Assembly (NCBI GenBank): GCA_021604765.1
Contig: BQJP01000013.1
Coordinates: forward strand, 1 to 63,651
DNA length: 63,651 bases
Source: Thermodesulfobacteriota bacterium
GTDB lineage: Bacteria > Desulfobacterota_D > UBA1144 > Nemesobacterales > UBA2774
Direction: 5' to 3'
In this document: positions 1 through 63,651 of the stretch, piece by piece
Numbering within the stretch: position 1 is the stretch's first letter
Layout of the letters: each line of letters opens with the position of its first letter
Translations under genes and position numbers: made by a program
The notes under the pieces: generated by a model
The model's database searches: none
Told to the model about the DNA's origin: nothing
What the model saw: the letters and a program-made list of their open reading frames with translations, nothing else

Positions 1-66
1 AAACAAGGTATTATAAAAGACATTAATGATAATTCAAGACATAATAAGGAGTCATTGAAAAATTAG
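1..66 (+). CDS. 3' end of an unidentified gene (partial)
   Basis: The first 22 codons of frame 1 are open and end in TAG at 64-66, while both other forward frames hit stops within about 30 bases. The visible tail is polar and lysine/asparagine rich (it ends SLKN). It would stop one base before the TTG start of the next gene and carries that gene's AAGGAG at 46-51, which suggests translational coupling. The fragment is too short to assign a function and could be chance. Confidence 0.35.
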   Translation, partial: KQGIIKDINDNSRHNKESLKN

Positions 67-67
67 C

Positions 68-499
68 TTGACAAAAAGTTTCACAAAAAAACAAAGAGAT
101 ATAATTAATTTACACAGAATTGCGCGTATGGCGACTGTGGATGAATTTGGAAAACCGTTGGTAGTTCCGATTTGTTTTGCTTTTGATGGCAGCTTTATTT
201 ACTCCCCTATTGATAAAAAACCTAAAAGTGTACCTACCAGTAAATTAAAGAGGATAAGAAATATTCTCAACAATCCTAATATTTCTTTTGTGATTGATGA
301 GTATTTAGAGAACTGGAGTATGCTCAATTATTTAATAATTCAGGGCACAGCCGAAATAATTAGCGAAGGCGAAGAGTATGAGAATTCACTTTCTATACTT
401 TCTAAAAAATATGATCAATACCGCAAGATGGGTTTAGAGTCCTTAGGAGCACCTGTTATTAAAATAAAACCTGATAAAATAATATCTTGGGGTAATTGA
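68..499 (+). CDS. PPOX-class pyridoxamine 5'-phosphate oxidase-like flavoprotein (possible F420-dependent)
   Basis: A 143-residue protein with the split beta-barrel signature of the pyridoxamine 5'-phosphate oxidase-like superfamily. The N-terminal stretch RIARMATVDEFGKPLVVPI (about residues 17-35) is the typical first strand pair, and LNYLIIQGTAEII (about 86-98) is the second core strand. The pattern is closest to the small PPOX-class proteins described as probable F420-dependent enzymes, which bind a flavin or deazaflavin and reduce small substrates. The exact cofactor and substrate cannot be read from sequence. The start is TTG at 68; no ATG precedes the conserved domain, and an AAGGAG lies 16 bases upstream, which is long spacing. 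An LLM-class oxidoreductase at 60299-61171 is the other possible F420 user here. Confidence 0.75.
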   Translation: MTKSFTKKQRDIINLHRIARMATVDEFGKPLVVPICFAFDGSFIYSPIDKKPKSVPTSKLKRIRNILNNPNISFVIDEYLENWSMLNYLIIQGTAEIISEGEEYENSLSILSKKYDQYRKMGLESLGAPVIKIKPDKIISWGN

Positions 500-664
500 T
501 AATTTTGAGTTAGCGCGTATTTTTATTCTCCTGGTATTTAACATAAATTTTTATTGTATATAAACAATTAAGATTACTAATTGTTCCAAGATCTCTAAAC
601 TTAAGATTATGGAAATGTGTATCACCAATTTGTAATACCAAAACTTTTACTATCAAGGGTAAAT

Positions 665-1849
665 ATGATTCAAGCAGGCACCGGATATTCTGACCTCGAA
701 AATAGCCATGAAGCAGCCAATGCTGCTGCAAAGCAGGCAATGGATAATGCCGGGATTAGTAAAGCCGACTGGGTAATGGTTTTTTGTACTTTTCCGCATA
801 GAGCTAATTATGAAGAGATGTTAAAAATTGTTTGCCAAATTACACATACTCAAAATGTGAGTGGGTGCAGCGCCCTAGGTGTTCTTTCTAATTATGGAGA
901 GACGGAAGCCCTTGCCAGTATAGTAGTCTTAGTAGTTTCCTCGACTAGTATAAAGTCTAAACCCTTTGTTATTTACCAGCTGGGAGCTGGTGGAACGAAA
1001 GCGGGTGAAGAAATTGGTGAGCTTCTGAAATCTTCTAAGGGTTCAAATTCAATTCTGACATTATTGCCTGATCCTTTTCATATTCATCCGGAGTTATTAT
1101 TTAAAGGTATAGAATCAAGATTGGGTCAAATTCCTATAGTAGGGGCCACTGCTTCAGAGGATCCAAGGATTAATGATACTTTTGAGTTTTATGGCGATAG
1201 TGTAGCATCAGGCGCGGTATCAGGACTTTTGCTGGATGGAGATTTTTCTTACAAAGTTGATATTACTCAGGGGTGCCAATTAGTCGGACCCCCTTGTACG
1301 GTAACAAAGTGTAATAAAAACATTATTTCGGAACTTGATGGACAGCCAGCCTATGAGGTTTTAAAAAAGCGTATTCCAAGTGGAATACTTGAGGACCCGA
1401 TGGATATTTTGCGTCTACTTTTTGTAGCTTTTCCACCTGATCCTGATCAACGGGAGATTCATGGCAGTGATTATCTAGTAAGAAACCTTATCGGTGTTGA
1501 CCCCAAGTCAGGTTACGTTGCAGTTCCCCAGAATGTAAAGGAGGGACAATTAATTGGTTTTACGTTGAGAAACCCGGAAATGGCACGAGAAGACCTCAAA
1601 CAAATGTTGGACAGAATTACTTCTAATCAAAATCCCGAAAATTCTTTTAAATTTGGACTATATTTCAACTGTTGCGCTAGGGGATCTTCATTATACGGGC
1701 ATCAGGGTATAGACTCCGCATATATAAGCAGTGCTCTAGGAGATGTTCCTTTTATAGGTTTCTTCGGTAACTCGGAGTTTGCCCCGATTCAAGACAGCAA
1801 CCATCTTTTCACTTACACTGGAGTACTGGTTTTATTTTCAGATAATTGA
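665..1849 (+). CDS. FIST-domain signal transduction protein
   Basis: The protein matches the FIST_N plus FIST_C arrangement, a putative small-ligand (amino-acid) sensor. Visible signs are the N-terminal TGYSD..HEAANAAAKQAM segment, SGCSALGVLS around residue 75, VGATASEDP around 165, and the C-terminal FNCCARGSSLYG and FIGFFGNSEFAP motifs typical of FIST_C. No transmembrane segment or output domain is present, so this is a stand-alone cytoplasmic sensor. The ATG at 665 is preferred over an in-frame GTG at 617 because AAGGG at 655-659 is well placed and the extra 16 residues are not domain-like. A stem-loop follows the gene. Neighbours give no hint of a partner kinase or cyclase. Confidence 0.8.
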   Translation: MIQAGTGYSDLENSHEAANAAAKQAMDNAGISKADWVMVFCTFPHRANYEEMLKIVCQITHTQNVSGCSALGVLSNYGETEALASIVVLVVSSTSIKSKPFVIYQLGAGGTKAGEEIGELLKSSKGSNSILTLLPDPFHIHPELLFKGIESRLGQIPIVGATASEDPRINDTFEFYGDSVASGAVSGLLLDGDFSYKVDITQGCQLVGPPCTVTKCNKNIISELDGQPAYEVLKKRIPSGILEDPMDILRLLFVAFPPDPDQREIHGSDYLVRNLIGVDPKSGYVAVPQNVKEGQLIGFTLRNPEMAREDLKQMLDRITSNQNPENSFKFGLYFNCCARGSSLYGHQGIDSAYISSALGDVPFIGFFGNSEFAPIQDSNHLFTYTGVLVLFSDN

Positions 1850-1874
1850 TAGTTCCCAAAAAATCTTTTGATAA

Positions 1875-1911
1875 TTATGCTTATTTTCTAAAAAGCATAA
1901 ATTCTATTTTT
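1875..1911 (+). terminator. probable rho-independent terminator after the FIST gene
   Basis: An 8-bp inverted repeat TTATGCTT (1875-1882) / AAGCATAA (1893-1900) with a 10-base loop is followed within a few bases by a T-rich tract (1902-1911). The stem is AT rich, so strength is uncertain. Confidence 0.45.
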
Positions 1912-2019
1912 CGATAACTCTTGCTAACATACGGTTGAATTAACGACGCAAATTTTTATGGCACCTTTTTATGATGTGTGATAATATTAGGTAGCGTCGA
2001 GTGTTGCTAGGCAAATTAT

Positions 2020-2108
2020 GCCGAAGTGGCGGAATTTGGTAGACGCGCTGGACTCAGAATCCAGTGGGCATTGCGCTCATGGGGGTTCAAATCCCCCCTT
2101 CGGCACCA
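2020..2108 (+). tRNA. tRNA-Leu (anticodon CAG)
   Basis: An 89-nt tRNA with acceptor stem GCCGAAG / CTTCGGC, anticodon stem CTGGA/TCCAG around loop CTCAGAA (anticodon CAG), a long variable arm as in class II tRNAs, T arm GGGGG-TTCAAAT-CCCCC, and an encoded CCA end. The anticodon reads CUG leucine codons. A possible extended -10 (TGTGATAAT, ending at 1984) lies about 36 bases upstream. Confidence 0.97.
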
Positions 2109-2189
2109 AGAGTAATGCTGGTTGTTTGGGTTAGATTTAGTGAATAGAGTTACTTTAAGATAGGGGTAATTAAAGAATGGGGGTTTCTT

Positions 2190-2939
2190 ATGGGAAAACT
2201 AAAACCACAACTCATTATCACAGGGTCAAATAAGAAAAAAAGTGGTTTCGCTAGCGGTATTGGTCACTTTCTGATACTAGTCGTTGTATTTGTCTTGGGT
2301 GTTTATGTAGGTATGAGGATGGATAATACCGACATGGGCGGGGAGCAATTCGGTGGCGTTTCTGAGGATGCAGCTCCAGCAAGTCAAAATAATATTGTAG
2401 AATCAAGCAATGTCGAGGTGGTGGTGGATCCAGAAATAGTGCCCGAGTCAGTAACTAAGAGTACAGCAAATATAATTGAAGATGAAATAGACAGAACCGA
2501 TTTGCGAACATCTACTGAAAATGAGAACAATGATTTAGATATTTCTAGTTCCATAACAGTAGATGATGATTCATCTTCTCCGAATTTAAACAATGAATTT
2601 AGTCTTGTCGAACAAAATTTAGTAGATCCCACCTCAGAACCAGAAGATTCTTACAGGTTGCAGGTTGCGGCATTTGGAAATCTCAATGACGCCAATCAAC
2701 TTGTTGCTGAACTTAAACAAAAAGGCTATGACGCATATATTGTTACGTCATCCAATTCCAGAGGAGAGGTTTGGAATCTAATTAAGATCGGTAATTTTAA
2801 AACTGCTCAAGAGGCATGGAATTTATCAACTATCTATCAGAGCAAAGAAGCAGGAGAAGTCTTCGTTGAAAGTTTAAACGAGGGCAGGCTGTATAAGGAG
2901 ACTTTGAAAGAGAGTAGTGAGCAAGATAGAAATTTATAA
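2190..2939 (+). CDS. SPOR-domain membrane-anchored protein
   Basis: A 249-residue protein with one N-terminal transmembrane segment (about residues 24-42), a long acidic Ser/Thr/Asn-rich linker (about 50-160), and a C-terminal SPOR domain (about 162-236: YRLQVAAFGNLNDANQLVAE ... VWNLIKIGNF). SPOR domains bind denuded peptidoglycan glycans at the septum, and this single-pass architecture is that of FtsN- or DedD-like division proteins. The linker is very low in hydrophobic residues, consistent with a periplasmic tether. The gene stands between tRNA-Leu and the sigma factor, without division genes nearby. Confidence 0.8.
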   Translation: MGKLKPQLIITGSNKKKSGFASGIGHFLILVVVFVLGVYVGMRMDNTDMGGEQFGGVSEDAAPASQNNIVESSNVEVVVDPEIVPESVTKSTANIIEDEIDRTDLRTSTENENNDLDISSSITVDDDSSSPNLNNEFSLVEQNLVDPTSEPEDSYRLQVAAFGNLNDANQLVAELKQKGYDAYIVTSSNSRGEVWNLIKIGNFKTAQEAWNLSTIYQSKEAGEVFVESLNEGRLYKETLKESSEQDRNL

Positions 2940-3047
2940 AAGGAAAGCAAATATTTGTTAGCTGTTGCGTAGAAGGCCTCTGCAACCTATTGAAATAACT
3001 AAATATTTTTCCTCTCAAAACTTTTTTTGCAAATGCGAAGAAAGTAC

Positions 3048-3076
3048 TTGACATAAATATACAAAAGTCGTATAGT
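3048..3076 (+). promoter_or_regulatory. near-consensus sigma-70 promoter for the sigma factor gene
   Basis: TTGACA at 3048-3053 and TATAGT at 3071-3076 are separated by exactly 17 bases. This is the strongest promoter match I found in the window; it lies about 90 bases upstream of the sigma-factor start. Confidence 0.8.
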
Positions 3077-3164
3077 TGTACAGTTGTAATAGCTCATATC
3101 CAGGCTCTATGCCGGGGCAGGGTTAAATAATAAGCAACATTGTTTTGGGTTAAAAGGTGCTATC

Positions 3165-4367
3165 ATGAAAACAGAAAAATTTAGAGAAGTTGAGGAACAA
3201 GTTCCCACTGAAGTAAATGGACTTGAAGTATTTGATCAAGAAGAAGATCAGGCTTATCCGTCTATCAATATTGCAGATAGTGGAATGAATGAGGATCAAC
3301 CTGAGTTTAGCGTTGAGATCGAAGATAGTCCTGCGAAAGAGCAAAAAACAGAAGAAAAGTGGACTCCTGACGAACAGTTTAGACTTCTTTATGTATATTT
3401 CAAAGATATGGCAGTTGAATCCCTTTTAACGGCAAAAGAAGAGGTAGAGGTCTCAGCCCAAATTAAAAAATGTGAAGCTAAAGCAATTGAACTTACTATT
3501 AATGTAGATAAGCTGAGAAAGAAAAGAGAAAGTCTTATTAAAAGAGACACGAAGACCGGTAAAAACCGAATAAGCGAAAAAGAGTTAACCAAAAGAATAG
3601 AATGCTTTAGAGCCTTTATATCAGTCTTTTCTGAACGTGCTTGTAATATGAAGGAGAGATTTGTTAAAGCTAACCTAAGGCTTGTTGTAAGTATTTCAAA
3701 GAGATATATGGGCAGAGGATTGCCGCTAACAGATTTAATTCAGGAAGGGAATGTTGGATTAATGAGGGCGGTAGAAAGATTTGACCATACTAAAGGTTAC
3801 AAGTTCTCGACTTACGCATCATGGTGGATACATCAGGCTATTTCAAGAGCACTTCTTGACCAAACCAGAACCATAAGAGTCCCAGTATATGTATTAGAGC
3901 AAGCAAGTAAGGTATACAGGATTAGCTCTATGCTGCATAAAGAAATGGGAAGAAAGCCTTTGCCTGAGGAAGTGGCAGAGATAGCAGGTATCTCGGTTGA
4001 AGGTGTAAAAAGAATTCTTGAATCAACTAATGATGCAGCCCGTCTGGATACCCCAATTATGGATGGCGAGAAGACTACTCTTCTAGACTTTATCTCAGAT
4101 GAAAAGTCTCCGGCTCCTGATACTGTAATGGCAACTACTGCCCTTACACAAGAGATAAGAGAAGCATTAAACATCCTTACCCCAAGGGAAGAGGAAATAA
4201 TAAGGCTTCGGTTTGGAATAGATCAGGACGGTACCTACACACTGGATGAAATTGGGAGAAGATTTGATCTCACTAGAGAGCGTATCAGGCAGATTGAGAA
4301 AAGAGCTCTTGAGAAACTAGCTGAAGCTGATTCAGGTGATGTACTAAGAAGCTTTCTTGCAATTTAA
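3165..4367 (+). CDS. sigma-70 family RNA polymerase sigma factor (RpoD/RpoS type)
   Basis: A 400-residue sigma factor. After an acidic N-terminal tail (about 1-65) come region 1.2 ([19 protein letters not shown]), a short charged insert in place of the long non-conserved region, region 2 ([20 protein letters not shown], then the -10 helix [20 protein letters not shown]), region 3, and region 4 with the -35 helix-turn-helix ([20 protein letters not shown]). A typical region 1.1 is not recognisable, so it may be a compact primary factor or a group 2 stress/stationary factor; sequence alone does not decide. AAAGGTG precedes the ATG by 6 bases. A strong TTGACA-17-TATAGT promoter drives it. Confidence 0.9.
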
Positions 4368-4588
4368 TTAAGGCTTTTCTGATTCTACATCTTAGAACAG
4401 CCTTAGTTCACACATTTTTATACCCAATTTAACTTTTTACTATATAGTTCTATCTTAAAGAGCATTGTCATTGCTCTGGATATAGCATAATTTCACTTTT
4501 TATTTTTAATCACCACTCTTAAATACTTGATGAGGAATAGATTAGTCTTTAATATACATGGATCAAAATTTACTAGAGGAATTATCAA

Positions 4589-5833
4589 ATGAATAATCAG
4601 GAAATAGTTGATCTGATTGAAGCGCATCCCAAATGGTATCAAAAAATCGAATTACCAAACGGTATATCCACGCCTGGTAGAGACCGGTCGAAAACTGCAG
4701 ACGCTATATTTCCAAAAGATCTAACAGGTAAAACGGTTCTTGATGTTGGATGTGCTGAAGGCTACTTCAGTTTTGAGGCTAAAAAGAGAAATGCAGATAA
4801 AGTTGTTGGTATAGATTTAGATATTGATAAGTTAAAAATCGCAAAAAAGTTTTCTGAATTCCAAAATTTAGATATAGATTTTCAGAACCTAGATCTCGAT
4901 CAACTTGACGACTCTGACACCTACGATTATGTAATATGTTTGAACATCCTTCACCATGTCACTAATCCAATAGCTTTAATAAACAAACTCATCAATAAGA
5001 CGAAAGTAAAACTCATACTTGAGGTAGCTGATCTCACTATGGGAATTTCTGACATAGGTAAAAAGAAGAAAAGTAAAGCGCTTCTAGGATTCTGGGGCTC
5101 CATATTCAAATATCTGCCCGAATCTCTAAAGCCGGGAATCTTAGCGGTAGATTCAAGGGCCAGATTTCTGATCAGCAGAACATGGATAAAGAATTTGATT
5201 GAGACTCAGTATCTGGATATTGGAAAACTGAAATTTTTGGATTCCGAGCTTGAACACAGATACATGATTGATGCAAGAATAAGAAATATTAATGACATCT
5301 CAATAATTTCGGGCCCTACAAACATAGGCAAGAGCACGTTGATCGAGATGCTTAAGTCGGGAGATAGAGACTCTTTTAAACTTGCGGGTATAGATCCTGA
5401 TACAAATTGGTCGATAATGACAGCATCGGAGCTCCAAAAGACTCCGAACGTGGAAATAGAGGATCTCATATTGGAGTACGATATTTGCAGAACAATATTA
5501 AGAAGATATGGGATATTCGAATATGATCCTGTTTTTAGATTATTTAGAAGCTCTAATCTTAAAACAGTATACGTTCTCGTTTGCAACCGTGAAGAATACC
5601 TAAGAAGGGTAGAGGAATGTTTTAATAAACTCAGCAAGCCGAAGAAAAAAGATAAAGAGAAATCTCAAAGGATGATTACTGAGTTTTCTCATGCTTCCAA
5701 ATATGTGGGAATCTATCTCGACTGGATTGATTTCTGTAAATCAAACGGTTGTGAGGTTAAATATATTGATTCGAACACAGGGAGTATAAAGGTAATTGAA
5801 GAAGATGAAGCTCTAAAGATTATTAATTCGTAG
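4589..5833 (+). CDS. SAM-dependent methyltransferase fused to a P-loop domain
   Basis: The N-terminal half (about 1-200) is a class I SAM methyltransferase with motif I VLDVGCAEGYF (50-60), acidic motif II VVGIDLDID and a post-motif ICLNILHHV. The C-terminal half (about 235-414) carries a Walker A motif GPTNIGKST at about 242-250, followed by charged helices with no clear G-domain motifs, so it looks more like a small-molecule or sugar kinase fold than a GTPase. The adjacent convergent sulfotransferase and SGNH hydrolase suggest modification of a surface glycan or lipid; that is inference. Substrates of both halves are unknown. Confidence 0.75.
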   Translation: MNNQEIVDLIEAHPKWYQKIELPNGISTPGRDRSKTADAIFPKDLTGKTVLDVGCAEGYFSFEAKKRNADKVVGIDLDIDKLKIAKKFSEFQNLDIDFQNLDLDQLDDSDTYDYVICLNILHHVTNPIALINKLINKTKVKLILEVADLTMGISDIGKKKKSKALLGFWGSIFKYLPESLKPGILAVDSRARFLISRTWIKNLIETQYLDIGKLKFLDSELEHRYMIDARIRNINDISIISGPTNIGKSTLIEMLKSGDRDSFKLAGIDPDTNWSIMTASELQKTPNVEIEDLILEYDICRTILRRYGIFEYDPVFRLFRSSNLKTVYVLVCNREEYLRRVEECFNKLSKPKKKDKEKSQRMITEFSHASKYVGIYLDWIDFCKSNGCEVKYIDSNTGSIKVIEEDEALKIINS

Positions 5834-5917
5834 CACCCAATCCTACTCTACAATAGATTCCTAACGACAATTCGTTCTGAGTTCAGAGAGAAGTATTAGT
5901 TTGAAGGTGTTTCTTAA

Positions 5918-6553
5918 TTAAAATTCATAACCGAAAAAATCAATATCCCTTGCAAATCGCTCGGCAATAAGATCCCTTGTTGCTTCAGTATAATAGGAAC
6001 GGTAGTTTTTATGGTTGGAGCTATTTTTATGAGGGAGAGCAGCGTTTCCTAACTCGAGATTCTGGAACACAGTTTGTGTATCATTATTGAGATTTTCAAA
6101 TTTACCTATGAAGTCCACAAGTATTGATCCGTCCTCATCTGTTATATAGTCGAGCTGGTTATAGGCAAAACTTTTGCGTCCGTCCGTGTCTTCGATTATA
6201 TCCACGCAATTATAAAGAAAATCCTCAAATGTCTTAGAGTTTTCAAACACATACTGCCTCATACGGCTGTACTTCCCAAATCCAGTAAAGCGCTTGTACC
6301 ATGTAGGCTTGCCCCTTTCCTGAATCATAGTGTACCAAGACACCAACCTGTCCCATGGGTTTCTTACAAAAGCGACTTTGTAGTATTCGTTCCAATCCTG
6401 GCCTAAACGCTCCTTAGCCCAGGCCGCATGGTCATGGGGGCCCATGAAATTCTCTAAATCTGTTATGTGCTCCTTTAGAACAGCTTCAAAGCTCCTGCCA
6501 GCTGTTTTTTGGATGTGAACGAATAAAAATTTTTTTGAACGCGAAATTATCAT
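5918..6553 (-). CDS. sulfotransferase family protein
   Basis: A 211-residue PAPS-dependent sulfotransferase of the Sulfotransfer_2 type. The 5'-phosphosulfate-binding loop is FVHIQKTAGRS (residues 11-21), and the 3'-phosphate-binding strand/helix is VAFVRNPWDRLVSWY (60-74). The size fits the small bacterial enzymes that sulfate glycans or lipids. It lacks a signal peptide, so it should act on the cytoplasmic face. It lies downstream of the SGNH hydrolase on the same strand (172-base gap) and converges on the methyltransferase/P-loop gene. The acceptor is unknown. Confidence 0.85.
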   Translation of the reverse strand: MIISRSKKFLFVHIQKTAGRSFEAVLKEHITDLENFMGPHDHAAWAKERLGQDWNEYYKVAFVRNPWDRLVSWYTMIQERGKPTWYKRFTGFGKYSRMRQYVFENSKTFEDFLYNCVDIIEDTDGRKSFAYNQLDYITDEDGSILVDFIGKFENLNNDTQTVFQNLELGNAALPHKNSSNHKNYRSYYTEATRDLIAERFARDIDFFGYEF

Positions 6554-6725
6554 TTCTTTCCTTAATTACTCTCAAATATGAATTTTTCGTCTGTTTTCTC
6601 AATAAATCAATTTTGCAAAAGATATAATACTATATAAGTCGAAAAAGGCTAATCTAAAAAACCTCATGAAAAAAGAGGAAAAAACTTAAGTCTTCATGCA
6701 TGGTTTGATATAAAAAACATTGTAC

Positions 6726-7763
6726 TTAACGAACGGATGACCCTTGTTTCTCCAAAAGTGATTGGTTTTTAAGGTCATGATATATTGAATCTGCGAATAA
6801 TACGTTTGCCTCTGTGTTCGGATGAAAATCCACTTTATATATTCTGAAATCTCTGAAGCTCGTGCCAGCAAATGACGGGAGTGTATTCGAAAAAAACAGA
6901 TTGTTTTTCTCTGCTAGAGCCATGATTTTTTTGCTGAGCTCATAGTGTAAATAATCGTGATCCAGTACTACAACACAAATAGGTATGCCATACTTCTGGC
7001 TAATCTCGTCCAAAGCATGAAACTTCGTGCCAAGTTCATCTAAATGCTCATTATGGTGTTTAAGGAACTTAGGTGTTTTGGTATCATGGGGACCGAATAT
7101 TTTGATTCTTTTTAGAAGCTTGTACGTATAACTCCTAAAAAAATGATTTTTCTTGGGTTTAGGAACAAACTCCTTGTATTCTTTATCGGTAAATTCAGAG
7201 CCGTCCAGAACAAAAAGTACAAGATCTGGGTCGTATTCAAGAGCCTTGAATTTAAGCGTGGCCAGCTTGTTCCTCATCGTATATCCGCCTACTCCGAAAT
7301 TGATAAATTCATACTTAAGACTCTCTGATTCTCTGTTTAACCTGTCCTCAAGCAGTGAGTGGAAAGTGTTCTCGATCTCGACTCCCGAACCAAATGTAAA
7401 CGATGAGCCTATGACTACGACTCTAAATGTGTCATCAGGTTTCTCAATTGAGTATTCAATATCTCTAAGTCCTCTGGAATTGGTTTTGAAGCTCACTAGT
7501 TTTAACTGCGAGTCGATATTCGGTTTATGCTCGTATACAATTGATTTCACGTCTGAAGCCTGTATAAAACCTGAGTGACCAAGCGATTTAACACTGTACA
7601 TTTTTTTGTAGCTAAGGGAATCGTAACCGAAAATGTGAAACCGGACGGCTTGTTCCACTAGTAATAAAACCAAGATTGCCAGTATTACTATTACAACAAT
7701 ATTACCGCCGTTTCTCGAAATAAAGTTTTTGTTATTTGCGGATTGATTCACAATTGTTTCCAA
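6726..7763 (-). CDS. membrane-anchored SGNH/GDSL-like hydrolase
   Basis: One N-terminal transmembrane helix (about residues 21-40) is followed by an SGNH-fold domain: block I VVVIGSSFTFGSG with the candidate catalytic Ser, block II-like INFGVGGYTM, and a C-terminal DFHPNTEAN giving the Asp-x-His of the catalytic dyad. The usual GDS is GSS here. Such anchored hydrolases commonly add or remove acyl groups on exported polysaccharides. Neighbouring sulfotransferase and methyltransferase genes support a role in surface decoration, which is inference. Confidence 0.75.
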   Translation of the reverse strand: METIVNQSANNKNFISRNGGNIVVIVILAILVLLLVEQAVRFHIFGYDSLSYKKMYSVKSLGHSGFIQASDVKSIVYEHKPNIDSQLKLVSFKTNSRGLRDIEYSIEKPDDTFRVVVIGSSFTFGSGVEIENTFHSLLEDRLNRESESLKYEFINFGVGGYTMRNKLATLKFKALEYDPDLVLFVLDGSEFTDKEYKEFVPKPKKNHFFRSYTYKLLKRIKIFGPHDTKTPKFLKHHNEHLDELGTKFHALDEISQKYGIPICVVVLDHDYLHYELSKKIMALAEKNNLFFSNTLPSFAGTSFRDFRIYKVDFHPNTEANVLFADSIYHDLKNQSLLEKQGSSVR

Positions 7764-7904
7764 TAACTACCAATTTGTAATATTTAATATTTTCAGAATG
7801 TTTGTGGATGCCCTGATAATATAGTCTTGAGAAGACTAGTAAAAATTATAACAGCCGCTAAATTGCTTTCAATATTGTTATTGTTTCTCATTTTGATAAA
7901 AGGT

Positions 7905-8933
7905 TCAATCGATATCTTCGAAAACCAATTCTTTGACTTCATCTGATTCAATTGAAAGCTCTATTCTAATATTGTCGTCATATTCTCTAATCCAAGAAAT
8001 CATGTTTTTATAGATATCGACCCTCTGAAATTTTAAATATTTGTATTTACCATCAGTTGAGGGAAACAGTTCTCCTAGGATGGTTGGGCTAGCCGGGAAC
8101 CTCTTTTTTATAGTTTCAAATAGGACCTTATTGTGCTTAGGCGTTCCTAGCGATATATAGTCGATCTGTTTTGTATCAAGTCTGGTAAAAAGTTCTTGTA
8201 TCATTTTTTGGTAAAGGTCTTCCCATCCTTCTATTTTAATAATGGGATCAAGTCTTACACCTACTGTATAACCTGATTCTTGGCATCTTCTAGCAGCCTC
8301 AAGTCTTTCCTTAAAAGAAGGAGTTTTGTGCTCAATCATGTCGGCAATTTTTTTGGGGCTGAAGGTCCATGAAGGTATCACATTTTTAGGCGGGCTATCT
8401 ATAGATATTAAATTATTAATATTGGTGCTTTTAGTTCTAAACTCGATTGTTCCTTTATTATGCTTTGAGAAAAGCTCAACTATATCAGTAGAAAATTCAG
8501 TAAGATCATCAAAAGCCAAGGCGTCGCATACTTCACCTACATGAAAGTAAGGATTCTCAAAACTATTCAATAATTCTTCAATCTTTTTAAGAACCTCGTC
8601 GCGGTTAACAAATACTACAGGGACTTTTGTTTGGAAATAATATTGAAGGTAACAGTACTCGCAATCATATTTGCAGTCGATCTCATGAAACAAATAGAAC
8701 TGTCCATGATCCATCCTGCCAATATTTTTAATTAGCTCTCCTTTCTTGCTCGCTAGCGCCAAGGAGTTTTTATCTTCATCGGCTCTTTGGTTAAAAGATT
8801 TTTCTTGCCCAATTTTTTTATAGTTTTCAACACAAATAATTGGGGCGGAATGTATTTTAGATAATATTTTCTGGGTAAATGGATGATCTAAAATATCTTC
8901 TTCGACATAAACTTTGTCGGGAGTTTGAATCAA
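7905..8933 (-). CDS. radical SAM protein of the spore photoproduct lyase (SplB-like) family
   Basis: A 342-residue radical SAM enzyme with the [4Fe-4S] cluster motif C87-x3-C91-x2-C94 (CKYDCEYCYLQ), the family's N-terminal lead-in (IGRMDHGQFYLFHEIDC) and the middle motif GEVCDALAFDDLT. These features match the SPL/SplB-like family, whose founding member repairs 5-thyminyl-5,6-dihydrothymine in spore DNA. No sporulation genes are visible, so the substrate here may be another thymine photoproduct or something unrelated. It runs in the same direction as the upstream SCP2 gene with a 50-base gap. Confidence 0.75.
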   Translation of the reverse strand: MIQTPDKVYVEEDILDHPFTQKILSKIHSAPIICVENYKKIGQEKSFNQRADEDKNSLALASKKGELIKNIGRMDHGQFYLFHEIDCKYDCEYCYLQYYFQTKVPVVFVNRDEVLKKIEELLNSFENPYFHVGEVCDALAFDDLTEFSTDIVELFSKHNKGTIEFRTKSTNINNLISIDSPPKNVIPSWTFSPKKIADMIEHKTPSFKERLEAARRCQESGYTVGVRLDPIIKIEGWEDLYQKMIQELFTRLDTKQIDYISLGTPKHNKVLFETIKKRFPASPTILGELFPSTDGKYKYLKFQRVDIYKNMISWIREYDDNIRIELSIESDEVKELVFEDID

Positions 8934-8983
8934 TTTATAATTTACCTTCAGCTAAGACTGATTTTGTATATAATTTGAATCCT

Positions 8984-9307
8984 TTATTTCCTTAAAATTT
9001 GACCGAGCTTCATAGCAAGCCCTATGTCTCCTGACATCTTAACCTTTCCGGTTAAAAGTGCGCTTTCAGGGCGAAGTTTGCCGGTAAACATATTAACAAA
9101 ATTCACATCACTTGATTTAAAAGTACATTGGGCTTCTTCTTCGGTTTGTCTTACCCCTAATGTCTCTTGTCTTAAGTCAACTATCCAGGTTCCTCCGTCA
9201 GGCCCGTTTAATTCAAATTTATAGACTGCTCTAACTTCAGAAAGCTCTTCAGACTTTTCTTTTATTTTTCTCTCTACTTTTTCAAATATTTCTCTAGTTG
9301 TAGCCAT
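8984..9307 (-). CDS. SCP2 sterol-binding domain protein
   Basis: A 107-residue stand-alone SCP2 domain. The pattern FELNGPDGGTWIVDLR ... CTFKSSDVNFVNMFTGKL ... AALLTGKVKMSGD-like end (ALLTGKVKMSGDIGLAMKL) is typical. The family binds lipids or acyl-CoA in a hydrophobic tunnel; bacterial single-domain members have no settled role. It would fit the acyl-CoA metabolism seen elsewhere in the window, but no direct link is visible. Confidence 0.85.
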   Translation of the reverse strand: MATTREIFEKVERKIKEKSEELSEVRAVYKFELNGPDGGTWIVDLRQETLGVRQTEEEAQCTFKSSDVNFVNMFTGKLRPESALLTGKVKMSGDIGLAMKLGQILRK

Positions 9308-9440
9308 TTAATGTATCCCCTTATCATTGGGAAAGCATTTTACCATTGATATGTCAATTTATGCAAGATCGAAATTGAATAATTGACGCTAAGCATTTAA
9401 GGATTTACAATTCCATTGCGTTTTTCGAATAGGAATTTTA

Positions 9441-11357
9441 ATGATGAGTATAAGTTATCCTAAAAATCATGATGTAATAGTAATCGGCGCTGGACATGCT
9501 GGGTGTGAGGCTGCGCTTGCGTCTGCAAGAATAGGATGCCGAACACTCGTACTAACGGCTAATATTGACACTATTGGCTTAATGTCCTGCAATCCATCCA
9601 TAGGTGGTGTGGGTAAGGGACATCTAGTTAAAGAGATAGATGCTCTTGGGGGAGAGATGGGTAAAGCTGCCGACCATGCTGCTATCCAATTCAGGAGACT
9701 TAATACAAGAAAGGGCGCAGCCGTGCAAGCTACTAGGATCCAGGCTGATCGTCAGTCATATAGGACTTATATGAAGAAAGCTCTGGAATCTGAAAAAAAT
9801 ATGGATATCAAACAGAGAATGGTAGAAAGTTTTCTTGTAGAAGGGGGCAGAATTGCGGGAGTCAAGACCAACCTTGGAGAACATTTCTTTTCAGATGCCG
9901 TTGTGGTCACGCCCGGGACATTTCCTAACGGCCTAATTCATATTGGTGCAACTCAAATTTCTTCAGGTCGCGCAGGTGAGGCAGCAGCCACTGGTATTTC
10001 AGAATCATTTGGGAGCATTGGTTTTAATGTTGGAAGGTTGAAAACTGGCACTCCTCCAAGGTTAGACGGCAGGACTATTAAATGGGATATGCTTGAGGAG
10101 CAGCCCGGGGATAAAAATCCAAAACCTTTTTCATTTACCAATCCTATAATTGATAGAGACCAAATGTCTTGTTATATAACATATACAAATAAAAAGACTC
10201 ACGAAGTTATAAATAACAATCTTCATAAATCTCCTCTCTATTCAGGAGATATTAAAGGGGTTGGACCCAGGTATTGCCCTTCAATCGAAGATAAGATTGT
10301 AAAGTTCCCCGATAAAGATCGTCATCAGGTATTTCTTGAGCCCGACGGTCTGGGCACATACGAAATTTATCCTAACGGGGTATCAACCAGTCTTCCGCTT
10401 GAAGTTCAATATGAGTTAGTCAGAACAATTGATGGGCTGGACGAGGTCGAGATTATGAGACCTGGATATGCTGTAGAATATGATTACGTCGATCCCACAC
10501 AGTTAAAACCCACACTAGAAACTAAATTAATAGACAATCTTTATTTTGCAGGACAGATAAATGGTACAACAGGGTATGAGGAAGCAGGGAGTCAGGGATT
10601 AGTTGCCGGGATAAACGCAGCTCTTCGAGTAAAAGGTGAGGATCCGTTTATTCTAGATCGTTCTCAGGCATATATAGGTATCATGGTTGATGACCTGGTA
10701 ACCAAAGGGGTAGATGAACCCTACAGAATGTTTACTTCCCGAGCGGAGTACCGTCTGGTCCTAAGAGAAGACAATGCTGATATGAGGTTAGGCGAATTGG
10801 GTTATAAGATCGGACTATTAAAAGAAGAGGATTACGCAAAGTTTGCAATAAGGAAGAAGGCTGTAGCGGATGAGCTATCAAGATTAGAAAGTATAAAAGT
10901 TGTACCCAACTCTGAAATTAATGAGATACTAGTTAGATTAGGTGCGTCTGCAATTAAGAAACCCCATTCTTTGAAAGAACTATTAAGACGCCCCGAAATT
11001 TCTTACCGGGACCTCGAGTTTTTTGAATCTAATAGTAGTCAACGTTTAATTACTGAGGATGTAGTATCTCAGATAGAAATGGACATTAAGTATGAGGGCT
11101 ATATTAAGAGACAAATGGAGCAGATTGAAAAATTTAAGAAATTAGAGGATTATGTTATACCCCAAAGCTTCTCATATGAGAATATCCCTGGTTTATCAAA
11201 CGAAATTATCCAAAAACTTACTAGTGTTCAACCTAACTCCTTGGGACAAGCCACCAGAATTTCAGGAGTGACTCCTGCAGCAATTTCGGTTTTAATGGTT
11301 TATTTAAAACGGGATAGTAGTCAAAAGCAATCTCAAGGTCATTCTATCTCTTCTTGA
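9441..11357 (+). CDS. mnmG: tRNA uridine-5-carboxymethylaminomethyl modification enzyme MnmG (GidA)
   Basis: A 638-residue FAD protein with the N-terminal dinucleotide fold VIVIGAGHAGCEAALASAR (GAGHAG at 16-21), the family signatures SCNPSIGGVGKGHLVKEIDA and GRLKTGTPPRLDGR, GQINGTTGYEEAGSQGL in the FAD site, and the C-terminal MnmE/tRNA-binding helices. With MnmE it installs the cmnm5 group on U34 of several tRNAs. The length is normal. MnmE is not in the window. The last 19 bases overlap a small convergent ORF on the other strand. Start with two Met codons; the first is annotated. Confidence 0.97.
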   Translation: MMSISYPKNHDVIVIGAGHAGCEAALASARIGCRTLVLTANIDTIGLMSCNPSIGGVGKGHLVKEIDALGGEMGKAADHAAIQFRRLNTRKGAAVQATRIQADRQSYRTYMKKALESEKNMDIKQRMVESFLVEGGRIAGVKTNLGEHFFSDAVVVTPGTFPNGLIHIGATQISSGRAGEAAATGISESFGSIGFNVGRLKTGTPPRLDGRTIKWDMLEEQPGDKNPKPFSFTNPIIDRDQMSCYITYTNKKTHEVINNNLHKSPLYSGDIKGVGPRYCPSIEDKIVKFPDKDRHQVFLEPDGLGTYEIYPNGVSTSLPLEVQYELVRTIDGLDEVEIMRPGYAVEYDYVDPTQLKPTLETKLIDNLYFAGQINGTTGYEEAGSQGLVAGINAALRVKGEDPFILDRSQAYIGIMVDDLVTKGVDEPYRMFTSRAEYRLVLREDNADMRLGELGYKIGLLKEEDYAKFAIRKKAVADELSRLESIKVVPNSEINEILVRLGASAIKKPHSLKELLRRPEISYRDLEFFESNSSQRLITEDVVSQIEMDIKYEGYIKRQMEQIEKFKKLEDYVIPQSFSYENIPGLSNEIIQKLTSVQPNSLGQATRISGVTPAAISVLMVYLKRDSSQKQSQGHSISS

Positions 11358-11497
11358 TCTTCAAGTTCATCCAGATCTAATTCTTCTTCTTCCATAAGTT
11401 CCATCATATCCTCATAGTCTCCAACGTATCCAGAATTGTCCGGATCTTCGAGCATCTCTACTAAATCTTTAATTTTTCTTTTTGCTTTCCTAGGCAT
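11339..11497 (-). CDS. small acidic protein, 52 residues, unknown
   Basis: An ORF read on the minus strand: ATG at 11497-11495, TGA at 11341-11339. It has a GGAGGGCAGG Shine-Dalgarno-like stretch just upstream of the start. The product has a basic N-terminus (MPRKAKRKIKDLVEMLEDP) and a very acidic tail rich in Glu and Asp from about residue 27 on. It converges on mnmG and overlaps its end by 19 bases. The strong ribosome site and the intergenic position of most of the frame argue that it is real. No family is recognised; acidic tails of this kind occur in small nucleic-acid-binding or chaperone-like proteins. Confidence 0.55.
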   Translation of the reverse strand: MPRKAKRKIKDLVEMLEDPDNSGYVGDYEDMMELMEEEELDLDELEDQEEIE

Positions 11498-11646
11498 GTT
11501 CCCTGCCCTCCGTTGCTTGGTTTAATACTATTACTTATTGATTTCACCCATATTATAAAATCAAGTTACTTAAAATCAATACAAATATATTATAGCGGAA
11601 TTTTTTTTAATTTGTTCAATTTCTTAAATATATTCATATAAATACT

Positions 11647-13881
11647 TTATGAGTTGTCTGGAGATAACAATTCAATCATTTTACTAACATCAGTTGTTGG
11701 TAAGTTGCATACGTGATTTAAGCAAACATAAGCTGTGGCTTTCCCATCTATGCTTGATTGACCTTTAGTGAAATCTGCAAATTCTATAATCTCGGCATTC
11801 TCTTCTTTTCCGCGAAGTAACACAACTTTGCTCGGGCTGTAACTTTTTCTGATGGCCTCTATCATAGATTGAGTATCTTCAGATTCTGGGTCACCCACTA
11901 TTACTACTTCATATGAAGGCCCTAATCCAAAATCAAGACCCATCATAAATAGAGTGTAGGCCATAGGTCCACTTGAGATGGTTTCTGAAAATGCTTTCCC
12001 CAGTTGATCAGCTTTCTTCTCATACTCAACATTTCCAGTAATTCTCGAGAGTTTAAGCAGGTTAAGACCAGCTACTGAGTTGCCGGAAGGGATAGCTCCG
12101 TCATATATCTCTTTTTGTCTTGAGATGAGTTCTTCTGCGTCATTAGATGTGAAGTAATAGCCGCCGTATTTATTGTCCCAGAAACCTTTATCTAGGTCAT
12201 CCTGGAGCGCTAATGCGGCTTTCAAATATGCAACATCAAATGTACTCTCGTATAACTCAAGAAGACCCCAGATGAGAAAAGCGTAGTCATCTATATTTGC
12301 TGTAATTCCGGCGTCGCCGTTTCTAAATCTGTGAAGGAGTTTTCCGTTACTATCTCTCAAATCTTTTAATAAGAAGTTGGCAGCTTTACTTGCAGCATTT
12401 GTGTACTCAGGCTCGTTAAAAGTTCTCCCAGCCATTGAAAAAGCTGCTATCATAAGCCCGTTCCAGTCAGTTAAGATTTTATCGTCTTTATACGGATGTA
12501 TCCTTTTTTCGCGTTCATTGAATAGTGTGACCCGGGTTTTTTCAATTTTTCCTGCAAACTCTTCTTCACTTATTTCATACGAAGGAGCAATCTCGGATAG
12601 AGGTTTTTTTAAGTGCATAATATTAGCCCCGGTTTGGTGTCCCCCTGCTTCTTCTGTGAAATTGCCTGACTTACTCGTGTTGAAATTAGTTATTATCAAC
12701 TCTGCATCTTTATCGCCTAAGGTCTCTTTTAACTCCCCTTCGGTCCAAACATAAAATTTGCCTTCTTCACCTTCACTATCGGCATCTTCCGCCGAGTAAA
12801 ATCCGCCTTCTGGTGATGTCATATCTCTGAGTACATACGTCAATATTTCTCGAGCTGTTTTTTCATATTCTTTTTTCCCTGTAGCCTGATAAGCTTCAGT
12901 ATATGCCATTGCGAGCATTGCCTGATCGTAAAGCATTTTCTCAAAATGAGGCAGAAGCCAGTTTGGATCTGTTGAATAACGGTGAAAACCAAATCCAACA
13001 TGGTCGTACATTCCACCAAGGCGCATTTCCTGTAGAGTCTTTTCAACCATTCCCAAGGCTTGTTTATCTCCAGTACGCTTCCAGTAACGTAATAAAAACA
13101 AGTGATTGTGAGGTGTGGGAAATTTTGGAGATTTCCCAAAACCACCATTTTCTTCATCGAAATTTCTAAGCAATTGATTATATGCAGTGTCAAGAGTTTT
13201 TGTTGATAGATCTATGGCTTGAGTATTTTGTGAAACATCGGTTGCTTTTCTAACTGCTTCAGTAACCGCTTGGGCAGAATTAAGTATATTCTCATTATCT
13301 TTTTCCCAGGCTTCTTTTACCTTTGGGATAAATTCAATCATTCCAAGCCTTCCGTAACGACTCTCTTTGGGTATGTAAGTAGCTGCGAAAAAAGGTTTTT
13401 TGTCTGGTGTCATAATAATATTCAATGGCCAGCCGCAGCCTCCTTTGGACATCATCTGGCATACAGTCATATAAATATTATCAATGTCCGGTCTTTCCTC
13501 GCGGTCAACTTTAATCGATACAAAAGTATCGTTCATGAGTTTTGCTACCTCTTCATCCTCAAAAGACTCATGCTCCATTACATGGCACCAGTGGCAGGTG
13601 GAATATCCAATAGATAAAAGTATAGGCTTATTTTCTCTCCGGGCTTTCTCAAAAGCCTCTTCGCCCCATGGGTACCAATCTACCGGATTATCGGCATGTT
13701 GAAGTAAATAAGGGCTCTTTTCATTTTTTAATCTGTTTGAATGTTTCATTTCTTTTGATCCCGAGGCTTGTGCCCAATTGGTAAGATTTACAAAAAACAA
13801 GCAAGGAAATATCAGTAAAGTAATAAGTCCAATATTAAATATTAATATGTCTTTTCTGAAGTTATATATATAGGCTTTCAT
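11647..13881 (-). CDS. DUF255 thioredoxin-fold protein (YyaL/SSP411 family)
   Basis: A 744-residue protein. The DUF255 thioredoxin-like domain begins at about residue 45 with [20 protein letters not shown], followed by the CHWCHVME motif (family CxxC) and [10 protein letters not shown]. The rest is an (alpha/alpha)6-barrel-like region similar to N-acylglucosamine epimerases/cellulases. The family is widespread, and its biochemical role is unproven. Unusually, a hydrophobic N-terminal segment (about residues 14-35) resembles a signal peptide or anchor. An internal ATG at about 13749 ([11 protein letters not shown]) would give the usual cytoplasmic form, so the start and the location are uncertain. 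Confidence 0.85.
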
Positions 13882-14038
13882 TTCTGGTTCAACAATACTG
13901 AGTTTACTGCACCTACTTTCTTTTACAAGGATGATTATATTAATAAAATAGATTCATTCATTTACGTGTAATATGTATTATTTGCAGGATACTAATAGTC
14001 AATTTTCTTGGTTATAATTTAATTCACGCGGGCAGCTT

Positions 14039-15739
14039 ATGCAGATACTAGATGAAAAATATTCTCAGATTATTCTTGAAGAGAAACTCCTACTTACAAA
14101 TCTTCTGGCTGAGATTGAGATACTTTCTGATGAAGATCTTAAAAATAAACTAATCTCTGTAATAGAGAATTTAGAGAACCTGTTTTCAATTGTTTTTATA
14201 GGTGAATTTAGCACAGGGAAGTCTTCTATAATTAATACGATACTTGGAATAGATGCTCTACCTGAAGGAATTACTCCAACAACTGATGAAATAACAGTCT
14301 TGAAACACGGTGACCAAACTCTTGAATCTATTGAGAATGGAAGTCGATTAATTTCTATACCTGAGGACAGACTCAAGGGAATTCTTCTTGTTGATACACC
14401 AGGTACCAACGTTACTATTGAGCAGCACCAAAAAATTACAGAAGAGTTCATACCAAAAGCGGATATTGTCTTTTTCACAATTGGCGCAGAGCGTGCTGTA
14501 ACCGGGAGTGAAGCCAAGCTCATTGAATTTATAAAAGAAGAATGGCTGAAAAATATTGTTTTCGTTCTAAATAAGATCGATATAGCTAAAGATGAGAATG
14601 AACTAAATCAACTTATTACCCACACCTCAAGCGAGCTTGAGCGCGCATTTAATTTTAAACCTCATATAATTCCGGTTTCTGCAAAGCTTGCTAAAGAAGC
14701 GAAATCAAGTTCAGATTCACAATTGCATTCTGCTAGTGGTTTTCAGCAGTTAGAAGAATATATTTTTAAAACTCTAGGGGAAGAAGAGCGCGTAAGGATG
14801 AAGTTAGAAAGCTCGTCTCAAGTAGCCCTGAGTCTTTGCTCAGAGACTGAGAAAGTAATTGATGCCCATCTGGATAGGATTTCTCAAGACACTACAAAGC
14901 TTGCTGATTTTCAGCATAAATTAGATGGTATGAAGGATGAGATAGTTGGGAACTCATCACAATTTACAGAACGAATCCGAAGTAGACTCTTAGAATTTAA
15001 AACAAGAGGCATTGAGTTTATAGACGAGTTAATAAGACTCCAAAATATATTTAAGCTTATTAGCAAAGATAAAGTAGCAAAAGAGTTTGAGTACAAAGTT
15101 TCTAGACAGACGGTGTCTGAGCTTGAGAAGGATCTTGATTCTATGGTTGCGTGGACGGAGAAATCAGCCAGGACATTACTCGATAGCACAATCGATTTTT
15201 ATAACAGTTCGATAAAGCCCGATACACAAAATATAGGCTCAGGTTTTACGTATGACAGAACAAGGCTGATAGATACAGTCAGGTCTGAGCTTGAAGCAAA
15301 GAGAAAAAGTATTGATCCTGCAGTGCTGGGTGGGAATCTAGTTGATTCCGCAAGAGGTGCTGTAGCATCGGTATTAGGTGTTCAAGTGGGCTCTCTTGCG
15401 ATAGGCACCGCAGTGGTTTCAGCATTCTCTTCATTGATAGTAGACATTACCGGTATTCTTGCCACAATCGCAGTAATGGCTACAGCGTTTGCGATTCTTC
15501 CAAAAAAGAGAAGAGACGCTATGAAAGAGTTTAATCATAAAGTGGACGCTCTTATTGAAGAGATGACTTCTAGTGTGAGCTCTCAGCTTAAGCGCGACTT
15601 TGACGGGATTAGTCTGCAAGTAACTGATTCTCTAGTACCGCTTAAAAATTTCTACAAAATTGAAGCTGAGAAGCTTGAAGAATCCAAGAAGAGAGTCCAA
15701 GAGATTAGAGAGAAAATTCAATTAATTCAAAAAAGCTGA
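14039..15739 (+). CDS. bacterial dynamin-like GTPase
   Basis: A 566-residue large GTPase. G1 is GEFSTGKSS (55-63), followed by the G2 threonine in TPTTDE (about 80-85), G3 DTPG (119-122) and G4 NKID (178-181). Long helical regions follow, with a hydrophobic hairpin (about residues 438-490) that should insert in membrane, and a basic patch LPKKRRD. This is the architecture of bacterial dynamin-like proteins that remodel or fuse membranes. Many occur as pairs, but no second copy is present here. Function in this organism is unknown; it is monocistronic as far as can be seen. Confidence 0.85.
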   Translation: MQILDEKYSQIILEEKLLLTNLLAEIEILSDEDLKNKLISVIENLENLFSIVFIGEFSTGKSSIINTILGIDALPEGITPTTDEITVLKHGDQTLESIENGSRLISIPEDRLKGILLVDTPGTNVTIEQHQKITEEFIPKADIVFFTIGAERAVTGSEAKLIEFIKEEWLKNIVFVLNKIDIAKDENELNQLITHTSSELERAFNFKPHIIPVSAKLAKEAKSSSDSQLHSASGFQQLEEYIFKTLGEEERVRMKLESSSQVALSLCSETEKVIDAHLDRISQDTTKLADFQHKLDGMKDEIVGNSSQFTERIRSRLLEFKTRGIEFIDELIRLQNIFKLISKDKVAKEFEYKVSRQTVSELEKDLDSMVAWTEKSARTLLDSTIDFYNSSIKPDTQNIGSGFTYDRTRLIDTVRSELEAKRKSIDPAVLGGNLVDSARGAVASVLGVQVGSLAIGTAVVSAFSSLIVDITGILATIAVMATAFAILPKKRRDAMKEFNHKVDALIEEMTSSVSSQLKRDFDGISLQVTDSLVPLKNFYKIEAEKLEESKKRVQEIREKIQLIQKS

Positions 15740-15961
15740 TAAATTCACTTCCAATTTGGATTTCCTAATTCTTCTTTGTTTTTTAAACACCAATGGTTAT
15801 TTAGGATAAAGTTTGATTTTCCCCCCATAGTCTGGATTATTAGGGTAGTTTTTAAAGATTTTGAACCGGGATAGAAAGCACGCTTCGACTTAATCTACAA
15901 TAATTCCCTAATATATTAGAAGCTTAAAGTTTGTCCTTACTCAGGAGAGGAATGTATTTAT

Positions 15962-17782
15962 ATGAGAAAAGATAATATCAGAAACATAGCAATTATAGCC
16001 CATGTTGATCACGGTAAAACCACACTTGTTGATGCCATGTTACAGCAAAGTAATGTTTTTCATGAACACCAACAGGTCGAAGAAAGGGTGATGGACTCTA
16101 TGGACCTTGAGAAAGAACGCGGAATAACTATCACGGCTAAAAACACAGCAGTTCGTTATAAAGACATAAAAATTAATATTGTAGACACCCCCGGCCACGC
16201 TGATTTTGGAGGAGAGGTTGAGAGAAGCTTAAATATGGTAGATGGAGCGCTTCTTCTGGTTGACGCCAGTGAAGGCCCATTGCCTCAAACCCGATTTGTA
16301 GTGCAGAAAGCACTTGAAAAGAAACTCCCCATTATTCTAGTAATTAACAAAATTGATAGACCTGACTCACGACCTGATGAAGTCATAGACGAGGTCTACG
16401 AGCTGTTTATTGAACTCGATGCTAACGAAGAGCAGATAGAGTTTCCTATTGTCTACACAAATGCAAAAATCGGTGCGGCTCATAATGAAATTGACGATTC
16501 TTCTGATAACCTGCTCCCACTTTTTGACCAGATTGTAACTTCAATTCCTGGTCCTGAAGTTGGGGACGGTTCTATCACACAGTTTCTAATTACCAATTTG
16601 GACTATGATAACTATGTCGGCAGACTCGCGATTGGAAGAATGATGGCAGGAGAGCTTGAGTCTAATAAGAGTTATGCTCTTTGTGGCGAAGCTGATGCTG
16701 TTTCGAATATAAAGATTTCTGTTTTATACACTTATACAGGTCTTCAGAAAACACAGGTCGAGAAAGTTGAAGCTGGTGATATCATTGCAATTGCTGGGGA
16801 AGAAAATGTTCAAATTGGAGATACTGTATCAAGTATAGAAAACCCGGTGCCGCTTGAGAGAATAAAGGTTGATGAACCTACAATTTCTATGTTGTTCTAT
16901 GTTAATAGCAGCCCTTTTGCAGGAAGAGAGGGGAAGTTCTTAACTTCCAGACAAATTCGTGAGAGACTCGACAGAGAAAAGCTTCGTAACGTTGCAATTC
17001 GTGTAACTGACACAGACAGAGCAGATGCATTTGAGGTAGCGGGACGTGGAGAGCTTCAGATGGCAGTCCTAATTGAAACTATGAGGCGAGAAGGCCATGA
17101 GTTTATGGTTTCTAAACCCACAGTTATAACGAAAGAAGAAGATGGCAGAGTTACAGAGCCAGTTGAGCGGATTTTTATCGATGTTCCTGAAGAATATGTT
17201 GGAGTTATTACAGAAAATGTAGCTCAGAGAAAAGGTCGTATGGTAAATCTTCATAATAACGGTAATGGTAGGGTCGACATAGAGTTTGTGATTACGTCAA
17301 GAGGGCTAATCGGTTTTAGAAGCCAGTTCTTAATTGATACAAAAGGCTCAGGTGTTATGAATACACTTTTTGAAGGCTATGAGCCTTGGTATGGTCCTAT
17401 CCCTCAGAGATCAACAGGAGCATTAGTATCTGACCGCCCTGGAAAAACCACTACTTATGCGAGCCTTGCGATGGTAGATAGAGGAGAGCTCTTTGTTGAT
17501 GTCGGCACCGAAGTTTATTCAGGGATGATAATTGGGGAGAGGAACCGAAACGGAGATCTAACAGTAAATATCACTAAAGAAAAGAAGCTTACCAACATGA
17601 GAAGCTCTACTTCAGAAGCAACAGTTGTTTTAAGACCTCCAAGACCACTATCTTTAGATCAGGCCATTGAGTTTATTGCCGAGGATGAGCTTGTTGAGAT
17701 CACTCCTGAGAGCATGAGACTGCGCAAGATGGAGCTAGATGCCGGAAAAAGGGCTGTACTAGAAAAAAGAGCGAAAGATTAA
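15962..17782 (+). CDS. typA: translational GTPase TypA/BipA
   Basis: A 606-residue EF-G-like GTPase of normal length. G motifs are [10 protein letters not shown] (near residues 14-23), [16 protein letters not shown] and NKIDRP. The C-terminal half carries the family-specific [10 protein letters not shown]-like stretch, [12 protein letters not shown], and the TypA C-terminal domain. TypA binds the ribosome and supports 50S assembly and stress or cold adaptation in other bacteria. A short SD (CAGGAGAGGAA) precedes the ATG. This is the last clear core gene before the tRNA-Arg integration zone. Confidence 0.96.
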
Positions 17783-17946
17783 TATTAGCTAGAGATTCCT
17801 TTTATGGCAGGTAATGAGGGTCTCTAATTCTTCAACTTCAGGCTCACTAGGTTATATATAGAGTTTTTATATAGTATCTATAGTTAAGGAACCTTAATTC
17901 TTAGTCTCCACCCCATTTCAATTATGCTTTAATTCCACCCACCGTG

Positions 17947-17976
17947 TTAACTTTCATATTTGTTTTATTGTATAAT
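17947..17976 (+). promoter_or_regulatory. candidate promoter for the small secreted protein gene
   Basis: TATAAT at 17971-17976 with a weaker TTAACT at 17947-17952 (18-base spacer). The -10 is perfect, and it lies about 30 bases before the start at 18006. Confidence 0.5.
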
Positions 17977-18005
17977 GAAAATATAGATATTTAGGGAGGG
18001 AGTAT

Positions 18006-18314
18006 ATGAGAATATTGATTATGATGCTGGTGGTTCCAGTATTTTTTGCGGCTTCCTATGTACATGCTGAGTACCAAGAGACTCTTGAAGATTCCATGAT
18101 GAGGGCAGAAATCCTCGGTGAGAACGACGGCAAGATACTTGCAAAGAAGCATCCTGACTACAAGCCCGACAAGGTGAAGGAAGAGTGTGACGCTATGTTT
18201 TACTCCAAGTGGAAGGAGCATTTTGAGGAAAAAGGTTTTAAGACCAGCGAAGAAGTCGTCACCACTTACGTAGACTGGTGCGTTAAAGGTTATAACAAAA
18301 AGTCCGGGAAATAA
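18006..18314 (+). CDS. small secreted protein, unknown function
   Basis: A 102-residue protein with a clear signal peptide (about residues 1-21, cleavage after YVHA). The mature part is charged and helical, rich in Lys and Glu, with two cysteines (C61, C92) that could form a disulfide. A strong GGGAGGGAG lies just upstream of the ATG, and a TATAAT at 17971-17976 is a likely -10. No family is recognised. It is the last gene before the first tRNA-Arg remnant. Confidence 0.65.
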   Translation: MRILIMMLVVPVFFAASYVHAEYQETLEDSMMRAEILGENDGKILAKKHPDYKPDKVKEECDAMFYSKWKEHFEEKGFKTSEEVVTTYVDWCVKGYNKKSGK

Positions 18315-18350
18315 TTCCGCTTTATCTTCGAATTTTTACGGTGTTAGAAA

Positions 18351-18374
18351 ATGGCGGGCGATGGGGGATTCGAA
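18351..18374 (-). repeat. short remnant of the tRNA-Arg 3' end
   Basis: This 24-base segment matches the 3' end of the intact tRNA-Arg gene (36522-36545) at 23 of 24 positions, covering the CCA, discriminator, acceptor strand and part of the T arm, then diverges. It reads as an old attachment-site scar left of the main island, with one lipoprotein gene between it and the longer copy at 19026. Confidence 0.75.
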
Positions 18375-18461
18375 ATCCTTGACTTTAATACTTTGATAGC
18401 ATGTTCCCACTTTGTTGATAATAATTGATATATTAAAAAAGACTCATAGGAGGGTTATAGT

Positions 18462-19025
18462 ATGCGGATTCAGGTGATTATTCAATCTGTATTTTTGGTA
18501 GTTTTATTTGCCGTTCAACTGGGATGCGATAGCGATGGAAATGCCCAGCAAGTTAATAGTGAATTGAATATATTGTTTTCAGGTACTTTCGTTCCTGCTC
18601 CGGCTAATACGGATACGATTGACGACGGCAGGCCTGCAAGTCTAAGGACTTACCAGGGACAGGGCGAGTTTGGAAATTCAAATATCACTATTCTTGATGA
18701 GTTCGCCCAGCCCATTCCCCCAGCCAATTGTCCATTGGACAATCTCGAATTCGACCTTGTTCAAGGTAGTTTTGTAATAAGGGTTAACAATGGAGACTTA
18801 TTGCTTGGCACGATTGAATCCGGCTTCAGCTGCTTCGATCCGGTAGCAAGACGTTCAGAAATATTTGAAGAGGGGATTATCACAGACGGCACGGGGCAGT
18901 TTGCTGGTGCTAGCGGAGTAGTGGAGATCAGTACGAACTCTATTTTCCAAAACACTACAGCTGTAGATGGATTTGCTTCTGGTGGTTCAACAGGAGAGTT
19001 TAATAGCACTATAGAGTTTCCATAA
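18462..19025 (+). CDS. putative lipoprotein, beta-rich
   Basis: A 187-residue protein with a signal sequence ending in a lipobox-like VQLGC (Cys at about residue 22). The mature part is beta-rich, with GTGQFAGASGVVEI near residue 146. That glycine-rich strand motif recalls allene-oxide-cyclase/dirigent-type barrels, but the assignment is weak. AGGAGGG gives a strong ribosome site. The gene is bracketed by two tRNA-Arg fragments (18351 and 19026), and its stop codon sits at the edge of the second, so it may be a leftover of an earlier integrated element rather than a core gene. Confidence 0.65.
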   Translation: MRIQVIIQSVFLVVLFAVQLGCDSDGNAQQVNSELNILFSGTFVPAPANTDTIDDGRPASLRTYQGQGEFGNSNITILDEFAQPIPPANCPLDNLEFDLVQGSFVIRVNNGDLLLGTIESGFSCFDPVARRSEIFEEGIITDGTGQFAGASGVVEISTNSIFQNTTAVDGFASGGSTGEFNSTIEFP

Positions 19026-19072
19026 ATGGCGGACGATGGGGGATTCGAACCCCCGACCCCAGGCTTCGGAGG
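19026..19072 (-). repeat. attL: partial tRNA-Arg copy
   Basis: A copy of the tRNA-Arg 3' portion from the CCA end to the anticodon loop. It differs from the intact gene at three positions and departs from it right after the CTTCGGAGG of the anticodon region. The 5' half of the tRNA is missing, so it should not be transcribed into a functional tRNA. Confidence 0.9.
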
Positions 19073-19365
19073 GCGTTTCCATAGCTTATTGATACCTATT
19101 GATTCTTATAGATTCTTGATACAAACTCCTTTGTTTATTGATTTTGATCAATATTTGGTCCAGAAATACATATAGAGTCATATTGATTCTTAATATGACT
19201 AAATGGACACCTATTTGGACACCTTAATTCAGGGTTTTCTGTAAAATACATTTTAACCCCTGGATCTTTTGCAGGTTGATAGTTCTCGGAGAAGTTTAGA
19301 TTTAGCGAATATATATAACTACTAGTCCTTGAAAGAAAGTTCCTTATCTCATACAATTATTATTA
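19073..19365. other. island left-end non-coding region with candidate integrase arm repeats
   Basis: No convincing gene. It holds two copies of TATTGATTCTTA (19097-19108 and 19181-19192) and a 20-bp element at 19204-19223 that recurs near the right end. The layout (core, then short direct repeats inside the element) is that of an integrase-binding arm. Confidence 0.55.
19204..19223 (+). repeat. 20-bp arm repeat, left copy
   Basis: TGGACACCTATTTGGACACC, itself two TGGACACC units 12 bases apart. It is identical, in the same orientation, to 36433-36452 inside the right end. Confidence 0.8.
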
Positions 19366-20205
19366 ATGACTAAATCAACATCAACAATTAAAGTTTTCTT
19401 AGTAAATGGTAAACCGCAAGGCTTACGTTTTGCTGAAATATCCAATTGGACAGGTAAAGCCATTGCATGTCCGAGGTCCGAACTTACAGAGTTGTTTAAA
19501 AGGGATGAAATTGATAATCAAGGCATTTATATATTATATGGAGTAGATCCTAAGACGGATGAAAATGCAATATATATTGGAGAAGCCGAAGAAGTAAAAA
19601 GAAGACTTAAGCAGCAAAGAGAAAAAGATTATTGGAATAACGTAATAATCTTTACTAGCAAAGATGATAATTTAACAAAAGCACATGTTAAATACTTAGA
19701 GTCAAATCTTATACTAAGAGCAAACAAATTGTCTAAAGCTAAAACTATGAATTCAACATTATCTTCAACAAAGTTGCCCGAATCGGATGAAGCAGATATG
19801 AACGTCTTTTTGGATAAGATGTATCAGCTACTTCCAATATTAGGACTTAATAGTTTTACTCAAGAATTAGATCAAGATGACAAGAATACTGATATGCTTT
19901 ATTACACTATTAAAGGATTAACTGCTCGGGGGAAACGTACTCCTAATGGTTTCATGGTCTTTGAAAATTCACAAACAGTTAAGAATCACAGACCATCAGC
20001 TACGTCGATAAAAAGGATAAGAGAAAGACTGATAAAAGATCAAATTTTAATACCTAACAACGGACATCTAATATTCACGAAAGATTATGAATTTAGTAGT
20101 CCTAGTTATGCAGGAGGAGTAGTATGCGGTGGTAATACAAATGGACTCAAGGACTGGAAAAACAAAAAAGGTATTCCTCTTGGTAAACTAGAACTTTCAT
20201 CATAG
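19366..20205 (+). CDS. GIY-YIG nuclease domain protein with C-terminal DUF4357
   Basis: A 279-residue protein. The N-terminal segment IKVFLVNGKPQGLRFAEISN is the usual lead-in, then a GIY-YIG domain with GIY at 53-55, YIG at 70-72, and a downstream Arg-rich helix (EEVKRRLKQQ). The C-terminal YAGGVVCGGNTNGLKDWKNKKG resembles DUF4357. GIY-YIG domains are single-strand-nicking nucleases; members of this two-domain family are widespread in accessory DNA and poorly studied, and may act in defence or as a homing-like or toxin function. It is the first gene inside the left end. Confidence 0.8.
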   Translation: MTKSTSTIKVFLVNGKPQGLRFAEISNWTGKAIACPRSELTELFKRDEIDNQGIYILYGVDPKTDENAIYIGEAEEVKRRLKQQREKDYWNNVIIFTSKDDNLTKAHVKYLESNLILRANKLSKAKTMNSTLSSTKLPESDEADMNVFLDKMYQLLPILGLNSFTQELDQDDKNTDMLYYTIKGLTARGKRTPNGFMVFENSQTVKNHRPSATSIKRIRERLIKDQILIPNNGHLIFTKDYEFSSPSYAGGVVCGGNTNGLKDWKNKKGIPLGKLELSS

Positions 20206-20511
20206 CAATATGCAGTTCTGAATAGGGATCATTATAAAGAGTCGTTAGAACAAAATAAAGTAAGTTTTAGTTTATTTGATTCCCCTTGAAAAAAATTTTT
20301 TGCAGATTGCACAACCCATACCTATGAATACAAAAAGACATAACTCCCACTTACGATTTTATATTTTGTCTATATGAATTTTCTTTCCCTTTACTATATA
20401 GTAACACACTGTTACTATTGAAAATTTTAATAAAATTCGATTTCTTTACATCTACCATATCTCTACTCTATAATAAGAATATATGATCCTAAATAAGGAG
20501 GTCTAAGAAGT
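20206..20511. promoter_or_regulatory. control region upstream of the replication/excision operon
   Basis: No gene. It contains a 10-bp palindrome ACTATATAGT (20393-20402) overlapping a perfect inverted repeat TAGTAAC-ACACT-GTTACTA (20399-20417), then TTTACA (20445-20450) and TATAAT (20469-20474) with an 18-base spacer. AAGGAGG at 20495-20501 precedes the ATG at 20512. The dyad just before the -35 is a good candidate operator for an island repressor; no repressor gene is obvious. Confidence 0.65.
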
Positions 20512-20706
20512 ATGAAAAAAACAACAGTACAATTAAAAACTCTCGCGGATATTTATGATATACCACTCGGATCACTCCGAAAATTGGCCAGCAAAAGAGA
20601 GTTTCCCGGCATATTGAAACGAAAGGGTACCAGGACAATTTACGTGGATTTAAGAAAATTTGACGAATGGTTCAGGAATGCTGAGTTAACAGGAGAAAAT
20701 AATTAA
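20512..20706 (+). CDS. excisionase-like helix-turn-helix DNA-binding protein
   Basis: A 64-residue basic protein. VQLKTLADIYDIPLGSLRKL is a MerR/AlpA-like winged HTH lead, followed by SKREFPGILKRKGTRTIYVD, the usual wing, and a short DEWF tail. Proteins of this size and fold serve as excisionases (Xis/AlpA) or transcription activators of integrated elements. It begins an operon, with only 2 bases between its stop and the start of the replication ATPase gene. Confidence 0.75.
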   Translation: MKKTTVQLKTLADIYDIPLGSLRKLASKREFPGILKRKGTRTIYVDLRKFDEWFRNAELTGENN

Positions 20707-20708
20707 TT

Positions 20709-22193
20709 ATGAGCAAAGAAGTTGAAGATTATCGACCATCTCATAACAGTGTTTTGTTTGGTACTATACAGGAAGCGGAACAACACTATCTTGGTTATAT
20801 CTTAACACTAGGAGTAATTAAAAATGACTGCTTGAATAGTGCTGATGAAGATATCTTTTATACGGAGACACACAGGATAATTTTCAATGCTATTAAGGAA
20901 GTTCATCAAGAGGGATTGAATATTAATATAGCAGCTGTTGCTGAAAAACTCAGAATAGTTCAGAAACCAGACAAAGAACCCTGGGTATCGTATTTAACTT
21001 ATTTAGTTCACATAGCATATCCAGTCCCTAATCTCGCATTAAAAGAAATAAAAAGGAGTGCCAAATATAGAAAAATAGGTGAGGATGCATATAAAATTTA
21101 TCAGGCCTGTAAACAACAAAGAGATGATATCATTGATGAGAAGTTAAATAAGTTGAAAGAATATCAGCAAATCGATTCCGATGATTCAAATACTCTTAAA
21201 ACCATTTCAGCCAAAGACTTGATTAATATAGACAAACCGAAATCCCTTTGGTGGGAATTACTTTATCCAGGCTTAATATCCCAAGTTAACTCCGAACCTG
21301 GAGTTGGAAAAACTACACTCGCCTATAATATAGCTTGCCATGGAGCCTTGAATAATCCTTTTCTGGGAGTTCATTATTCTAAGAAGATCAAGACTCTGTA
21401 TATTGATTTAGAAACACCAACATGGTTATGTAAGCAAAAGATAGAATCAATATGCAATAATCGACCGGAAGATTTTCATTTATTGAACTCTATATCGTTA
21501 AAAAAAGATATTGAGAAACTGATTAATACATGTAAAAGGGGCAATTTTGACCTAGTTATTATAGATACTCAAAGTAGAGCATTAGATCTAGAAGATGAAA
21601 ATTCTAATAGTGAGTCGAATAGAGCGGCGGGACTATTACGGCGATTAACAAAAGAGACTAGTGTTGCAATTATGTTGATGCACCACACGAAGAAAGCAGA
21701 TTTTGGAAGAGAAGTCTATAGGGGAAGAGGCGCTTCAGCAATTTCAGGTGCTGTAGATATCGTAGCAAATCTGGAATCGGTTGATGCTTATACCCTTAAG
21801 CTGAATATAGCAAAGAATCGGGCGAGTCCTAATCAATCAATTTCAATGAAGAAGCTTGGTGATGACAAATTTGATTTTTTGGGTTCGGATTTGAATATAG
21901 AGATTAAGTTGATTCAAAAAGCGATAATAGAGCTAAGCGCGCAACAAGATTCTGTAAATCAGAAATCAATAATTAAACATTTAAGAGGCAGAATTGGAGA
22001 AAAGCGAATTATAGATATTCTAAAACAGGGTGTAGGTAAATTTTGGAACAAGATTCCAGGGAGAAAAAATGAAAGTTTATTTGTATCTATAGAGGGTCAA
22101 TATTCTGAATTTGAGCAGTCAGAATTTCAAAATGGCAAAACGGCAACTACTAATAAAATTGATTTTGCCGTTTTAAAAGATGAATTTAATTAA
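20709..22193 (+). CDS. replication ATPase: DnaB N-terminal-like domain plus RepA/AAA_25 domain
   Basis: A 494-residue protein. The N-terminal part (about 10-110) matches the DnaB-helicase N-terminal domain (EAEQHYLGYIL ... DIFYTETHRIIFNAIKEV). The middle holds a RecA-like hexameric ATPase of the RepA/AAA_25 type: Walker A EPGVGKTT (196-203), Walker B LVIIDTQSRAL, and the MLMHHTKK motif. The C-terminal tail is winged-helix-like. It is too short for a full DnaB and has no primase, so it is likely the replicative helicase or initiator of the island. Iteron-like repeats lie 54 bases downstream. Confidence 0.85.
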   Translation: MSKEVEDYRPSHNSVLFGTIQEAEQHYLGYILTLGVIKNDCLNSADEDIFYTETHRIIFNAIKEVHQEGLNINIAAVAEKLRIVQKPDKEPWVSYLTYLVHIAYPVPNLALKEIKRSAKYRKIGEDAYKIYQACKQQRDDIIDEKLNKLKEYQQIDSDDSNTLKTISAKDLINIDKPKSLWWELLYPGLISQVNSEPGVGKTTLAYNIACHGALNNPFLGVHYSKKIKTLYIDLETPTWLCKQKIESICNNRPEDFHLLNSISLKKDIEKLINTCKRGNFDLVIIDTQSRALDLEDENSNSESNRAAGLLRRLTKETSVAIMLMHHTKKADFGREVYRGRGASAISGAVDIVANLESVDAYTLKLNIAKNRASPNQSISMKKLGDDKFDFLGSDLNIEIKLIQKAIIELSAQQDSVNQKSIIKHLRGRIGEKRIIDILKQGVGKFWNKIPGRKNESLFVSIEGQYSEFEQSEFQNGKTATTNKIDFAVLKDEFN

Positions 22194-22246
22194 GGATTGT
22201 ACTGATCGTGCAATATCAAAAGGTATATATTTCTACTTTGCAAAGA

Positions 22247-22286
22247 AAATGTTACAAATGTTACAAAATTTCATATATTTCATATA
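22247..22286 (+). repeat. iteron-like tandem repeats downstream of the replication gene
   Basis: Two tandem copies of AAATGTTAC (22247-22264) and, five bases later, two tandem copies of TTTCATATA (22269-22286), all in an AT-rich stretch. Such pairs next to a replication ATPase suggest a replication origin or an operator for the next gene. Confidence 0.55.
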
Positions 22287-22301
22287 TAAGGAGAGACTCA
22301 A

Positions 22302-22733
22302 ATGGAAAGAATAAAACTTGTGAAGGAATCAATAGAAAATAAGTTGCCAAGAGTTAAGAACCGAATTTCAAAAAAAAGTATCATTGATGCCATTGTAGGG
22401 TCCGGAGGATCGGTAAGCTTAATTGCTCAAAGGTGTGGTGTGACCCGTCAAACTATTTACAGATGGTTTGAGAGGCATCCTGATTTATCGGAACATGTTG
22501 AAAGGGACAGAGAGTTGTGGGCAGAAATTGCATTAAATAATGTATTAAAATCAGTTAGTAATGGTAATCATAAGGCATGTACTCAAATTCTCGAAAAGTA
22601 TGGAAAACATTTAGGTTGGGGAAAATCTCCCGAAGAACCTGGGGGTATCAGCAAAGTCGAGATTACATATGTCACTACACCCGAAACTGAACCATATTCG
22701 GATGGAACAAAGAACTTACAATCGTCAAGATGA
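22302..22733 (+). CDS. terminase-small-subunit-like HTH protein
   Basis: A 143-residue protein whose central part is a homeodomain-like HTH (VSLIAQRCGVTRQTIYRWFE), followed by helices EIALNNVLKSVSNGNHKACTQI and KYGKHLGWG. This matches phage small-terminase-like (phBC6A51-type) DNA-binding proteins. There is no large terminase, portal or capsid gene nearby. In phage satellites a lone TerS homologue redirects helper-phage packaging; that role is inference here. AAGGAGAG precedes the ATG. Confidence 0.65.
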   Translation: MERIKLVKESIENKLPRVKNRISKKSIIDAIVGSGGSVSLIAQRCGVTRQTIYRWFERHPDLSEHVERDRELWAEIALNNVLKSVSNGNHKACTQILEKYGKHLGWGKSPEEPGGISKVEITYVTTPETEPYSDGTKNLQSSR

Positions 22734-22800
22734 TTTTATATGAACCTGTTATAAAAATATAAGATCGAATTCAATCATAACATCATTTATTGAACATTTA

Positions 22801-23250
22801 TTATAATGCTAACACTATGGTCAAGCAGTTTTGCATTTCGTTTAATAATATTTCAATTTCTCTGTCACTAGATGGGAATGCTCCTGCTTCATGTACATAA
22901 TGATTTCGTTTGTTGACTATTTTATCTTGAAAATAATCTACTTGAGGTCGGGTTAAACTACCAGATAGGGAAGAATGATGATGAGGTCTGATCAAAGATC
23001 TTAAATATGATCCCAGACTATTCCCATTTACATTACAATTATGATACGTCACAAAATTCTTCAAACTTGTATCAAGCGCCCTGGTACTATGTAATAGTTG
23101 AAGTAATAGTTTCCTTTTATTGCTTCTTATTCTTCTGCACAAATAAACATCTTGGTATTCATTTATAATTGTAGGTTCTTGACCAGAGAAACAAGGAGTG
23201 CCAGCGATTAGTGATTGCATAGCTCTTATTCTTCGTCTATGACTAGCCAT
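22801..23250 (-). CDS. HEPN-like protein, candidate RNase (third gene of operon)
   Basis: A 149-residue protein rich in Arg and His at the N-terminus. The C-terminal half holds KRNHYVHEAGAF with R115-x4-H120, the R(x4-6)H catalytic motif of HEPN ribonucleases, followed by a long amphipathic helix (IEILLNEMQNCLTIVL). HEPN proteins commonly act as RNA-cleaving toxins in abortive-infection systems. Its start overlaps the end of the upstream gene by 8 bases, so the two are translationally coupled. No specific HEPN family is recognised. Confidence 0.55.
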   Translation of the reverse strand: MASHRRRIRAMQSLIAGTPCFSGQEPTIINEYQDVYLCRRIRSNKRKLLLQLLHSTRALDTSLKNFVTYHNCNVNGNSLGSYLRSLIRPHHHSSLSGSLTRPQVDYFQDKIVNKRNHYVHEAGAFPSSDREIEILLNEMQNCLTIVLAL

Positions 23251-24166
23251 GATAACGATACTCCATGTTAATTTTAAATTCTGAAATCATATTTTCAATA
23301 TCAATAGCCTCATTGGGAACTACTACAGACCATCCGGCATAAGCAGCTGCTCTGAGTGGTTTATAAGTATCGTTTCTATTTTGGGGTAATTCATCAACAA
23401 ATAAGAAGTTAAATGGGAATTTGTTAGAATGATATGGAATACCATCATCTAAAACAAAGTTCAAGTTTATTGAGATATCACTTAAAGAGCTAAGAGTTCT
23501 GAAATATTGTCTCTCTTTTGCTTTAGTATTAGCTAGGATCGAATTATTGTATAGATATAAATTATCATTTCTAATTGTTCTTTTTTTCCCTCCATATTCT
23601 GCAATATACGAAATATTTTCTGATTTAAGTTTTGAGAAATCATGATTCAATAGATTTAATATCTCTTCAGTGGAAGATATTGTGTCATATTGAGTTTCAT
23701 GATCCTTTTCCTTTATTGAAAATTCGTATAGTAGTGCGAATCTATCTAGTGCTTGTTTTTTAATTTTGCCGAATCTTGCAAATTCTCTCATATTAAGATT
23801 AGTATTATCATCTTTTTTAATATAATCAGTAAGCTTAGGCATTTCATCGTCACTAAAGACTCGATCAAAATCTCTATTAAAAAATGTAAAATCAGAAGAT
23901 ACCATGTACGGGACTAGAAGCACATACTTTGTATGAACTGGTAAGACCAGTTTGCTTAAAATTAACCGGGAAGAGAAGTTCCAAGGAGATATTATATCAT
24001 TTGCATTTGGACTAAATATAGCAAAGGTATTGCCCATACCACCAATAAGTAGGTCTGGAGGTGAATACAGTAATGGATGGTCAGGCCTTGGTGCTAAAAC
24101 GTATTCTTGACCTAATCTTTTCTCTAAGTAAGCCGCAATTTTAAAAGGGTTAATTTTTATTTTCAT
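23243..24166 (-). CDS. unknown protein between two HEPN-like genes
   Basis: A 307-residue protein with no family that I recognise. It starts with an amphipathic helix and LGQEYVLAPRPDHPLLYSPPD, then alternating strands and helices (LVLPVHTKYVLLVPY), a charged middle, and an AAAYAGWSVVVPNEA stretch near the C-terminus. The first 90 residues vaguely recall a restriction-endonuclease fold (PPD, then a strand), but no E-x-K is present, so a catalytic claim is not justified. AGGA lies close before the ATG. The gap to the upstream gene is 63 bases, and it overlaps the downstream HEPN gene. Confidence 0.6.
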   Translation of the reverse strand: MKIKINPFKIAAYLEKRLGQEYVLAPRPDHPLLYSPPDLLIGGMGNTFAIFSPNANDIISPWNFSSRLILSKLVLPVHTKYVLLVPYMVSSDFTFFNRDFDRVFSDDEMPKLTDYIKKDDNTNLNMREFARFGKIKKQALDRFALLYEFSIKEKDHETQYDTISSTEEILNLLNHDFSKLKSENISYIAEYGGKKRTIRNDNLYLYNNSILANTKAKERQYFRTLSSLSDISINLNFVLDDGIPYHSNKFPFNFLFVDELPQNRNDTYKPLRAAAYAGWSVVVPNEAIDIENMISEFKINMEYRYHG

Positions 24167-24229
24167 AATCCTAGGTTTGTTAATCTGATTATCTTATATA
24201 TATTGAAAAAAATATTTTATGAGTTTTTC

Positions 24230-24907
24230 TCAGGTTATATTCCATAATGAACTAAAATCATAAGATTCCAAAGGATTGATTTGATTTACTATATAATAGT
24301 CCTTTATAATTGGCAAAGATTCGCAAACTAGATTTAATAAGAATTGTTTTGGATATACAAGTTCATATCGTCTGAACCCAAATGAATAAAAAGGGGATGA
24401 GGCATTTCTTTCAAAGCCGTATCCAGGTATTCGAAATTCATGTATCAAATGATTCCTATATATATATAACAATTCAGAATGTTTTGCATTCTTGATTTTT
24501 TTGATCTCACTATCATCTTCAATAAATTGAACTAGTTCTTGTTCATGAAGATCAATTTCATCAATGTTTAATGACAAAATAGATCCTTTTGTGTTAATTA
24601 CATTTACTAATCTTGATTTTATATATCTGCATAATTTATTTGTGATTAATTTAGGCTCTTCTTGCAAGTTCCAATATAGTTGTATTAAGCTAACTTTATT
24701 AGAACCATCCCAGTTTGCGACTTCCTCAATATATTTTACAAACTTTTTGTGATTAGATTTGCTAAGATTTAATGTACGTGAAATACAATCTATGATCGAA
24801 TAAATCAGGATTTTAGAATATAGGGTTGATTCTAACGACTTAATTCTTTCTAATTCTTCTTCAAAATATGCTAAATACCTCTCTATATCAGAAAGACGGG
24901 ATTCCAT
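24230..24907 (-). CDS. HEPN-like protein (first gene of operon)
   Basis: A 225-residue, mainly helical protein. YIYRNHLIHEFRIPGYG contains R151-x4-H156, again an R(x4-6)H HEPN signature, with the RNHLIHEF context typical of HEPN helix 3. An N-terminal coiled segment (about 1-30) and a helix-rich middle precede it. It differs clearly in sequence from the 149-residue protein downstream, so the pair is not a simple duplication. TATAAT (minus strand, 24915-24920) ends 7 bases before the ATG, so the transcript may be leaderless. Confidence 0.55.
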   Translation of the reverse strand: MESRLSDIERYLAYFEEELERIKSLESTLYSKILIYSIIDCISRTLNLSKSNHKKFVKYIEEVANWDGSNKVSLIQLYWNLQEEPKLITNKLCRYIKSRLVNVINTKGSILSLNIDEIDLHEQELVQFIEDDSEIKKIKNAKHSELLYIYRNHLIHEFRIPGYGFERNASSPFYSFGFRRYELVYPKQFLLNLVCESLPIIKDYYIVNQINPLESYDFSSLWNIT

Positions 24908-24914
24908 ATGCGAT

Positions 24915-24920
24915 ATTATA
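24915..24920 (-). promoter_or_regulatory. -10 box of the HEPN operon
   Basis: TATAAT on the minus strand, 7 bases before the start codon, with a weak TTTAAA 17 bases further upstream. No ribosome site is seen, which fits leaderless initiation. Confidence 0.45.
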
Positions 24921-25045
24921 ATTCGGTTTTAAGTATTTTAAAAACAAAGCAGGGTTTATTAATATACAAGATATGCATAATTGAGTCCCAGAAAGTTCTA
25001 GTAAATCTATAAATAGGTTTTCTTATAGAGCTCCCCATTAAGTAT

Positions 25046-27055
25046 TTATATTTCAGATATGCCACAATACTTTAAGAATTCATATGTTTCATCATAAAAG
25101 CTCGGTGGGCGTGTGTAATCTCTTTCATCACCCTTGGGAACAAAAATTACCATTCCCTGACGTGCTCTCGTTAATAGTACCCTATAAGCATTGGCTAGAT
25201 AAACACGTTTATATGGATCATTGATATTTTGCCACTTGGTTCCTTTAAAAGCGTGGAGGCTCCATTTATCTTTAACTCGCCTAAAATCGGCATCCCAACA
25301 AACAGCAGTCCAATCTAGTTCCAGTCCTTGTATATCAAATTCTGTAGCAACCTCTTCTAGATAATAAGATGATCTGACGTCTTTTCTTCCATTCAGAAAC
25401 CAGACTTCAGGCTCTATTGAACTTTTTATATGGATTCCTTCGGGTTTAAGTCTAATACCACCTGAAGATGCTAATAGTCCAAAGCGTTCAGTTCCTCGTG
25501 ATTTTTCTCTTAACCATTCCCTAGCTTTCTTAATGTCTCTAGTAAGTACTAAGTGATATTTCTCTAATGAGGGATAAACATTCTTTGCATTCATGGCATT
25601 TCCATCAATAACAGCACCCACAAATTTTGACAGGTTTTCTGCTCTGTAAGAACGTAGTGAAACAGCAAGATGTAAGGCCTCTTCTTTCGTGGCGTTTAGA
25701 CCAGAAAGTTTAGATACTAAATTCTGGCCCCAGCTATAGTTTCTATTGGATACCTCACATGAATGATAAATGTCCCAATGCCTAAATCTCTTATTCAGTG
25801 CATCAAACCATTCGCTAAGGCCAGCTTCACCTGTGTTTATTTCCTGCCCGCCACCTATAAGACAAATAATTGTACACCAATCTTGCTTGCGATCCATGAG
25901 ACTAATTAAAAATTCAGGCTCGGATATATCAAATTCAGTTGCACCTCTCTTTTGCACCATAAATTTCTTAGCATGAGACCTATTCCATGCTCGTTGTGCC
26001 TCATCGAACACAACTATATTTTCTACTGGGGCTGCTTCAGATTTAAGACCTTCATCCCTAAAGTGATGAATGTTTTGTATGAAGGCAGCCACTTTTTGGA
26101 GAGCTTCATTTTTATAAATCTTTTCTCCTCGAGCTTTGGTAAGCGCAACTTCATCTCTTGCTAATGCTTCTTTTAGTACTTTAACAAGTGGACCATTACC
26201 AGAAAGAAATACTGCGTGTTCCTCTGTATCTTCTGTCCTGCGGGTTGATATATTAAGACCGGCAAGTGTTTTACCTGCACCGGGAACGCCAGTGACAAAG
26301 CAGATAGATTTTCTACGATGTTGTTTGGAATGGGCTATAATATGATAGATACAATCTGTTGTAAGGGTAAGATTCTCAGCACCAGCATCAGATCGAGAGA
26401 TTTCCTCAACTGAGTGCCCTTGATATAGTGCTTGAGCAGCTTCTACTATGGTAGGAGTAGGTTTGTAGCCACTTTCAGCCCATGAGTATCCTTCAAAGTT
26501 TCCAATCCGATTTTCCTGTGGCATATCAGAAAGAGCCCGAAAAATTAAATCAGAAAGATTCGTACCATTAGAAAGCAAAGGTTTTGAAACTTTGTCTTCA
26601 TACCAATAAAGTCTATTTGATATAAAAGTCGCATTTGTACAAACTAGGATTGGAACAATATATTTATTGTGGCTGCCTAAATGGAAGTTTTTTAGATCGA
26701 GAGCATAATCTACAACTTGATCAATTCCATCCCGATGATAAATTCTTGCACCAGTCTTATATTCTATAACAAAGACAATACCCTCGATTAATAGTACAAC
26801 ATCAACACGTTTACCCATTCTGGGGATTGAGAACTCAAAGAAAATTTCACCTGCCCGAACATTTTTTAACTGTTCTTTTAGATTTCTTATCTGCTCTTTC
26901 CACGCATTTATTTGTGTATCTTCCAGTGATGAAAAATGATGACTGTCTGCGAGCTTCCCAAGAGTTTGATCTTGGTGTGTTTCTAAAAATGCAGGAATAC
27001 TATTGTTGTAATAAGATTGATTAATCACTTTGAAACATCCTACAAGGATTTTCAT
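25046..27055 (-). CDS. DUF2075 (Schlafen-group-3-like) helicase with N-terminal PD-(D/E)XK nuclease
   Basis: A 669-residue protein. The N-terminal part has a nuclease signature: D85 in GKRVDVVLLI and E98-Y-K100 in FVIEYKTG, a PD-(D/E)XK core similar to NERD-type domains. It is followed by a superfamily I-like ATPase: Walker A VTGVPGAGKT (about residues 253-262), Walker B VVFDEAQRAW, and a C-terminal LLTRARQGMVIFVP motif. These are features of DUF2075/COG3410 proteins, which are frequent in defence islands and resemble the helicase part of group 3 Schlafens. The combination suggests a DNA- or RNA-degrading defence effector; its partner, if any, is unclear. Confidence 0.8.
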   Translation of the reverse strand: MKILVGCFKVINQSYYNNSIPAFLETHQDQTLGKLADSHHFSSLEDTQINAWKEQIRNLKEQLKNVRAGEIFFEFSIPRMGKRVDVVLLIEGIVFVIEYKTGARIYHRDGIDQVVDYALDLKNFHLGSHNKYIVPILVCTNATFISNRLYWYEDKVSKPLLSNGTNLSDLIFRALSDMPQENRIGNFEGYSWAESGYKPTPTIVEAAQALYQGHSVEEISRSDAGAENLTLTTDCIYHIIAHSKQHRRKSICFVTGVPGAGKTLAGLNISTRRTEDTEEHAVFLSGNGPLVKVLKEALARDEVALTKARGEKIYKNEALQKVAAFIQNIHHFRDEGLKSEAAPVENIVVFDEAQRAWNRSHAKKFMVQKRGATEFDISEPEFLISLMDRKQDWCTIICLIGGGQEINTGEAGLSEWFDALNKRFRHWDIYHSCEVSNRNYSWGQNLVSKLSGLNATKEEALHLAVSLRSYRAENLSKFVGAVIDGNAMNAKNVYPSLEKYHLVLTRDIKKAREWLREKSRGTERFGLLASSGGIRLKPEGIHIKSSIEPEVWFLNGRKDVRSSYYLEEVATEFDIQGLELDWTAVCWDADFRRVKDKWSLHAFKGTKWQNINDPYKRVYLANAYRVLLTRARQGMVIFVPKGDERDYTRPPSFYDETYEFLKYCGISEI

Positions 27056-27213
27056 ATGTTTTCCAGCAAGATTTTTTGATACCTAAAATCCATTTTACTT
27101 TGACTGTAGGATTTATTTTATGATAAAGTCTAGTCTAATAAGATATCTAGGAAAGGATTAATAATAGAGTTGAGAGAGAGAAAGAAAGAAAGCACAAGTA
27201 GTATAACTGGATT

Positions 27214-27681
27214 TTATTTACAAAATTCTAATGAGTATATTTCTCCTTTTCTATATAACAATTCTGTGCCTACTAGATTCAATTGAGCTTTTCCTTTATA
27301 GGATAAATAATCTTTCATATTTTCGTATGACTTTGTAGGGACAGTAATCCAAAAGCAAATTGTATCTTCTTGATAGAACTCTGAATCAGCTCTTTCAATA
27401 TATATGTTGCCTATGGCATGTAAGTCTTCTCGCAGCCTATCTCTTTGATACCAAAGCTCATTAGGTTTAATATCGATTGTAGCGGCCATATTATCCTTAC
27501 ACTTTTTGGATGTTGTCGAGATAAGTCGTCCAGTCATTTCCATACTGATTCGCTCTTCGAATTCGCTATCATCGAAAATTCTTTGGTAGGCGTCATCGTT
27601 GAAAAGTATTTTTACATGCCAATCATTGATTGTTAGAATATACTTGCAGTTGTTTTGTTTACTTCTTTTATGGTTTGACAT
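27214..27681 (-). CDS. small partner of the large STAND ATPase, unknown
   Basis: A 155-residue protein of unknown family, with alternating strands (KYILTINDWHVKILF ... CFWITVPTKSYENM) and acidic helices. It starts 12 bases after the stop of the 1519-residue ATPase gene, so the two should form an operon. Its ATG lies inside a TTGAC...GTCAA dyad (27675-27697) that spans the junction. It may be a regulator, immunity factor or accessory sensor subunit; nothing in the sequence decides. Confidence 0.55.
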   Translation of the reverse strand: MSNHKRSKQNNCKYILTINDWHVKILFNDDAYQRIFDDSEFEERISMEMTGRLISTTSKKCKDNMAATIDIKPNELWYQRDRLREDLHAIGNIYIERADSEFYQEDTICFWITVPTKSYENMKDYLSYKGKAQLNLVGTELLYRKGEIYSLEFCK

Positions 27682-27697
27682 TATATAATATTGTCAA
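27675..27697. promoter_or_regulatory. imperfect dyad at the STAND gene / partner gene junction
   Basis: TTGACA ... TGTCAA arms surround a TATATAAT centre (18 of 23 positions symmetric). The inner 15 bases, ATTATATAATATTGT (27680-27694), recur exactly at 32260-32274 in front of the large gene. It is a candidate operator for autoregulation. Confidence 0.45.
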
Positions 27698-30600
27698 GTG
27701 AAAATAGATTGTGGGATTCGGTCTCCAAATAAAGTTTTTTTGCGTTTGCCTCCCCACTTTTTAACTCGTTTTTTTATTCCATCATTTATTGTAGTTCCAA
27801 ATAGTTTGATTGGTTTACCCTTGAATTTGTGCTCTTTAGACCAGATACCAAAACGACCATCAACAATCTTTAGAAAAAGAACTGAATTCGTCCAGAATTT
27901 CCGATTCGACTCGGTCTTGCACATAGTTATAAACCATTTTTGTGCCCATATATTTCGCTCATAAGCGTATAATGCTGATTTACATGCTAGTCCTATGAAG
28001 CCTACTGTGTCTTTGAATTCATTGAGTATTTTGCTAGCATGCTTATTCTCTAGGGAAAATCCGCAGACCATTATAGCACGTGTAATCATCGAAGGTGTGC
28101 CGGTTCCAATTCTTTCATCAACATACTGTTGTAGCAACTTGTATTTAGAATTTTTCATAGCGGATAGCACTTCGATAGATAGTGCGTGGTCATCTAATGC
28201 TTTATCCAGCCGCTCAAACCGGATCTCGTTGACATGAGGCTCATCAGGACCTGACCATATAGACATTGAATCTAAAGGTATTGATTCAAAACCGTAAGTA
28301 AAACGAATTAAAGGTTGACATTGGCTGAGGCGATTATATAGAATCCTAGCATTTTTAGGTTTATTAGTTACCAATTGTCTTGCTAATAGTAATCCTATAT
28401 TGTGAATAATACGTAATTTATGTATTGGTAATTTTATTATTAAACTGTACCAGTATTCACCTAATGTATTGTTCTTAGATATAATTTTATCAAATTGCTC
28501 AATTGTTAAATTTTCGAGGATGTTTTGTGCATTTATAGTTGTCAGTTTTTCCACAAAAATCTCAAACGCAGCTACATTGCGTTCTTGACGTTCGCTAAAT
28601 GTTTTACTATTTTCACAAAGCTTGTTGTATAAATCATAAGGATTATTAGATGTTGAATTTGTATCCGAAACAACATATAGAGAGGGGTTTGCAGTATTGT
28701 CAGGTTTGTTTTGCTCAATATTTGGAATTGGTATGTCTAGTTCTAGATCGATGACTTTTTTTATTGCAACATCTATTCTGGATGAAATCTCGATAAGTGT
28801 TTTTCCTTCTAATCTTTTTGCAGCCTTACCAAGAAATCTATGAGATATACGTGTAATGGCATCATCCTGTGATATAAAACCACGTTCAGCAGCTCTAAGT
28901 ATTGCTTCGGAACCAAACCAAATTTCGTTATACGATTCTTTAGAATTTAATTGTTTAGGATTCCAATCTGTATAGGCAAATTCTTCAATCAATTTATCAT
29001 CGTCTAGCTTCACAATCAGTGCTATAGCTTTTTGTCGAACTAATCTATTTTGAGATTTAAATAACAATGGAATATAATTGCAAGATTTTTTAGAAATAGC
29101 TGTATTAGTATTGTTTGCGAAGCTAAGTATGCAAATTAACATATGGTCATTATTATTCTTAATCGCTTTTTCTAGATATCTCTCAAATATGATTTTTTTG
29201 AGTGGTTTAAGTACTTTCAAGAGATCTAGTAAAATGTTATCGGTTCGATTGTTTGCGAGTAAGATCTGGAGTTGTTCGGGTCCGGTAAGATGCGGGAAAG
29301 CTATTAACATTGCATACTGCAAAATTGTTAATTTATATTGCATATCAACTTCTTCCACATTACTATCAATACGTTGAGTATGTTTGAGCAATTTCATGGC
29401 TTTAGTCTTGTTGAGTAGTGCGCTACTGTTGCGAAGATCGAGAATGCCTTGCAAAAGTTGGAAACCATTTCGCTTGATTACATCATCTCCAAATTCAATA
29501 TGTTTAGCGATTACAGTGTTAGGGGCGAATCTGGCAAGTCCAGTACATCCCATTTCGAACTGCAGGTCCACCTCATTGGTAGACCGGTCTGTTCGGAGCA
29601 ACGATACGTCTATATTTCGATAATATTTGGCGGTATTTGCAATATTTTTAGGCTTAATTGAATTAGGGTCACAAGGGTCAGTTGCGCAGTAGTCTTCTAT
29701 CAATCGCCATCCATCACTTTTAGCACGATGAGCGACTAACTCTTCCGCAATCCGTTCAGCTTTTTCTCCATCTTGTATTTCACCAGTTGCACTTAATAGA
29801 TATACCAAAGTCCATTTTCCAGTATTAGATATGTCATTATTCTCAAGAACTTTAATAGTATTATGGATCTCTATGTACGTATCCTTCCAGTCAATGCAAT
29901 TTAGCCTAACAAGGTTTATAAATTGTTCATAAGGATATCTAGTGTATGGGTTTATAGCATGAGCAAAACACCAATTAAGAAAACTAGTAGTAAATCCTGA
30001 AAGAGGTTTATCTTTCATCAAAGTTAATGCAAGGCAATATAGAGTATATAAGTTAAAATTGTCTACTACATTGATTGAGTTAAGTATATTTCTTTCTACT
30101 GGGGAGAGTTCATCTAGGCTTTTGTCTAGATTTGTTTGTTGCTTAATGGTTCTTTCTTGCTCTTCTTGTTCTGAACGAAAAGTATTTCTTGAATCTTCTA
30201 TTAAGAATGTAATCTGATTTAGCCAATTTCTGATGTGTTCTGAAATTATAGTCCAAGCTTTGTTATCAGTTTTAGCATCTAATAACGCATGTGTAAGCCA
30301 ATCTAAATTTGATGGATATGTATCTTTAAGACACAAAGAATAAGCAGCTAGCATAAATGCTTCGGGCTTCTTCTTCGCAAACTTTACAAAAGATTTATAG
30401 TCATCAAAGTTGGGATTTTGTAGTTCAACAAAATGGCAGATCAGTGTCTCAGTAAATTCAGTTGGGCAAGTCTCATCTAGAATTGCGATTGTAATTGCCG
30501 CAATCACTACATCAGCAGTTTTATCTATAGCAGCAACGGGTTCAATTATAGACCGTAGTGAATCTTCAGGATCATTTTGATTTCTATAGGATTTGCGAAG

Positions 30601-32253
30601 TGAATCAATAATAGAAAAACCCAGAGCCAAAGTTAATCCCTCTTCCTTTATAAAGTAGAGTGTTGGATCCCCCTCCACTGGTTGGAAAAAGCTGCCCTCA
30701 GCTACTAACTGCAGGTTACCCTCAAATATTGTTAAATCCTCATTCTTGTTAGAAAGTAGTCTCTCTAGTATCTTATCTGCGTGTTTTTGTAAATTCTTTG
30801 AAAATTCATGACTGTTTTGCAGTACAGGTGAATCTCTTTCACTTGCTCTAATATGTTCAAATAGAATTCGACTGACATTTAGCTGATCAAAACTTTCAAT
30901 TTGCTCTGTGCTGAGAAGTTCGAGCGCAATACCCAAAAGGCGAGGATTTTTGATAGCAAATAGTACAGAAGCTGCTAGATTGTTACGTTTTATGCCATGA
31001 AAATTAAGTATAGAATCTAATTCTATCTCATTCCATTCAGGTACAAATATGTGAGTTTTTGGAGTAGATAGTCTGCGCTCTATATATTCTTGGTAATAGT
31101 TAGTACGACAGGTAATAATGAGCTTTCCAGAAAGCTTGTCGAGTTCTGCCCCAAGAGATTCGATTACTAGTGCCCAGTCAATTTTAGGTTTTTGGTTCAA
31201 ACCATCTACAAAAACTATAAGGTTTTGTGTTTTGAATTTATTTTTCCGCCAAAATTCTAAACGACGGCGCCATCTGCTGATATTAGTGTCAGTGGAATGA
31301 TCGCTTGTTTGGACTATTAGTTTGTTAATTATTATTGTCTCAATATTCTCTCTCACATTGGATGTATATAGGTCTTCCGGTGTTAGAATTATCATAAGTG
31401 GTTTTTTATCAAGACTTAGCCAACTTTGAGCAACTAACCAAGATTTCCCGACACCTTCGTTACCATGCACAACAGCTATATTGCCCTTGGGTTCTATAGA
31501 GAAAAATGGGCTAAGATTTTCAATTAACTCTGCTCTCTCAACGGTGATACTTTGTGGGTAATCTTGTGGTGATAGGTGTTGTCCCAAAAACTGTCTTGCC
31601 ATAGTTCTATTTGAAAAGACCGATTGTAGCCAATCATGATTAGCTTTTTGCAATAAACCTGCTCCAATCGTTGGTTGATGAATTTGGGTTCTTAATAGTT
31701 TGATATGATTCTTAAAAGCATCATCACGACTTATTGCCTCAAGTGCTTTTTGTGCAGATTTAACAATAGAAGCGTCTTGTATGTTTAGTTCTAAGAATTG
31801 AGTTGTCTCATCTTTTGTTTCGGCTAGAGCAACTCCTAATGGAGGTAGTCTAACTTCTGACCAATCTAGAATAAATGTTGTGACACCAAGCCTCGCACTA
31901 GTATCTCGAATGGTATCTGCGAGTTGTGTTGATACACTTGTAGTTGTTCCTAGAATCCAAAGATCAACATTGCGATTGAACTCTATTGACAGCTCAGCAA
32001 TTTTTGTGAGAACTCTGTCTTTAGGTATTGATCCTGAATAATGTTTTGCCTCGAAACTTACTACATCGCTATCATAAACTGGTTTAGCATCTACTCCATG
32101 CTGAGAACCGCTCGCAGCTATGCGAAAAGGTATTCCTGATATTTTCGTTAAGACTACCGCGATCAACCCCTCAAACCCCTTTTCTCCAGTGTCGTCGAGT
32201 TTTAGCAGAGCAGTTTTAAGTTGTTCTAAATGATTAGTAATATTTTTGTCCAT
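27694..32253 (-). CDS. large STAND-type NTPase with N-terminal PD-(D/E)XK nuclease (Avs-like)
   Basis: From the ATG at 32253 the product has 1519 residues. A nuclease domain comes first: GFEGLIAVVLT, HGVDAKP with the active Asp, then VVSFEAKHY with E-A-K, a restriction-endonuclease-like (Mrr/Cap4-like) core. A P-loop NTPase follows: VHGNEGVGKSWL and Walker B LIVFVDG. The remaining thousand residues are helical repeats of the HEAT/TPR kind. Effector, STAND ATPase and long sensor is the layout of Avs antiviral proteins, which recognise phage terminase or portal. A GTG at 32340 would add 29 residues but has no ribosome site. TATAAT (32260-32265, minus) sits 6 bases before the ATG. Confidence 0.75.
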   Translation of the reverse strand: MDKNITNHLEQLKTALLKLDDTGEKGFEGLIAVVLTKISGIPFRIAASGSQHGVDAKPVYDSDVVSFEAKHYSGSIPKDRVLTKIAELSIEFNRNVDLWILGTTTSVSTQLADTIRDTSARLGVTTFILDWSEVRLPPLGVALAETKDETTQFLELNIQDASIVKSAQKALEAISRDDAFKNHIKLLRTQIHQPTIGAGLLQKANHDWLQSVFSNRTMARQFLGQHLSPQDYPQSITVERAELIENLSPFFSIEPKGNIAVVHGNEGVGKSWLVAQSWLSLDKKPLMIILTPEDLYTSNVRENIETIIINKLIVQTSDHSTDTNISRWRRRLEFWRKNKFKTQNLIVFVDGLNQKPKIDWALVIESLGAELDKLSGKLIITCRTNYYQEYIERRLSTPKTHIFVPEWNEIELDSILNFHGIKRNNLAASVLFAIKNPRLLGIALELLSTEQIESFDQLNVSRILFEHIRASERDSPVLQNSHEFSKNLQKHADKILERLLSNKNEDLTIFEGNLQLVAEGSFFQPVEGDPTLYFIKEEGLTLALGFSIIDSLRKSYRNQNDPEDSLRSIIEPVAAIDKTADVVIAAITIAILDETCPTEFTETLICHFVELQNPNFDDYKSFVKFAKKKPEAFMLAAYSLCLKDTYPSNLDWLTHALLDAKTDNKAWTIISEHIRNWLNQITFLIEDSRNTFRSEQEEQERTIKQQTNLDKSLDELSPVERNILNSINVVDNFNLYTLYCLALTLMKDKPLSGFTTSFLNWCFAHAINPYTRYPYEQFINLVRLNCIDWKDTYIEIHNTIKVLENNDISNTGKWTLVYLLSATGEIQDGEKAERIAEELVAHRAKSDGWRLIEDYCATDPCDPNSIKPKNIANTAKYYRNIDVSLLRTDRSTNEVDLQFEMGCTGLARFAPNTVIAKHIEFGDDVIKRNGFQLLQGILDLRNSSALLNKTKAMKLLKHTQRIDSNVEEVDMQYKLTILQYAMLIAFPHLTGPEQLQILLANNRTDNILLDLLKVLKPLKKIIFERYLEKAIKNNNDHMLICILSFANNTNTAISKKSCNYIPLLFKSQNRLVRQKAIALIVKLDDDKLIEEFAYTDWNPKQLNSKESYNEIWFGSEAILRAAERGFISQDDAITRISHRFLGKAAKRLEGKTLIEISSRIDVAIKKVIDLELDIPIPNIEQNKPDNTANPSLYVVSDTNSTSNNPYDLYNKLCENSKTFSERQERNVAAFEIFVEKLTTINAQNILENLTIEQFDKIISKNNTLGEYWYSLIIKLPIHKLRIIHNIGLLLARQLVTNKPKNARILYNRLSQCQPLIRFTYGFESIPLDSMSIWSGPDEPHVNEIRFERLDKALDDHALSIEVLSAMKNSKYKLLQQYVDERIGTGTPSMITRAIMVCGFSLENKHASKILNEFKDTVGFIGLACKSALYAYERNIWAQKWFITMCKTESNRKFWTNSVLFLKIVDGRFGIWSKEHKFKGKPIKLFGTTINDGIKKRVKKWGGKRKKTLFGDRIPQSIFT

Positions 32254-32259
32254 GACACA

Positions 32260-32274
32260 ATTATATAATATTGT
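32260..32274. promoter_or_regulatory. 15-bp element at the start of the large STAND gene
   Basis: ATTATATAATATTGT on the plus strand, identical to 27680-27694. It contains the minus-strand TATAAT used as a candidate -10 and lies within an ACAAT...ATTGT dyad. Confidence 0.45.
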
Positions 32275-32378
32275 TAGGAATTCATCGAGTAATAGATAAC
32301 CAGTGCTAGTCGTTAAATTTGATTTAATAAAGTAGACCACTCATTTGATATGTTGAATATATTGGTATATCATATCTA

Positions 32379-32681
32379 ATGATGTTAGACAAGATAATCG
32401 ATCAATTAGAAAGTCTGGATCAGACCGAGTTGAGAATTCTTTATAACCACATTGGTTCTGCGTTACCCCCTTCCGTAGTTTATCAGCATAAACCGTCTAA
32501 GTGTGGTTGCAAGAAGTGCAAAGAAGGTGGTCCAGGTCATGGTAAATATTGGTATGCATATTTTAGCTATGACGGAAAGACTCATTGTGTGTATATAGGA
32601 AAAGAAAAAAGAGAAATAGATCCAATTTATGAACTAGAACTAAGAGAGTATCAATGGAGGAAAAAAGATGGGGTGCTATAA
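32379..32681 (+). CDS. DUF6788-like small protein paired with integrase
   Basis: A 100-residue protein with the motif CGCKKCKEGGPGHGKYWYAY, in which closely spaced cysteines (C-x-C-x2-C) precede GGPGHGxYWY; this is the signature of DUF6788-type proteins often encoded next to recombinases. Its end overlaps the integrase start by 14 bases. Function is unknown; a DNA-binding or recombination-accessory role is plausible. TTGATA (32345-32350) and TATCAT (32368-32373), 17 bases apart, place a start point at the ATG, again suggesting leaderless initiation. It is divergent from the large STAND gene. Confidence 0.65.
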   Translation: MMLDKIIDQLESLDQTELRILYNHIGSALPPSVVYQHKPSKCGCKKCKEGGPGHGKYWYAYFSYDGKTHCVYIGKEKREIDPIYELELREYQWRKKDGVL

Positions 32682-33732
32682 AAAGGGAAACAGATGGTAT
32701 ATAGACTATTATGATAATGGATCTAGGAAGAGGGAAGTCGTCACAATAAAAGGCAAAGACCCATCAACAATTACTTACCGTGATGCAGAGAATGCTTTAG
32801 CAATTAGAAAAGCTGAAATAGCACAAGGCAAGTTTGACATTTCCAAAACTGAGAAACCTATAAAATTCGAAAAACTCATAGACGCTTATATAGATTGGGC
32901 AAATGAAAACCATAAGTCTCCCGATAGAGACCACACAATTCGTAATAATTTATTAGATTTTTATAAAGGAAAGAATATATATTCTCTTACACTTTGGGAT
33001 ATTGAAAAATACAAGTCTGACAGAAAGAAACGAGGTCGAAAACCGGAAACTATTAATAAGGAACTCGGAGCACTAAGAAGAATGTTCAATCTGGCTCTTC
33101 AAGGGGCTTTGAAAATAAAAATAGGTAAGAATCCTATAAAAGGTATTAAGCTTCTAAAAGTACCTAAAATAAAGCCTAAAACTTATAGACCTAAGGAATT
33201 TCAGAAACTATATGATTGTGCTCCAAAACATTTCAAGCCCATATTACTATGTGCATACATGACAGGAATGAGGCGTTCAGAAATAGCAACATTAAAATGG
33301 CCTGATGTAGATTTTCAAGCTAGAACAATCTATATAGCTGAAACAAAGAATGATGAACCAAGACTAATGCCACTTTCCGAAGCTCTTTATAGTGTTCTGC
33401 AAGATTTAAAAAACAATTCAGAAAGTGAGTTTGTTTTTACAACTCATGAGGGTAAACCATATACCTCAAGATCTTCCTGGAAAAGTACCTGGGCTACAAC
33501 CTTGAAAAAGTCGGAGATTGAAAAAGGTAGATTTCATGATTTAAGGCATACATTTGTGTCTAATCTTATTGTGAATGAGAAAGAAGACTTTGCAACAGTG
33601 ATGGCTTTAAGTGGACATAAAGATATATCTATGCTTAAACGTTATAGTCATACACATGATGAAGCCAAAAGAAATGCTATAAGTAAGCTAAATCAAACTA
33701 TTATTGTCGATAATCAGCCAACAAGTCAATAA
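32668..33732 (+). CDS. tyrosine recombinase (site-specific integrase)
   Basis: A 354-residue integrase. The N-terminal segment is an arm-type-binding lead (RWYIDYYDNGSRKREVV), followed by a SAM-like core-binding domain (about 70-150). The catalytic domain has Arg in AYMTGMRRSEIATLKWPDVD, Lys in TKNDEPR, HxxR in FHDLRHTF, His in LSGHKDI, and the nucleophile Tyr in LKRYSHT. All expected catalytic residues are visible, so it is probably active. It should mediate integration into tRNA-Arg. It sits 2.8 kb from attR because a DUF4062 gene lies between. Confidence 0.93.
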   Translation: MGCYKKGNRWYIDYYDNGSRKREVVTIKGKDPSTITYRDAENALAIRKAEIAQGKFDISKTEKPIKFEKLIDAYIDWANENHKSPDRDHTIRNNLLDFYKGKNIYSLTLWDIEKYKSDRKKRGRKPETINKELGALRRMFNLALQGALKIKIGKNPIKGIKLLKVPKIKPKTYRPKEFQKLYDCAPKHFKPILLCAYMTGMRRSEIATLKWPDVDFQARTIYIAETKNDEPRLMPLSEALYSVLQDLKNNSESEFVFTTHEGKPYTSRSSWKSTWATTLKKSEIEKGRFHDLRHTFVSNLIVNEKEDFATVMALSGHKDISMLKRYSHTHDEAKRNAISKLNQTIIVDNQPTSQ

Positions 33733-33898
33733 CTGTGGTAGTTGATTCCAGATAACTTTATCTAAATTTGTAGCTCTTAGAATTTTACATCATTAATAGA
33801 CCTGCATTATCTCTTTACTCTATAGATATAATCTTTGAATTATTTTATATTTATCAGATAACTAAATCATTTACCTATTATTGTTGTGAAGGAAATCT

Positions 33899-36394
33899 AT
33901 GGTTCATAAAGTATATAGAGTATTTTTAGCATCTCCATCAGATGTAAATCAAGAAAGAGAAATAGCGAAAATTGTTGTGGCTGATATCAATAAATCGATA
34001 GGAAGAAAATTTAACATTACGCTTGATCTTGTAGGCTGGGAGGACATACCATCAGGTTATGGTAGACCTCAAGGAAAAATAAACCCTCACCTGGAAAAAA
34101 GCAATTTATTCATAGGGCTATTATGGAGAACCCTTGGGTCCCCAAGCGGTAAAGAAACATTAACAGGATTTGAAGAAGAATTTCAACTAGCATGTGAGCG
34201 TAAAGAAAAAAAGAAGATAGATGACGTCAAATTATTTTTCAGAGATATAGATGAAGAATTTCTCAAGGATCCTGGAGAGCATCTTCAAAGTTTATTAGAT
34301 TTCAAAGAAGATATAGAAACCAATAAAAAGATTTACTACGAAAAATTTGTTGATGATCATGAATGGGAATCTAAACTGCGGACGAACCTAACGCAGTATT
34401 TGTTACAAAAGATTGAAGTAGGAGAAACCCAACCAACTTCTTCCCCTGTACAAGCCACAACTTCAGAAACACCAGATGGTCTTAATGAAACAAAATCCCA
34501 TGAAGATGAAGAACAAGTAGTAGAATCACTAAACAAAACCCTTAAGTTTCTTTTAGGTGGTGATGAATTAGACAATTACACCACAGTTAGGTTATTTCTA
34601 TATTCATCAGGCTTATTCTATGGGAACAACTTGACATCAGAAGTCTTAAAAACACATGAAATACAGCAAATTTATACATTTAGAAAAGACATTAAACTTA
34701 TAGGTCAAGAAAAGATCCTAATACTCAGGACCATAATCGAAGATAAAAATAATGTAACTGCTGGTTGGTTTTTTTTAAAACCAGTTAATCAAGAAAAACT
34801 CGAAACTCTATTTTTTATGTTAAGTATAAATAATTTTTCAGAAAACTTGAGACTACAGGCTCTTGACTATATATTGAAACTGTCCAACTTTTCTCAACTC
34901 GATAAAATAGTTGAAAGCTTTGAAGGATCATCTAAGAATAAGCAAATAGCAATTCTACAAATATTGTCTAAACATGGCAATATTGATAGCATACCTATAT
35001 TAGATTTTATTATAAAATCTAGCCACTCACCTAAAATTATAAAATCTGCTTGGAAATCTAAGCTTAAATTACTCTTGAATGATAATGAAAATAGCGCAAT
35101 TCAACTAATATTAGATACGAATTTAGATATTAGAGCAGAATTAAATGAATTTTTAGAAGATTTACTGAAACTTCGTGATAAAAGTCTATTAAAAGGTTTG
35201 AGCGATGACGTTGATTCAAATTTACGTCTAGAAATAATTAATTTGATACCAGAACTTTATACCCTAGAAGAGCTAAATAAAATATTAAAATATTCATTAG
35301 AAAATGAATCTTTATTGTCATCTGGGAGTTTAAACAATTATTATAAAATTAGAGCTACTGCACTTTTGGAATTAGTAAAAAGGGGAGAAGTTGCTGATTT
35401 AGATTTTATTCATGAAAAACTATTGAATAAAGAATCCTCAGAGACAACAAAGACTGGGATTTTACCAGATTATAGTAAAATTCAGAAAGATGAGTACATA
35501 GATTCAGTTCTTTTGGAATTATACAAAAGACAATCATATAATGAATTGAATCAAGAAATTGATTGGTACAATTCAGAGGAACAGTTGAAATATCAATCCT
35601 TAATAGAAAAGCATTATGACAATTTTAAGGAGACATTATATGAAGATATTCTAAATGATTTTATACGTATCAAGGAAGATGAATTAAGGAGGCGGATTCA
35701 AGTAAGAGATAATTTCATTAATAGCTACTCTGATAAAGATGTTGAAATTAAAGCAGAATTTAAGAAACAATTGGATGAATTGGATAGATTCGATGAATAT
35801 ATAAAGACTGCATATTTAAAAATTGCTTTATTGGGCCTCTCTAATATAAAACGTACTTTGCCAATAGACTTAGCTAGGAAAGTATTACATAAAAATATGG
35901 GATTTTTTAGAAATCAAATTATGTTCAACTTATTAGACAGTTTTTTTGAGAATGGAACAACTGATGATATAAAAAATATTAGAAATTTGATAGATGGTGA
36001 TAAGTTATCTGATAATATAGAAATTAAAGCATGTAAGGTTCTAATTAAACTTGATAAAGAGAATAAAGAAAAAACCCTTGAATTTCTTTTAGATACAAAT
36101 AATCCAGTATTATTAAAAACACTATTCTCAATCATGCCAATTACTCCTAAGGACTCAGTTCTAGATAAAATAAAGTTACTCTTATACAATGAGAGGGATA
36201 CCGTGAGAGAGGTTACTCTTTCTTATCTATTTCAGATTATGGATGATGACGAGTTAGCGGAATTATTAGAAAACTATTCAACAAAAAACAATACATATTA
36301 CTACAATGTAGTTTGTTGGCTAGATCGCTACTTATTTGCTCCAGCTGAATTGAAGGAGCATTTCAGAGAAGAACTTAAAGCAAAATTAGCCTAA
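33899..36394 (+). CDS. DUF4062 (TIR-like) protein with C-terminal helical repeats
   Basis: An 831-residue protein. The first 165 residues form DUF4062: VYRVFLASPSDVNQEREIA, then GYGRPQGKINPHLEKSNLFI, and a TGFEEEFQLA helix with a conserved Glu. This is a TIR-like fold found at the N-terminus of defence and signalling NTPases. Here the NTPase is missing; after a Thr/Ser-rich linker (about 175-205) the remaining 600 residues are HEAT-like alpha repeats. It lies between the integrase and attR, a common cargo slot. A TATAAT at 33827-33832 and the repeated CAGATAACT (33749 and 33855) lie upstream. A defence role is inference. Confidence 0.7.
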   Translation: MVHKVYRVFLASPSDVNQEREIAKIVVADINKSIGRKFNITLDLVGWEDIPSGYGRPQGKINPHLEKSNLFIGLLWRTLGSPSGKETLTGFEEEFQLACERKEKKKIDDVKLFFRDIDEEFLKDPGEHLQSLLDFKEDIETNKKIYYEKFVDDHEWESKLRTNLTQYLLQKIEVGETQPTSSPVQATTSETPDGLNETKSHEDEEQVVESLNKTLKFLLGGDELDNYTTVRLFLYSSGLFYGNNLTSEVLKTHEIQQIYTFRKDIKLIGQEKILILRTIIEDKNNVTAGWFFLKPVNQEKLETLFFMLSINNFSENLRLQALDYILKLSNFSQLDKIVESFEGSSKNKQIAILQILSKHGNIDSIPILDFIIKSSHSPKIIKSAWKSKLKLLLNDNENSAIQLILDTNLDIRAELNEFLEDLLKLRDKSLLKGLSDDVDSNLRLEIINLIPELYTLEELNKILKYSLENESLLSSGSLNNYYKIRATALLELVKRGEVADLDFIHEKLLNKESSETTKTGILPDYSKIQKDEYIDSVLLELYKRQSYNELNQEIDWYNSEEQLKYQSLIEKHYDNFKETLYEDILNDFIRIKEDELRRRIQVRDNFINSYSDKDVEIKAEFKKQLDELDRFDEYIKTAYLKIALLGLSNIKRTLPIDLARKVLHKNMGFFRNQIMFNLLDSFFENGTTDDIKNIRNLIDGDKLSDNIEIKACKVLIKLDKENKEKTLEFLLDTNNPVLLKTLFSIMPITPKDSVLDKIKLLLYNERDTVREVTLSYLFQIMDDDELAELLENYSTKNNTYYYNVVCWLDRYLFAPAELKEHFREELKAKLA

Positions 36395-36432
36395 TTCCAT
36401 TCTCTGTCCCTCTTTAAAAAAATAGCCCACAG

Positions 36433-36452
36433 TGGACACCTATTTGGACACC
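36433..36452 (+). repeat. 20-bp arm repeat, right copy
   Basis: Identical to 19204-19223 and in the same orientation, 69 bases inside attR. Likely an integrase arm-binding site. Confidence 0.8.
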
Positions 36453-36521
36453 AAAGTCGATTTGGTTACTTCTAGTGAATGTGGGTATATGGTATATCTA
36501 GCTCATAATATTGAATATTTT

Positions 36522-36568
36522 ATGGCGGGCGATGGGGGATTTGAACCCCCGACCTCAGGCTTCGGAGG
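36522..36568 (-). repeat. attR core within intact tRNA-Arg
   Basis: The right copy of the 47-bp core, running from one base beyond the CCA end to the anticodon region. The recombined gene keeps a full tRNA sequence, so integration does not destroy it. Confidence 0.9.
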
Positions 36569-36599
36569 CCTGCGCTCTAATCCACTGAGCTAATCGCCC
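36523..36599 (-). tRNA. tRNA-Arg (anticodon CCG)
   Basis: A 77-nt tRNA. Acceptor GGGCGAT/ATCGCCC, D arm GCTCAGT..GAGC, anticodon stem CAGGC/GCCTG around CTCCGAA (anticodon CCG), T arm GGGGG-TTCAAAT-CCCCC and encoded GCCA. It reads CGG. It serves as the island attachment site. Confidence 0.96.
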
Positions 36600-36605
36600 T
36601 GGTTC

Positions 36606-37403
36606 TTATTTCTTTCGCAAGGGAAGTCCTAACTCCTTCATGACTACCTGCATATCTTCCCAAGCGGGTTTCTTAAAATTAGGATTTCTTAAAAGTGCGG
36701 CGGGATGGTAAGTAACCATAAGTTTAGATCCGCTATACGAGTGAAATTTGCCTCTCAAGCTTCCAAGGCTCGCTTTAGTTTTTAATATAGATTTTGCTGC
36801 TGTTGCACCCAGGCAAACTATAACTTCTGGTTTAATAAATCTTATCTGCTTAAACAAAAACTGCTCACATGTATCCATTTCATTTTGTTCTGGTGTTCTA
36901 TTGTTGGGTGGGCGGCACTTAACAACGTTACCAATATAAACTTGATCTCTGGTAAGTCCCATTGCTTCTATGATTTTTGTAAGAAGTTTTCCTGAGCGCC
37001 CAACAAAAGGTTTTCCCTGCATATCCTCGTCACGCCCCGGACCCTCTCCTACAAACATGAGCCTCGCTTTAGGGTTCCCATCTCCAAATACAAGGTTTGT
37101 TCTTCCTTCATGAAGCTGACATCTTGTGCAATCACCAATTTCTTCTCTAATTTCTTCAAGCGTCATAGTTTTACCGTCGAATAAACCAGCAGGTTCTTCA
37201 ATTGTGATTAAATCTTCATCAGGTGGTCTAGTTGTCTTGGCCATTGGCTCTGTCCTCGGTTCTGTTTTTTCAGATATTTCAGGAGTGTTTTGTTTGGCCT
37301 CAAGTTTCTGAGCAGGGATAGTTTCTATGCCCATGGATTGTTGAAACTCCAGATAGTTTTTGAGGTCATTTACAATTTCTTTTAGTTCATTATCTGTGCT
37401 CAT
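36606..37403 (-). CDS. family 4 uracil-DNA glycosylase (iron-sulfur)
   Basis: A 265-residue protein. After a low-complexity N-terminal region (about 1-75) comes the family 4 UDG core: the four cluster cysteines C92, C95, C153 and C169, the active-site motif GEGPGRDED (119-127), KPFVGRSGKLL, and the second motif HPAALLRNP starting at H213. It removes uracil from DNA at the start of base excision repair. It begins just beyond the tRNA-Arg and is the first core gene right of the island. The extended N-terminus is common in this family and may mediate contacts with the replisome. Confidence 0.93.
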   Translation of the reverse strand: MSTDNELKEIVNDLKNYLEFQQSMGIETIPAQKLEAKQNTPEISEKTEPRTEPMAKTTRPPDEDLITIEEPAGLFDGKTMTLEEIREEIGDCTRCQLHEGRTNLVFGDGNPKARLMFVGEGPGRDEDMQGKPFVGRSGKLLTKIIEAMGLTRDQVYIGNVVKCRPPNNRTPEQNEMDTCEQFLFKQIRFIKPEVIVCLGATAAKSILKTKASLGSLRGKFHSYSGSKLMVTYHPAALLRNPNFKKPAWEDMQVVMKELGLPLRKK

Positions 37404-37543
37404 AATTATTCATCCCTAATATAATACAACATCCTCCAATTGTAAAAATAGTTTAAATCATCCGAGACATTTTGAACTCTTCTTGTGTTTCTGGTAAATC
37501 ATTCTATCCTAAATAAAACTTTTTGGAGCAGATAAGATAAAAA

Positions 37544-40030
37544 ATGAAAGAGAGTTATAACCCTAAAGAGATAGAAAATAAGTGGCGAACGGATTGGGAC
37601 GAGAAGAAGTTATACCAAGTTGAAGTAGATAACGATAAGAAGAAATATTATGTATTAGAGATGTTCCCATACCCATCTGGCCGTATTCATATGGGCCATG
37701 TAAGAAATTATACAATCGGCGACGTCACTGCGCGTTATAAACGCACGAGGGGATTTAATGTGCTTCATCCTATTGGATGGGACGCTTTTGGACTTCCTGC
37801 TGAGAACGCCGCAATTGAGCGCGGGGTTCACCCAGCAAAGTGGACTTATGAAAACATTGAGCAAATGAAAGCTCAGCTAAAGAAACTTGGCTACAGCTAT
37901 GATTGGACTAGAGAAATAGCCACATGTGATCCGACCTATTACAAATGGGAGCAGATGGTATTTACCCACATGTTAAAGAAGGGATTAGCTTACCAAAAGT
38001 CGACAACGGTTAACTGGTGCCCATCTTGTGAGACTGTTTTGGCCAATGAGCAAGTTGAGGATGGATTATGCTGGCGCTGTGGTTCAGAGGTTGAATTAAA
38101 AGAGATGGCTGGCTGGTTCTTTAAAACAACTGAATATACCGAAGAGCTTCTTGAATGGGCAGATAAGTTAAAAGACGGCTGGCCGGAAAGAGTACTTTCT
38201 ATGCAGAAAAACTGGATAGGTAAGAGCACAGGAGCAGAAATTAAGTTTAAACTTCAGGAACCTGTTGGAGGAGAAGAAAGCCTCAAAGTCTTTACTACTC
38301 GTCCGGATACAGTTTTTGGTGTTACTTATATGAGTATCGCTCCGGATCATCCGCTAGTAGAAGAGCTGATAAAGGGAAAACCCGAAGAAGAGGAAGTTCA
38401 AGAATTTGTTAGTAGGGTTAAAAAACAGAGCAATTTAGAGAGAGTAGCAGAAGGAACAAAAAAGGAAGGTGTCTTTACAGGCGCTTATGCCATAAACCCT
38501 TTCACTCATCAGAGCATTCCTATCTATGTTGCTAACTTCGTTCTAGTCGAATATGGCACAGGAATAATTATGTGTGTGCCGGCACATGATCAAAGAGATT
38601 TTGAGTTTGCTAAGCAATACAACTTACCGATAAGGATCGTTATTCAGCCAGAGGGCGTTGAACTAGATCCGCATAAAATAACAGAGGCTTATGTAGAGCC
38701 TGGTGTTATGACTAATTCTCAGAATTTCTCTGATATCGATTCCGAAGAGGGCAAAGAGAAGATAATCGATTATATTGAGGAAAATGGACTTGGTGAAAAG
38801 CAGATTAATTACAGGCTGCGAGATTGGGGAATATCCAGACAAAGGTACTGGGGAACTCCAATTCCCATTATTTATTGCGATAAGTGTGGGGCAGTTCCTG
38901 TTCCGGATGAGGATCTCCCAGTAGAACTTCCGCTCGATATAGAATTCACTGGCAAGGGCGGATCCCCGCTTTCTAAAGTCGAGAGCTTTGTAAATGTTAG
39001 TTGTCCTGAATGTGGAGGTTCGGCAAAGCGTGAAACTGACACAATGGATACATTTGTGGAATCCTCATGGTATTTCCTCCGTTATGCATCACCAAAAGAT
39101 ACTGACGGAATTTTCGATAAAGAAGAAGTTGCTTACTGGCTTTCTGTAGACCAGTACATTGGTGGAATTGAGCATGCGATTCTCCATCTTCTATATGCCA
39201 GATTTTTTACAAAAGCGCTTCGTGATCTCGGAATGTGTGATCTGGACGAGCCTTTTAAAAACTTACTAACCCAGGGAATGGTAATAAAAGACGGGACAAA
39301 GATGTCCAAGTCTGTTGGAAATATCGTTGACCCTGACGACATGATCGCTAAATACGGCGCTGACACAGTCAGATTATTTATAATGTTTGCGGCACCTGTA
39401 AATAGAGATTTGGACTGGAGCAACGAAGGTGTAGAAGGCTCATTTCGTTTTCTGAACCGAGTCTGGCGTCTTATCTTTGATGTATTTGAGAAAATTGAAG
39501 GAGTTAAAGGTGTCGTTGTTCAACTTAAGGAAATTTCGAAACCGGCAAAAGAGCTTTTGACAAAAACACACAAGACTATTAAAAAAGTAACTGAAGATCT
39601 GGACAGATTTTCTTTTAATACTGCGATTGCGGCAGTGATGGAATTGCTGAATGATACATCTCGTTTTGAGCCCAATGGAGAGAGTGATTTGTCGGTGCTC
39701 AGAGAATCGGTTGAGGCTATGATAAGGCTTCTTTACCCTATGGCACCACATATATCAGAGGAGCTTTGGCACGAGCTTGGTTATGAGGAGACTCTTGTAG
39801 ATAAAGAATGGATCACCTGGAATCAGGCTCTTGTACAGAGCGCTGCAATAAATATTGTAGTTCAAGTAAACGGTAAGGTGAGGGGCCAGTTAACTATGGA
39901 TCCGGATTCTGATCAGGATCAGATAAAAGAAGCCGCATTTGCTGACGAGAAGGTCCAAAGCTACATTGAAGGAAAAGAACCTAAGAAAGTAATTGTCGTT
40001 CCCAAAAAACTAGTAAACATTGTAATCTAA
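37544..40030 (+). CDS. leuS: leucyl-tRNA synthetase
   Basis: An 828-residue class I synthetase of normal bacterial length. The HIGH motif is HMGH (49-52) in [19 protein letters not shown] zinc-ribbon-like CPSC..CWRC follows, the editing domain contains the TRPDTVFG motif, and KMSKS occurs in [10 protein letters not shown] (about residues 585-590). It charges tRNA-Leu, one of which is encoded at 2020. The start is the ATG with GGAG about 14 bases upstream, which is long spacing. Confidence 0.98.
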
Positions 40031-40110
40031 TTCCCCTCTTTGATATTTATACTTAGTGTGGTATCTTGAACGCTCGATTTTACTTAGCATCTATGGAGGT
40101 TTTATAACTA

Positions 40111-41193
40111 ATGGCTGATAAGAATGAAAAGACAATGGATGATTTTCTTAACAAAAAAGTAAAAGCAATTGAAGTTGATGGGCCTAAAACAGTATCACAA
40201 CTACTTTCAGAAATGGCTCAGACCGGTTTTCAAGGCAAGAGTTTAGCTCGGGTCGTCGATGTATTTGAGCAGATGATCAAGGACGATGACGTTACAATTC
40301 TACTTGGCTATACTGGATCGCTTTCTACCACAGGTCAGTGGAAGATTATAAACTGGCTTATTGAAAACCGCTATGTAGACATTCTTGTTCCTACTGGTGC
40401 CAACATTTCTGAGGACATCATAGATGCTATGGGTTTTGATTACTGGCAGGGTTCTCACACTGAAAACAATAAGGCCCTTTTTAGGGAAGGTTTAAACCGC
40501 TACTACGATGTATATGGAAAAGAAACAGATTATTTAGTAATGACTGAGCTCTTGGGCGAGTTTATTCTGACTCTTGATGACTCCTACAATTACTCTTCAA
40601 GAGAGTTACTCCTTGAATGCGGAAAATGGTTGGCTCAGAAAAATATTCCAAGTATTGTAGCCAAAGCTGCCGAACATGGCGTTCCCGTATTCTGTCCAGC
40701 AATTGCAGACAGCCCGTATGGAGATGCCGCACTTATCGCGAAAAGTAAAGGATTTGATCTTACAATTGATGCAATAAAAGACTATGTAGAATTTATGACT
40801 TTGGGCGAAACAGTAAAAGATACAGCAGTTATATACATCGGCGGTGGAGTGCCTAAGGACTTTATCCAACTATTTGCCGTAACAGGCGATCTTCTTTATG
40901 AAGACAGACATGTTCCAAACAGGCAGTCCGGGTTAAATAGAAAGGGAACAGGTGAAGCTGAAACCTATTACCCTCACAAATACGCTATTCAAATAACAAC
41001 CGACTCTCCACAGTGGGGCGGGCTCTCAGGTTGTACGTTTGAAGAAGCAGTTTCGTGGGGTAAAGAAGATCCTGAAGGCAGCTTAGTTCAATGCTATTGT
41101 GACGCAACAATTGCTCTTCCACTAGTATCGCACGCTCTTGCAGAAAGGATTGGTACTAAAAGAAAGGGAAAAGATTTTTCAGGAATTCTTTAA
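40111..41193 (+). CDS. deoxyhypusine-synthase-like protein
   Basis: A 360-residue protein clearly in the deoxyhypusine synthase family. It shows LGYTGSLSTTGQWKIINWLIENRYVD, an NAD-binding region, IYIGGGVPKDF, and EEAVSWGKEDPEG, where K318 aligns with the catalytic lysine of eukaryotic DHS. Bacteria lack eIF5A, so the true reaction is different; bacterial relatives have been linked to polyamine or homospermidine chemistry, and the substrate here is unknown. GGAGG lies about 15 bases upstream. It ends 4 bases into the convergent thiE gene. Confidence 0.85.
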   Translation: MADKNEKTMDDFLNKKVKAIEVDGPKTVSQLLSEMAQTGFQGKSLARVVDVFEQMIKDDDVTILLGYTGSLSTTGQWKIINWLIENRYVDILVPTGANISEDIIDAMGFDYWQGSHTENNKALFREGLNRYYDVYGKETDYLVMTELLGEFILTLDDSYNYSSRELLLECGKWLAQKNIPSIVAKAAEHGVPVFCPAIADSPYGDAALIAKSKGFDLTIDAIKDYVEFMTLGETVKDTAVIYIGGGVPKDFIQLFAVTGDLLYEDRHVPNRQSGLNRKGTGEAETYYPHKYAIQITTDSPQWGGLSGCTFEEAVSWGKEDPEGSLVQCYCDATIALPLVSHALAERIGTKRKGKDFSGIL

Positions 41194-41822
41194 TTCTCAC
41201 CATATAACTTAGTTAATTCTCTAGCCGAAGTTTCAGGATCAGCAGATCCGAATATGCTTGTGATAACTGCAATCCCGTCAACGCCAGTTTCTAAGATGGT
41301 CCCAGCGTTTTCTTTTGTGATTCCGCCAATTGCAAATACTGGAATAGTCTTAATTAGACTCACAGCTTCCTTTAGAGTGTCAATTGAAGTGGGTTCTCTG
41401 TCCGGTTTAGTTGGTGTGTTGTAAGGTGTTCCAAAGGCTACATAGTCAGCTCCATTCTGAACTGCATACAGACCTCTTTCAACCTCGTTATAACAGGTCA
41501 CGCCGATTATTATATCGTTTCCAAGTAGCTCTCTTGCCTTTGCAATGGAGCAGTCCTCTCCACCCAAATGAACCCCGTCTGCCCCTATTTCTCTAGTCAG
41601 TTCAGGAGAGTCATTGATTATAAGAGGTACATTATATTTTCTTGTTACTTTTAGAATCTGACGGCCTAAATCTATAATCTCTTTTTCTGGAGTGTCTTTC
41701 TCTCTTAACTGCACTATACTTGCCCCGCCTTTGATGGACTTCTCCACAGTTACAACAAACTGGTCCCGGTCAATAAGTTCTTTATCAGTAATTACGTAAA
41801 GGCCCTTCAAATTCTTTTTCAT
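41190..41822 (-). CDS. thiE: thiamine phosphate synthase
   Basis: About 210 residues from the ATG at 41822 (a GTG at 41834 would add four). It shows the ThiE signatures LYVITDKELID, SIVQLREKDTPE, INDSPELTREIGADGVHLGGEDC, VTCYNEVERGLYAVQNGADYVAFG and FAIGGITKENAG. It joins HMP-PP and THZ-P to make thiamine monophosphate in the cytoplasm. No thiamine riboswitch is seen upstream, and no other thiamine gene is nearby. It lies downstream of thrC on the same strand with a gap of about 30 bases, and may be cotranscribed. Confidence 0.93.
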   Translation of the reverse strand: MKKNLKGLYVITDKELIDRDQFVVTVEKSIKGGASIVQLREKDTPEKEIIDLGRQILKVTRKYNVPLIINDSPELTREIGADGVHLGGEDCSIAKARELLGNDIIIGVTCYNEVERGLYAVQNGADYVAFGTPYNTPTKPDREPTSIDTLKEAVSLIKTIPVFAIGGITKENAGTILETGVDGIAVITSIFGSADPETSARELTKLYGEN

Positions 41823-41852
41823 ATCTAGAAGCACTATAGAGAGATAAGCTTA

Positions 41853-43187
41853 CTACTCACCAATTTTTGAAAAAATCGCATCTTTCACAGCATCATAATC
41901 GGCTGGAAGCTCAATAGGAGTGTTTGCATACTTTGAGTAAAATCCTTCAAGTTCCTTCTTGTGGTAGCCAATTTTAAACTCAACGAATTTAAGACCATGC
42001 GCAGTTGAAATTATGACTATTTTATCATCAGGTTTGAAAGTTCCCTTTTCCTTTAATTTTAGAAAAGCGGCAAGAGCAACACCAGTGTGCGGGCAGTTAA
42101 ATGTTCCTGTTTTATCAACTTGCGCCGAAGCATTTGCAAGCTCTTCCTCACTTGCCTGCTCCACTATGCCATCAAACTCTTTCAACGTCCGAATTGCTTT
42201 ATTAACACTTACAGGATTTCCAATCTGAATTGCATTAGCTAGAGTTTTTTTAGCTTTAACAGGATGGAATTCCTCAAAATTCTTTAAGTAACTCAAATAA
42301 AGTGGATTGGCATGTTCAGCCTGAGCACACACTAATCTCGGCAACTTATTAATAAGACCAAGATCCTTCATCATCAAGAATCCCTTTCCTAAAGCCGAAA
42401 TATTTCCTAAGTTACCCCCAGGAATAATAATCCAATCAGGGACCTCCCAATCAAACTGTTGGCACAATTCTATACTAATTGTTTTTTGCCCTTCAATTCT
42501 GAGTGAGTTGATAGAATTTGCAAGATATATATTGTTTTGAGTGCAAATCTTCTGCACCATCTCCATACATCCATCAAAGTCAGTATCTAATGAAAGCACC
42601 AAGGCTCCATTAGAAATAGGTTGAACAAGCTGAGCAACAGAGACCTTATCTTTTGGCAGAAAAACAATGGCTGGTATTCCCGCACTGGCGCAATATGCTG
42701 CCAGCGCTGCAGAAGTATCGCCTGTAGATGCACAAGCTACCGCGGGTACATCTTTGCCGTTGGCAATCATCTGCTTCACAACTGAAACAAGTACTGTCAT
42801 TCCTAGATCTTTAAAAGAACCAGTATGGCTGTTTCCGCACATTTTTAACCATAGCTCTTCCATGCCAATCTGCTTACCAAATCTCTCAGCCCAGAAAAGA
42901 TTAGTAGCGCCCTCGTACATTGAAACTATATTTTCATCTTCGACATATGGACAGACCCATTCTTTCTTGCCCCAGACAGAACTCCCGTAAGGCCAGGACT
43001 GTCTTCGGTAACGATCATCAAATATAGCTTTCCATTCTGTAGCAGAGGTTTCTTTAAGTTTGTCCAGATCGTGGGTTACTTCCAGCAGATTGTCGCATTT
43101 CTTACATCTGTAGATTATTTCATCTAAAGGATAAGTCTCACCACACTCTTCATTGATACAGGTAAACCAGGCTTTATATTCACTCAT
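41853..43187 (-). CDS. thrC: threonine synthase
   Basis: A 444-residue PLP enzyme. N-terminal cysteines C10, C15, C28 and C31 form a zinc-ribbon-like element. The PLP lysine K126 lies in [12 protein letters not shown], followed by [17 protein letters not shown] and the phosphate-binding glycine loop [16 protein letters not shown]. It converts O-phosphohomoserine to threonine. The family type with an N-terminal ribbon is common in archaea and deep-branching bacteria. Confidence 0.93.
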
Positions 43188-43396
43188 ACCTAAACAAAAT
43201 ACATCTTCGAATTTTGACTGTCAAACATTTAGAGATTTATATTGAATCTTATCCTTATAATACTCTTATAAAAGCAAGTTAAGCGTTAATGATTGGTTAT
43301 TTATTCAAACAGTGATTTAGTTCAAATTATTAAAGAAATTCTTAATGATTGCGTCCTAAGTTGCGGAAATCTGACAATATTAAGCCTGCTAAGAGG

Positions 43397-43425
43397 TTGA
43401 CAGAAATTGTGCATTTTGGTAATCT
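43397..43425 (+). promoter_or_regulatory. promoter of the acyP operon
   Basis: TTGACA (43397-43402) and TAATCT (43420-43425) with a 17-base spacer. The start codon at 43437 is 11 bases beyond the -10, so the 5' leader is at most a few bases long and no Shine-Dalgarno is present. Confidence 0.65.
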
Positions 43426-43436
43426 GAGCTTATTGG

Positions 43437-43712
43437 ATGGATAAAAAAAGAGTACATCTTATTATTTACGGAAAGGTTCAAGGAGTATTTTTTAGAGCAT
43501 CCACTAAAGACAAAGCCGTAGAACTAGGACTCAAAGGATTCGTGAGAAATAAACCAGACGGAACTGTCGAAGTTATTTCCGAAGGTTCAGGGAAACAACT
43601 TCAAGAACTTGTGGCTTGGTGTCATGAAGGACCTGATCATTCAATAATAGAGTTGGTTAAGTTAGATTGGCAGCCTTACATCGAAGAGTTTGAAGAGTTC
43701 ACTATAATTTGA
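43437..43712 (+). CDS. acyP: acylphosphatase
   Basis: A 91-residue single-domain acylphosphatase. The signature GKVQGVFFRASTKDKA contains catalytic R20, and GFVRNKPDGTVEV contains N38. It hydrolyses acyl phosphates such as acetyl phosphate or carbamoyl phosphate. It leads a run of four same-strand genes (MBL hydrolase, FtsB-like, GGDEF), 22 bases before the next. Confidence 0.95.
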   Translation: MDKKRVHLIIYGKVQGVFFRASTKDKAVELGLKGFVRNKPDGTVEVISEGSGKQLQELVAWCHEGPDHSIIELVKLDWQPYIEEFEEFTII

Positions 43713-43734
43713 ACAAGGGAGTTGAATAAAGTTT

Positions 43735-44379
43735 ATGATTATTAAGTGCATACCGGGCGGAATTTTTATGACTAACTGCTACATCCTTGGGGACGAAGAA
43801 ACAAATGAAGGTATTTTAATTGATCCCGGCGAGCAGATGGATGAAATTTTATCTGAAATTAAAAATTCAGGATTGAAGATTACGAAGATAGTAAATACAC
43901 ATAGTCACATTGATCACGCAGCGGGAGTACAGCAAGCCAAAGAAGAACTTGGTGTCGACTTTTACCTGCATCCTGAGGACGAACCTGTTCTCGAGGTTTT
44001 GCCCGAAGCAGCTGAAAGATTCCCCCAATTTGGCAATGTGCGTGTACCTAAAATAGATGTATATATTGAAGAAGGGGATGATATTGAAATTGGTAATCTT
44101 AAGGCCAAGGTTTTGCATACTCCAGGGCATAGCTGGGGCAGTGTCTGCTTTGTAATAGATGATCATATTATTTCTGGAGATACGCTATTTGCCGGAAGCG
44201 TGGGCAGAGTTGATCTCACAGGAGGTACTTCTATGAGAGAGCTTGTCGGTTCGATAAAGTCAAAGCTTATGGCGCTTCCCGATTCATATAACGTTTACCC
44301 TGGTCATGGTCCGTTTACGACAATTGGAATTGAAAGAAGATCAAATCCCTTTATTACCGGTGATTTGGCTATATTGTAA
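43735..44379 (+). CDS. MBL-fold metallohydrolase (glyoxalase II-like)
   Basis: A 214-residue protein with the metallo-beta-lactamase metal motif NTHSHIDHAAGV (H56, H58, D60, H61), HTPGHSWGSVCF and FAGSVGRVDLTGG, and a terminal YPGHGPFTTIG. This is the pattern of the short hydroxyacylglutathione-hydrolase-like group (YcbL-like). The thioester substrate is not known. The stop codon lies a single base before the start of the ftsB-like gene. Confidence 0.88.
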   Translation: MIIKCIPGGIFMTNCYILGDEETNEGILIDPGEQMDEILSEIKNSGLKITKIVNTHSHIDHAAGVQQAKEELGVDFYLHPEDEPVLEVLPEAAERFPQFGNVRVPKIDVYIEEGDDIEIGNLKAKVLHTPGHSWGSVCFVIDDHIISGDTLFAGSVGRVDLTGGTSMRELVGSIKSKLMALPDSYNVYPGHGPFTTIGIERRSNPFITGDLAIL

Positions 44380-44380
44380 A

Positions 44381-44650
44381 ATGGAAAGGACAATAATCAG
44401 AATTATTCTCGTGATCACAGTCGTCTCTCTAATGGTATATCTTTTTGCCAGAGAAATTACTCAAGTCTACGCCCTTCACCAAGAGAACGAGAAAGTAAAA
44501 GTAGAATCGCTAAAATTAGAGAAAGCGAATAATGAACTAATGAAAAAAATAGAATTGATAGAATCAGACGACTCTTATAAGGAAAAAGTAATAAGACAAG
44601 AATTGGGGATGATCAAAAAAGGTGAAAAAGTCTATAGATTTCAAGAGTAA
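44381..44650 (+). CDS. FtsB/DivIC-family septum formation protein
   Basis: An 89-residue protein from the ATG at 44381, with a short cytoplasmic tip, one transmembrane helix (about residues 6-24) and a coiled coil (about 30-62) ending in a conserved ERELGMIKKGE-like segment (RQELGMIKKGEKVYRF). This matches the FtsB/DivIC small divisome proteins that link FtsL and FtsQ. An in-frame upstream start at 44306 would overlap the MBL gene and is not preferred. Its end overlaps the GGDEF gene start by 29 bases. Confidence 0.85.
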   Translation: MERTIIRIILVITVVSLMVYLFAREITQVYALHQENEKVKVESLKLEKANNELMKKIELIESDDSYKEKVIRQELGMIKKGEKVYRFQE

Positions 44651-46754
44651 AATTAAATTCTCAAACTATATCTTGGGCAAAGTCTTTGTAGTTATCCTCT
44701 CTATTTTAGTTATTGCCCTTATTTATAAGAATAGTTTTCAAAGTCTTAATTTCTACTCTATTTTAGCATCTCTACTGCTAATTTCTGCTGTTGGTTACAA
44801 ATCTGCAAATTATATTTCTTCCTCTGTAAAAAACCTATCATTAATGGATCAAATAGAATTTTCACTTCTATTTACACTGGTATTTGAAATAATTCTTGAG
44901 ATTTCTGGAAATAAACTGTTTCCATTCTCCTATGTATTAATGCCTATAGTTGTTCTTGTGTTTGGTTGGCCTGCAGCAGGGCTCTCTTTCGTGATAGTAT
45001 CTGTTCTACAGATAACTCAGTTTCAAAGTCCATCACTACCCTACCAAATAGTGATACTCCTTTTTTCGACATTAATCTTAGGATTTTTACTTAAAGGAAA
45101 CAAGCTTCCAATAGGTTCAAATATGCTAAAAAAAGGAAGCGTTAAGAAACTTCCTATCAATAATTTTATGTCTGAAAATTCAGAGAATGATGAAAATGAA
45201 TCTGATAATATTAAAGAGTTAAGAGCCGATATAAATAAAGCTATTGAAATACTTAGTAATCTTATTCAAAGTCACAGTATATTGTTTTATATGAAAATGG
45301 ACGATGGTCTTTTTGTAATAGCGGACTATGTATCTAATAGTGGAGATTACATAGACAAAGGGCAACGTGTAAGTTTTCGTAGCGGTTATCTTGGCTGGGT
45401 ATTAAAAACAAAAACACCTGTTTTAATAACAAGCATAAAAAATGTTAGACAGAACCTTATTTACTATACAAAAGATATTCCTGTTAGATCTCTTTATGCT
45501 AACCCATTGCTGATGAAAGCTGAGAAACATATACCTGAAAGTAAAAGAGATGTTGTTGGAATATTAATTATAGATAGCATGGATAAAAATGTATTCGGAG
45601 AAAAAGAAAAGCTTATAGTTTCACTTATTTCAGATCGAATTGGTGAGATTATAGACCGTTTCCAGCTTTCTGAGCAAGCTAAGCTAAGTACTCAGGAGCT
45701 TAATTCCTTTTATGAATTTACACAAAAACTCAATTCCACAAATAGTGTTGATGGAGCAATGGATCATATTGTGGATAGTCTCCAAAAGGTATTGGAAGCG
45801 GATTTTATAGGTATTTCTGAGTTCAATGAAGAAGATGGTATAAGTGTATTAAAAAGAATTAGTGAGAAAGACAAGAATCATCTGGAAGGTAATGAAATTC
45901 CATATACTGATACACTCACATGGCTAGTACATGAGGGAAAGAACTATTTTAATACAGACGATCTTTCGGCTAGAACAAAATATAGAAGCATCTTTGGAAA
46001 AGAAATCGATTTTGCATTGGGTATCAAAAATATAAAGTCAGTTTTAATTTACCCTATAATTGAAAAAATACCTGAAGGAGAAAATCAAGAAGCAACTGTC
46101 TTGGGATCTGTGATAATCGCGCGCAAAGAAAAACGCTTTTTTAATGAAAGTGAAATTGGTATTGCTAAAATTATTTGTAGTGAATCCGCTAAATTTATTA
46201 AATCCACTTTAGATTATCAAAGTGTAAAAGAACTTGCTTTGAAAGACGGGCTCACAGGGTTGCATAACTACAGACATTTTCACGAAATGCTTTCTTATAC
46301 AGTAGCCCATTGTGATAGATATGATGAGAAGGCGTCTATTATCTTGATCGATTTGGATGATTTAAAGCACGTTAATGATAATTATGGACACCAAGCAGGA
46401 GATAGTGTTTTGTCATTTGTTGGAAAGGTACTAGTAGAGTCACTTCGCAAAATTGATGTGTCAGCAAGATACGGTGGGGATGAATTTGCAGTTGTTCTCC
46501 CCAATACCAATAAGAGAGGTTCTCTTATAGTCGCTCAAAAAATTAAAAATAGTATCAAAAACATGCCTTTTAAGTTCAAAGGTGATGAGTTCAATATTAC
46601 TTTGAGCATTGGCATAGCCACATACCCTGAAAATGCTCCAGATAGCGAAACTCTAATAGAAAAAGCAGATAAGGCTCTATATGAGTCTAAAGAGCAGGGT
46701 AAAGATAAGGTGGTTCATTACGAGGATATATCTTTTGAAGAACTCGGTACATAG
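44622..46754 (+). CDS. membrane GAF-GGDEF diguanylate cyclase
   Basis: A 710-residue protein, start GTG. Residues about 15-160 contain several hydrophobic helices, a membrane sensory module. Two GAF-like domains follow (about 200-340 and 365-520), then a GGDEF domain with ARYGGDEFAVVLP (about 613-625). The inhibitory I-site RxxD is present five residues before GGDEF (RKID), so c-di-GMP product inhibition is expected. No EAL domain is present. Overlap of 29 bases with the FtsB-like gene couples c-di-GMP synthesis to a divisome gene. Confidence 0.9.
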   Translation: MKKSIDFKSKIKFSNYILGKVFVVILSILVIALIYKNSFQSLNFYSILASLLLISAVGYKSANYISSSVKNLSLMDQIEFSLLFTLVFEIILEISGNKLFPFSYVLMPIVVLVFGWPAAGLSFVIVSVLQITQFQSPSLPYQIVILLFSTLILGFLLKGNKLPIGSNMLKKGSVKKLPINNFMSENSENDENESDNIKELRADINKAIEILSNLIQSHSILFYMKMDDGLFVIADYVSNSGDYIDKGQRVSFRSGYLGWVLKTKTPVLITSIKNVRQNLIYYTKDIPVRSLYANPLLMKAEKHIPESKRDVVGILIIDSMDKNVFGEKEKLIVSLISDRIGEIIDRFQLSEQAKLSTQELNSFYEFTQKLNSTNSVDGAMDHIVDSLQKVLEADFIGISEFNEEDGISVLKRISEKDKNHLEGNEIPYTDTLTWLVHEGKNYFNTDDLSARTKYRSIFGKEIDFALGIKNIKSVLIYPIIEKIPEGENQEATVLGSVIIARKEKRFFNESEIGIAKIICSESAKFIKSTLDYQSVKELALKDGLTGLHNYRHFHEMLSYTVAHCDRYDEKASIILIDLDDLKHVNDNYGHQAGDSVLSFVGKVLVESLRKIDVSARYGGDEFAVVLPNTNKRGSLIVAQKIKNSIKNMPFKFKGDEFNITLSIGIATYPENAPDSETLIEKADKALYESKEQGKDKVVHYEDISFEELGT

Positions 46755-46843
46755 ACGAGTTAAGTTATAAGCTGTATCACAAATTAATATCACTTTTCCC
46801 AAACCTAGATATTCTTTAAACTTGATAACATTTACCAAGCAAC

Positions 46844-47686
46844 ATGAAAAATACAGTTAACCCTAAAGAGTTTTTCTCTAATTTAAGCTCACATCCGAGC
46901 AAGCAGCTTGGACAGAATTTTATTAAGGATTACCGAGTTATTGATCGTATTGTAAATGTTTCAGAACTCTCCTCAGATGATGAAGTGATAGAAATAGGGC
47001 CAGGTCTAGGAGCTCTTACATTTGCTTTGGCAGAAAAGGCCCGAAGAGTTGTGGCTATTGAGAAGGATAAAAAACTTGCAGATTATCTCAGCCAGTCCTT
47101 TCATGACCACTCTAACGTTGAGCTCATAAATCAGGACGCATTAAAAGTGGATTACAACAAAATTTATTATGGACATAAGTTAAAGGTAATTGCAAATCTC
47201 CCATATAGTGTTTCAACTCCGCTTTTGTTTAAATTGCTTGAAGCTCGTGAATATCTTTCGTCTATGGTACTAATGCTCCAACTTGAGGTTGGTGAGAGGA
47301 TAGCTGCTAGCCCCGGAGGAAAGACCTATGGATCTATGTCGGTTTTGCTGCAAACTTTTATGGATATTACATCAGAGTTTCGCGTATCGCCGGAGTCGTT
47401 TTGGCCAAAACCCAAGGTCGACTCAGTAGTATTGAAATTAATTCCTCTCAAAACACCCAGGACTAAAGTTTCAGATGAGGTATTATATGAAAGAGTAGTT
47501 AGGGCAGCATTCTCTTCTAGAAGAAAGATGATAGGGAATTCTCTCCAGTCTATTTTGTCTAAAGAATCTGCTGCAAAATCTCTTGAACTAGCAGGGATCA
47601 ATAAAAAAAGGAGAGCTGAAACTCTTACTATAGAAGAATTTGGGGCTTTAGTTGCTAAAGTTTCTATGCTTGAAACGCAACCATAG
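46844..47686 (+). CDS. rsmA: 16S rRNA dimethyladenosine transferase
   Basis: A 280-residue RsmA/KsgA methyltransferase. Motifs are LGQNFIKD, EIGPGLGALTFALAE (SAM motif I), NLPYSVSTPLLFKLL (the NLPY active-site motif), and a basic C-terminal domain (AAFSSRRKMIGNSLQ). It dimethylates A1518 and A1519 near the 3' end of 16S rRNA. The length is typical. Confidence 0.96.
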   Translation: MKNTVNPKEFFSNLSSHPSKQLGQNFIKDYRVIDRIVNVSELSSDDEVIEIGPGLGALTFALAEKARRVVAIEKDKKLADYLSQSFHDHSNVELINQDALKVDYNKIYYGHKLKVIANLPYSVSTPLLFKLLEAREYLSSMVLMLQLEVGERIAASPGGKTYGSMSVLLQTFMDITSEFRVSPESFWPKPKVDSVVLKLIPLKTPRTKVSDEVLYERVVRAAFSSRRKMIGNSLQSILSKESAAKSLELAGINKKRRAETLTIEEFGALVAKVSMLETQP

Positions 47687-47736
47687 CTTTTGGGTATGAA
47701 TATTATTAAGTAAGTATTGAAAAGACTGAGAGTAAC

Positions 47737-48231
47737 TTAGTCAGAAGATACAATCAAAAGTGTATTTCCAGCTTCAACAGCATCCCCTTCGTTTACTAAT
47801 ACATCTGTTACCTTTCCTTCGATCGGAGATTTTAGCTCACTTTCCATTTTCATGGCTTCAACTACAACGATTCCTTCGTCTGCGTCTACTTCATCACCGA
47901 TTTCTTTGAGTATCTTAACAACTCTACTTGGCATAGGTGATTTAATTTCCTGAACACCCGATAAAACCTGTGAAGATTTCATCTGGTCTCTCTCTGATAT
48001 TGCTTCAATTTCAAACAAGTCTCCATCCATGAAGACTTGGATATTGTTACCATTCTTCAATACGCCAATCGTAAGTGATTTTCCATCCACTATTATCGAG
48101 TAAATATAGTCGTCGATTTTTTCAAACTCAACAGGTCTGCCTTCTTCGTTAATCTTAACTACTGTTTGGTCTTTTTCTTGCTCAATCTCTACTGAAAAGA
48201 CCTTGTCTTTGATTTTAAATGTATATGTCAT
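47737..48231 (-). CDS. biotin carboxyl carrier protein of acyl-CoA carboxylase
   Basis: A 164-residue protein. The C-terminal 70 residues form a biotinyl domain, with the acceptor lysine K128 in VVVEAMKMESELKSP and the lead-in SPMPSRVVKILKEIGDEV. The N-terminal part is a small beta domain. It carries the carboxybiotin between the two catalytic subunits. Its start overlaps the end of the biotin carboxylase gene by 4 bases (ATGA), so the subunits are coupled. Confidence 0.92.
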   Translation of the reverse strand: MTYTFKIKDKVFSVEIEQEKDQTVVKINEEGRPVEFEKIDDYIYSIIVDGKSLTIGVLKNGNNIQVFMDGDLFEIEAISERDQMKSSQVLSGVQEIKSPMPSRVVKILKEIGDEVDADEGIVVVEAMKMESELKSPIEGKVTDVLVNEGDAVEAGNTLLIVSSD

Positions 48232-49721
48232 ATTAGTGTACCCCCGGAAAGTCCGGCCTTTCTTCCTAGGAGCTTCCAGTTTGACTGAGGACCTTTATCA
48301 GAACCTGTACTTTCTTCTGCATTCCCAACTGCTAGTGCTGCTGCGATTATGGCGGGTTCAATATCAACTTCTCCTGCTGTTAGTAGTTCAGGGTGTTTCT
48401 CTATAAATCCGGTGTCCAATTTCCCCTCTCTAAAGACATCGTTGTTCATTACACGGATCAGAAATCCAATATTAGTTTTTACGCCTAGAACGATGTATTC
48501 TTTTAGCGCCGATGCCATTTTATCAATTGCTGCCTCTCTGGATTCTGCCCAAACTACCAACTTTGATAACATAGGGTCATAAAAAGAAGTAACTTCATAT
48601 CCGCTATATATTGAAGAATCATCTCTTATGCCAGGTCCAGTTGGAGCTTTAACATAATGCAGTAATCCAGGTGAAGGCATAAAATTGGTTTCAGGATCTT
48701 CAGCATATACCCTGCATTCAACAGCCCATCCATTTATGGATAAATCTTTTTGCTTGAATGGTAATTTCTCTCCGTTAGCTATACGCACCATCCATTTTAC
48801 TATATCAAAACCGGTGATCATTTCTGTTACGGGATGCTCCACTTGTACACGGGTATTCATCTCAAGAAAGTAGAAATTTTCTTTCTGATCCATTATAAAC
48901 TCAACTGTTCCGGCACCGCTGTAATTTACGGCTTTAGATATCCTGACAGCAACCTCGCCCATTTTTTTCCTGGTTTTTGCGCTAATACCCGGAGAAGGGG
49001 CTTCCTCAATTACTTTTTGGTGTCTCCTCTGTATTGAACATTCACGTTCAAACAAATAAAGAGTATTTCCATGAGTATCTGCAATGATTTGGATCTCAAC
49101 ATGTCTTGGCTCTTCGACAAAGCGCTCAACAAATACCGAATCGTCACCAAATGAAGAACGCGCTTCACTTTTTGCCATACGAAGTGAGCTTTCAAAATCT
49201 TCTTTATTTCTAACTAGCCTCATTCCCTTTCCACCACCGCCAGCAGAGGCTTTGATCATTACCGGGTATCCGATTTTATCTGCAACCAATGGTGCTTCCA
49301 CATCTGATACAGCGCCATCCGAACCAGGTACTAGAGGTACTTTGGCCTCCTGCGCTATATTTCTTGCTGTAATTTTATCACCCATCAAGCGAATGGCTTC
49401 TGCAGAAGGTCCTATAAATACGATTTTTTCTTTTTCACATCTTTTTGCGAATTTTTCGTTCTCTGAAAGGAAACCAAATCCAGGGTGAATTGCCTCGGCG
49501 CCTGACTTCTTAGCAACGTCAATTATCTTGTCTATGACAAGGTAACTTTCAGCAGGGGCTGAACCTCCTATATGATATGCTTCGTCTGCAAGGGCTACAT
49601 GCAGCGACTTGCGATCGGCGTCAGAATAGACAGCAACAGTAGTAGCGCCTAATTCCTTACAGGCTCTAATAATCCTTACCGCTATCTCCCCTCTGTTTGC
49701 TATTAATATTTTCTTAAACAT
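48228..49721 (-). CDS. biotin carboxylase subunit of acyl-CoA carboxylase
   Basis: A 497-residue ATP-grasp biotin carboxylase: FKKILIANRGEIAVRIIRAC at the N-terminus, the Gly-rich lid KASAGGGGKGMRLV, EAPSPGIS, and EMNTRVQVEHPVTEMITG containing active-site residues. It is longer than AccC of fatty-acid synthesis (about 450), which fits a propionyl- or other acyl-CoA carboxylase. It lies 18 bases downstream of the carboxyltransferase gene. Confidence 0.95.
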   Translation of the reverse strand: MFKKILIANRGEIAVRIIRACKELGATTVAVYSDADRKSLHVALADEAYHIGGSAPAESYLVIDKIIDVAKKSGAEAIHPGFGFLSENEKFAKRCEKEKIVFIGPSAEAIRLMGDKITARNIAQEAKVPLVPGSDGAVSDVEAPLVADKIGYPVMIKASAGGGGKGMRLVRNKEDFESSLRMAKSEARSSFGDDSVFVERFVEEPRHVEIQIIADTHGNTLYLFERECSIQRRHQKVIEEAPSPGISAKTRKKMGEVAVRISKAVNYSGAGTVEFIMDQKENFYFLEMNTRVQVEHPVTEMITGFDIVKWMVRIANGEKLPFKQKDLSINGWAVECRVYAEDPETNFMPSPGLLHYVKAPTGPGIRDDSSIYSGYEVTSFYDPMLSKLVVWAESREAAIDKMASALKEYIVLGVKTNIGFLIRVMNNDVFREGKLDTGFIEKHPELLTAGEVDIEPAIIAAALAVGNAEESTGSDKGPQSNWKLLGRKAGLSGGTLI

Positions 49722-49739
49722 TCAGTATGTCCTTTGTTG

Positions 49740-51284
49740 TTAAAGTGGAATGTTTCCGTGCTTTTTAGGAGGAAGAGTTTGTCTTTTCCCGTCAAGCATT
49801 TCAAATGCCGCTATTACTCTTGGTCTTGTATCTTCAGGTTTAATAACTTCATCCACATAACCAAGCTCTGCAGCTTTGTAAGGATTAGCGAAATTTTCTT
49901 TATACTCTTCCATTAGTCTTGCTCTTTCTGCCTCAGGGTCATCAGCTTGTGCGATTTGCCCTCTAGAAATAATATTTACTGCACCCTCTGAGCCAATAAC
50001 TGCAATCTCAGCTGTTGGGTACGCCAGGGTCATATCTCCCCTAATATGTCTGGAGTTCATAACATCATAGGCGCCGCCATAGGCTTTTCTGGTAATAACT
50101 GTCACCCTCGGAACTGTTGCTTCGCAGTAGGCATAGAGCAATTTAGCTCCGTGTTTAATAATTCCTCCCCACTCTTGTGAAGTTCCGGGTAGGAATCCAG
50201 GCACATCTTCTAATGTTAAAATTGGGATATTAAAGCAGTCACAAAATCTTACAAATCTGCCACCCTTGATAGATGCATCAATATCAAGACATCCAGCTAA
50301 CATATTTGGTTGGTTGCCTACTATACCTACTACCCTGCCTGCTAATCTGGCAAATCCAATAATGATATTTTGTGCAAAATGCTCTTGTATTTCAAAGAAA
50401 TAACCATCGTCGACTACTGATCTTACGACATCTTTCATATCGTAGGGCTTATTTGGGTTTTCAGGAACTATGGCTCTGAGCCCCATGTCACGCCTATCTG
50501 ATGGATCTTCGGTTGTAATCCTAGGTGGATCTTCCATATTGTTTGAAGGAAGGAAGCTTAATAGTTCTTTTACAAGTAAAATTGATTCTTTGTCATCTTC
50601 AGCGGCAAAGTGGGCCACACCGCTTCTGGAGTTATGAACCATAGCGCCGCCCAAATCCTCAGAATTGACCTCTTCGTGTGTTACAGCTTTGATTACATCA
50701 GGGCCCGTTATGAACATATAGCTCTTATCTTTAACCATTATAGTGAAATCGGTAATAGCGGGAGAGTAGACTGCTCCTCCAGCGCAAGGTCCCATGATGG
50801 AAGAAATTTGGGGTACAACGCCTGATGCTAATACATTTCGGGAAAAAATCTCGGCATATCCGGCAAGGCTTTCAACTCCTTCTTGAATCCTTGCACCGCC
50901 TGAATCACTTAATCCAATTACCGGCGCTCCGACCTGCATGGCAAGATCCATAATTTTGCATATCTTTCTTCCATGCTCCATTCCTAGTGAGCCACCGAAC
51001 ACTGTGAAGTCCTGAGCGAATACAAAAACTTGGCGCCCTTCAACTTTGCCATATCCGGTTACAACGCCGTCACCAAGGAATTTTTTGTCATCCATTCCAA
51101 AGTCATTGCATCTGTGTACAACGAACTTATCTAATTCTACAAATGTGTTTTTATCAAGGAGTAGGTCTATTCTTTCTCTGGCTGTAAGTTTGCCGCTGTC
51201 ATGTTGTTTCTTTATGCGGGATTCCCCGCCCCCTGATTCAGCTTCTTTATCTTTTTGTTCAAGTAATTCTATTTTTTCCTTCAT
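49740..51284 (-). CDS. acyl-CoA carboxylase carboxyltransferase (propionyl-CoA carboxylase beta type)
   Basis: A 514-residue protein with crotonase-fold carboxyltransferase halves. Visible are [27 protein letters not shown] with the oxyanion glycines, [17 protein letters not shown], and the C-terminal [17 protein letters not shown]. This matches PccB-type subunits; acetyl-CoA or methylmalonyl specificity cannot be excluded. It is the first gene of the three-subunit carboxylase operon. A dehydrogenase and coaE nearby support acyl-CoA metabolism. Confidence 0.92.
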
Positions 51285-51428
51285 TCTCTGCTCCTTTGAA
51301 GGTCGTTAAGAGTGAAAAAATCTACTCAGAAAAACAATAGTTGGCAAGTTTGAAGACATGATTGAGATAATATTTTTTAAGAACGTGAGACAAATTAAAA
51401 TTATTAGAGTGTTACTATTTATGGTTTT

Positions 51429-52028
51429 TTAAAATTTCACCAATTCTACCCATAGATTGTCAACCTGGGTTTGAGTCTCTTCTTTGGTTCCTGAGTTGTC
51501 AATTATGTAATCCGCAACCTTGGCTTTTTCGGACTCAGGCATTTGTGAATTAATACGGGAAAGAGCTTCCTCTTTGGATAATCCATTTCTCTCTGAGAGT
51601 CGTGCTATCTGTGATTCTTTGTCTGACGTTACAACTATCAACTTGTCGAGTAAATTATTAATACCACCCTTTTCCACAATAAGAGCAGCCTCAATAATAA
51701 CTACTTCGACATTGTCATCTCTATATTTTTCAACTGTTTCTCTAGCATGGCCTATTATCTTTGGGTGGGTTATCTCATTTAACTTTTTACGTTTAATATC
51801 ATCATTAAATATTATATCCCCTAGAGCTTTTCTGTTTATTGTCTTATCTGAATTTAGGATACCCTGCCCAAAAATATCGACTATCTCTTTCCAAGCCGGG
51901 TTATTGGGCTCTACGATCTTTCTTGCTATATCGTCGACATCAATCACTTTTGCGCCGTGCTCTTCAAACATCTCCGCAACAACACTTTTTCCGCTAGCTA
52001 TATTTCCAGTAAGACCTAAGACCTTCAT
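51429..52028 (-). CDS. coaE: dephospho-CoA kinase
   Basis: A 199-residue P-loop kinase: GLTGNIASGKSVVAEMF at the N-terminus, the substrate motif DVDDIARKIVEP, and VIIEAALIVEKG. It phosphorylates dephospho-CoA in the last step of CoA synthesis. It sits between the carboxylase operon and the divergent hydroxyacyl-CoA dehydrogenase, with 117 bases between the two starts. Confidence 0.95.
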   Translation of the reverse strand: MKVLGLTGNIASGKSVVAEMFEEHGAKVIDVDDIARKIVEPNNPAWKEIVDIFGQGILNSDKTINRKALGDIIFNDDIKRKKLNEITHPKIIGHARETVEKYRDDNVEVVIIEAALIVEKGGINNLLDKLIVVTSDKESQIARLSERNGLSKEEALSRINSQMPESEKAKVADYIIDNSGTKEETQTQVDNLWVELVKF

Positions 52029-52098
52029 GAGATTATTGTAAATAGGTAAACACAGGGTTTCAATGTTTGAGGTTCTTATATAGATTCAATATACAGTT

Positions 52099-52107
52099 TG
52101 GTATAAT
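52099..52107 (+). promoter_or_regulatory. extended -10 promoter for the hydroxyacyl-CoA dehydrogenase gene
   Basis: TGGTATAAT is an extended -10 element (TGnTATAAT), about 38 bases before the start. No good -35 is seen. AAGGAG at 52134-52139 is well spaced to the ATG. Confidence 0.6.
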
Positions 52108-52145
52108 AGAACTTCTTTACATGAGGTCTCAAGAAGGAGCTAGAC

Positions 52146-53012
52146 ATGACTAAGAAAGTTAAGGATATAAAAAAAGTTGCAGTAATTGGAGCAGGAACCA
52201 TGGGTTCTGGAATAGCACAGGTTGTTGCTTCAAATGATCGAGAGGTTTTACTACTGGATGTTTCTGACGCTGCTCTTGATAGAGGTACGAAAGCCATAGA
52301 AAAGAGCCTTGGTAGGCTTGTCAAAAAAGAAACAATTAGTCTCGAACATAGCAATTCTATACTTAGCTGTATTAGAACTACAACAAACTTCGAAGATTTA
52401 GGCGATGTAGATCTCGTAATAGAGGCAGTGTTTGAAGATATGGGGATTAAGAAGGAAATTTACAGCAAGCTTGATAATATAACAGGGGACGATGTAATTC
52501 TTGCGACCAATACCTCATCCCTTCCTATAGTTGAGATTGCAGTAAGCACAAGCAAAGCTGATAAAGTTGTAGGTATGCATTTTTTTAATCCTGCACCTGT
52601 AATGAAACTCGTAGAAATAATAAAGACACTCGCGACATCTGACGAGACAGCGCAGTTCGCATATGACTTTGCTTTAGCTCTAGGTAAAGAGCCGGTAATG
52701 ACTATAGATAGCCCAGGATTTATTGTGAACAGGATATTAGTGCCAATGTTAAATGAAGCAGTGTTTGCTTATCAGGATGGGGTCGGGAGTGCTGAGGATA
52801 TTGATAAAGCAATGATGCTTGGGACAAATCAGCCCATTGGCCCATTGGCATTGGTAGATTTAATCGGTCTGGATGTAACGCTTGATGTCATGGACACGTT
52901 TTACAGAGAATTTCAGGATTCCAAATTCAGAGCTGCTCCCCTTCTCAGACAAATGGTTCGTGCCGGAAGGTTGGGAAGAAAATCCGGCAAAGGGTTTTTT
53001 GACTACTCGTAA
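52146..53012 (+). CDS. 3-hydroxybutyryl-CoA dehydrogenase
   Basis: A 288-residue NAD-dependent dehydrogenase: Rossmann motif VAVIGAGTMGSGIAQV, catalytic region NTSSLPI, GMHFFNPAPVMKLVEI with the catalytic His, and a C-terminal helical domain with GLDVTLDVMD. It interconverts acetoacetyl-CoA and 3-hydroxybutyryl-CoA (or longer chains). Fits the acyl-CoA gene group. The length equals the HBD/PaaH-type single-function enzymes. Confidence 0.93.
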   Translation: MTKKVKDIKKVAVIGAGTMGSGIAQVVASNDREVLLLDVSDAALDRGTKAIEKSLGRLVKKETISLEHSNSILSCIRTTTNFEDLGDVDLVIEAVFEDMGIKKEIYSKLDNITGDDVILATNTSSLPIVEIAVSTSKADKVVGMHFFNPAPVMKLVEIIKTLATSDETAQFAYDFALALGKEPVMTIDSPGFIVNRILVPMLNEAVFAYQDGVGSAEDIDKAMMLGTNQPIGPLALVDLIGLDVTLDVMDTFYREFQDSKFRAAPLLRQMVRAGRLGRKSGKGFFDYS

Positions 53013-53042
53013 TTTATTTTATAAGAGATGAGATTATTAGTT

Positions 53043-54467
53043 TTAATTGGATACATCTTCATTCGGAATTACATCTAAAGCTTTATTTAAACGCTTAAGT
53101 ACTTCATCTTTTCCTAAAATATCCATAACTTCAAAAATCCCGGGGCTGACTGTTCCACCAGTAAGAGAAACCCTTATAGGTTGGGCAATCTTTCCTAGCT
53201 TAAGCTCTCTTTCTTCCATTACCTGATCAAATACTTTGTGCATTTCATCTGTATTAAATTCAGATAGGTCGGAAAGTCTTTCTGTAATATCTGAAAGTAC
53301 TGGTTTTATGGCAGGTGTTAAAAATTTGGATTTGGCTTTTTCCTCAAATTCAATACCATCAGCATAGAAGTAATCAATCGTATCAGCTATATCGAGTAGG
53401 TTTTTTGCGCGCTGACTTAACTCCTTGATAATTTTTATAAGCTTCTCATCTATATCTATATTGAGGCCTTTTTCTTTTAACAGCGGTAAAACAAGTTCGC
53501 CAATTTTTTCAGGTGGCTCATTCTTTATATACCAGCTATTTAGCCACTCTAATTTTTCTTCGTTAAATACAGCTGCCGATTTGCCAACATTATCTAAAGT
53601 AAATTTCTCTATTAATTCTTCTTTGGTGAAAATCTCCTGATTACCATAAGACCATCCTAGCCGGGAAAGAAAATTAATAATTGCTTCTGGTAGATAGCCT
53701 TGATCTTTAAAAGCTACAACTGAAGTTGCCCCATGGCGTTTGCTGAGTCTTTTATTGTCTGCTCCCAGGATCATAGAAACATGAGCTATCTGAGGTATAT
53801 CATATGAAAGTGCGTTGTATATTAGTACTTGTCTCGGGGTATTTATTAAATGATCATCACCCCTGATTATGTGGGTTATGTCCATTGTGGCATCATCTAC
53901 GACAACTGCAAAATTATAAGTAGGAAATCCATCACGCTTAAGAATTATAAAATCGTCCACTTCACTTGCATCAAATGTTATTGTGCCTCTTAATAAATCC
54001 TGAACTTCTATAGTTCCTTCATCCGGCGTTTGTAGACGTATAGCGTAAGGATTGTTCGGGCTCTCATTTAGCTTTGCCCATTCTCGTTTATAACGAAGCA
54101 CCTCTCCTTTGCTCTGCGCCTCTTTTCTTTTTTCCTCTAGTTCCTCAGGCGTTACATAACATTTGTAAGCATGCCCCGATTCTAAAAGCTTATTTGCATG
54201 TTCTTGATATATGTTCAATCTTTCAGACTGTCTAAATGGTTTTCCATCCCAGTCAAGACCAAGCCACTGCATAGCATCCAATATTTCAGTAATGGATTCA
54301 TCTGTAGATCTTTCCTGATCGGTATCCTCTATTCGTAATATAAATTCACCGTTGAAATGCCTGGCAAAAAGCCAGTTGAAAATAGCTGTTCTTGCGCCAC
54401 CCACGTGTAGTGAGCCTGTAGGGCTAGGGGCAAACCTTGTTCTAACGTTCTTAGTGCTTTGTGTCAT
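53043..54467 (-). CDS. gltX: glutamyl-tRNA synthetase
   Basis: A 474-residue class I synthetase. The HIGH-type motif is SPTGSLHVGGARTAIFNWL, and KMSKS is represented by DNKRLSKRHGATSV. The C-terminal helical anticodon-binding domain is present. The form may be discriminating or non-discriminating; the presence of gatCAB elsewhere would be needed to say. The length is normal. Confidence 0.96.
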   Translation of the reverse strand: MTQSTKNVRTRFAPSPTGSLHVGGARTAIFNWLFARHFNGEFILRIEDTDQERSTDESITEILDAMQWLGLDWDGKPFRQSERLNIYQEHANKLLESGHAYKCYVTPEELEEKRKEAQSKGEVLRYKREWAKLNESPNNPYAIRLQTPDEGTIEVQDLLRGTITFDASEVDDFIILKRDGFPTYNFAVVVDDATMDITHIIRGDDHLINTPRQVLIYNALSYDIPQIAHVSMILGADNKRLSKRHGATSVVAFKDQGYLPEAIINFLSRLGWSYGNQEIFTKEELIEKFTLDNVGKSAAVFNEEKLEWLNSWYIKNEPPEKIGELVLPLLKEKGLNIDIDEKLIKIIKELSQRAKNLLDIADTIDYFYADGIEFEEKAKSKFLTPAIKPVLSDITERLSDLSEFNTDEMHKVFDQVMEERELKLGKIAQPIRVSLTGGTVSPGIFEVMDILGKDEVLKRLNKALDVIPNEDVSN

Positions 54468-54529
54468 CGGGGTGTTAGCTTAATTTAGACTTCTATCTGA
54501 GTCAACATATGGGAATCAGAGAGGTTGGA

Positions 54530-54808
54530 TTATTCTTCTATTTTGATTTCAAGCAGCTGATCTAGCTCGCCTTTTCTTTCTAATGCTACAAGCTCATCAT
54601 ATCCGCCTATGAAATTATCATTAATTATGATAATCGGAACGGTTCTCCATTTGTGCTTTTCAACAAGTTCTATTCTTAATTCATGATCGCTTGTAAGGTC
54701 AATCTCCATAAATTCGACCCCCTTATTTTTTAGGAAGCCTTTGGCGGCATGACAGTAAGCACAATAAGTACTTGTATAAACCTCAACTTTGGTCAAACTT
54801 TTTACCAT
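54530..54808 (-). CDS. glutaredoxin
   Basis: About 92 residues from the ATG at 54808: EVYTSTYCAYCHAAKGFL with the active-site CAYC, then WRTVPIIIINDNFIGGYDEL, the TVP motif and the GGYD glutathione-binding turn. It is a dithiol glutaredoxin that reduces disulfides with glutathione. The upstream in-frame TTG at 54865 would add 19 residues of no domain value, so it is not chosen. A TTG three codons downstream of the ATG region is another possible start. Confidence 0.9.
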   Translation of the reverse strand: MVKSLTKVEVYTSTYCAYCHAAKGFLKNKGVEFMEIDLTSDHELRIELVEKHKWRTVPIIIINDNFIGGYDELVALERKGELDQLLEIKIEE

Positions 54809-54951
54809 CCTTAGTAAACAAGTTTCTTTAGGCTTTATGATGCTTGGTTTTTGTAAGAGATTCAAGTATGATTGAGAACCCAGCGGGGTAAACCTTGGGT
54901 TTTAATAGATCAAATCTAAAGAACGGTAAATTTAACTCCTAATTTAATTAT

Positions 54952-55500
54952 ATGACAAAACTTTTTATATATCTTTTCTTATTTATAAGCATCGTCGGTC
55001 TCAATTCTTGCTCAGTAACAAGGTTTGTCGGATATTATGCGGCAGCTGGTGATGATGATTCGGGCAATTTAAACGGACAAGTTTTCCAAACTGACGACAC
55101 TTCTTATAGAATAGGCAGTTTGCCTGCTTCGTGGAAAAGAAATAATGTTGAGGGTGGCGACTTAGCTTTTACTAACTCACAGATTGATGCCACTATGACT
55201 GTGAATTCAACCTGCAATGAGAAAAAGAAAAAATATAGCTTAAAAGCTCTTTCTGAATCTTTATTGATTGGTATTAAAGGTAAAGAGGCTTTAGAGCGGG
55301 AAGAAATAACCGTAGACGGACAGCAGGCGCTCAAAACTATATATACTGGTAGTCTCAATAATGTCCCAATTAAAATCGTAACTGTAGTCCTGAAAAAAGA
55401 TATTTGCATATATGATTTTACCTATGCCTCATCTCCTCAAAACTTCGATCTTGGAATTGTAGATTTTAATAATTTTGTATCGCAGTTTAAGGCTTTATAG
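54952..55500 (+). CDS. putative lipoprotein upstream of mlaE, unknown
   Basis: A 182-residue protein with a signal sequence and a lipobox-like LNSC (Cys20). The mature part is small and beta-rich with no recognised domain. It ends 2 bases before the MlaE permease gene, so the two should be translated together. The role may be in lipid transport, by context only. Confidence 0.7.
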   Translation: MTKLFIYLFLFISIVGLNSCSVTRFVGYYAAAGDDDSGNLNGQVFQTDDTSYRIGSLPASWKRNNVEGGDLAFTNSQIDATMTVNSTCNEKKKKYSLKALSESLLIGIKGKEALEREEITVDGQQALKTIYTGSLNNVPIKIVTVVLKKDICIYDFTYASSPQNFDLGIVDFNNFVSQFKAL

Positions 55501-55502
55501 AC

Positions 55503-56282
55503 ATGTTTACAAACCTTATAGAAAGAATAGGATCTTATATACTTAACCTTATCGAGACTGTAGGTGAAATTCTTATTTTTCTATACAAGTCAATAATTGC
55601 AACTTTTACCCGTCCTTTTAATTTCAAGTTAGTGCTCGAACAAATTGATGAAATAGGATTCAAATCGATACCAATTGTAATAGCCTCAGCTATGGCTATA
55701 GGTATGGTAATGGTAGTTCAGTTAGCTTGGGGTTTTGTAAACTTTGGAGCAAAGGGATTAGTGGGGCCCCTAGTTTCGCTGTCTTTTGTGAGAGAGCTGG
55801 GACCAGTTGTAGCTTCACTGCTTGTTGGAGGTAGGGTAGGAGCTGGCATAACAGCCGAGATAGGGTCTATGAAGGTTACCGAGCAGATTGATGCTATTAG
55901 AACCATGGGCGCTGATCCTATGAAGAAATTAGTAGCTCCAAGGCTGCTTGCAGCTATTATATCATTTCCAATCTTAGCTATGATTGCAGATTTCTCTGGC
56001 ATATTAGGTGCTATGATTATGTCCAATATAGATTTGGATGTTAAGCCACAGTTATTTCTTTCTACGATGCTAGAATGGGTAACTAAAGAAGATGTCATAA
56101 GCGGTATTGCTAAGACATTCTTCTTTGGCATTATTGTGGCTATTACTGGTTGCTACATTGGAATGCGGGCTGAAGGCGGCACTCAAGGCGTTGGACGAGC
56201 AACTACTGAAACTGTTGTGGTGGCACTGCTTCTTATTATTATCGGCGATTTTATACTTACAAAACTGTTTTTATTACTATGA
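55503..56282 (+). CDS. mlaE: MlaE-family ABC transporter permease
   Basis: A 259-residue permease with about five hydrophobic segments and the family motifs FVRELGPVVASLLVGGRVGAGITAEIGSM and VTEQIDAIRTMGADPM. MlaE is the membrane part of the ABC system that moves phospholipids between the inner and outer membranes. The usual partners MlaF (ATPase) and MlaD (MCE) are not adjacent; nicotinate phosphoribosyltransferase follows instead. They may be elsewhere in the genome. Confidence 0.9.
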   Translation: MFTNLIERIGSYILNLIETVGEILIFLYKSIIATFTRPFNFKLVLEQIDEIGFKSIPIVIASAMAIGMVMVVQLAWGFVNFGAKGLVGPLVSLSFVRELGPVVASLLVGGRVGAGITAEIGSMKVTEQIDAIRTMGADPMKKLVAPRLLAAIISFPILAMIADFSGILGAMIMSNIDLDVKPQLFLSTMLEWVTKEDVISGIAKTFFFGIIVAITGCYIGMRAEGGTQGVGRATTETVVVALLLIIIGDFILTKLFLLL

Positions 56283-56343
56283 CACCTCTTCAGAATTCCT
56301 ACACTTAACCCGAACTTAATTAATTCCTGTTACAATACATAAA

Positions 56344-57885
56344 ATGAATAATGACCAATCTCAGCTCTCTGATGGAATACTTTTTACCGATCAATATCAG
56401 CTGACCATGGCGCAGCTTTATTTCACCATGGGTATTCATGAAAAAAGTGCGCAGTTTGATCATTTCTTCAGAAATTATCCAGACTACGGTTCTCATCAGG
56501 CGGGTTATTGTATAAATGCTGGGCTTGAGTGGGCAGTAAACTGGATGCAAAATTGCTGCATTACCGATGAGGATATTAACTACCTTCAAAATCAAAAAGG
56601 CGAGACCGGAGATCGGATATTTAAAGATGATTTTCTTAACTGGTTAAGGGAGAATGGAAATTATGATAAGATCACAATGTCTGCTATCCCAGAGGGTAGA
56701 GTCGTTCATCCCAATGTTCCGCTCACAGTAATTCAAGGCCCACTTGCGATGGCTCAAATTCTCGAATCAGGTCTTCTTAATAAACTCAATTATCAAACCC
56801 TTATTGCAACCAAAGCAGCACGAATCAAAGACACGGCCAGAGAGCAGCCTCTTTTAGAGTTTGGACTACGTCGTGGTCAGGATTCGGGTGTGAATGCCGG
56901 TGTGCGGGCTGCTCTAATAGGAGGTGCGGATTTTTCATCAAATGTCGGAATTTCGCACTTTCTTGGATATCCGCCAAAAGGTACGCACGGGCACAGTATG
57001 GTGCAAGTGTTCATTTCTATGGGAGAAGGTGAACTTGGCGCTTTTAGAGCTTATGCCGAGCTCTACCCGGATGACTGTCTTCTTCTTGTAGATACAATCA
57101 GCACATTAGAAAGCGGTATACCCAATGCAATTGTTGTTTTTGAAGAACTAAGACGAAAGGGGCATGAACCTGTCGGGATCAGGCTTGACTCAGGTGACTT
57201 GGCTTATCTTAGTATACAGGCTGCAGCGATGTTGGATAAAGCCGGATTCCCCAACACAAAAATAGTGCTTTCAAACCAGATTGACGAACTTGTTGTATGG
57301 CAAATAATAACTCAGATAGAAAAGGAAGCTCCCAAATTTGGAGTAGATCCAAATCGGCTTATTAAACGTCTAGTTTATGGTGTAGGGACAAGCTTAATAA
57401 CTTCTCAAGGAGCCCCCGCATTAGATGGTGTATACAAGCTTGTAGCTTTGTCTAATGGAAATGATTGGACACCTTCCATAAAGTTATCTGAATCCCGTGA
57501 GAAAACTCATAATCCTGGTGCTAAAAATGTATGGCGTATTTACGATAAAAGAGCGATGGCTACAGCTGACCTTATAACTGTCGGTGATTCTAATCCAATA
57601 GAAAAGGATGAAATTGCTTTGCATCATCCAACAGATCATACAAAGTCTAGAGTCTTAAAAAAGAGCGATTTAAGTAAAGCAGAGCCTCTTTTAGAAAAAA
57701 TTCTGGATCAAGGGAAATTGGTATATGAATTCCCATCAATAGAAGAACTTCGCAAAAAAAGGCGAGGTGACATGGAATGTTTAGATTCTGGTATTAAACG
57801 TATTGTGAACCCTCATATCTATCATGTCTCATTGTCCGATGAGCTTTGGAACCTAAAAGAAAATCTCATAGCATCAGCCGAATAG
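56344..57885 (+). CDS. pncB: nicotinate phosphoribosyltransferase
   Basis: A 513-residue NAPRTase: [18 protein letters not shown] at the N-terminus, the active-site region [22 protein letters not shown], the phosphoribosyl-binding stretch [13 protein letters not shown], and [23 protein letters not shown]. It forms nicotinate mononucleotide from nicotinate in NAD salvage. TACAAT ends 7 bases before the ATG with no clear ribosome site. Confidence 0.93.
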
Positions 57886-57935
57886 AAGAATACAGATTTT
57901 TGCTCGTTGATTATCACAAATAAAGCGTAAGACAA

Positions 57936-58844
57936 TTACTCTTTTATATTAAGCTCTAGGATATCGGGTCTGGAAAAATGCCCTACAGCATCAATGACAG
58001 CCTTGGCTCTGATTATCATATCCATATCAATATCAGCGTAGATTATATCTTCTTTGCCATAAACCGGTCCAGCAATGTATTCACCTCTAGGGCTTATTAT
58101 TCCACTACCACCCGGGTAATCCCATAAGGTTTTATCTTTAAGCGGAAAACTATCTGGGATCATGTCCTCATTTATGTAGCCTGAAGAAGCTATTACAAAA
58201 ACTTGGCCCTCAAAAGCATATTGCTTACTTGCAAAATCCATAGTCGGTTTAACAAATCCATGTCCAGCCCATAGACCGGCATGTATTTGCTCTCCCTTTG
58301 TAAACATTGCATATCTCGCGAGTGTGAGGTGGTGCTCATAGCAGAAGAATCCGCCAATTTTACCTATATCCGTTTCTAAGACCTTTAAGTCTTCTACTCC
58401 ACCCATGCCCCATATACATTTTTCACTGTCTATAGACATGAGTTTTCTGTGTTTGCCTAAAATCTCACCTTTCTTTCCAAAATATAAGATAGTGTTATAA
58501 AGTGTTCCCCCGTCTCTTTCGTTCACTCCGATTATTACATAACTACCTGCTTTCTTGACAGCTCTACCTAGTTTGTCGGTATCTTTGCTAGGAATTTCAA
58601 CTGAGTTTTTATATAGTTCTGTATAGGCATCAAGAACCTGTTTCCTACCTTCAATAGATCCCAAGTCCTTTGGCCAGTAAGGGTAACAAGGAATGATAGC
58701 TTCAGGAAAAACTATTAGCTCAGCCCCCTTTGAGCTTGCTTCTTCAATTAAGCTTACTATCTTTCCAATTGTCTCGTCTTTGTTTAAAAAAACGGGAGCC
58801 ATTTGAACCGAAGCGGCTGTAAATTGGTTCTTTCCACTATCCAT
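57936..58844 (-). CDS. nitrilase family carbon-nitrogen hydrolase
   Basis: A 302-residue enzyme with the catalytic Glu48 in VFPEAIIPCYPYWP, Lys134 in GKHRKLMSID and Cys168 in IGGFFCYEHHLTLARYAM. The C-Y-E context and the FPEA-x5-YP sequence point to branch 1 (true nitrilases), which hydrolyse nitriles to carboxylic acids and ammonia, rather than amidases. The natural nitrile is unknown. It converges with the pncB gene. Confidence 0.88.
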   Translation of the reverse strand: MDSGKNQFTAASVQMAPVFLNKDETIGKIVSLIEEASSKGAELIVFPEAIIPCYPYWPKDLGSIEGRKQVLDAYTELYKNSVEIPSKDTDKLGRAVKKAGSYVIIGVNERDGGTLYNTILYFGKKGEILGKHRKLMSIDSEKCIWGMGGVEDLKVLETDIGKIGGFFCYEHHLTLARYAMFTKGEQIHAGLWAGHGFVKPTMDFASKQYAFEGQVFVIASSGYINEDMIPDSFPLKDKTLWDYPGGSGIISPRGEYIAGPVYGKEDIIYADIDMDMIIRAKAVIDAVGHFSRPDILELNIKE

Positions 58845-58966
58845 TGATTCTCCTACTTGGCTTTATTTTAATGAAATTTTAACCCCACTATCTCATTATC
58901 CCACAAATGCCGCATTTAAGTCAATGAAACTAATTATTAGTCAATAATGATGTATATTCTTTATAT

Positions 58967-59599
58967 ATGAGTTTGCGAGCTATATCTGCATTAATTGTCT
59001 CGTTGAGCATCTTACTACCACTGGGCTATATGGTTGATACTCAAACTATAGCCAAAGATACTAGATTAGATCTCATATCTCTTCCGATCTCTGTTTATAT
59101 ACTGGACGATCAGAGAGGAATACTTTCGAGTCCAAGCAGTAATGAGAGGATGATTGTAGTTCTTGAAAAGGCAAACGAAGTATGGGCACAAGCGGGAATC
59201 AAATTTGAGATTAAATATATAGGAAGAATAGTTTTGCCCTCAAGCATAATCAGAGAACTTGCAAATGGAAATCATGATCCATTCTTAAATGGAAGAAATC
59301 TAGATTTCCAAGTTCCAAGCCCATCTTTGTTTAATGCTTATTATGCAAAAAGCATAGGATTCTTAAATGGGATGACAATTAACAGTGATCTGATCTTAGT
59401 AACTGATTCACGAGATGTTCAAACATATAGAGTGACCGCTCATGAATTCGGGCATCTTTTAGGACTTGGGCATGTCAATGATGACAATGGTCGACTAATG
59501 TATCCTGGAACAAAGGGGACGGCCCTAACCGTTGATGAGATTAAGACCGCCCGGGATAGTGCTCAAAGTAAGTTAAATACTACTTATCATCAGGATTAA
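58967..59599 (+). CDS. secreted matrixin-like zinc metalloprotease
   Basis: A 210-residue protein with a signal peptide (about 1-28) and the zinc motif HEFGHLLGLGH followed by a Met-turn (RLMYPG), the metzincin signature. No hemopexin or prodomain cysteine switch is visible. It should be an exported protease of unknown target. Its last 20 bases overlap the end of the convergent aquaporin-family gene. Confidence 0.85.
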   Translation: MSLRAISALIVSLSILLPLGYMVDTQTIAKDTRLDLISLPISVYILDDQRGILSSPSSNERMIVVLEKANEVWAQAGIKFEIKYIGRIVLPSSIIRELANGNHDPFLNGRNLDFQVPSPSLFNAYYAKSIGFLNGMTINSDLILVTDSRDVQTYRVTAHEFGHLLGLGHVNDDNGRLMYPGTKGTALTVDEIKTARDSAQSKLNTTYHQD

Positions 59600-60206
59600 G
59601 GGCATTAAATGCTAAGGCTGCTGCTATACCACCTAAAAAGTTAGCAATAAGAAATACCCAAATGCTTGAAATATCCATAAGACCCATAGTGATAACTCCT
59701 ACGGCAACAGCCGGATTAAATGCCCCGCCTGAAATACTTCCTACCGCATAGGCACCGACCAGCACTGTAAAACCTATTGCTAGACCGTAAAAAGAATTTC
59801 CATCGGTTCTTTTCGATGTAGCTACATTTAAAACCACATAGCAAAGCGCGAATGTAAATAAAAATTCGGCAAGTAAAGAGGGGATAGGACTTATGGGGCT
59901 TGTTACAACAGGAACATTTCCTTTAATTAAAAAGACTGCAAATGCAGCGATTATACCACCCGCAAATTGTGAGATCATATAACCCGGAACATCGCTCGCA
60001 GGACATCTTCCTCTCATCCATACTGCTAGTGTTACTGCTGGATTGTAGTGAGCTCCGGAAATATGACCACCAGCGTAAATCATTACCATTAGGACTGATC
60101 CAATAGCTACAGGCGCAAATGCTCCTGCTCCAGGCTCAATTACCACCAATCCAATTGTTAGTACTAAGAAAAATGTGCCTATCAACTCCACTGCATATTT
60201 ACTCAT
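59580..60206 (-). CDS. MIP/aquaporin family channel
   Basis: A 208-residue channel with six hydrophobic segments and the two NPA boxes: HYNPAVT (N55) and AFNPAVA (N164). In classic aquaporins and glycerol facilitators the second NPA is followed by Arg (the ar/R filter). Here that residue is Val167, so the pore should differ from AqpZ or GlpF. A water or small-solute role is inferred only. Confidence 0.87.
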   Translation of the reverse strand: MSKYAVELIGTFFLVLTIGLVVIEPGAGAFAPVAIGSVLMVMIYAGGHISGAHYNPAVTLAVWMRGRCPASDVPGYMISQFAGGIIAAFAVFLIKGNVPVVTSPISPIPSLLAEFLFTFALCYVVLNVATSKRTDGNSFYGLAIGFTVLVGAYAVGSISGGAFNPAVAVGVITMGLMDISSIWVFLIANFLGGIAAALAFNALNPDDK

Positions 60207-60298
60207 GATTTTATCCTCCGAGATCCATCTTGGATTTTTTGTATATCATTTGAGTAATCGTAGCAGAATTATTTAAAATAATAAAGTAGGAATATTCT

Positions 60299-61171
60299 TT
60301 ATATAAGAGGTCGTATTTCTTTGGAAAATCTTTTCATGGTATTAAGAACACCATCTGATGTCCCACTGAGAAAGTGTAGCAATAGATGATCTACTCCGAT
60401 ATTCTTATACTCTTTAAGACCCCTGACTATTTTTTCAACGGAGCCCCTTAAAGTGTCATTTCCATCAATCTCTTTATCAGTAATCTCCAGATTTCTTCTG
60501 AGCGAAATCACAAATTTTTCTTTCTTCTGCTTTCTTAAGTGATCCTGAATGATAAATAGCTTTTCTTTTAATTTCTCTGGAGTTAATCCTACTGGGTGCC
60601 ATCCGTCTCCATAAGTTACAGCTCGCTCAATAGCTTTATCGCTTCCTCCCCCAATCCAAATAGGTGGATAAGGCTTCTGTATAGGTTTTGGTAGAAACTT
60701 TATGTCCGAGAATTGAAAGTTTCTACCAGCAAAGCTAGGATTCTCTTGAGTCCAAAGTGTTTTCAGCACTTTGAGGGATTCATCAGTTATCTCTCCCCTC
60801 TTGCTGAAAGCAATACTCAGAGCTTGAAATTCTTTTTCGAGCCAGCCAGCTCCTATGCCCAGTATTATTCTTCCGCCTGATAGTTGGTCTAGAGTAGAGA
60901 CCATTTTTGCAAAAACGACTGGGTTTCTATATGGAAGGATTATTACGCTTGTGCCCAACTTTATTTTTTTAGTTATTGAAGCCAAATAAGAAAGAGTGAC
61001 TATTGGATCGTAGAATACTTCCCCAAATCCTTCATGGGTATCCGGAATAACTATGTGGTCACTAACCCACACAGAGTCAAACTCAAGCTCCTGAGCTGCT
61101 GTAGCTATTTTAATAATTTCATTTTTATCGGCGTATTTGCCGAAGTTTGGAAGGGTTATCCCAAAGCGCAT
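60299..61171 (-). CDS. LLM-class (luciferase-like) F420-dependent oxidoreductase
   Basis: A 290-residue TIM-barrel protein: MRFGITLPNFGKYADKNEI, FDSVWVSDHIVIPDTHEG, KLGTSVIILPYRNPVVFAKM, LGIGAGWLEKEFQAL and YPPIWIGGGSDKAIERAVTYGDGWHPVG. These match the F420-dependent LLM subgroup (TIGR03619-like), though FMN-using relatives share much of the pattern. The substrate is unknown. It lies downstream of a lytic transglycosylase on the same strand with a 42-base gap. Confidence 0.9.
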   Translation of the reverse strand: MRFGITLPNFGKYADKNEIIKIATAAQELEFDSVWVSDHIVIPDTHEGFGEVFYDPIVTLSYLASITKKIKLGTSVIILPYRNPVVFAKMVSTLDQLSGGRIILGIGAGWLEKEFQALSIAFSKRGEITDESLKVLKTLWTQENPSFAGRNFQFSDIKFLPKPIQKPYPPIWIGGGSDKAIERAVTYGDGWHPVGLTPEKLKEKLFIIQDHLRKQKKEKFVISLRRNLEITDKEIDGNDTLRGSVEKIVRGLKEYKNIGVDHLLLHFLSGTSDGVLNTMKRFSKEIRPLI

Positions 61172-61213
61172 ATCAAGAACATATCATATGAGATTTTTTC
61201 TGAGTTTAATATG

Positions 61214-61942
61214 CTAACTGTTTTTGGCGAGTAAAATGCTTTCCTCTTCAAGGAAACTCTTAAAGTTAAGGACCTTTTTTACATATTTGGGTAGGTTCTT
61301 AGAAAGTGTTTTGCTGTTTGCAAACTTTGAGGGTCCATAGTTATATGCAGCCAAAGCGTGTTCTACTGTATCAAACTTCTCTTCTAGGAATGAAAGGTAG
61401 TGAATCCCAAGCTTAACATTGATTAGTGGGTCATATAACGATTTTCTGCCGTTATATGAAATCCCAAGGTCCTCTGCCACGTACTCTCCGGTATTAGGCA
61501 TAACCTGCATCAACCCTATAGCGCCTTTTGATGAAACAGCTTTTGGAGTGAAGTTGCTTTCAGTTTGTATAACAGCAAGTATGAGAAAAGGATCTAGTTC
61601 ATAGTTATCGCATTCATCAATAATTAGTTTAGCAAGTTTGCGAGCATCTGTGGGTGTAATTGATTCTGATAATTTTAATATGAATAGAAAAACCTCGGCT
61701 TCTTCAGGAGAAATATTCTCTATTCCCAATTCATTTAAATCGGTTGTTAACTCGTTTTCTACAAGATGTGCGTTTAATAAACTTATCTTATTAGAACCAC
61801 TAAAGAAGTTTGTGAAACTATCAGCATTTAGTTCAGATATGCCGTTTGAATTTGCTACAAGTAGTACAGCAAAGTTTATGAAAAGAAACAAAAAACTTGT
61901 TTTCACAAAACCTAAAAATGAAAATTTGAAATTTTTATTCAC
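61214..61942 (-). CDS. lytic transglycosylase (SLT domain)
   Basis: A 242-residue protein. An N-terminal hydrophobic segment (about 9-30) serves as a signal or anchor. The SLT domain holds the catalytic Glu128 in ILAVIQTESNF, then SSKGAIGLMQVMP and ALAAYNYGPSK. It cleaves peptidoglycan glycan strands to form 1,6-anhydro ends, in the periplasm. The family is Slt70/MltE-like; the short N-terminal region is variable. Confidence 0.92.
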   Translation of the reverse strand: MNKNFKFSFLGFVKTSFLFLFINFAVLLVANSNGISELNADSFTNFFSGSNKISLLNAHLVENELTTDLNELGIENISPEEAEVFLFILKLSESITPTDARKLAKLIIDECDNYELDPFLILAVIQTESNFTPKAVSSKGAIGLMQVMPNTGEYVAEDLGISYNGRKSLYDPLINVKLGIHYLSFLEEKFDTVEHALAAYNYGPSKFANSKTLSKNLPKYVKKVLNFKSFLEEESILLAKNS

Positions 61943-62457
61943 AGCTTTAATGCTCCCAGACCTCTTTAATCAAATTAAGATATTACATTGGGGATTCTTT
62001 CTTATATCTTTAATAACGGTCTTAACTGTTTTGTATATTTTAATTCAGTATTGTTATCCTGAAATCAACGATATCTAAGTATTACCTAAATACTCAGATA
62101 TTCCTAACAACTTTTTTGAAGTAAATACTATATGCATGAAGTTCCTGTTGTCAAGCGGCTTCTTCGCAGTTGCGAAACAAATATTTGTTGCATGATCTAA
62201 TATAAGATAAGCTGTATTGATGTTGAATTAATAGATATGTCTTGTAGTTGTTTAATGATAGTAAATAAAAATGCTATTCATATGGAATAATATAATATAA
62301 ATTGCATTGCTCTCATGAATGTTTCATCAGTTAAGCATTGCTTGACCATCATATAGTTTCGTGTTAATTTTAGGTTCTCAAAATTATATGGGTTTTATTA
62401 ATAAGGGTTCTAAAATAGAATTAGGTCGTAAAATAATATTTTAGGTCGTAAAATAAT
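61943..62457. other. non-coding, AT-rich region before rpmH
   Basis: A 515-base stretch without a supportable gene. It contains a tight hairpin TTCGCA-GT-TGCGAA (62163-62176) directly followed by a 14-bp palindrome AACAAATATTTGTT (62176-62189), and a 20-bp tandem duplication at the rpmH start. In many bacteria the rpmH side faces dnaA and oriC, but I found no DnaA box here. Confidence 0.5.
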
Positions 62458-62460
62458 ATG
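62421..62460 (+). repeat. 20-bp tandem duplication spanning the rpmH start
   Basis: TTAGGTCGTAAAATAATATT (62421-62440) is followed directly by a 19/20 identical copy whose last base makes the ATG of rpmH (62458-62460). The first copy has ATT at the corresponding place. Confidence 0.85.
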
Positions 62461-62607
62461 AAGAGAACATATCAACCTCACGTAAAGAAGAGATTAAGAA
62501 CACACGGTTTTCGCGAGCGCAATAGTACAACTGGCGGGAGACGAACTCTTAAAAGGCGTATTGCAAAGGGTAGACATAGTCTTACAGTACAACGTTTTAA
62601 GAAATGA
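62458..62607 (+). CDS. rpmH: 50S ribosomal protein L34
   Basis: A 49-residue protein: [20 protein letters not shown], then [17 protein letters not shown] and a VQRFKK end; this is the standard L34. It is highly basic. The start has no good Shine-Dalgarno and lies in the second copy of a 20-bp tandem repeat. Its stop TGA overlaps the start of rnpA (ATGA), as in other bacteria. Confidence 0.97.
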
Positions 62608-62957
62608 ACCTTCTTTTGAATTATTCATTTCCTAAAGAATTAAAGATACGGAAATCCTCAGAGTATGAGGGAATCTTTGGTACTAGTAAGAGGCTCAGGT
62701 CTAAGCATTTCAATATTCTCTATGTTCATAACTCGTTAGGATATTCCAGAGCCGGAATAGTGGTAGGTAAGAGAAATGTTCGATCTGCTGTTAAGCGGAA
62801 TAGGATTAAGAGGGTGGTTAGGGAAGTTTTTAGAAATAATAAATCTCTCTTTGACTCACTGGATGTTGTTTTTTTAGCTACAAAGTGGAGCGATAAACTT
62901 AATTATTCAAACGTAGAGAGAGAGATTAAGGAAGCCATAAGGTCACATTTGTCATGA
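62604..62957 (+). CDS. rnpA: ribonuclease P protein component
   Basis: A 117-residue protein with the RnpA signature [21 protein letters not shown] (about residues 54-74) and an N-terminal [17 protein letters not shown]. It binds the RNase P RNA for tRNA 5' maturation. Coupled by overlap to rpmH and yidD. Confidence 0.95.
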
Positions 62958-63178
62958 AGACAAGTTTTTTGGTTTATGCGGTTACATTACTAATAAAAGC
63001 TTATAAATATTTGATTTCTCCTATCCTGCCTTCTTCTTGCAGATTCTATCCTAGTTGTTCCGAGTATGCACTGGAAGCGTTTAATAAGTATGGATTCATT
63101 AAAGGTTTCTGGCTGACTCTAAAGAGAATCGGAAGATGTCACCCACTATGTGACGGAGGATATGATCCAGTCAAGTAA
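62954..63178 (+). CDS. yidD: membrane protein insertion efficiency factor YidD
   Basis: A 74-residue protein with the YidD signature [20 protein letters not shown] and [10 protein letters not shown]-like stretch, ending in [12 protein letters not shown]. It assists membrane protein insertion with YidC. Overlaps the rnpA end (ATGA). Confidence 0.95.
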
Positions 63179-63188
63179 AGGATAAAGG

Positions 63189-63651
63189 ATGGAAAATAGA
63201 TTAAATTGGATTATTTTTTTAGTAATTGCCTTTCTTATTATGATAGGTCACGCGTATTTCTTTGGTGGCCCTCCAATACCGGAAAAGCAAACACAGAGTG
63301 AAACAGCATCTCAGTCCACAGATGGCACAACACCTTCAAGTGATGATACGTCCACTGTTCAGTTCGATAATTTTGATCCAGAACCCGATTCTTTTGAAGA
63401 AGTGGATTCAACCCCCCAAGGATCTTTAGTCACAATTGACAGTCCCTTATATAAAGGGGTTATTGATACTGCAGGTGCTAGATTTGTTTCTTGGGAATTA
63501 AAAGATTATAAAGCTAGTGCCAATGGTGATGGAAGTGAACTAGTAAATCTTTTTAGTAAAGCACAGCCCTCTTTCAATGCATTGTTACAAGTTAAGGGAA
63601 TAGATCTTCCTGAGTTTATTCCTTACCAGTTTAATGGAGTGAGTAATGTAA
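63189..63651 (+). CDS. yidC: membrane protein insertase YidC, N-terminal part (cut by window end)
   Basis: The open frame from the ATG at 63189 runs to the end of the window without a stop. It shows an N-terminal transmembrane helix (NWIIFLVIAFLIMIGHAYFF), an acidic Ser/Thr-rich periplasmic linker and the start of the periplasmic beta domain (VTIDSPLYKGVIDTAGARFV). This is the Gram-negative form with a large periplasmic domain. It lies 10 bases after yidD. The conserved catalytic transmembrane core lies beyond the window. Confidence 0.93.
   Translation, partial: MENRLNWIIFLVIAFLIMIGHAYFFGGPPIPEKQTQSETASQSTDGTTPSSDDTSTVQFDNFDPEPDSFEEVDSTPQGSLVTIDSPLYKGVIDTAGARFVSWELKDYKASANGDGSELVNLFSKAQPSFNALLQVKGIDLPEFIPYQFNGVSNV

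What the first reader, a model, noticed from the sequence alone, without database searches (positions are those of the whole stretch)
33899..36394. DUF4062 TIR-like domain joined to HEAT repeats without an NTPase
DUF4062 usually precedes STAND NTPases. Here it is followed directly by a 600-residue repeat sensor-like region, in the integrase-adjacent cargo slot. It could be a one-protein sensor-effector.
Basis: partly seen in the sequence, partly recalled or inferred. Interest (0 to 1): 0.6.

Follow-up and report, generated by a model that had tools for sequence, protein, structure and literature searches.

The report
TIR-like enzyme fused to HEAT-repeat sensor
A bacterial mobile element carries a single protein that joins a TIR-like NAD+-cutting domain to a long HEAT-repeat arm, and relatives in several bacterial phyla, often on mobile DNA, suggest an uncharacterised one-gene anti-phage suicide system that in some relatives sits beside a Thoeris-type effector gene.

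Summary
ORF 33899-36394 (831 aa) is an intact DUF4062 (TIR-like) domain (res 1-175) followed by a ~600-residue helical HEAT-like region, with no Walker A motif. It lies between a tyrosine integrase and the right attachment site of a ~17.5-kb element in tRNA-Arg (attL 19026-19072, attR 36522-36568). Two same-genus genomes have that tRNA site without this element. I found 12 other intact full-length relatives plus five broken copies and one cut by a contig end, across several bacterial phyla; the catalytic Glu (E94; KpSwz E97, TEP1 E1008) is present in all 13 intact proteins. Three relatives also lie in repeat-bounded insertions. A May 2026 preprint (PMC13174449) shows that DUF4062 is a TIR-like NADase (Swarozyc, portal-activated), so the enzymology is known; I found no mention of a HEAT architecture in it. 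Best reading: a one-protein sensor-effector that depletes NAD+ on infection, built like DSR2 but with a DUF4062 blade. New side finding: seven DUF4062 loci, two of them HEAT-type, sit directly beside a Thoeris ThsA_Macro gene, suggesting that some DUF4062 proteins make a signal. The window's genome has no ThsA_Macro. Function is inferred; nothing was assayed.

The parts
33899..36394 (+). DUF4062-HEAT gene, 831 aa
   Evidence: open frame; 12 other intact full-length relatives
33899..34423 (+). TIR-like DUF4062 domain, residues 1-175, (beta-alpha)5 topology
   Evidence: PDC-S60 N-terminal profile E 8e-29; profile link to TEP1 and KpSwz; AF2 model pLDDT 86, pTM 0.82
34178..34180 (+). codon of predicted catalytic Glu E94 (TGFEEEF motif, start of alphaC)
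   Evidence: invariant in alignments A1, A3, A5; present in all 13 intact members; aligns with the KpSwz E97 and TEP1 E1008 positions
34424..34543 (+). disordered variable linker, residues 176-215
   Evidence: pLDDT below 50 over residues 176-204; mean pairwise identity 13%
34544..36178 (+). HEAT-like helical repeat region, residues 216-760
   Evidence: HEAT_2 in 8 of 11 members; AF2 helices; Foldseek top PDB hits nearly all HEAT/ARM solenoids
36179..36391 (+). more conserved C-terminal cap (YYYNVVCWLD motif), residues 761-831
   Evidence: mean pairwise identity 30% over 761-815 versus 19% in the repeats
32668..33732 (+). tyrosine integrase
   Evidence: PF00589 E 4e-33; PHROG integrase E 1e-70
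32379..32681 (+). small DUF6788-like gene overlapping the integrase start
   Evidence: PF20586 E 4e-4, below cut-off
36523..36599 (-). tRNA-Arg (ccg), integration target
36522..36568 (.). attR (3' part of tRNA-Arg)
   Evidence: 47-nt direct repeat, 94% identical to attL; same-genus G006 and G007 have the tRNA site without this element
19026..19072 (.). attL
36433..36452 (.). perfect 20-nt repeat TGGACACCTATTTGGACACC just inside the right end (probable integrase arm site)
   Evidence: the role is inferred
19204..19223 (.). same 20-nt repeat just inside the left end

Best explanation
It is a single-gene anti-phage (or anti-mobile-element) abortive-infection protein carried as cargo of a tRNA-Arg integrative element. 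The C-terminal HEAT solenoid, with its conserved cap, is the sensor and keeps the enzyme off. Binding an invader component (most likely a phage structural protein) lets the N-terminal DUF4062 domains assemble into active TIR-like NADases that cleave NAD+ with E94 and stop cell growth before the phage matures. Shown here: architecture, active-site residue, cross-phylum family, mobile context. From literature: DUF4062 is an NADase that works by abortive infection (PMC13174449). Inferred: that this protein is active, that HEAT is the sensor, and what it senses.
For: E94 aligns with the mutated E97A position of the KpSwz structure and with TEP1 E1008 and is present in all 13 intact members. The TIR part is conserved (mean 42% identity) while the repeat region diverges (19%), the pattern expected of a constant effector and a fast-evolving sensor. 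The 600-residue region travels with this DUF4062 branch: a profile of the C-terminal part found four further copies not used to build it, each with a DUF4062 piece in front, and all HEAT members fall in one 100/98 clade of the domain tree. Mobile context: window element with attL/attR and two same-genus genomes without it; Marinobacter L020 4.0-kb stretch between two tRNA-Leu 3' copies, Planctomonas L027 11.1-kb stretch between tRNA-Pro copies with an integrase just upstream, L083 insertion between 270-nt duplications; IMG/VR contig L014 near an integrase. The window element also carries the defence candidates PDC-S14 (E 3e-98) and PDC-S41 (E 1e-284). The closest functional design is DSR2 (NADase plus HEAT repeats binding a phage tail tube protein, PMC11263360).
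Against: No activity or defence was measured. The full-length model is moderate (pTM 0.59; 11 sequences) and Foldseek gives no hit below 1e-3 for either the full protein or the TIR domain; for the TIR domain it mixes TIR with other Rossmann-like folds. Two family members sit beside ThsA_Macro, which suggests signalling rather than bulk NAD+ loss in those cases. Several members have no visible mobile or defence neighbours in the region read (L081, L082).
Confidence: 0.6

Rival explanations
1. The DUF4062 domain is a signal maker, not an executioner: on sensing infection it converts NAD+ to ADP-ribose or a derivative that opens a separate effector, as ThsB does for the TM-macro ThsA of Thoeris.
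For: ThsA_Macro (PF20016) lies directly beside the DUF4062-HEAT gene in Nodosilinea (L025) and Actinomadura (L026) and beside non-HEAT DUF4062 genes in Calothrix, Nostoc and three further cyanobacterial loci. In L040 and L085 it is flanked by two DUF4062 genes, and in Priestia L041 a 49% identical ThsA is flanked by TIR genes instead. TM-macro ThsA binds ADPR (PMC11204291), which DUF4062 produces (PMC13174449).
Against: The window's own genome (95% complete) and nine other family genomes or records have no ThsA_Macro. No other conserved partner gene was recognised beside the stand-alone copies whose flanks were read.
Confidence: 0.22
2. It serves the mobile element rather than the host, for example as a guard against competing elements or as an addiction module, using the same NADase.
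For: Located at the integrase end of the element with similar integrase-adjacent placement in L014 and L027; the tRNA-Arg site shows extra partial att copies, as at an integration hot spot.
Against: Hard to separate from host defence; several relatives lie among housekeeping genes with no integrase seen (L081, L082).
Confidence: 0.12
3. It is not an NADase in cells: a nucleoside-processing or binding DUF4062 domain used as a scaffold.
For: DUF4062 also resembles nucleoside 2-deoxyribosyltransferases (PMC13174449); three of four human DUF4062 proteins purified there showed no NADase activity; Foldseek on the TIR model is not specific for TIR.
Against: The catalytic Glu and its surrounding motif are kept across phyla.
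Confidence: 0.06

Closest known systems
Swarozyc (KpSwz, DUF4062 anti-phage system, PMC13174449)
   Same: N-terminal TIR-like DUF4062 NADase domain, same catalytic Glu, followed by a C-terminal auxiliary region
   Different: Swarozyc's auxiliary domain is a small HTH/winged fold that binds phage portal (the PDB chain is 326 residues in all); here it is a ~600-residue HEAT-like solenoid with its own conserved cap
DSR2 (SIR2-HEAT, PMC11263360)
   Same: single-protein N-terminal NADase plus long HEAT-repeat region with a C-terminal domain; in DSR2 that region binds a phage tail tube protein
   Different: DSR2's blade is SIR2, not TIR/DUF4062; no sequence match to DSR2 was seen in the PDB searches
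Thoeris with TM-macro ThsA (PMC11204291)
   Same: two HEAT-type family members, and five non-HEAT DUF4062 loci, sit beside ThsA_Macro where ThsB TIR genes usually are
   Different: ThsB is a canonical TIR protein; the window copy has no ThsA
SARM1 (from own knowledge)
   Same: TIR NADase controlled by an armadillo/HEAT-like solenoid in one chain
   Different: opposite domain order, has SAM domains, metabolite-sensing, animal protein
PADLOC PDC-S60 candidate
   Same: first ~180 residues match strongly
   Different: remaining ~720 profile positions do not match; PDC-S60 is only a candidate

Membership tests
DUF4062 TIR-like NADase domain | sequence profile match | tested here: met
   PDC-S60 N-terminus E 8e-29; below Pfam's own cut-off for the window copy, but other members reach E 1e-9
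DUF4062 TIR-like NADase domain | catalytic Glu in alphaC | tested here: met
   E94
DUF4062 TIR-like NADase domain | NAD+ hydrolysis | not testable with these tools
   needs biochemistry
Swarozyc | HTH/winged portal-binding auxiliary domain | tested here: not met
   C-terminal region is HEAT-like. The KpSwz auxiliary domain itself was not compared with it directly
Swarozyc | anti-phage defence by NAD+ depletion | not testable with these tools
   needs phage challenge and NAD+ assay
DSR2 | SIR2 NADase domain | tested here: not met
   no SIR2 in Pfam scan
DSR2 | long HEAT-repeat region in the same chain | tested here: met
Thoeris (TM-macro) | ThsA_Macro partner | tested here: not met
   none in G000; present beside L025 and L026
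STAND / Avs NTPase receptors | P-loop NTPase module | tested here: not met
   no Pfam NTPase in 11 members and no Walker A in 13
PDC-S60 (PADLOC) | full-length profile match | tested here: not met
   182 of 906 positions in the window copy; likewise only the first ~165-183 positions in each relative tested
tRNA-targeted integrative element cargo | att repeats, integrase, relatives with the site lacking the element | tested here: met

The most novel reading that the evidence does not exclude
DUF4062 proteins, HEAT-type ones among them, form a Thoeris-like class in which DUF4062 replaces ThsB: the HEAT arm senses infection, DUF4062 makes an ADP-ribose-type signal, and a ThsA_Macro (or another, unrecognised) effector kills the cell; stand-alone copies such as the window's either evolved to act alone or signal to an effector encoded elsewhere.
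Probability: 0.25. Interest if true: 0.75.

Novelty: new variant of a known kind. Interest (0 to 1): 0.55.

Why it matters
It would add a HEAT-type sensor architecture to the newly described DUF4062 NADase defences, a design parallel to DSR2 and SARM1 in which a helical solenoid controls an NADase. The recurrent DUF4062-ThsA_Macro pairs make a specific question testable: does DUF4062 only destroy NAD+, or can it also signal like ThsB? Gammaproteobacterial members could be tested in E. coli directly.

Tried and rejected
An archaeal host (first guess from deoxyhypusine synthase) was rejected: leuS_bact, TypA and MnmG models fit, so the host is bacterial; its phylum is not named by the tools. STAND/Avs membership rejected (no NTPase). 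Filing it as Swarozyc rejected (auxiliary domain differs). Full-length PDC-S60 membership rejected. Searches with the window sequence alone found no full-length relative (phages); relatives appeared only with a three-sequence profile. Foldseek of the TIR domain and of the full model was not decisive. The integrase family search over whole genomes gave too many hits to use; local profiles were used instead. The profile of only the HEAT-branch TIR domains lost KpSwz; the broader set recovered it.

Full report
OBSERVATION. The frame 33899-36394 (+) is open for 831 codons and occurs once in the source genome. Residues 1-175 are a DUF4062 domain: Pfam is weak for this copy (E 0.016), PADLOC's PDC-S60 profile is strong over residues 3-181 (E 8e-29). 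The remaining ~600 residues have no Pfam hit in this copy, but the family does: HEAT_2 in 8 of 11 members, HEAT in 6, and designed HEAT proteins (alphaRep) head the PDB profile matches. AlphaFold2 with 11 sequences gives a (beta-alpha)5 domain, a disordered linker (176-204) and helical hairpins to the end (pLDDT 77.5, pTM 0.59); nearly all top PDB folds are HEAT/ARM solenoids, though with low TM-scores. There is no Walker A motif in 13 intact members.

ACTIVE SITE. DUF4062 was reported in May 2026 as a TIR-like NADase; the K. pneumoniae protein (Swarozyc, KpSwz) needs E97 and human TEP1 needs E1008 (PMC13174449). A profile of 24 DUF4062 domains made here reaches TEP1 (11gz, E 6e-4) and KpSwz (10wc, E 0.004). 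In the alignment to the KpSwz chain, the position matching E94 of the window protein is an Ala within SFTEKAF; the paper's KpSwz structures were made with the E97A mutant, so this Ala is taken to be residue 97 (inference from numbering). In TEP1 the same position is the second Glu of SVTEMEV. E94 is one of five invariant columns over 24 domains. The domain model is confident (pLDDT 86, pTM 0.82), with E94 in the third helix, where TIR catalytic glutamates sit (own knowledge).

FAMILY. A scan of 84,980 prokaryotic genomes and of IMG/VR with a three-sequence profile, plus three phylum surveys, gave 12 further intact full-length proteins of 793-833 aa: IMG/VR contig L014, Methylococcales L015, Clostridia L016, Brocadia L018, Microbulbifer L019, Marinobacter L020, Cellulomonas L023, Nodosilinea L025, Actinomadura L026, Planctomonas L027, and L081 and L082 from two further genomes of the Pseudomonadota survey (lengths and motif). 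Five more copies are broken: Asticcacaulis L005 (IS5), Nitrospinae L022 (transposase) and three with frame breaks (L028, L031, L083); one is cut by a contig end (G963). Mean identity is 42% in the TIR part, 13% in the linker, 19% in the repeats, 30% in the C-terminal cap. All HEAT members sit in one supported clade of the domain tree, shared with some TPR-type and other proteins; the seed profile was drawn from this branch, so the search favours it. Prevalence is low: 1 of 386 cyanobacterial genomes, 1 of 396 actinobacterial, about 5 of 398 Pseudomonadota counting the query genome and broken copies.

MOBILE CONTEXT. A 47-nt repeat of the tRNA-Arg 3' end flanks 17.5 kb (attL 19026-19072, attR 36522-36568), with a perfect 20-nt repeat just inside each end and G+C mostly 0.27-0.38 inside against about 0.39 outside. 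Same-genus genomes G006 and G007 have the tRNA-Arg with TypA and UDG on its two sides and about 1.0 and 1.7 kb between those genes, against 18.8 kb here. The same theme recurs with other tRNAs: Marinobacter, 57-nt tRNA-Leu repeat around a 4.0-kb stretch; Planctomonas, 68-nt tRNA-Pro repeat around 11.1 kb with an integrase immediately upstream of the gene; L083, 270-nt duplication around 4.0 kb. The IMG/VR copy lies near an integrase.

DEFENCE CONTEXT AND THE THOERIS LINK. In Nodosilinea and Actinomadura the next gene, convergent, is a Thoeris ThsA_Macro effector (E 4e-56 and 5e-55). Of 14 genomes and records checked, only four have ThsA_Macro, once each, always beside DUF4062; 14 control genomes have none. 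Non-HEAT DUF4062 genes in Calothrix, Nostoc and three further cyanobacterial loci (L040, L085, L087) also adjoin ThsA_Macro, twice with DUF4062 genes on both sides, while a related ThsA in Priestia is flanked by ordinary TIR genes. So DUF4062 appears to stand in for ThsB there. The window genome lacks ThsA_Macro, so the stand-alone reading is preferred for it. Microbulbifer L019 has a ThsB-TIR and a caspase-like gene upstream.

MECHANISM. Shown: architecture, active-site conservation, cross-phylum distribution, mobile context. Literature: DUF4062 as NADase, abortive infection, assembly on the phage portal (PMC13174449); HEAT region binding phage protein in DSR2 (PMC11263360); TM-macro ThsA binding ADPR (PMC11204291). 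Inferred: HEAT as sensor, NAD+ depletion by this protein, nature of the trigger.

NOVELTY. DUF4062 enzymology and defence are published. Nine open papers mention DUF4062; of these I read only the Swarozyc paper, and of it the first two of six parts, the figure legends and a term search for HEAT, archaea, auxiliary, integrase, prophage and STAND. That search found no HEAT architecture (the one 'heat' hit is a heatmap). The ThsA pairing was not searched for there, and its supplement was not available. I therefore call it a new variant of a known kind, with the caveat that the supplement may list the HEAT class or the pairing.

Noticed in passing
L025:12435-13292, L026:12369-13229, L006:6471-7328, L009:6475-7332, L040, L085, L087: ThsA_Macro genes directly beside DUF4062 genes in seven loci, twice flanked by two DUF4062 genes: a candidate Thoeris-like class with DUF4062 in place of ThsB.
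   Followed up: partly
window 19366-20205 and 25046-27055: The same element carries two PADLOC candidate defence genes: PDC-S14 (DUF4357, with a weak GIY-YIG hit) and PDC-S41 (Schlafen-type helicase).
   Followed up: no
window 27694-32340 (-): 1548-aa protein with only weak AAA hits and no NCBIfam or significant PADLOC assignment, in the middle of the element.
   Followed up: no
window 22801-23250 (-): Weak ApeA-like HEPN hit (E 0.004).
   Followed up: no
window 22302-22733: HTH protein weakly resembling phage terminase small subunits; with the DnaB-like gene 20709-22193 it hints at a phage-satellite-like ancestry of the element.
   Followed up: no
window 18349-19026: A third partial att copy suggests an older neighbouring insertion at the same tRNA-Arg; G006 (L066) also holds an extra partial att copy.
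   Followed up: partly
L019:7697-9074: ThsB-TIR plus caspase-like peptidase upstream of the Microbulbifer DUF4062-HEAT gene, resembling a TIR-caspase Thoeris variant.
   Followed up: no
L005, L022, L028, L031, L083: Five of 19 family loci are broken by insertion sequences or frame breaks, hinting at a cost of carrying the gene or at assembly errors.
   Followed up: partly
L083:5326-5595 and 9320-9589: 270-nt, 98% duplication of a gene's 5' part flanks the insertion holding a broken DUF4062-HEAT gene.
   Followed up: no
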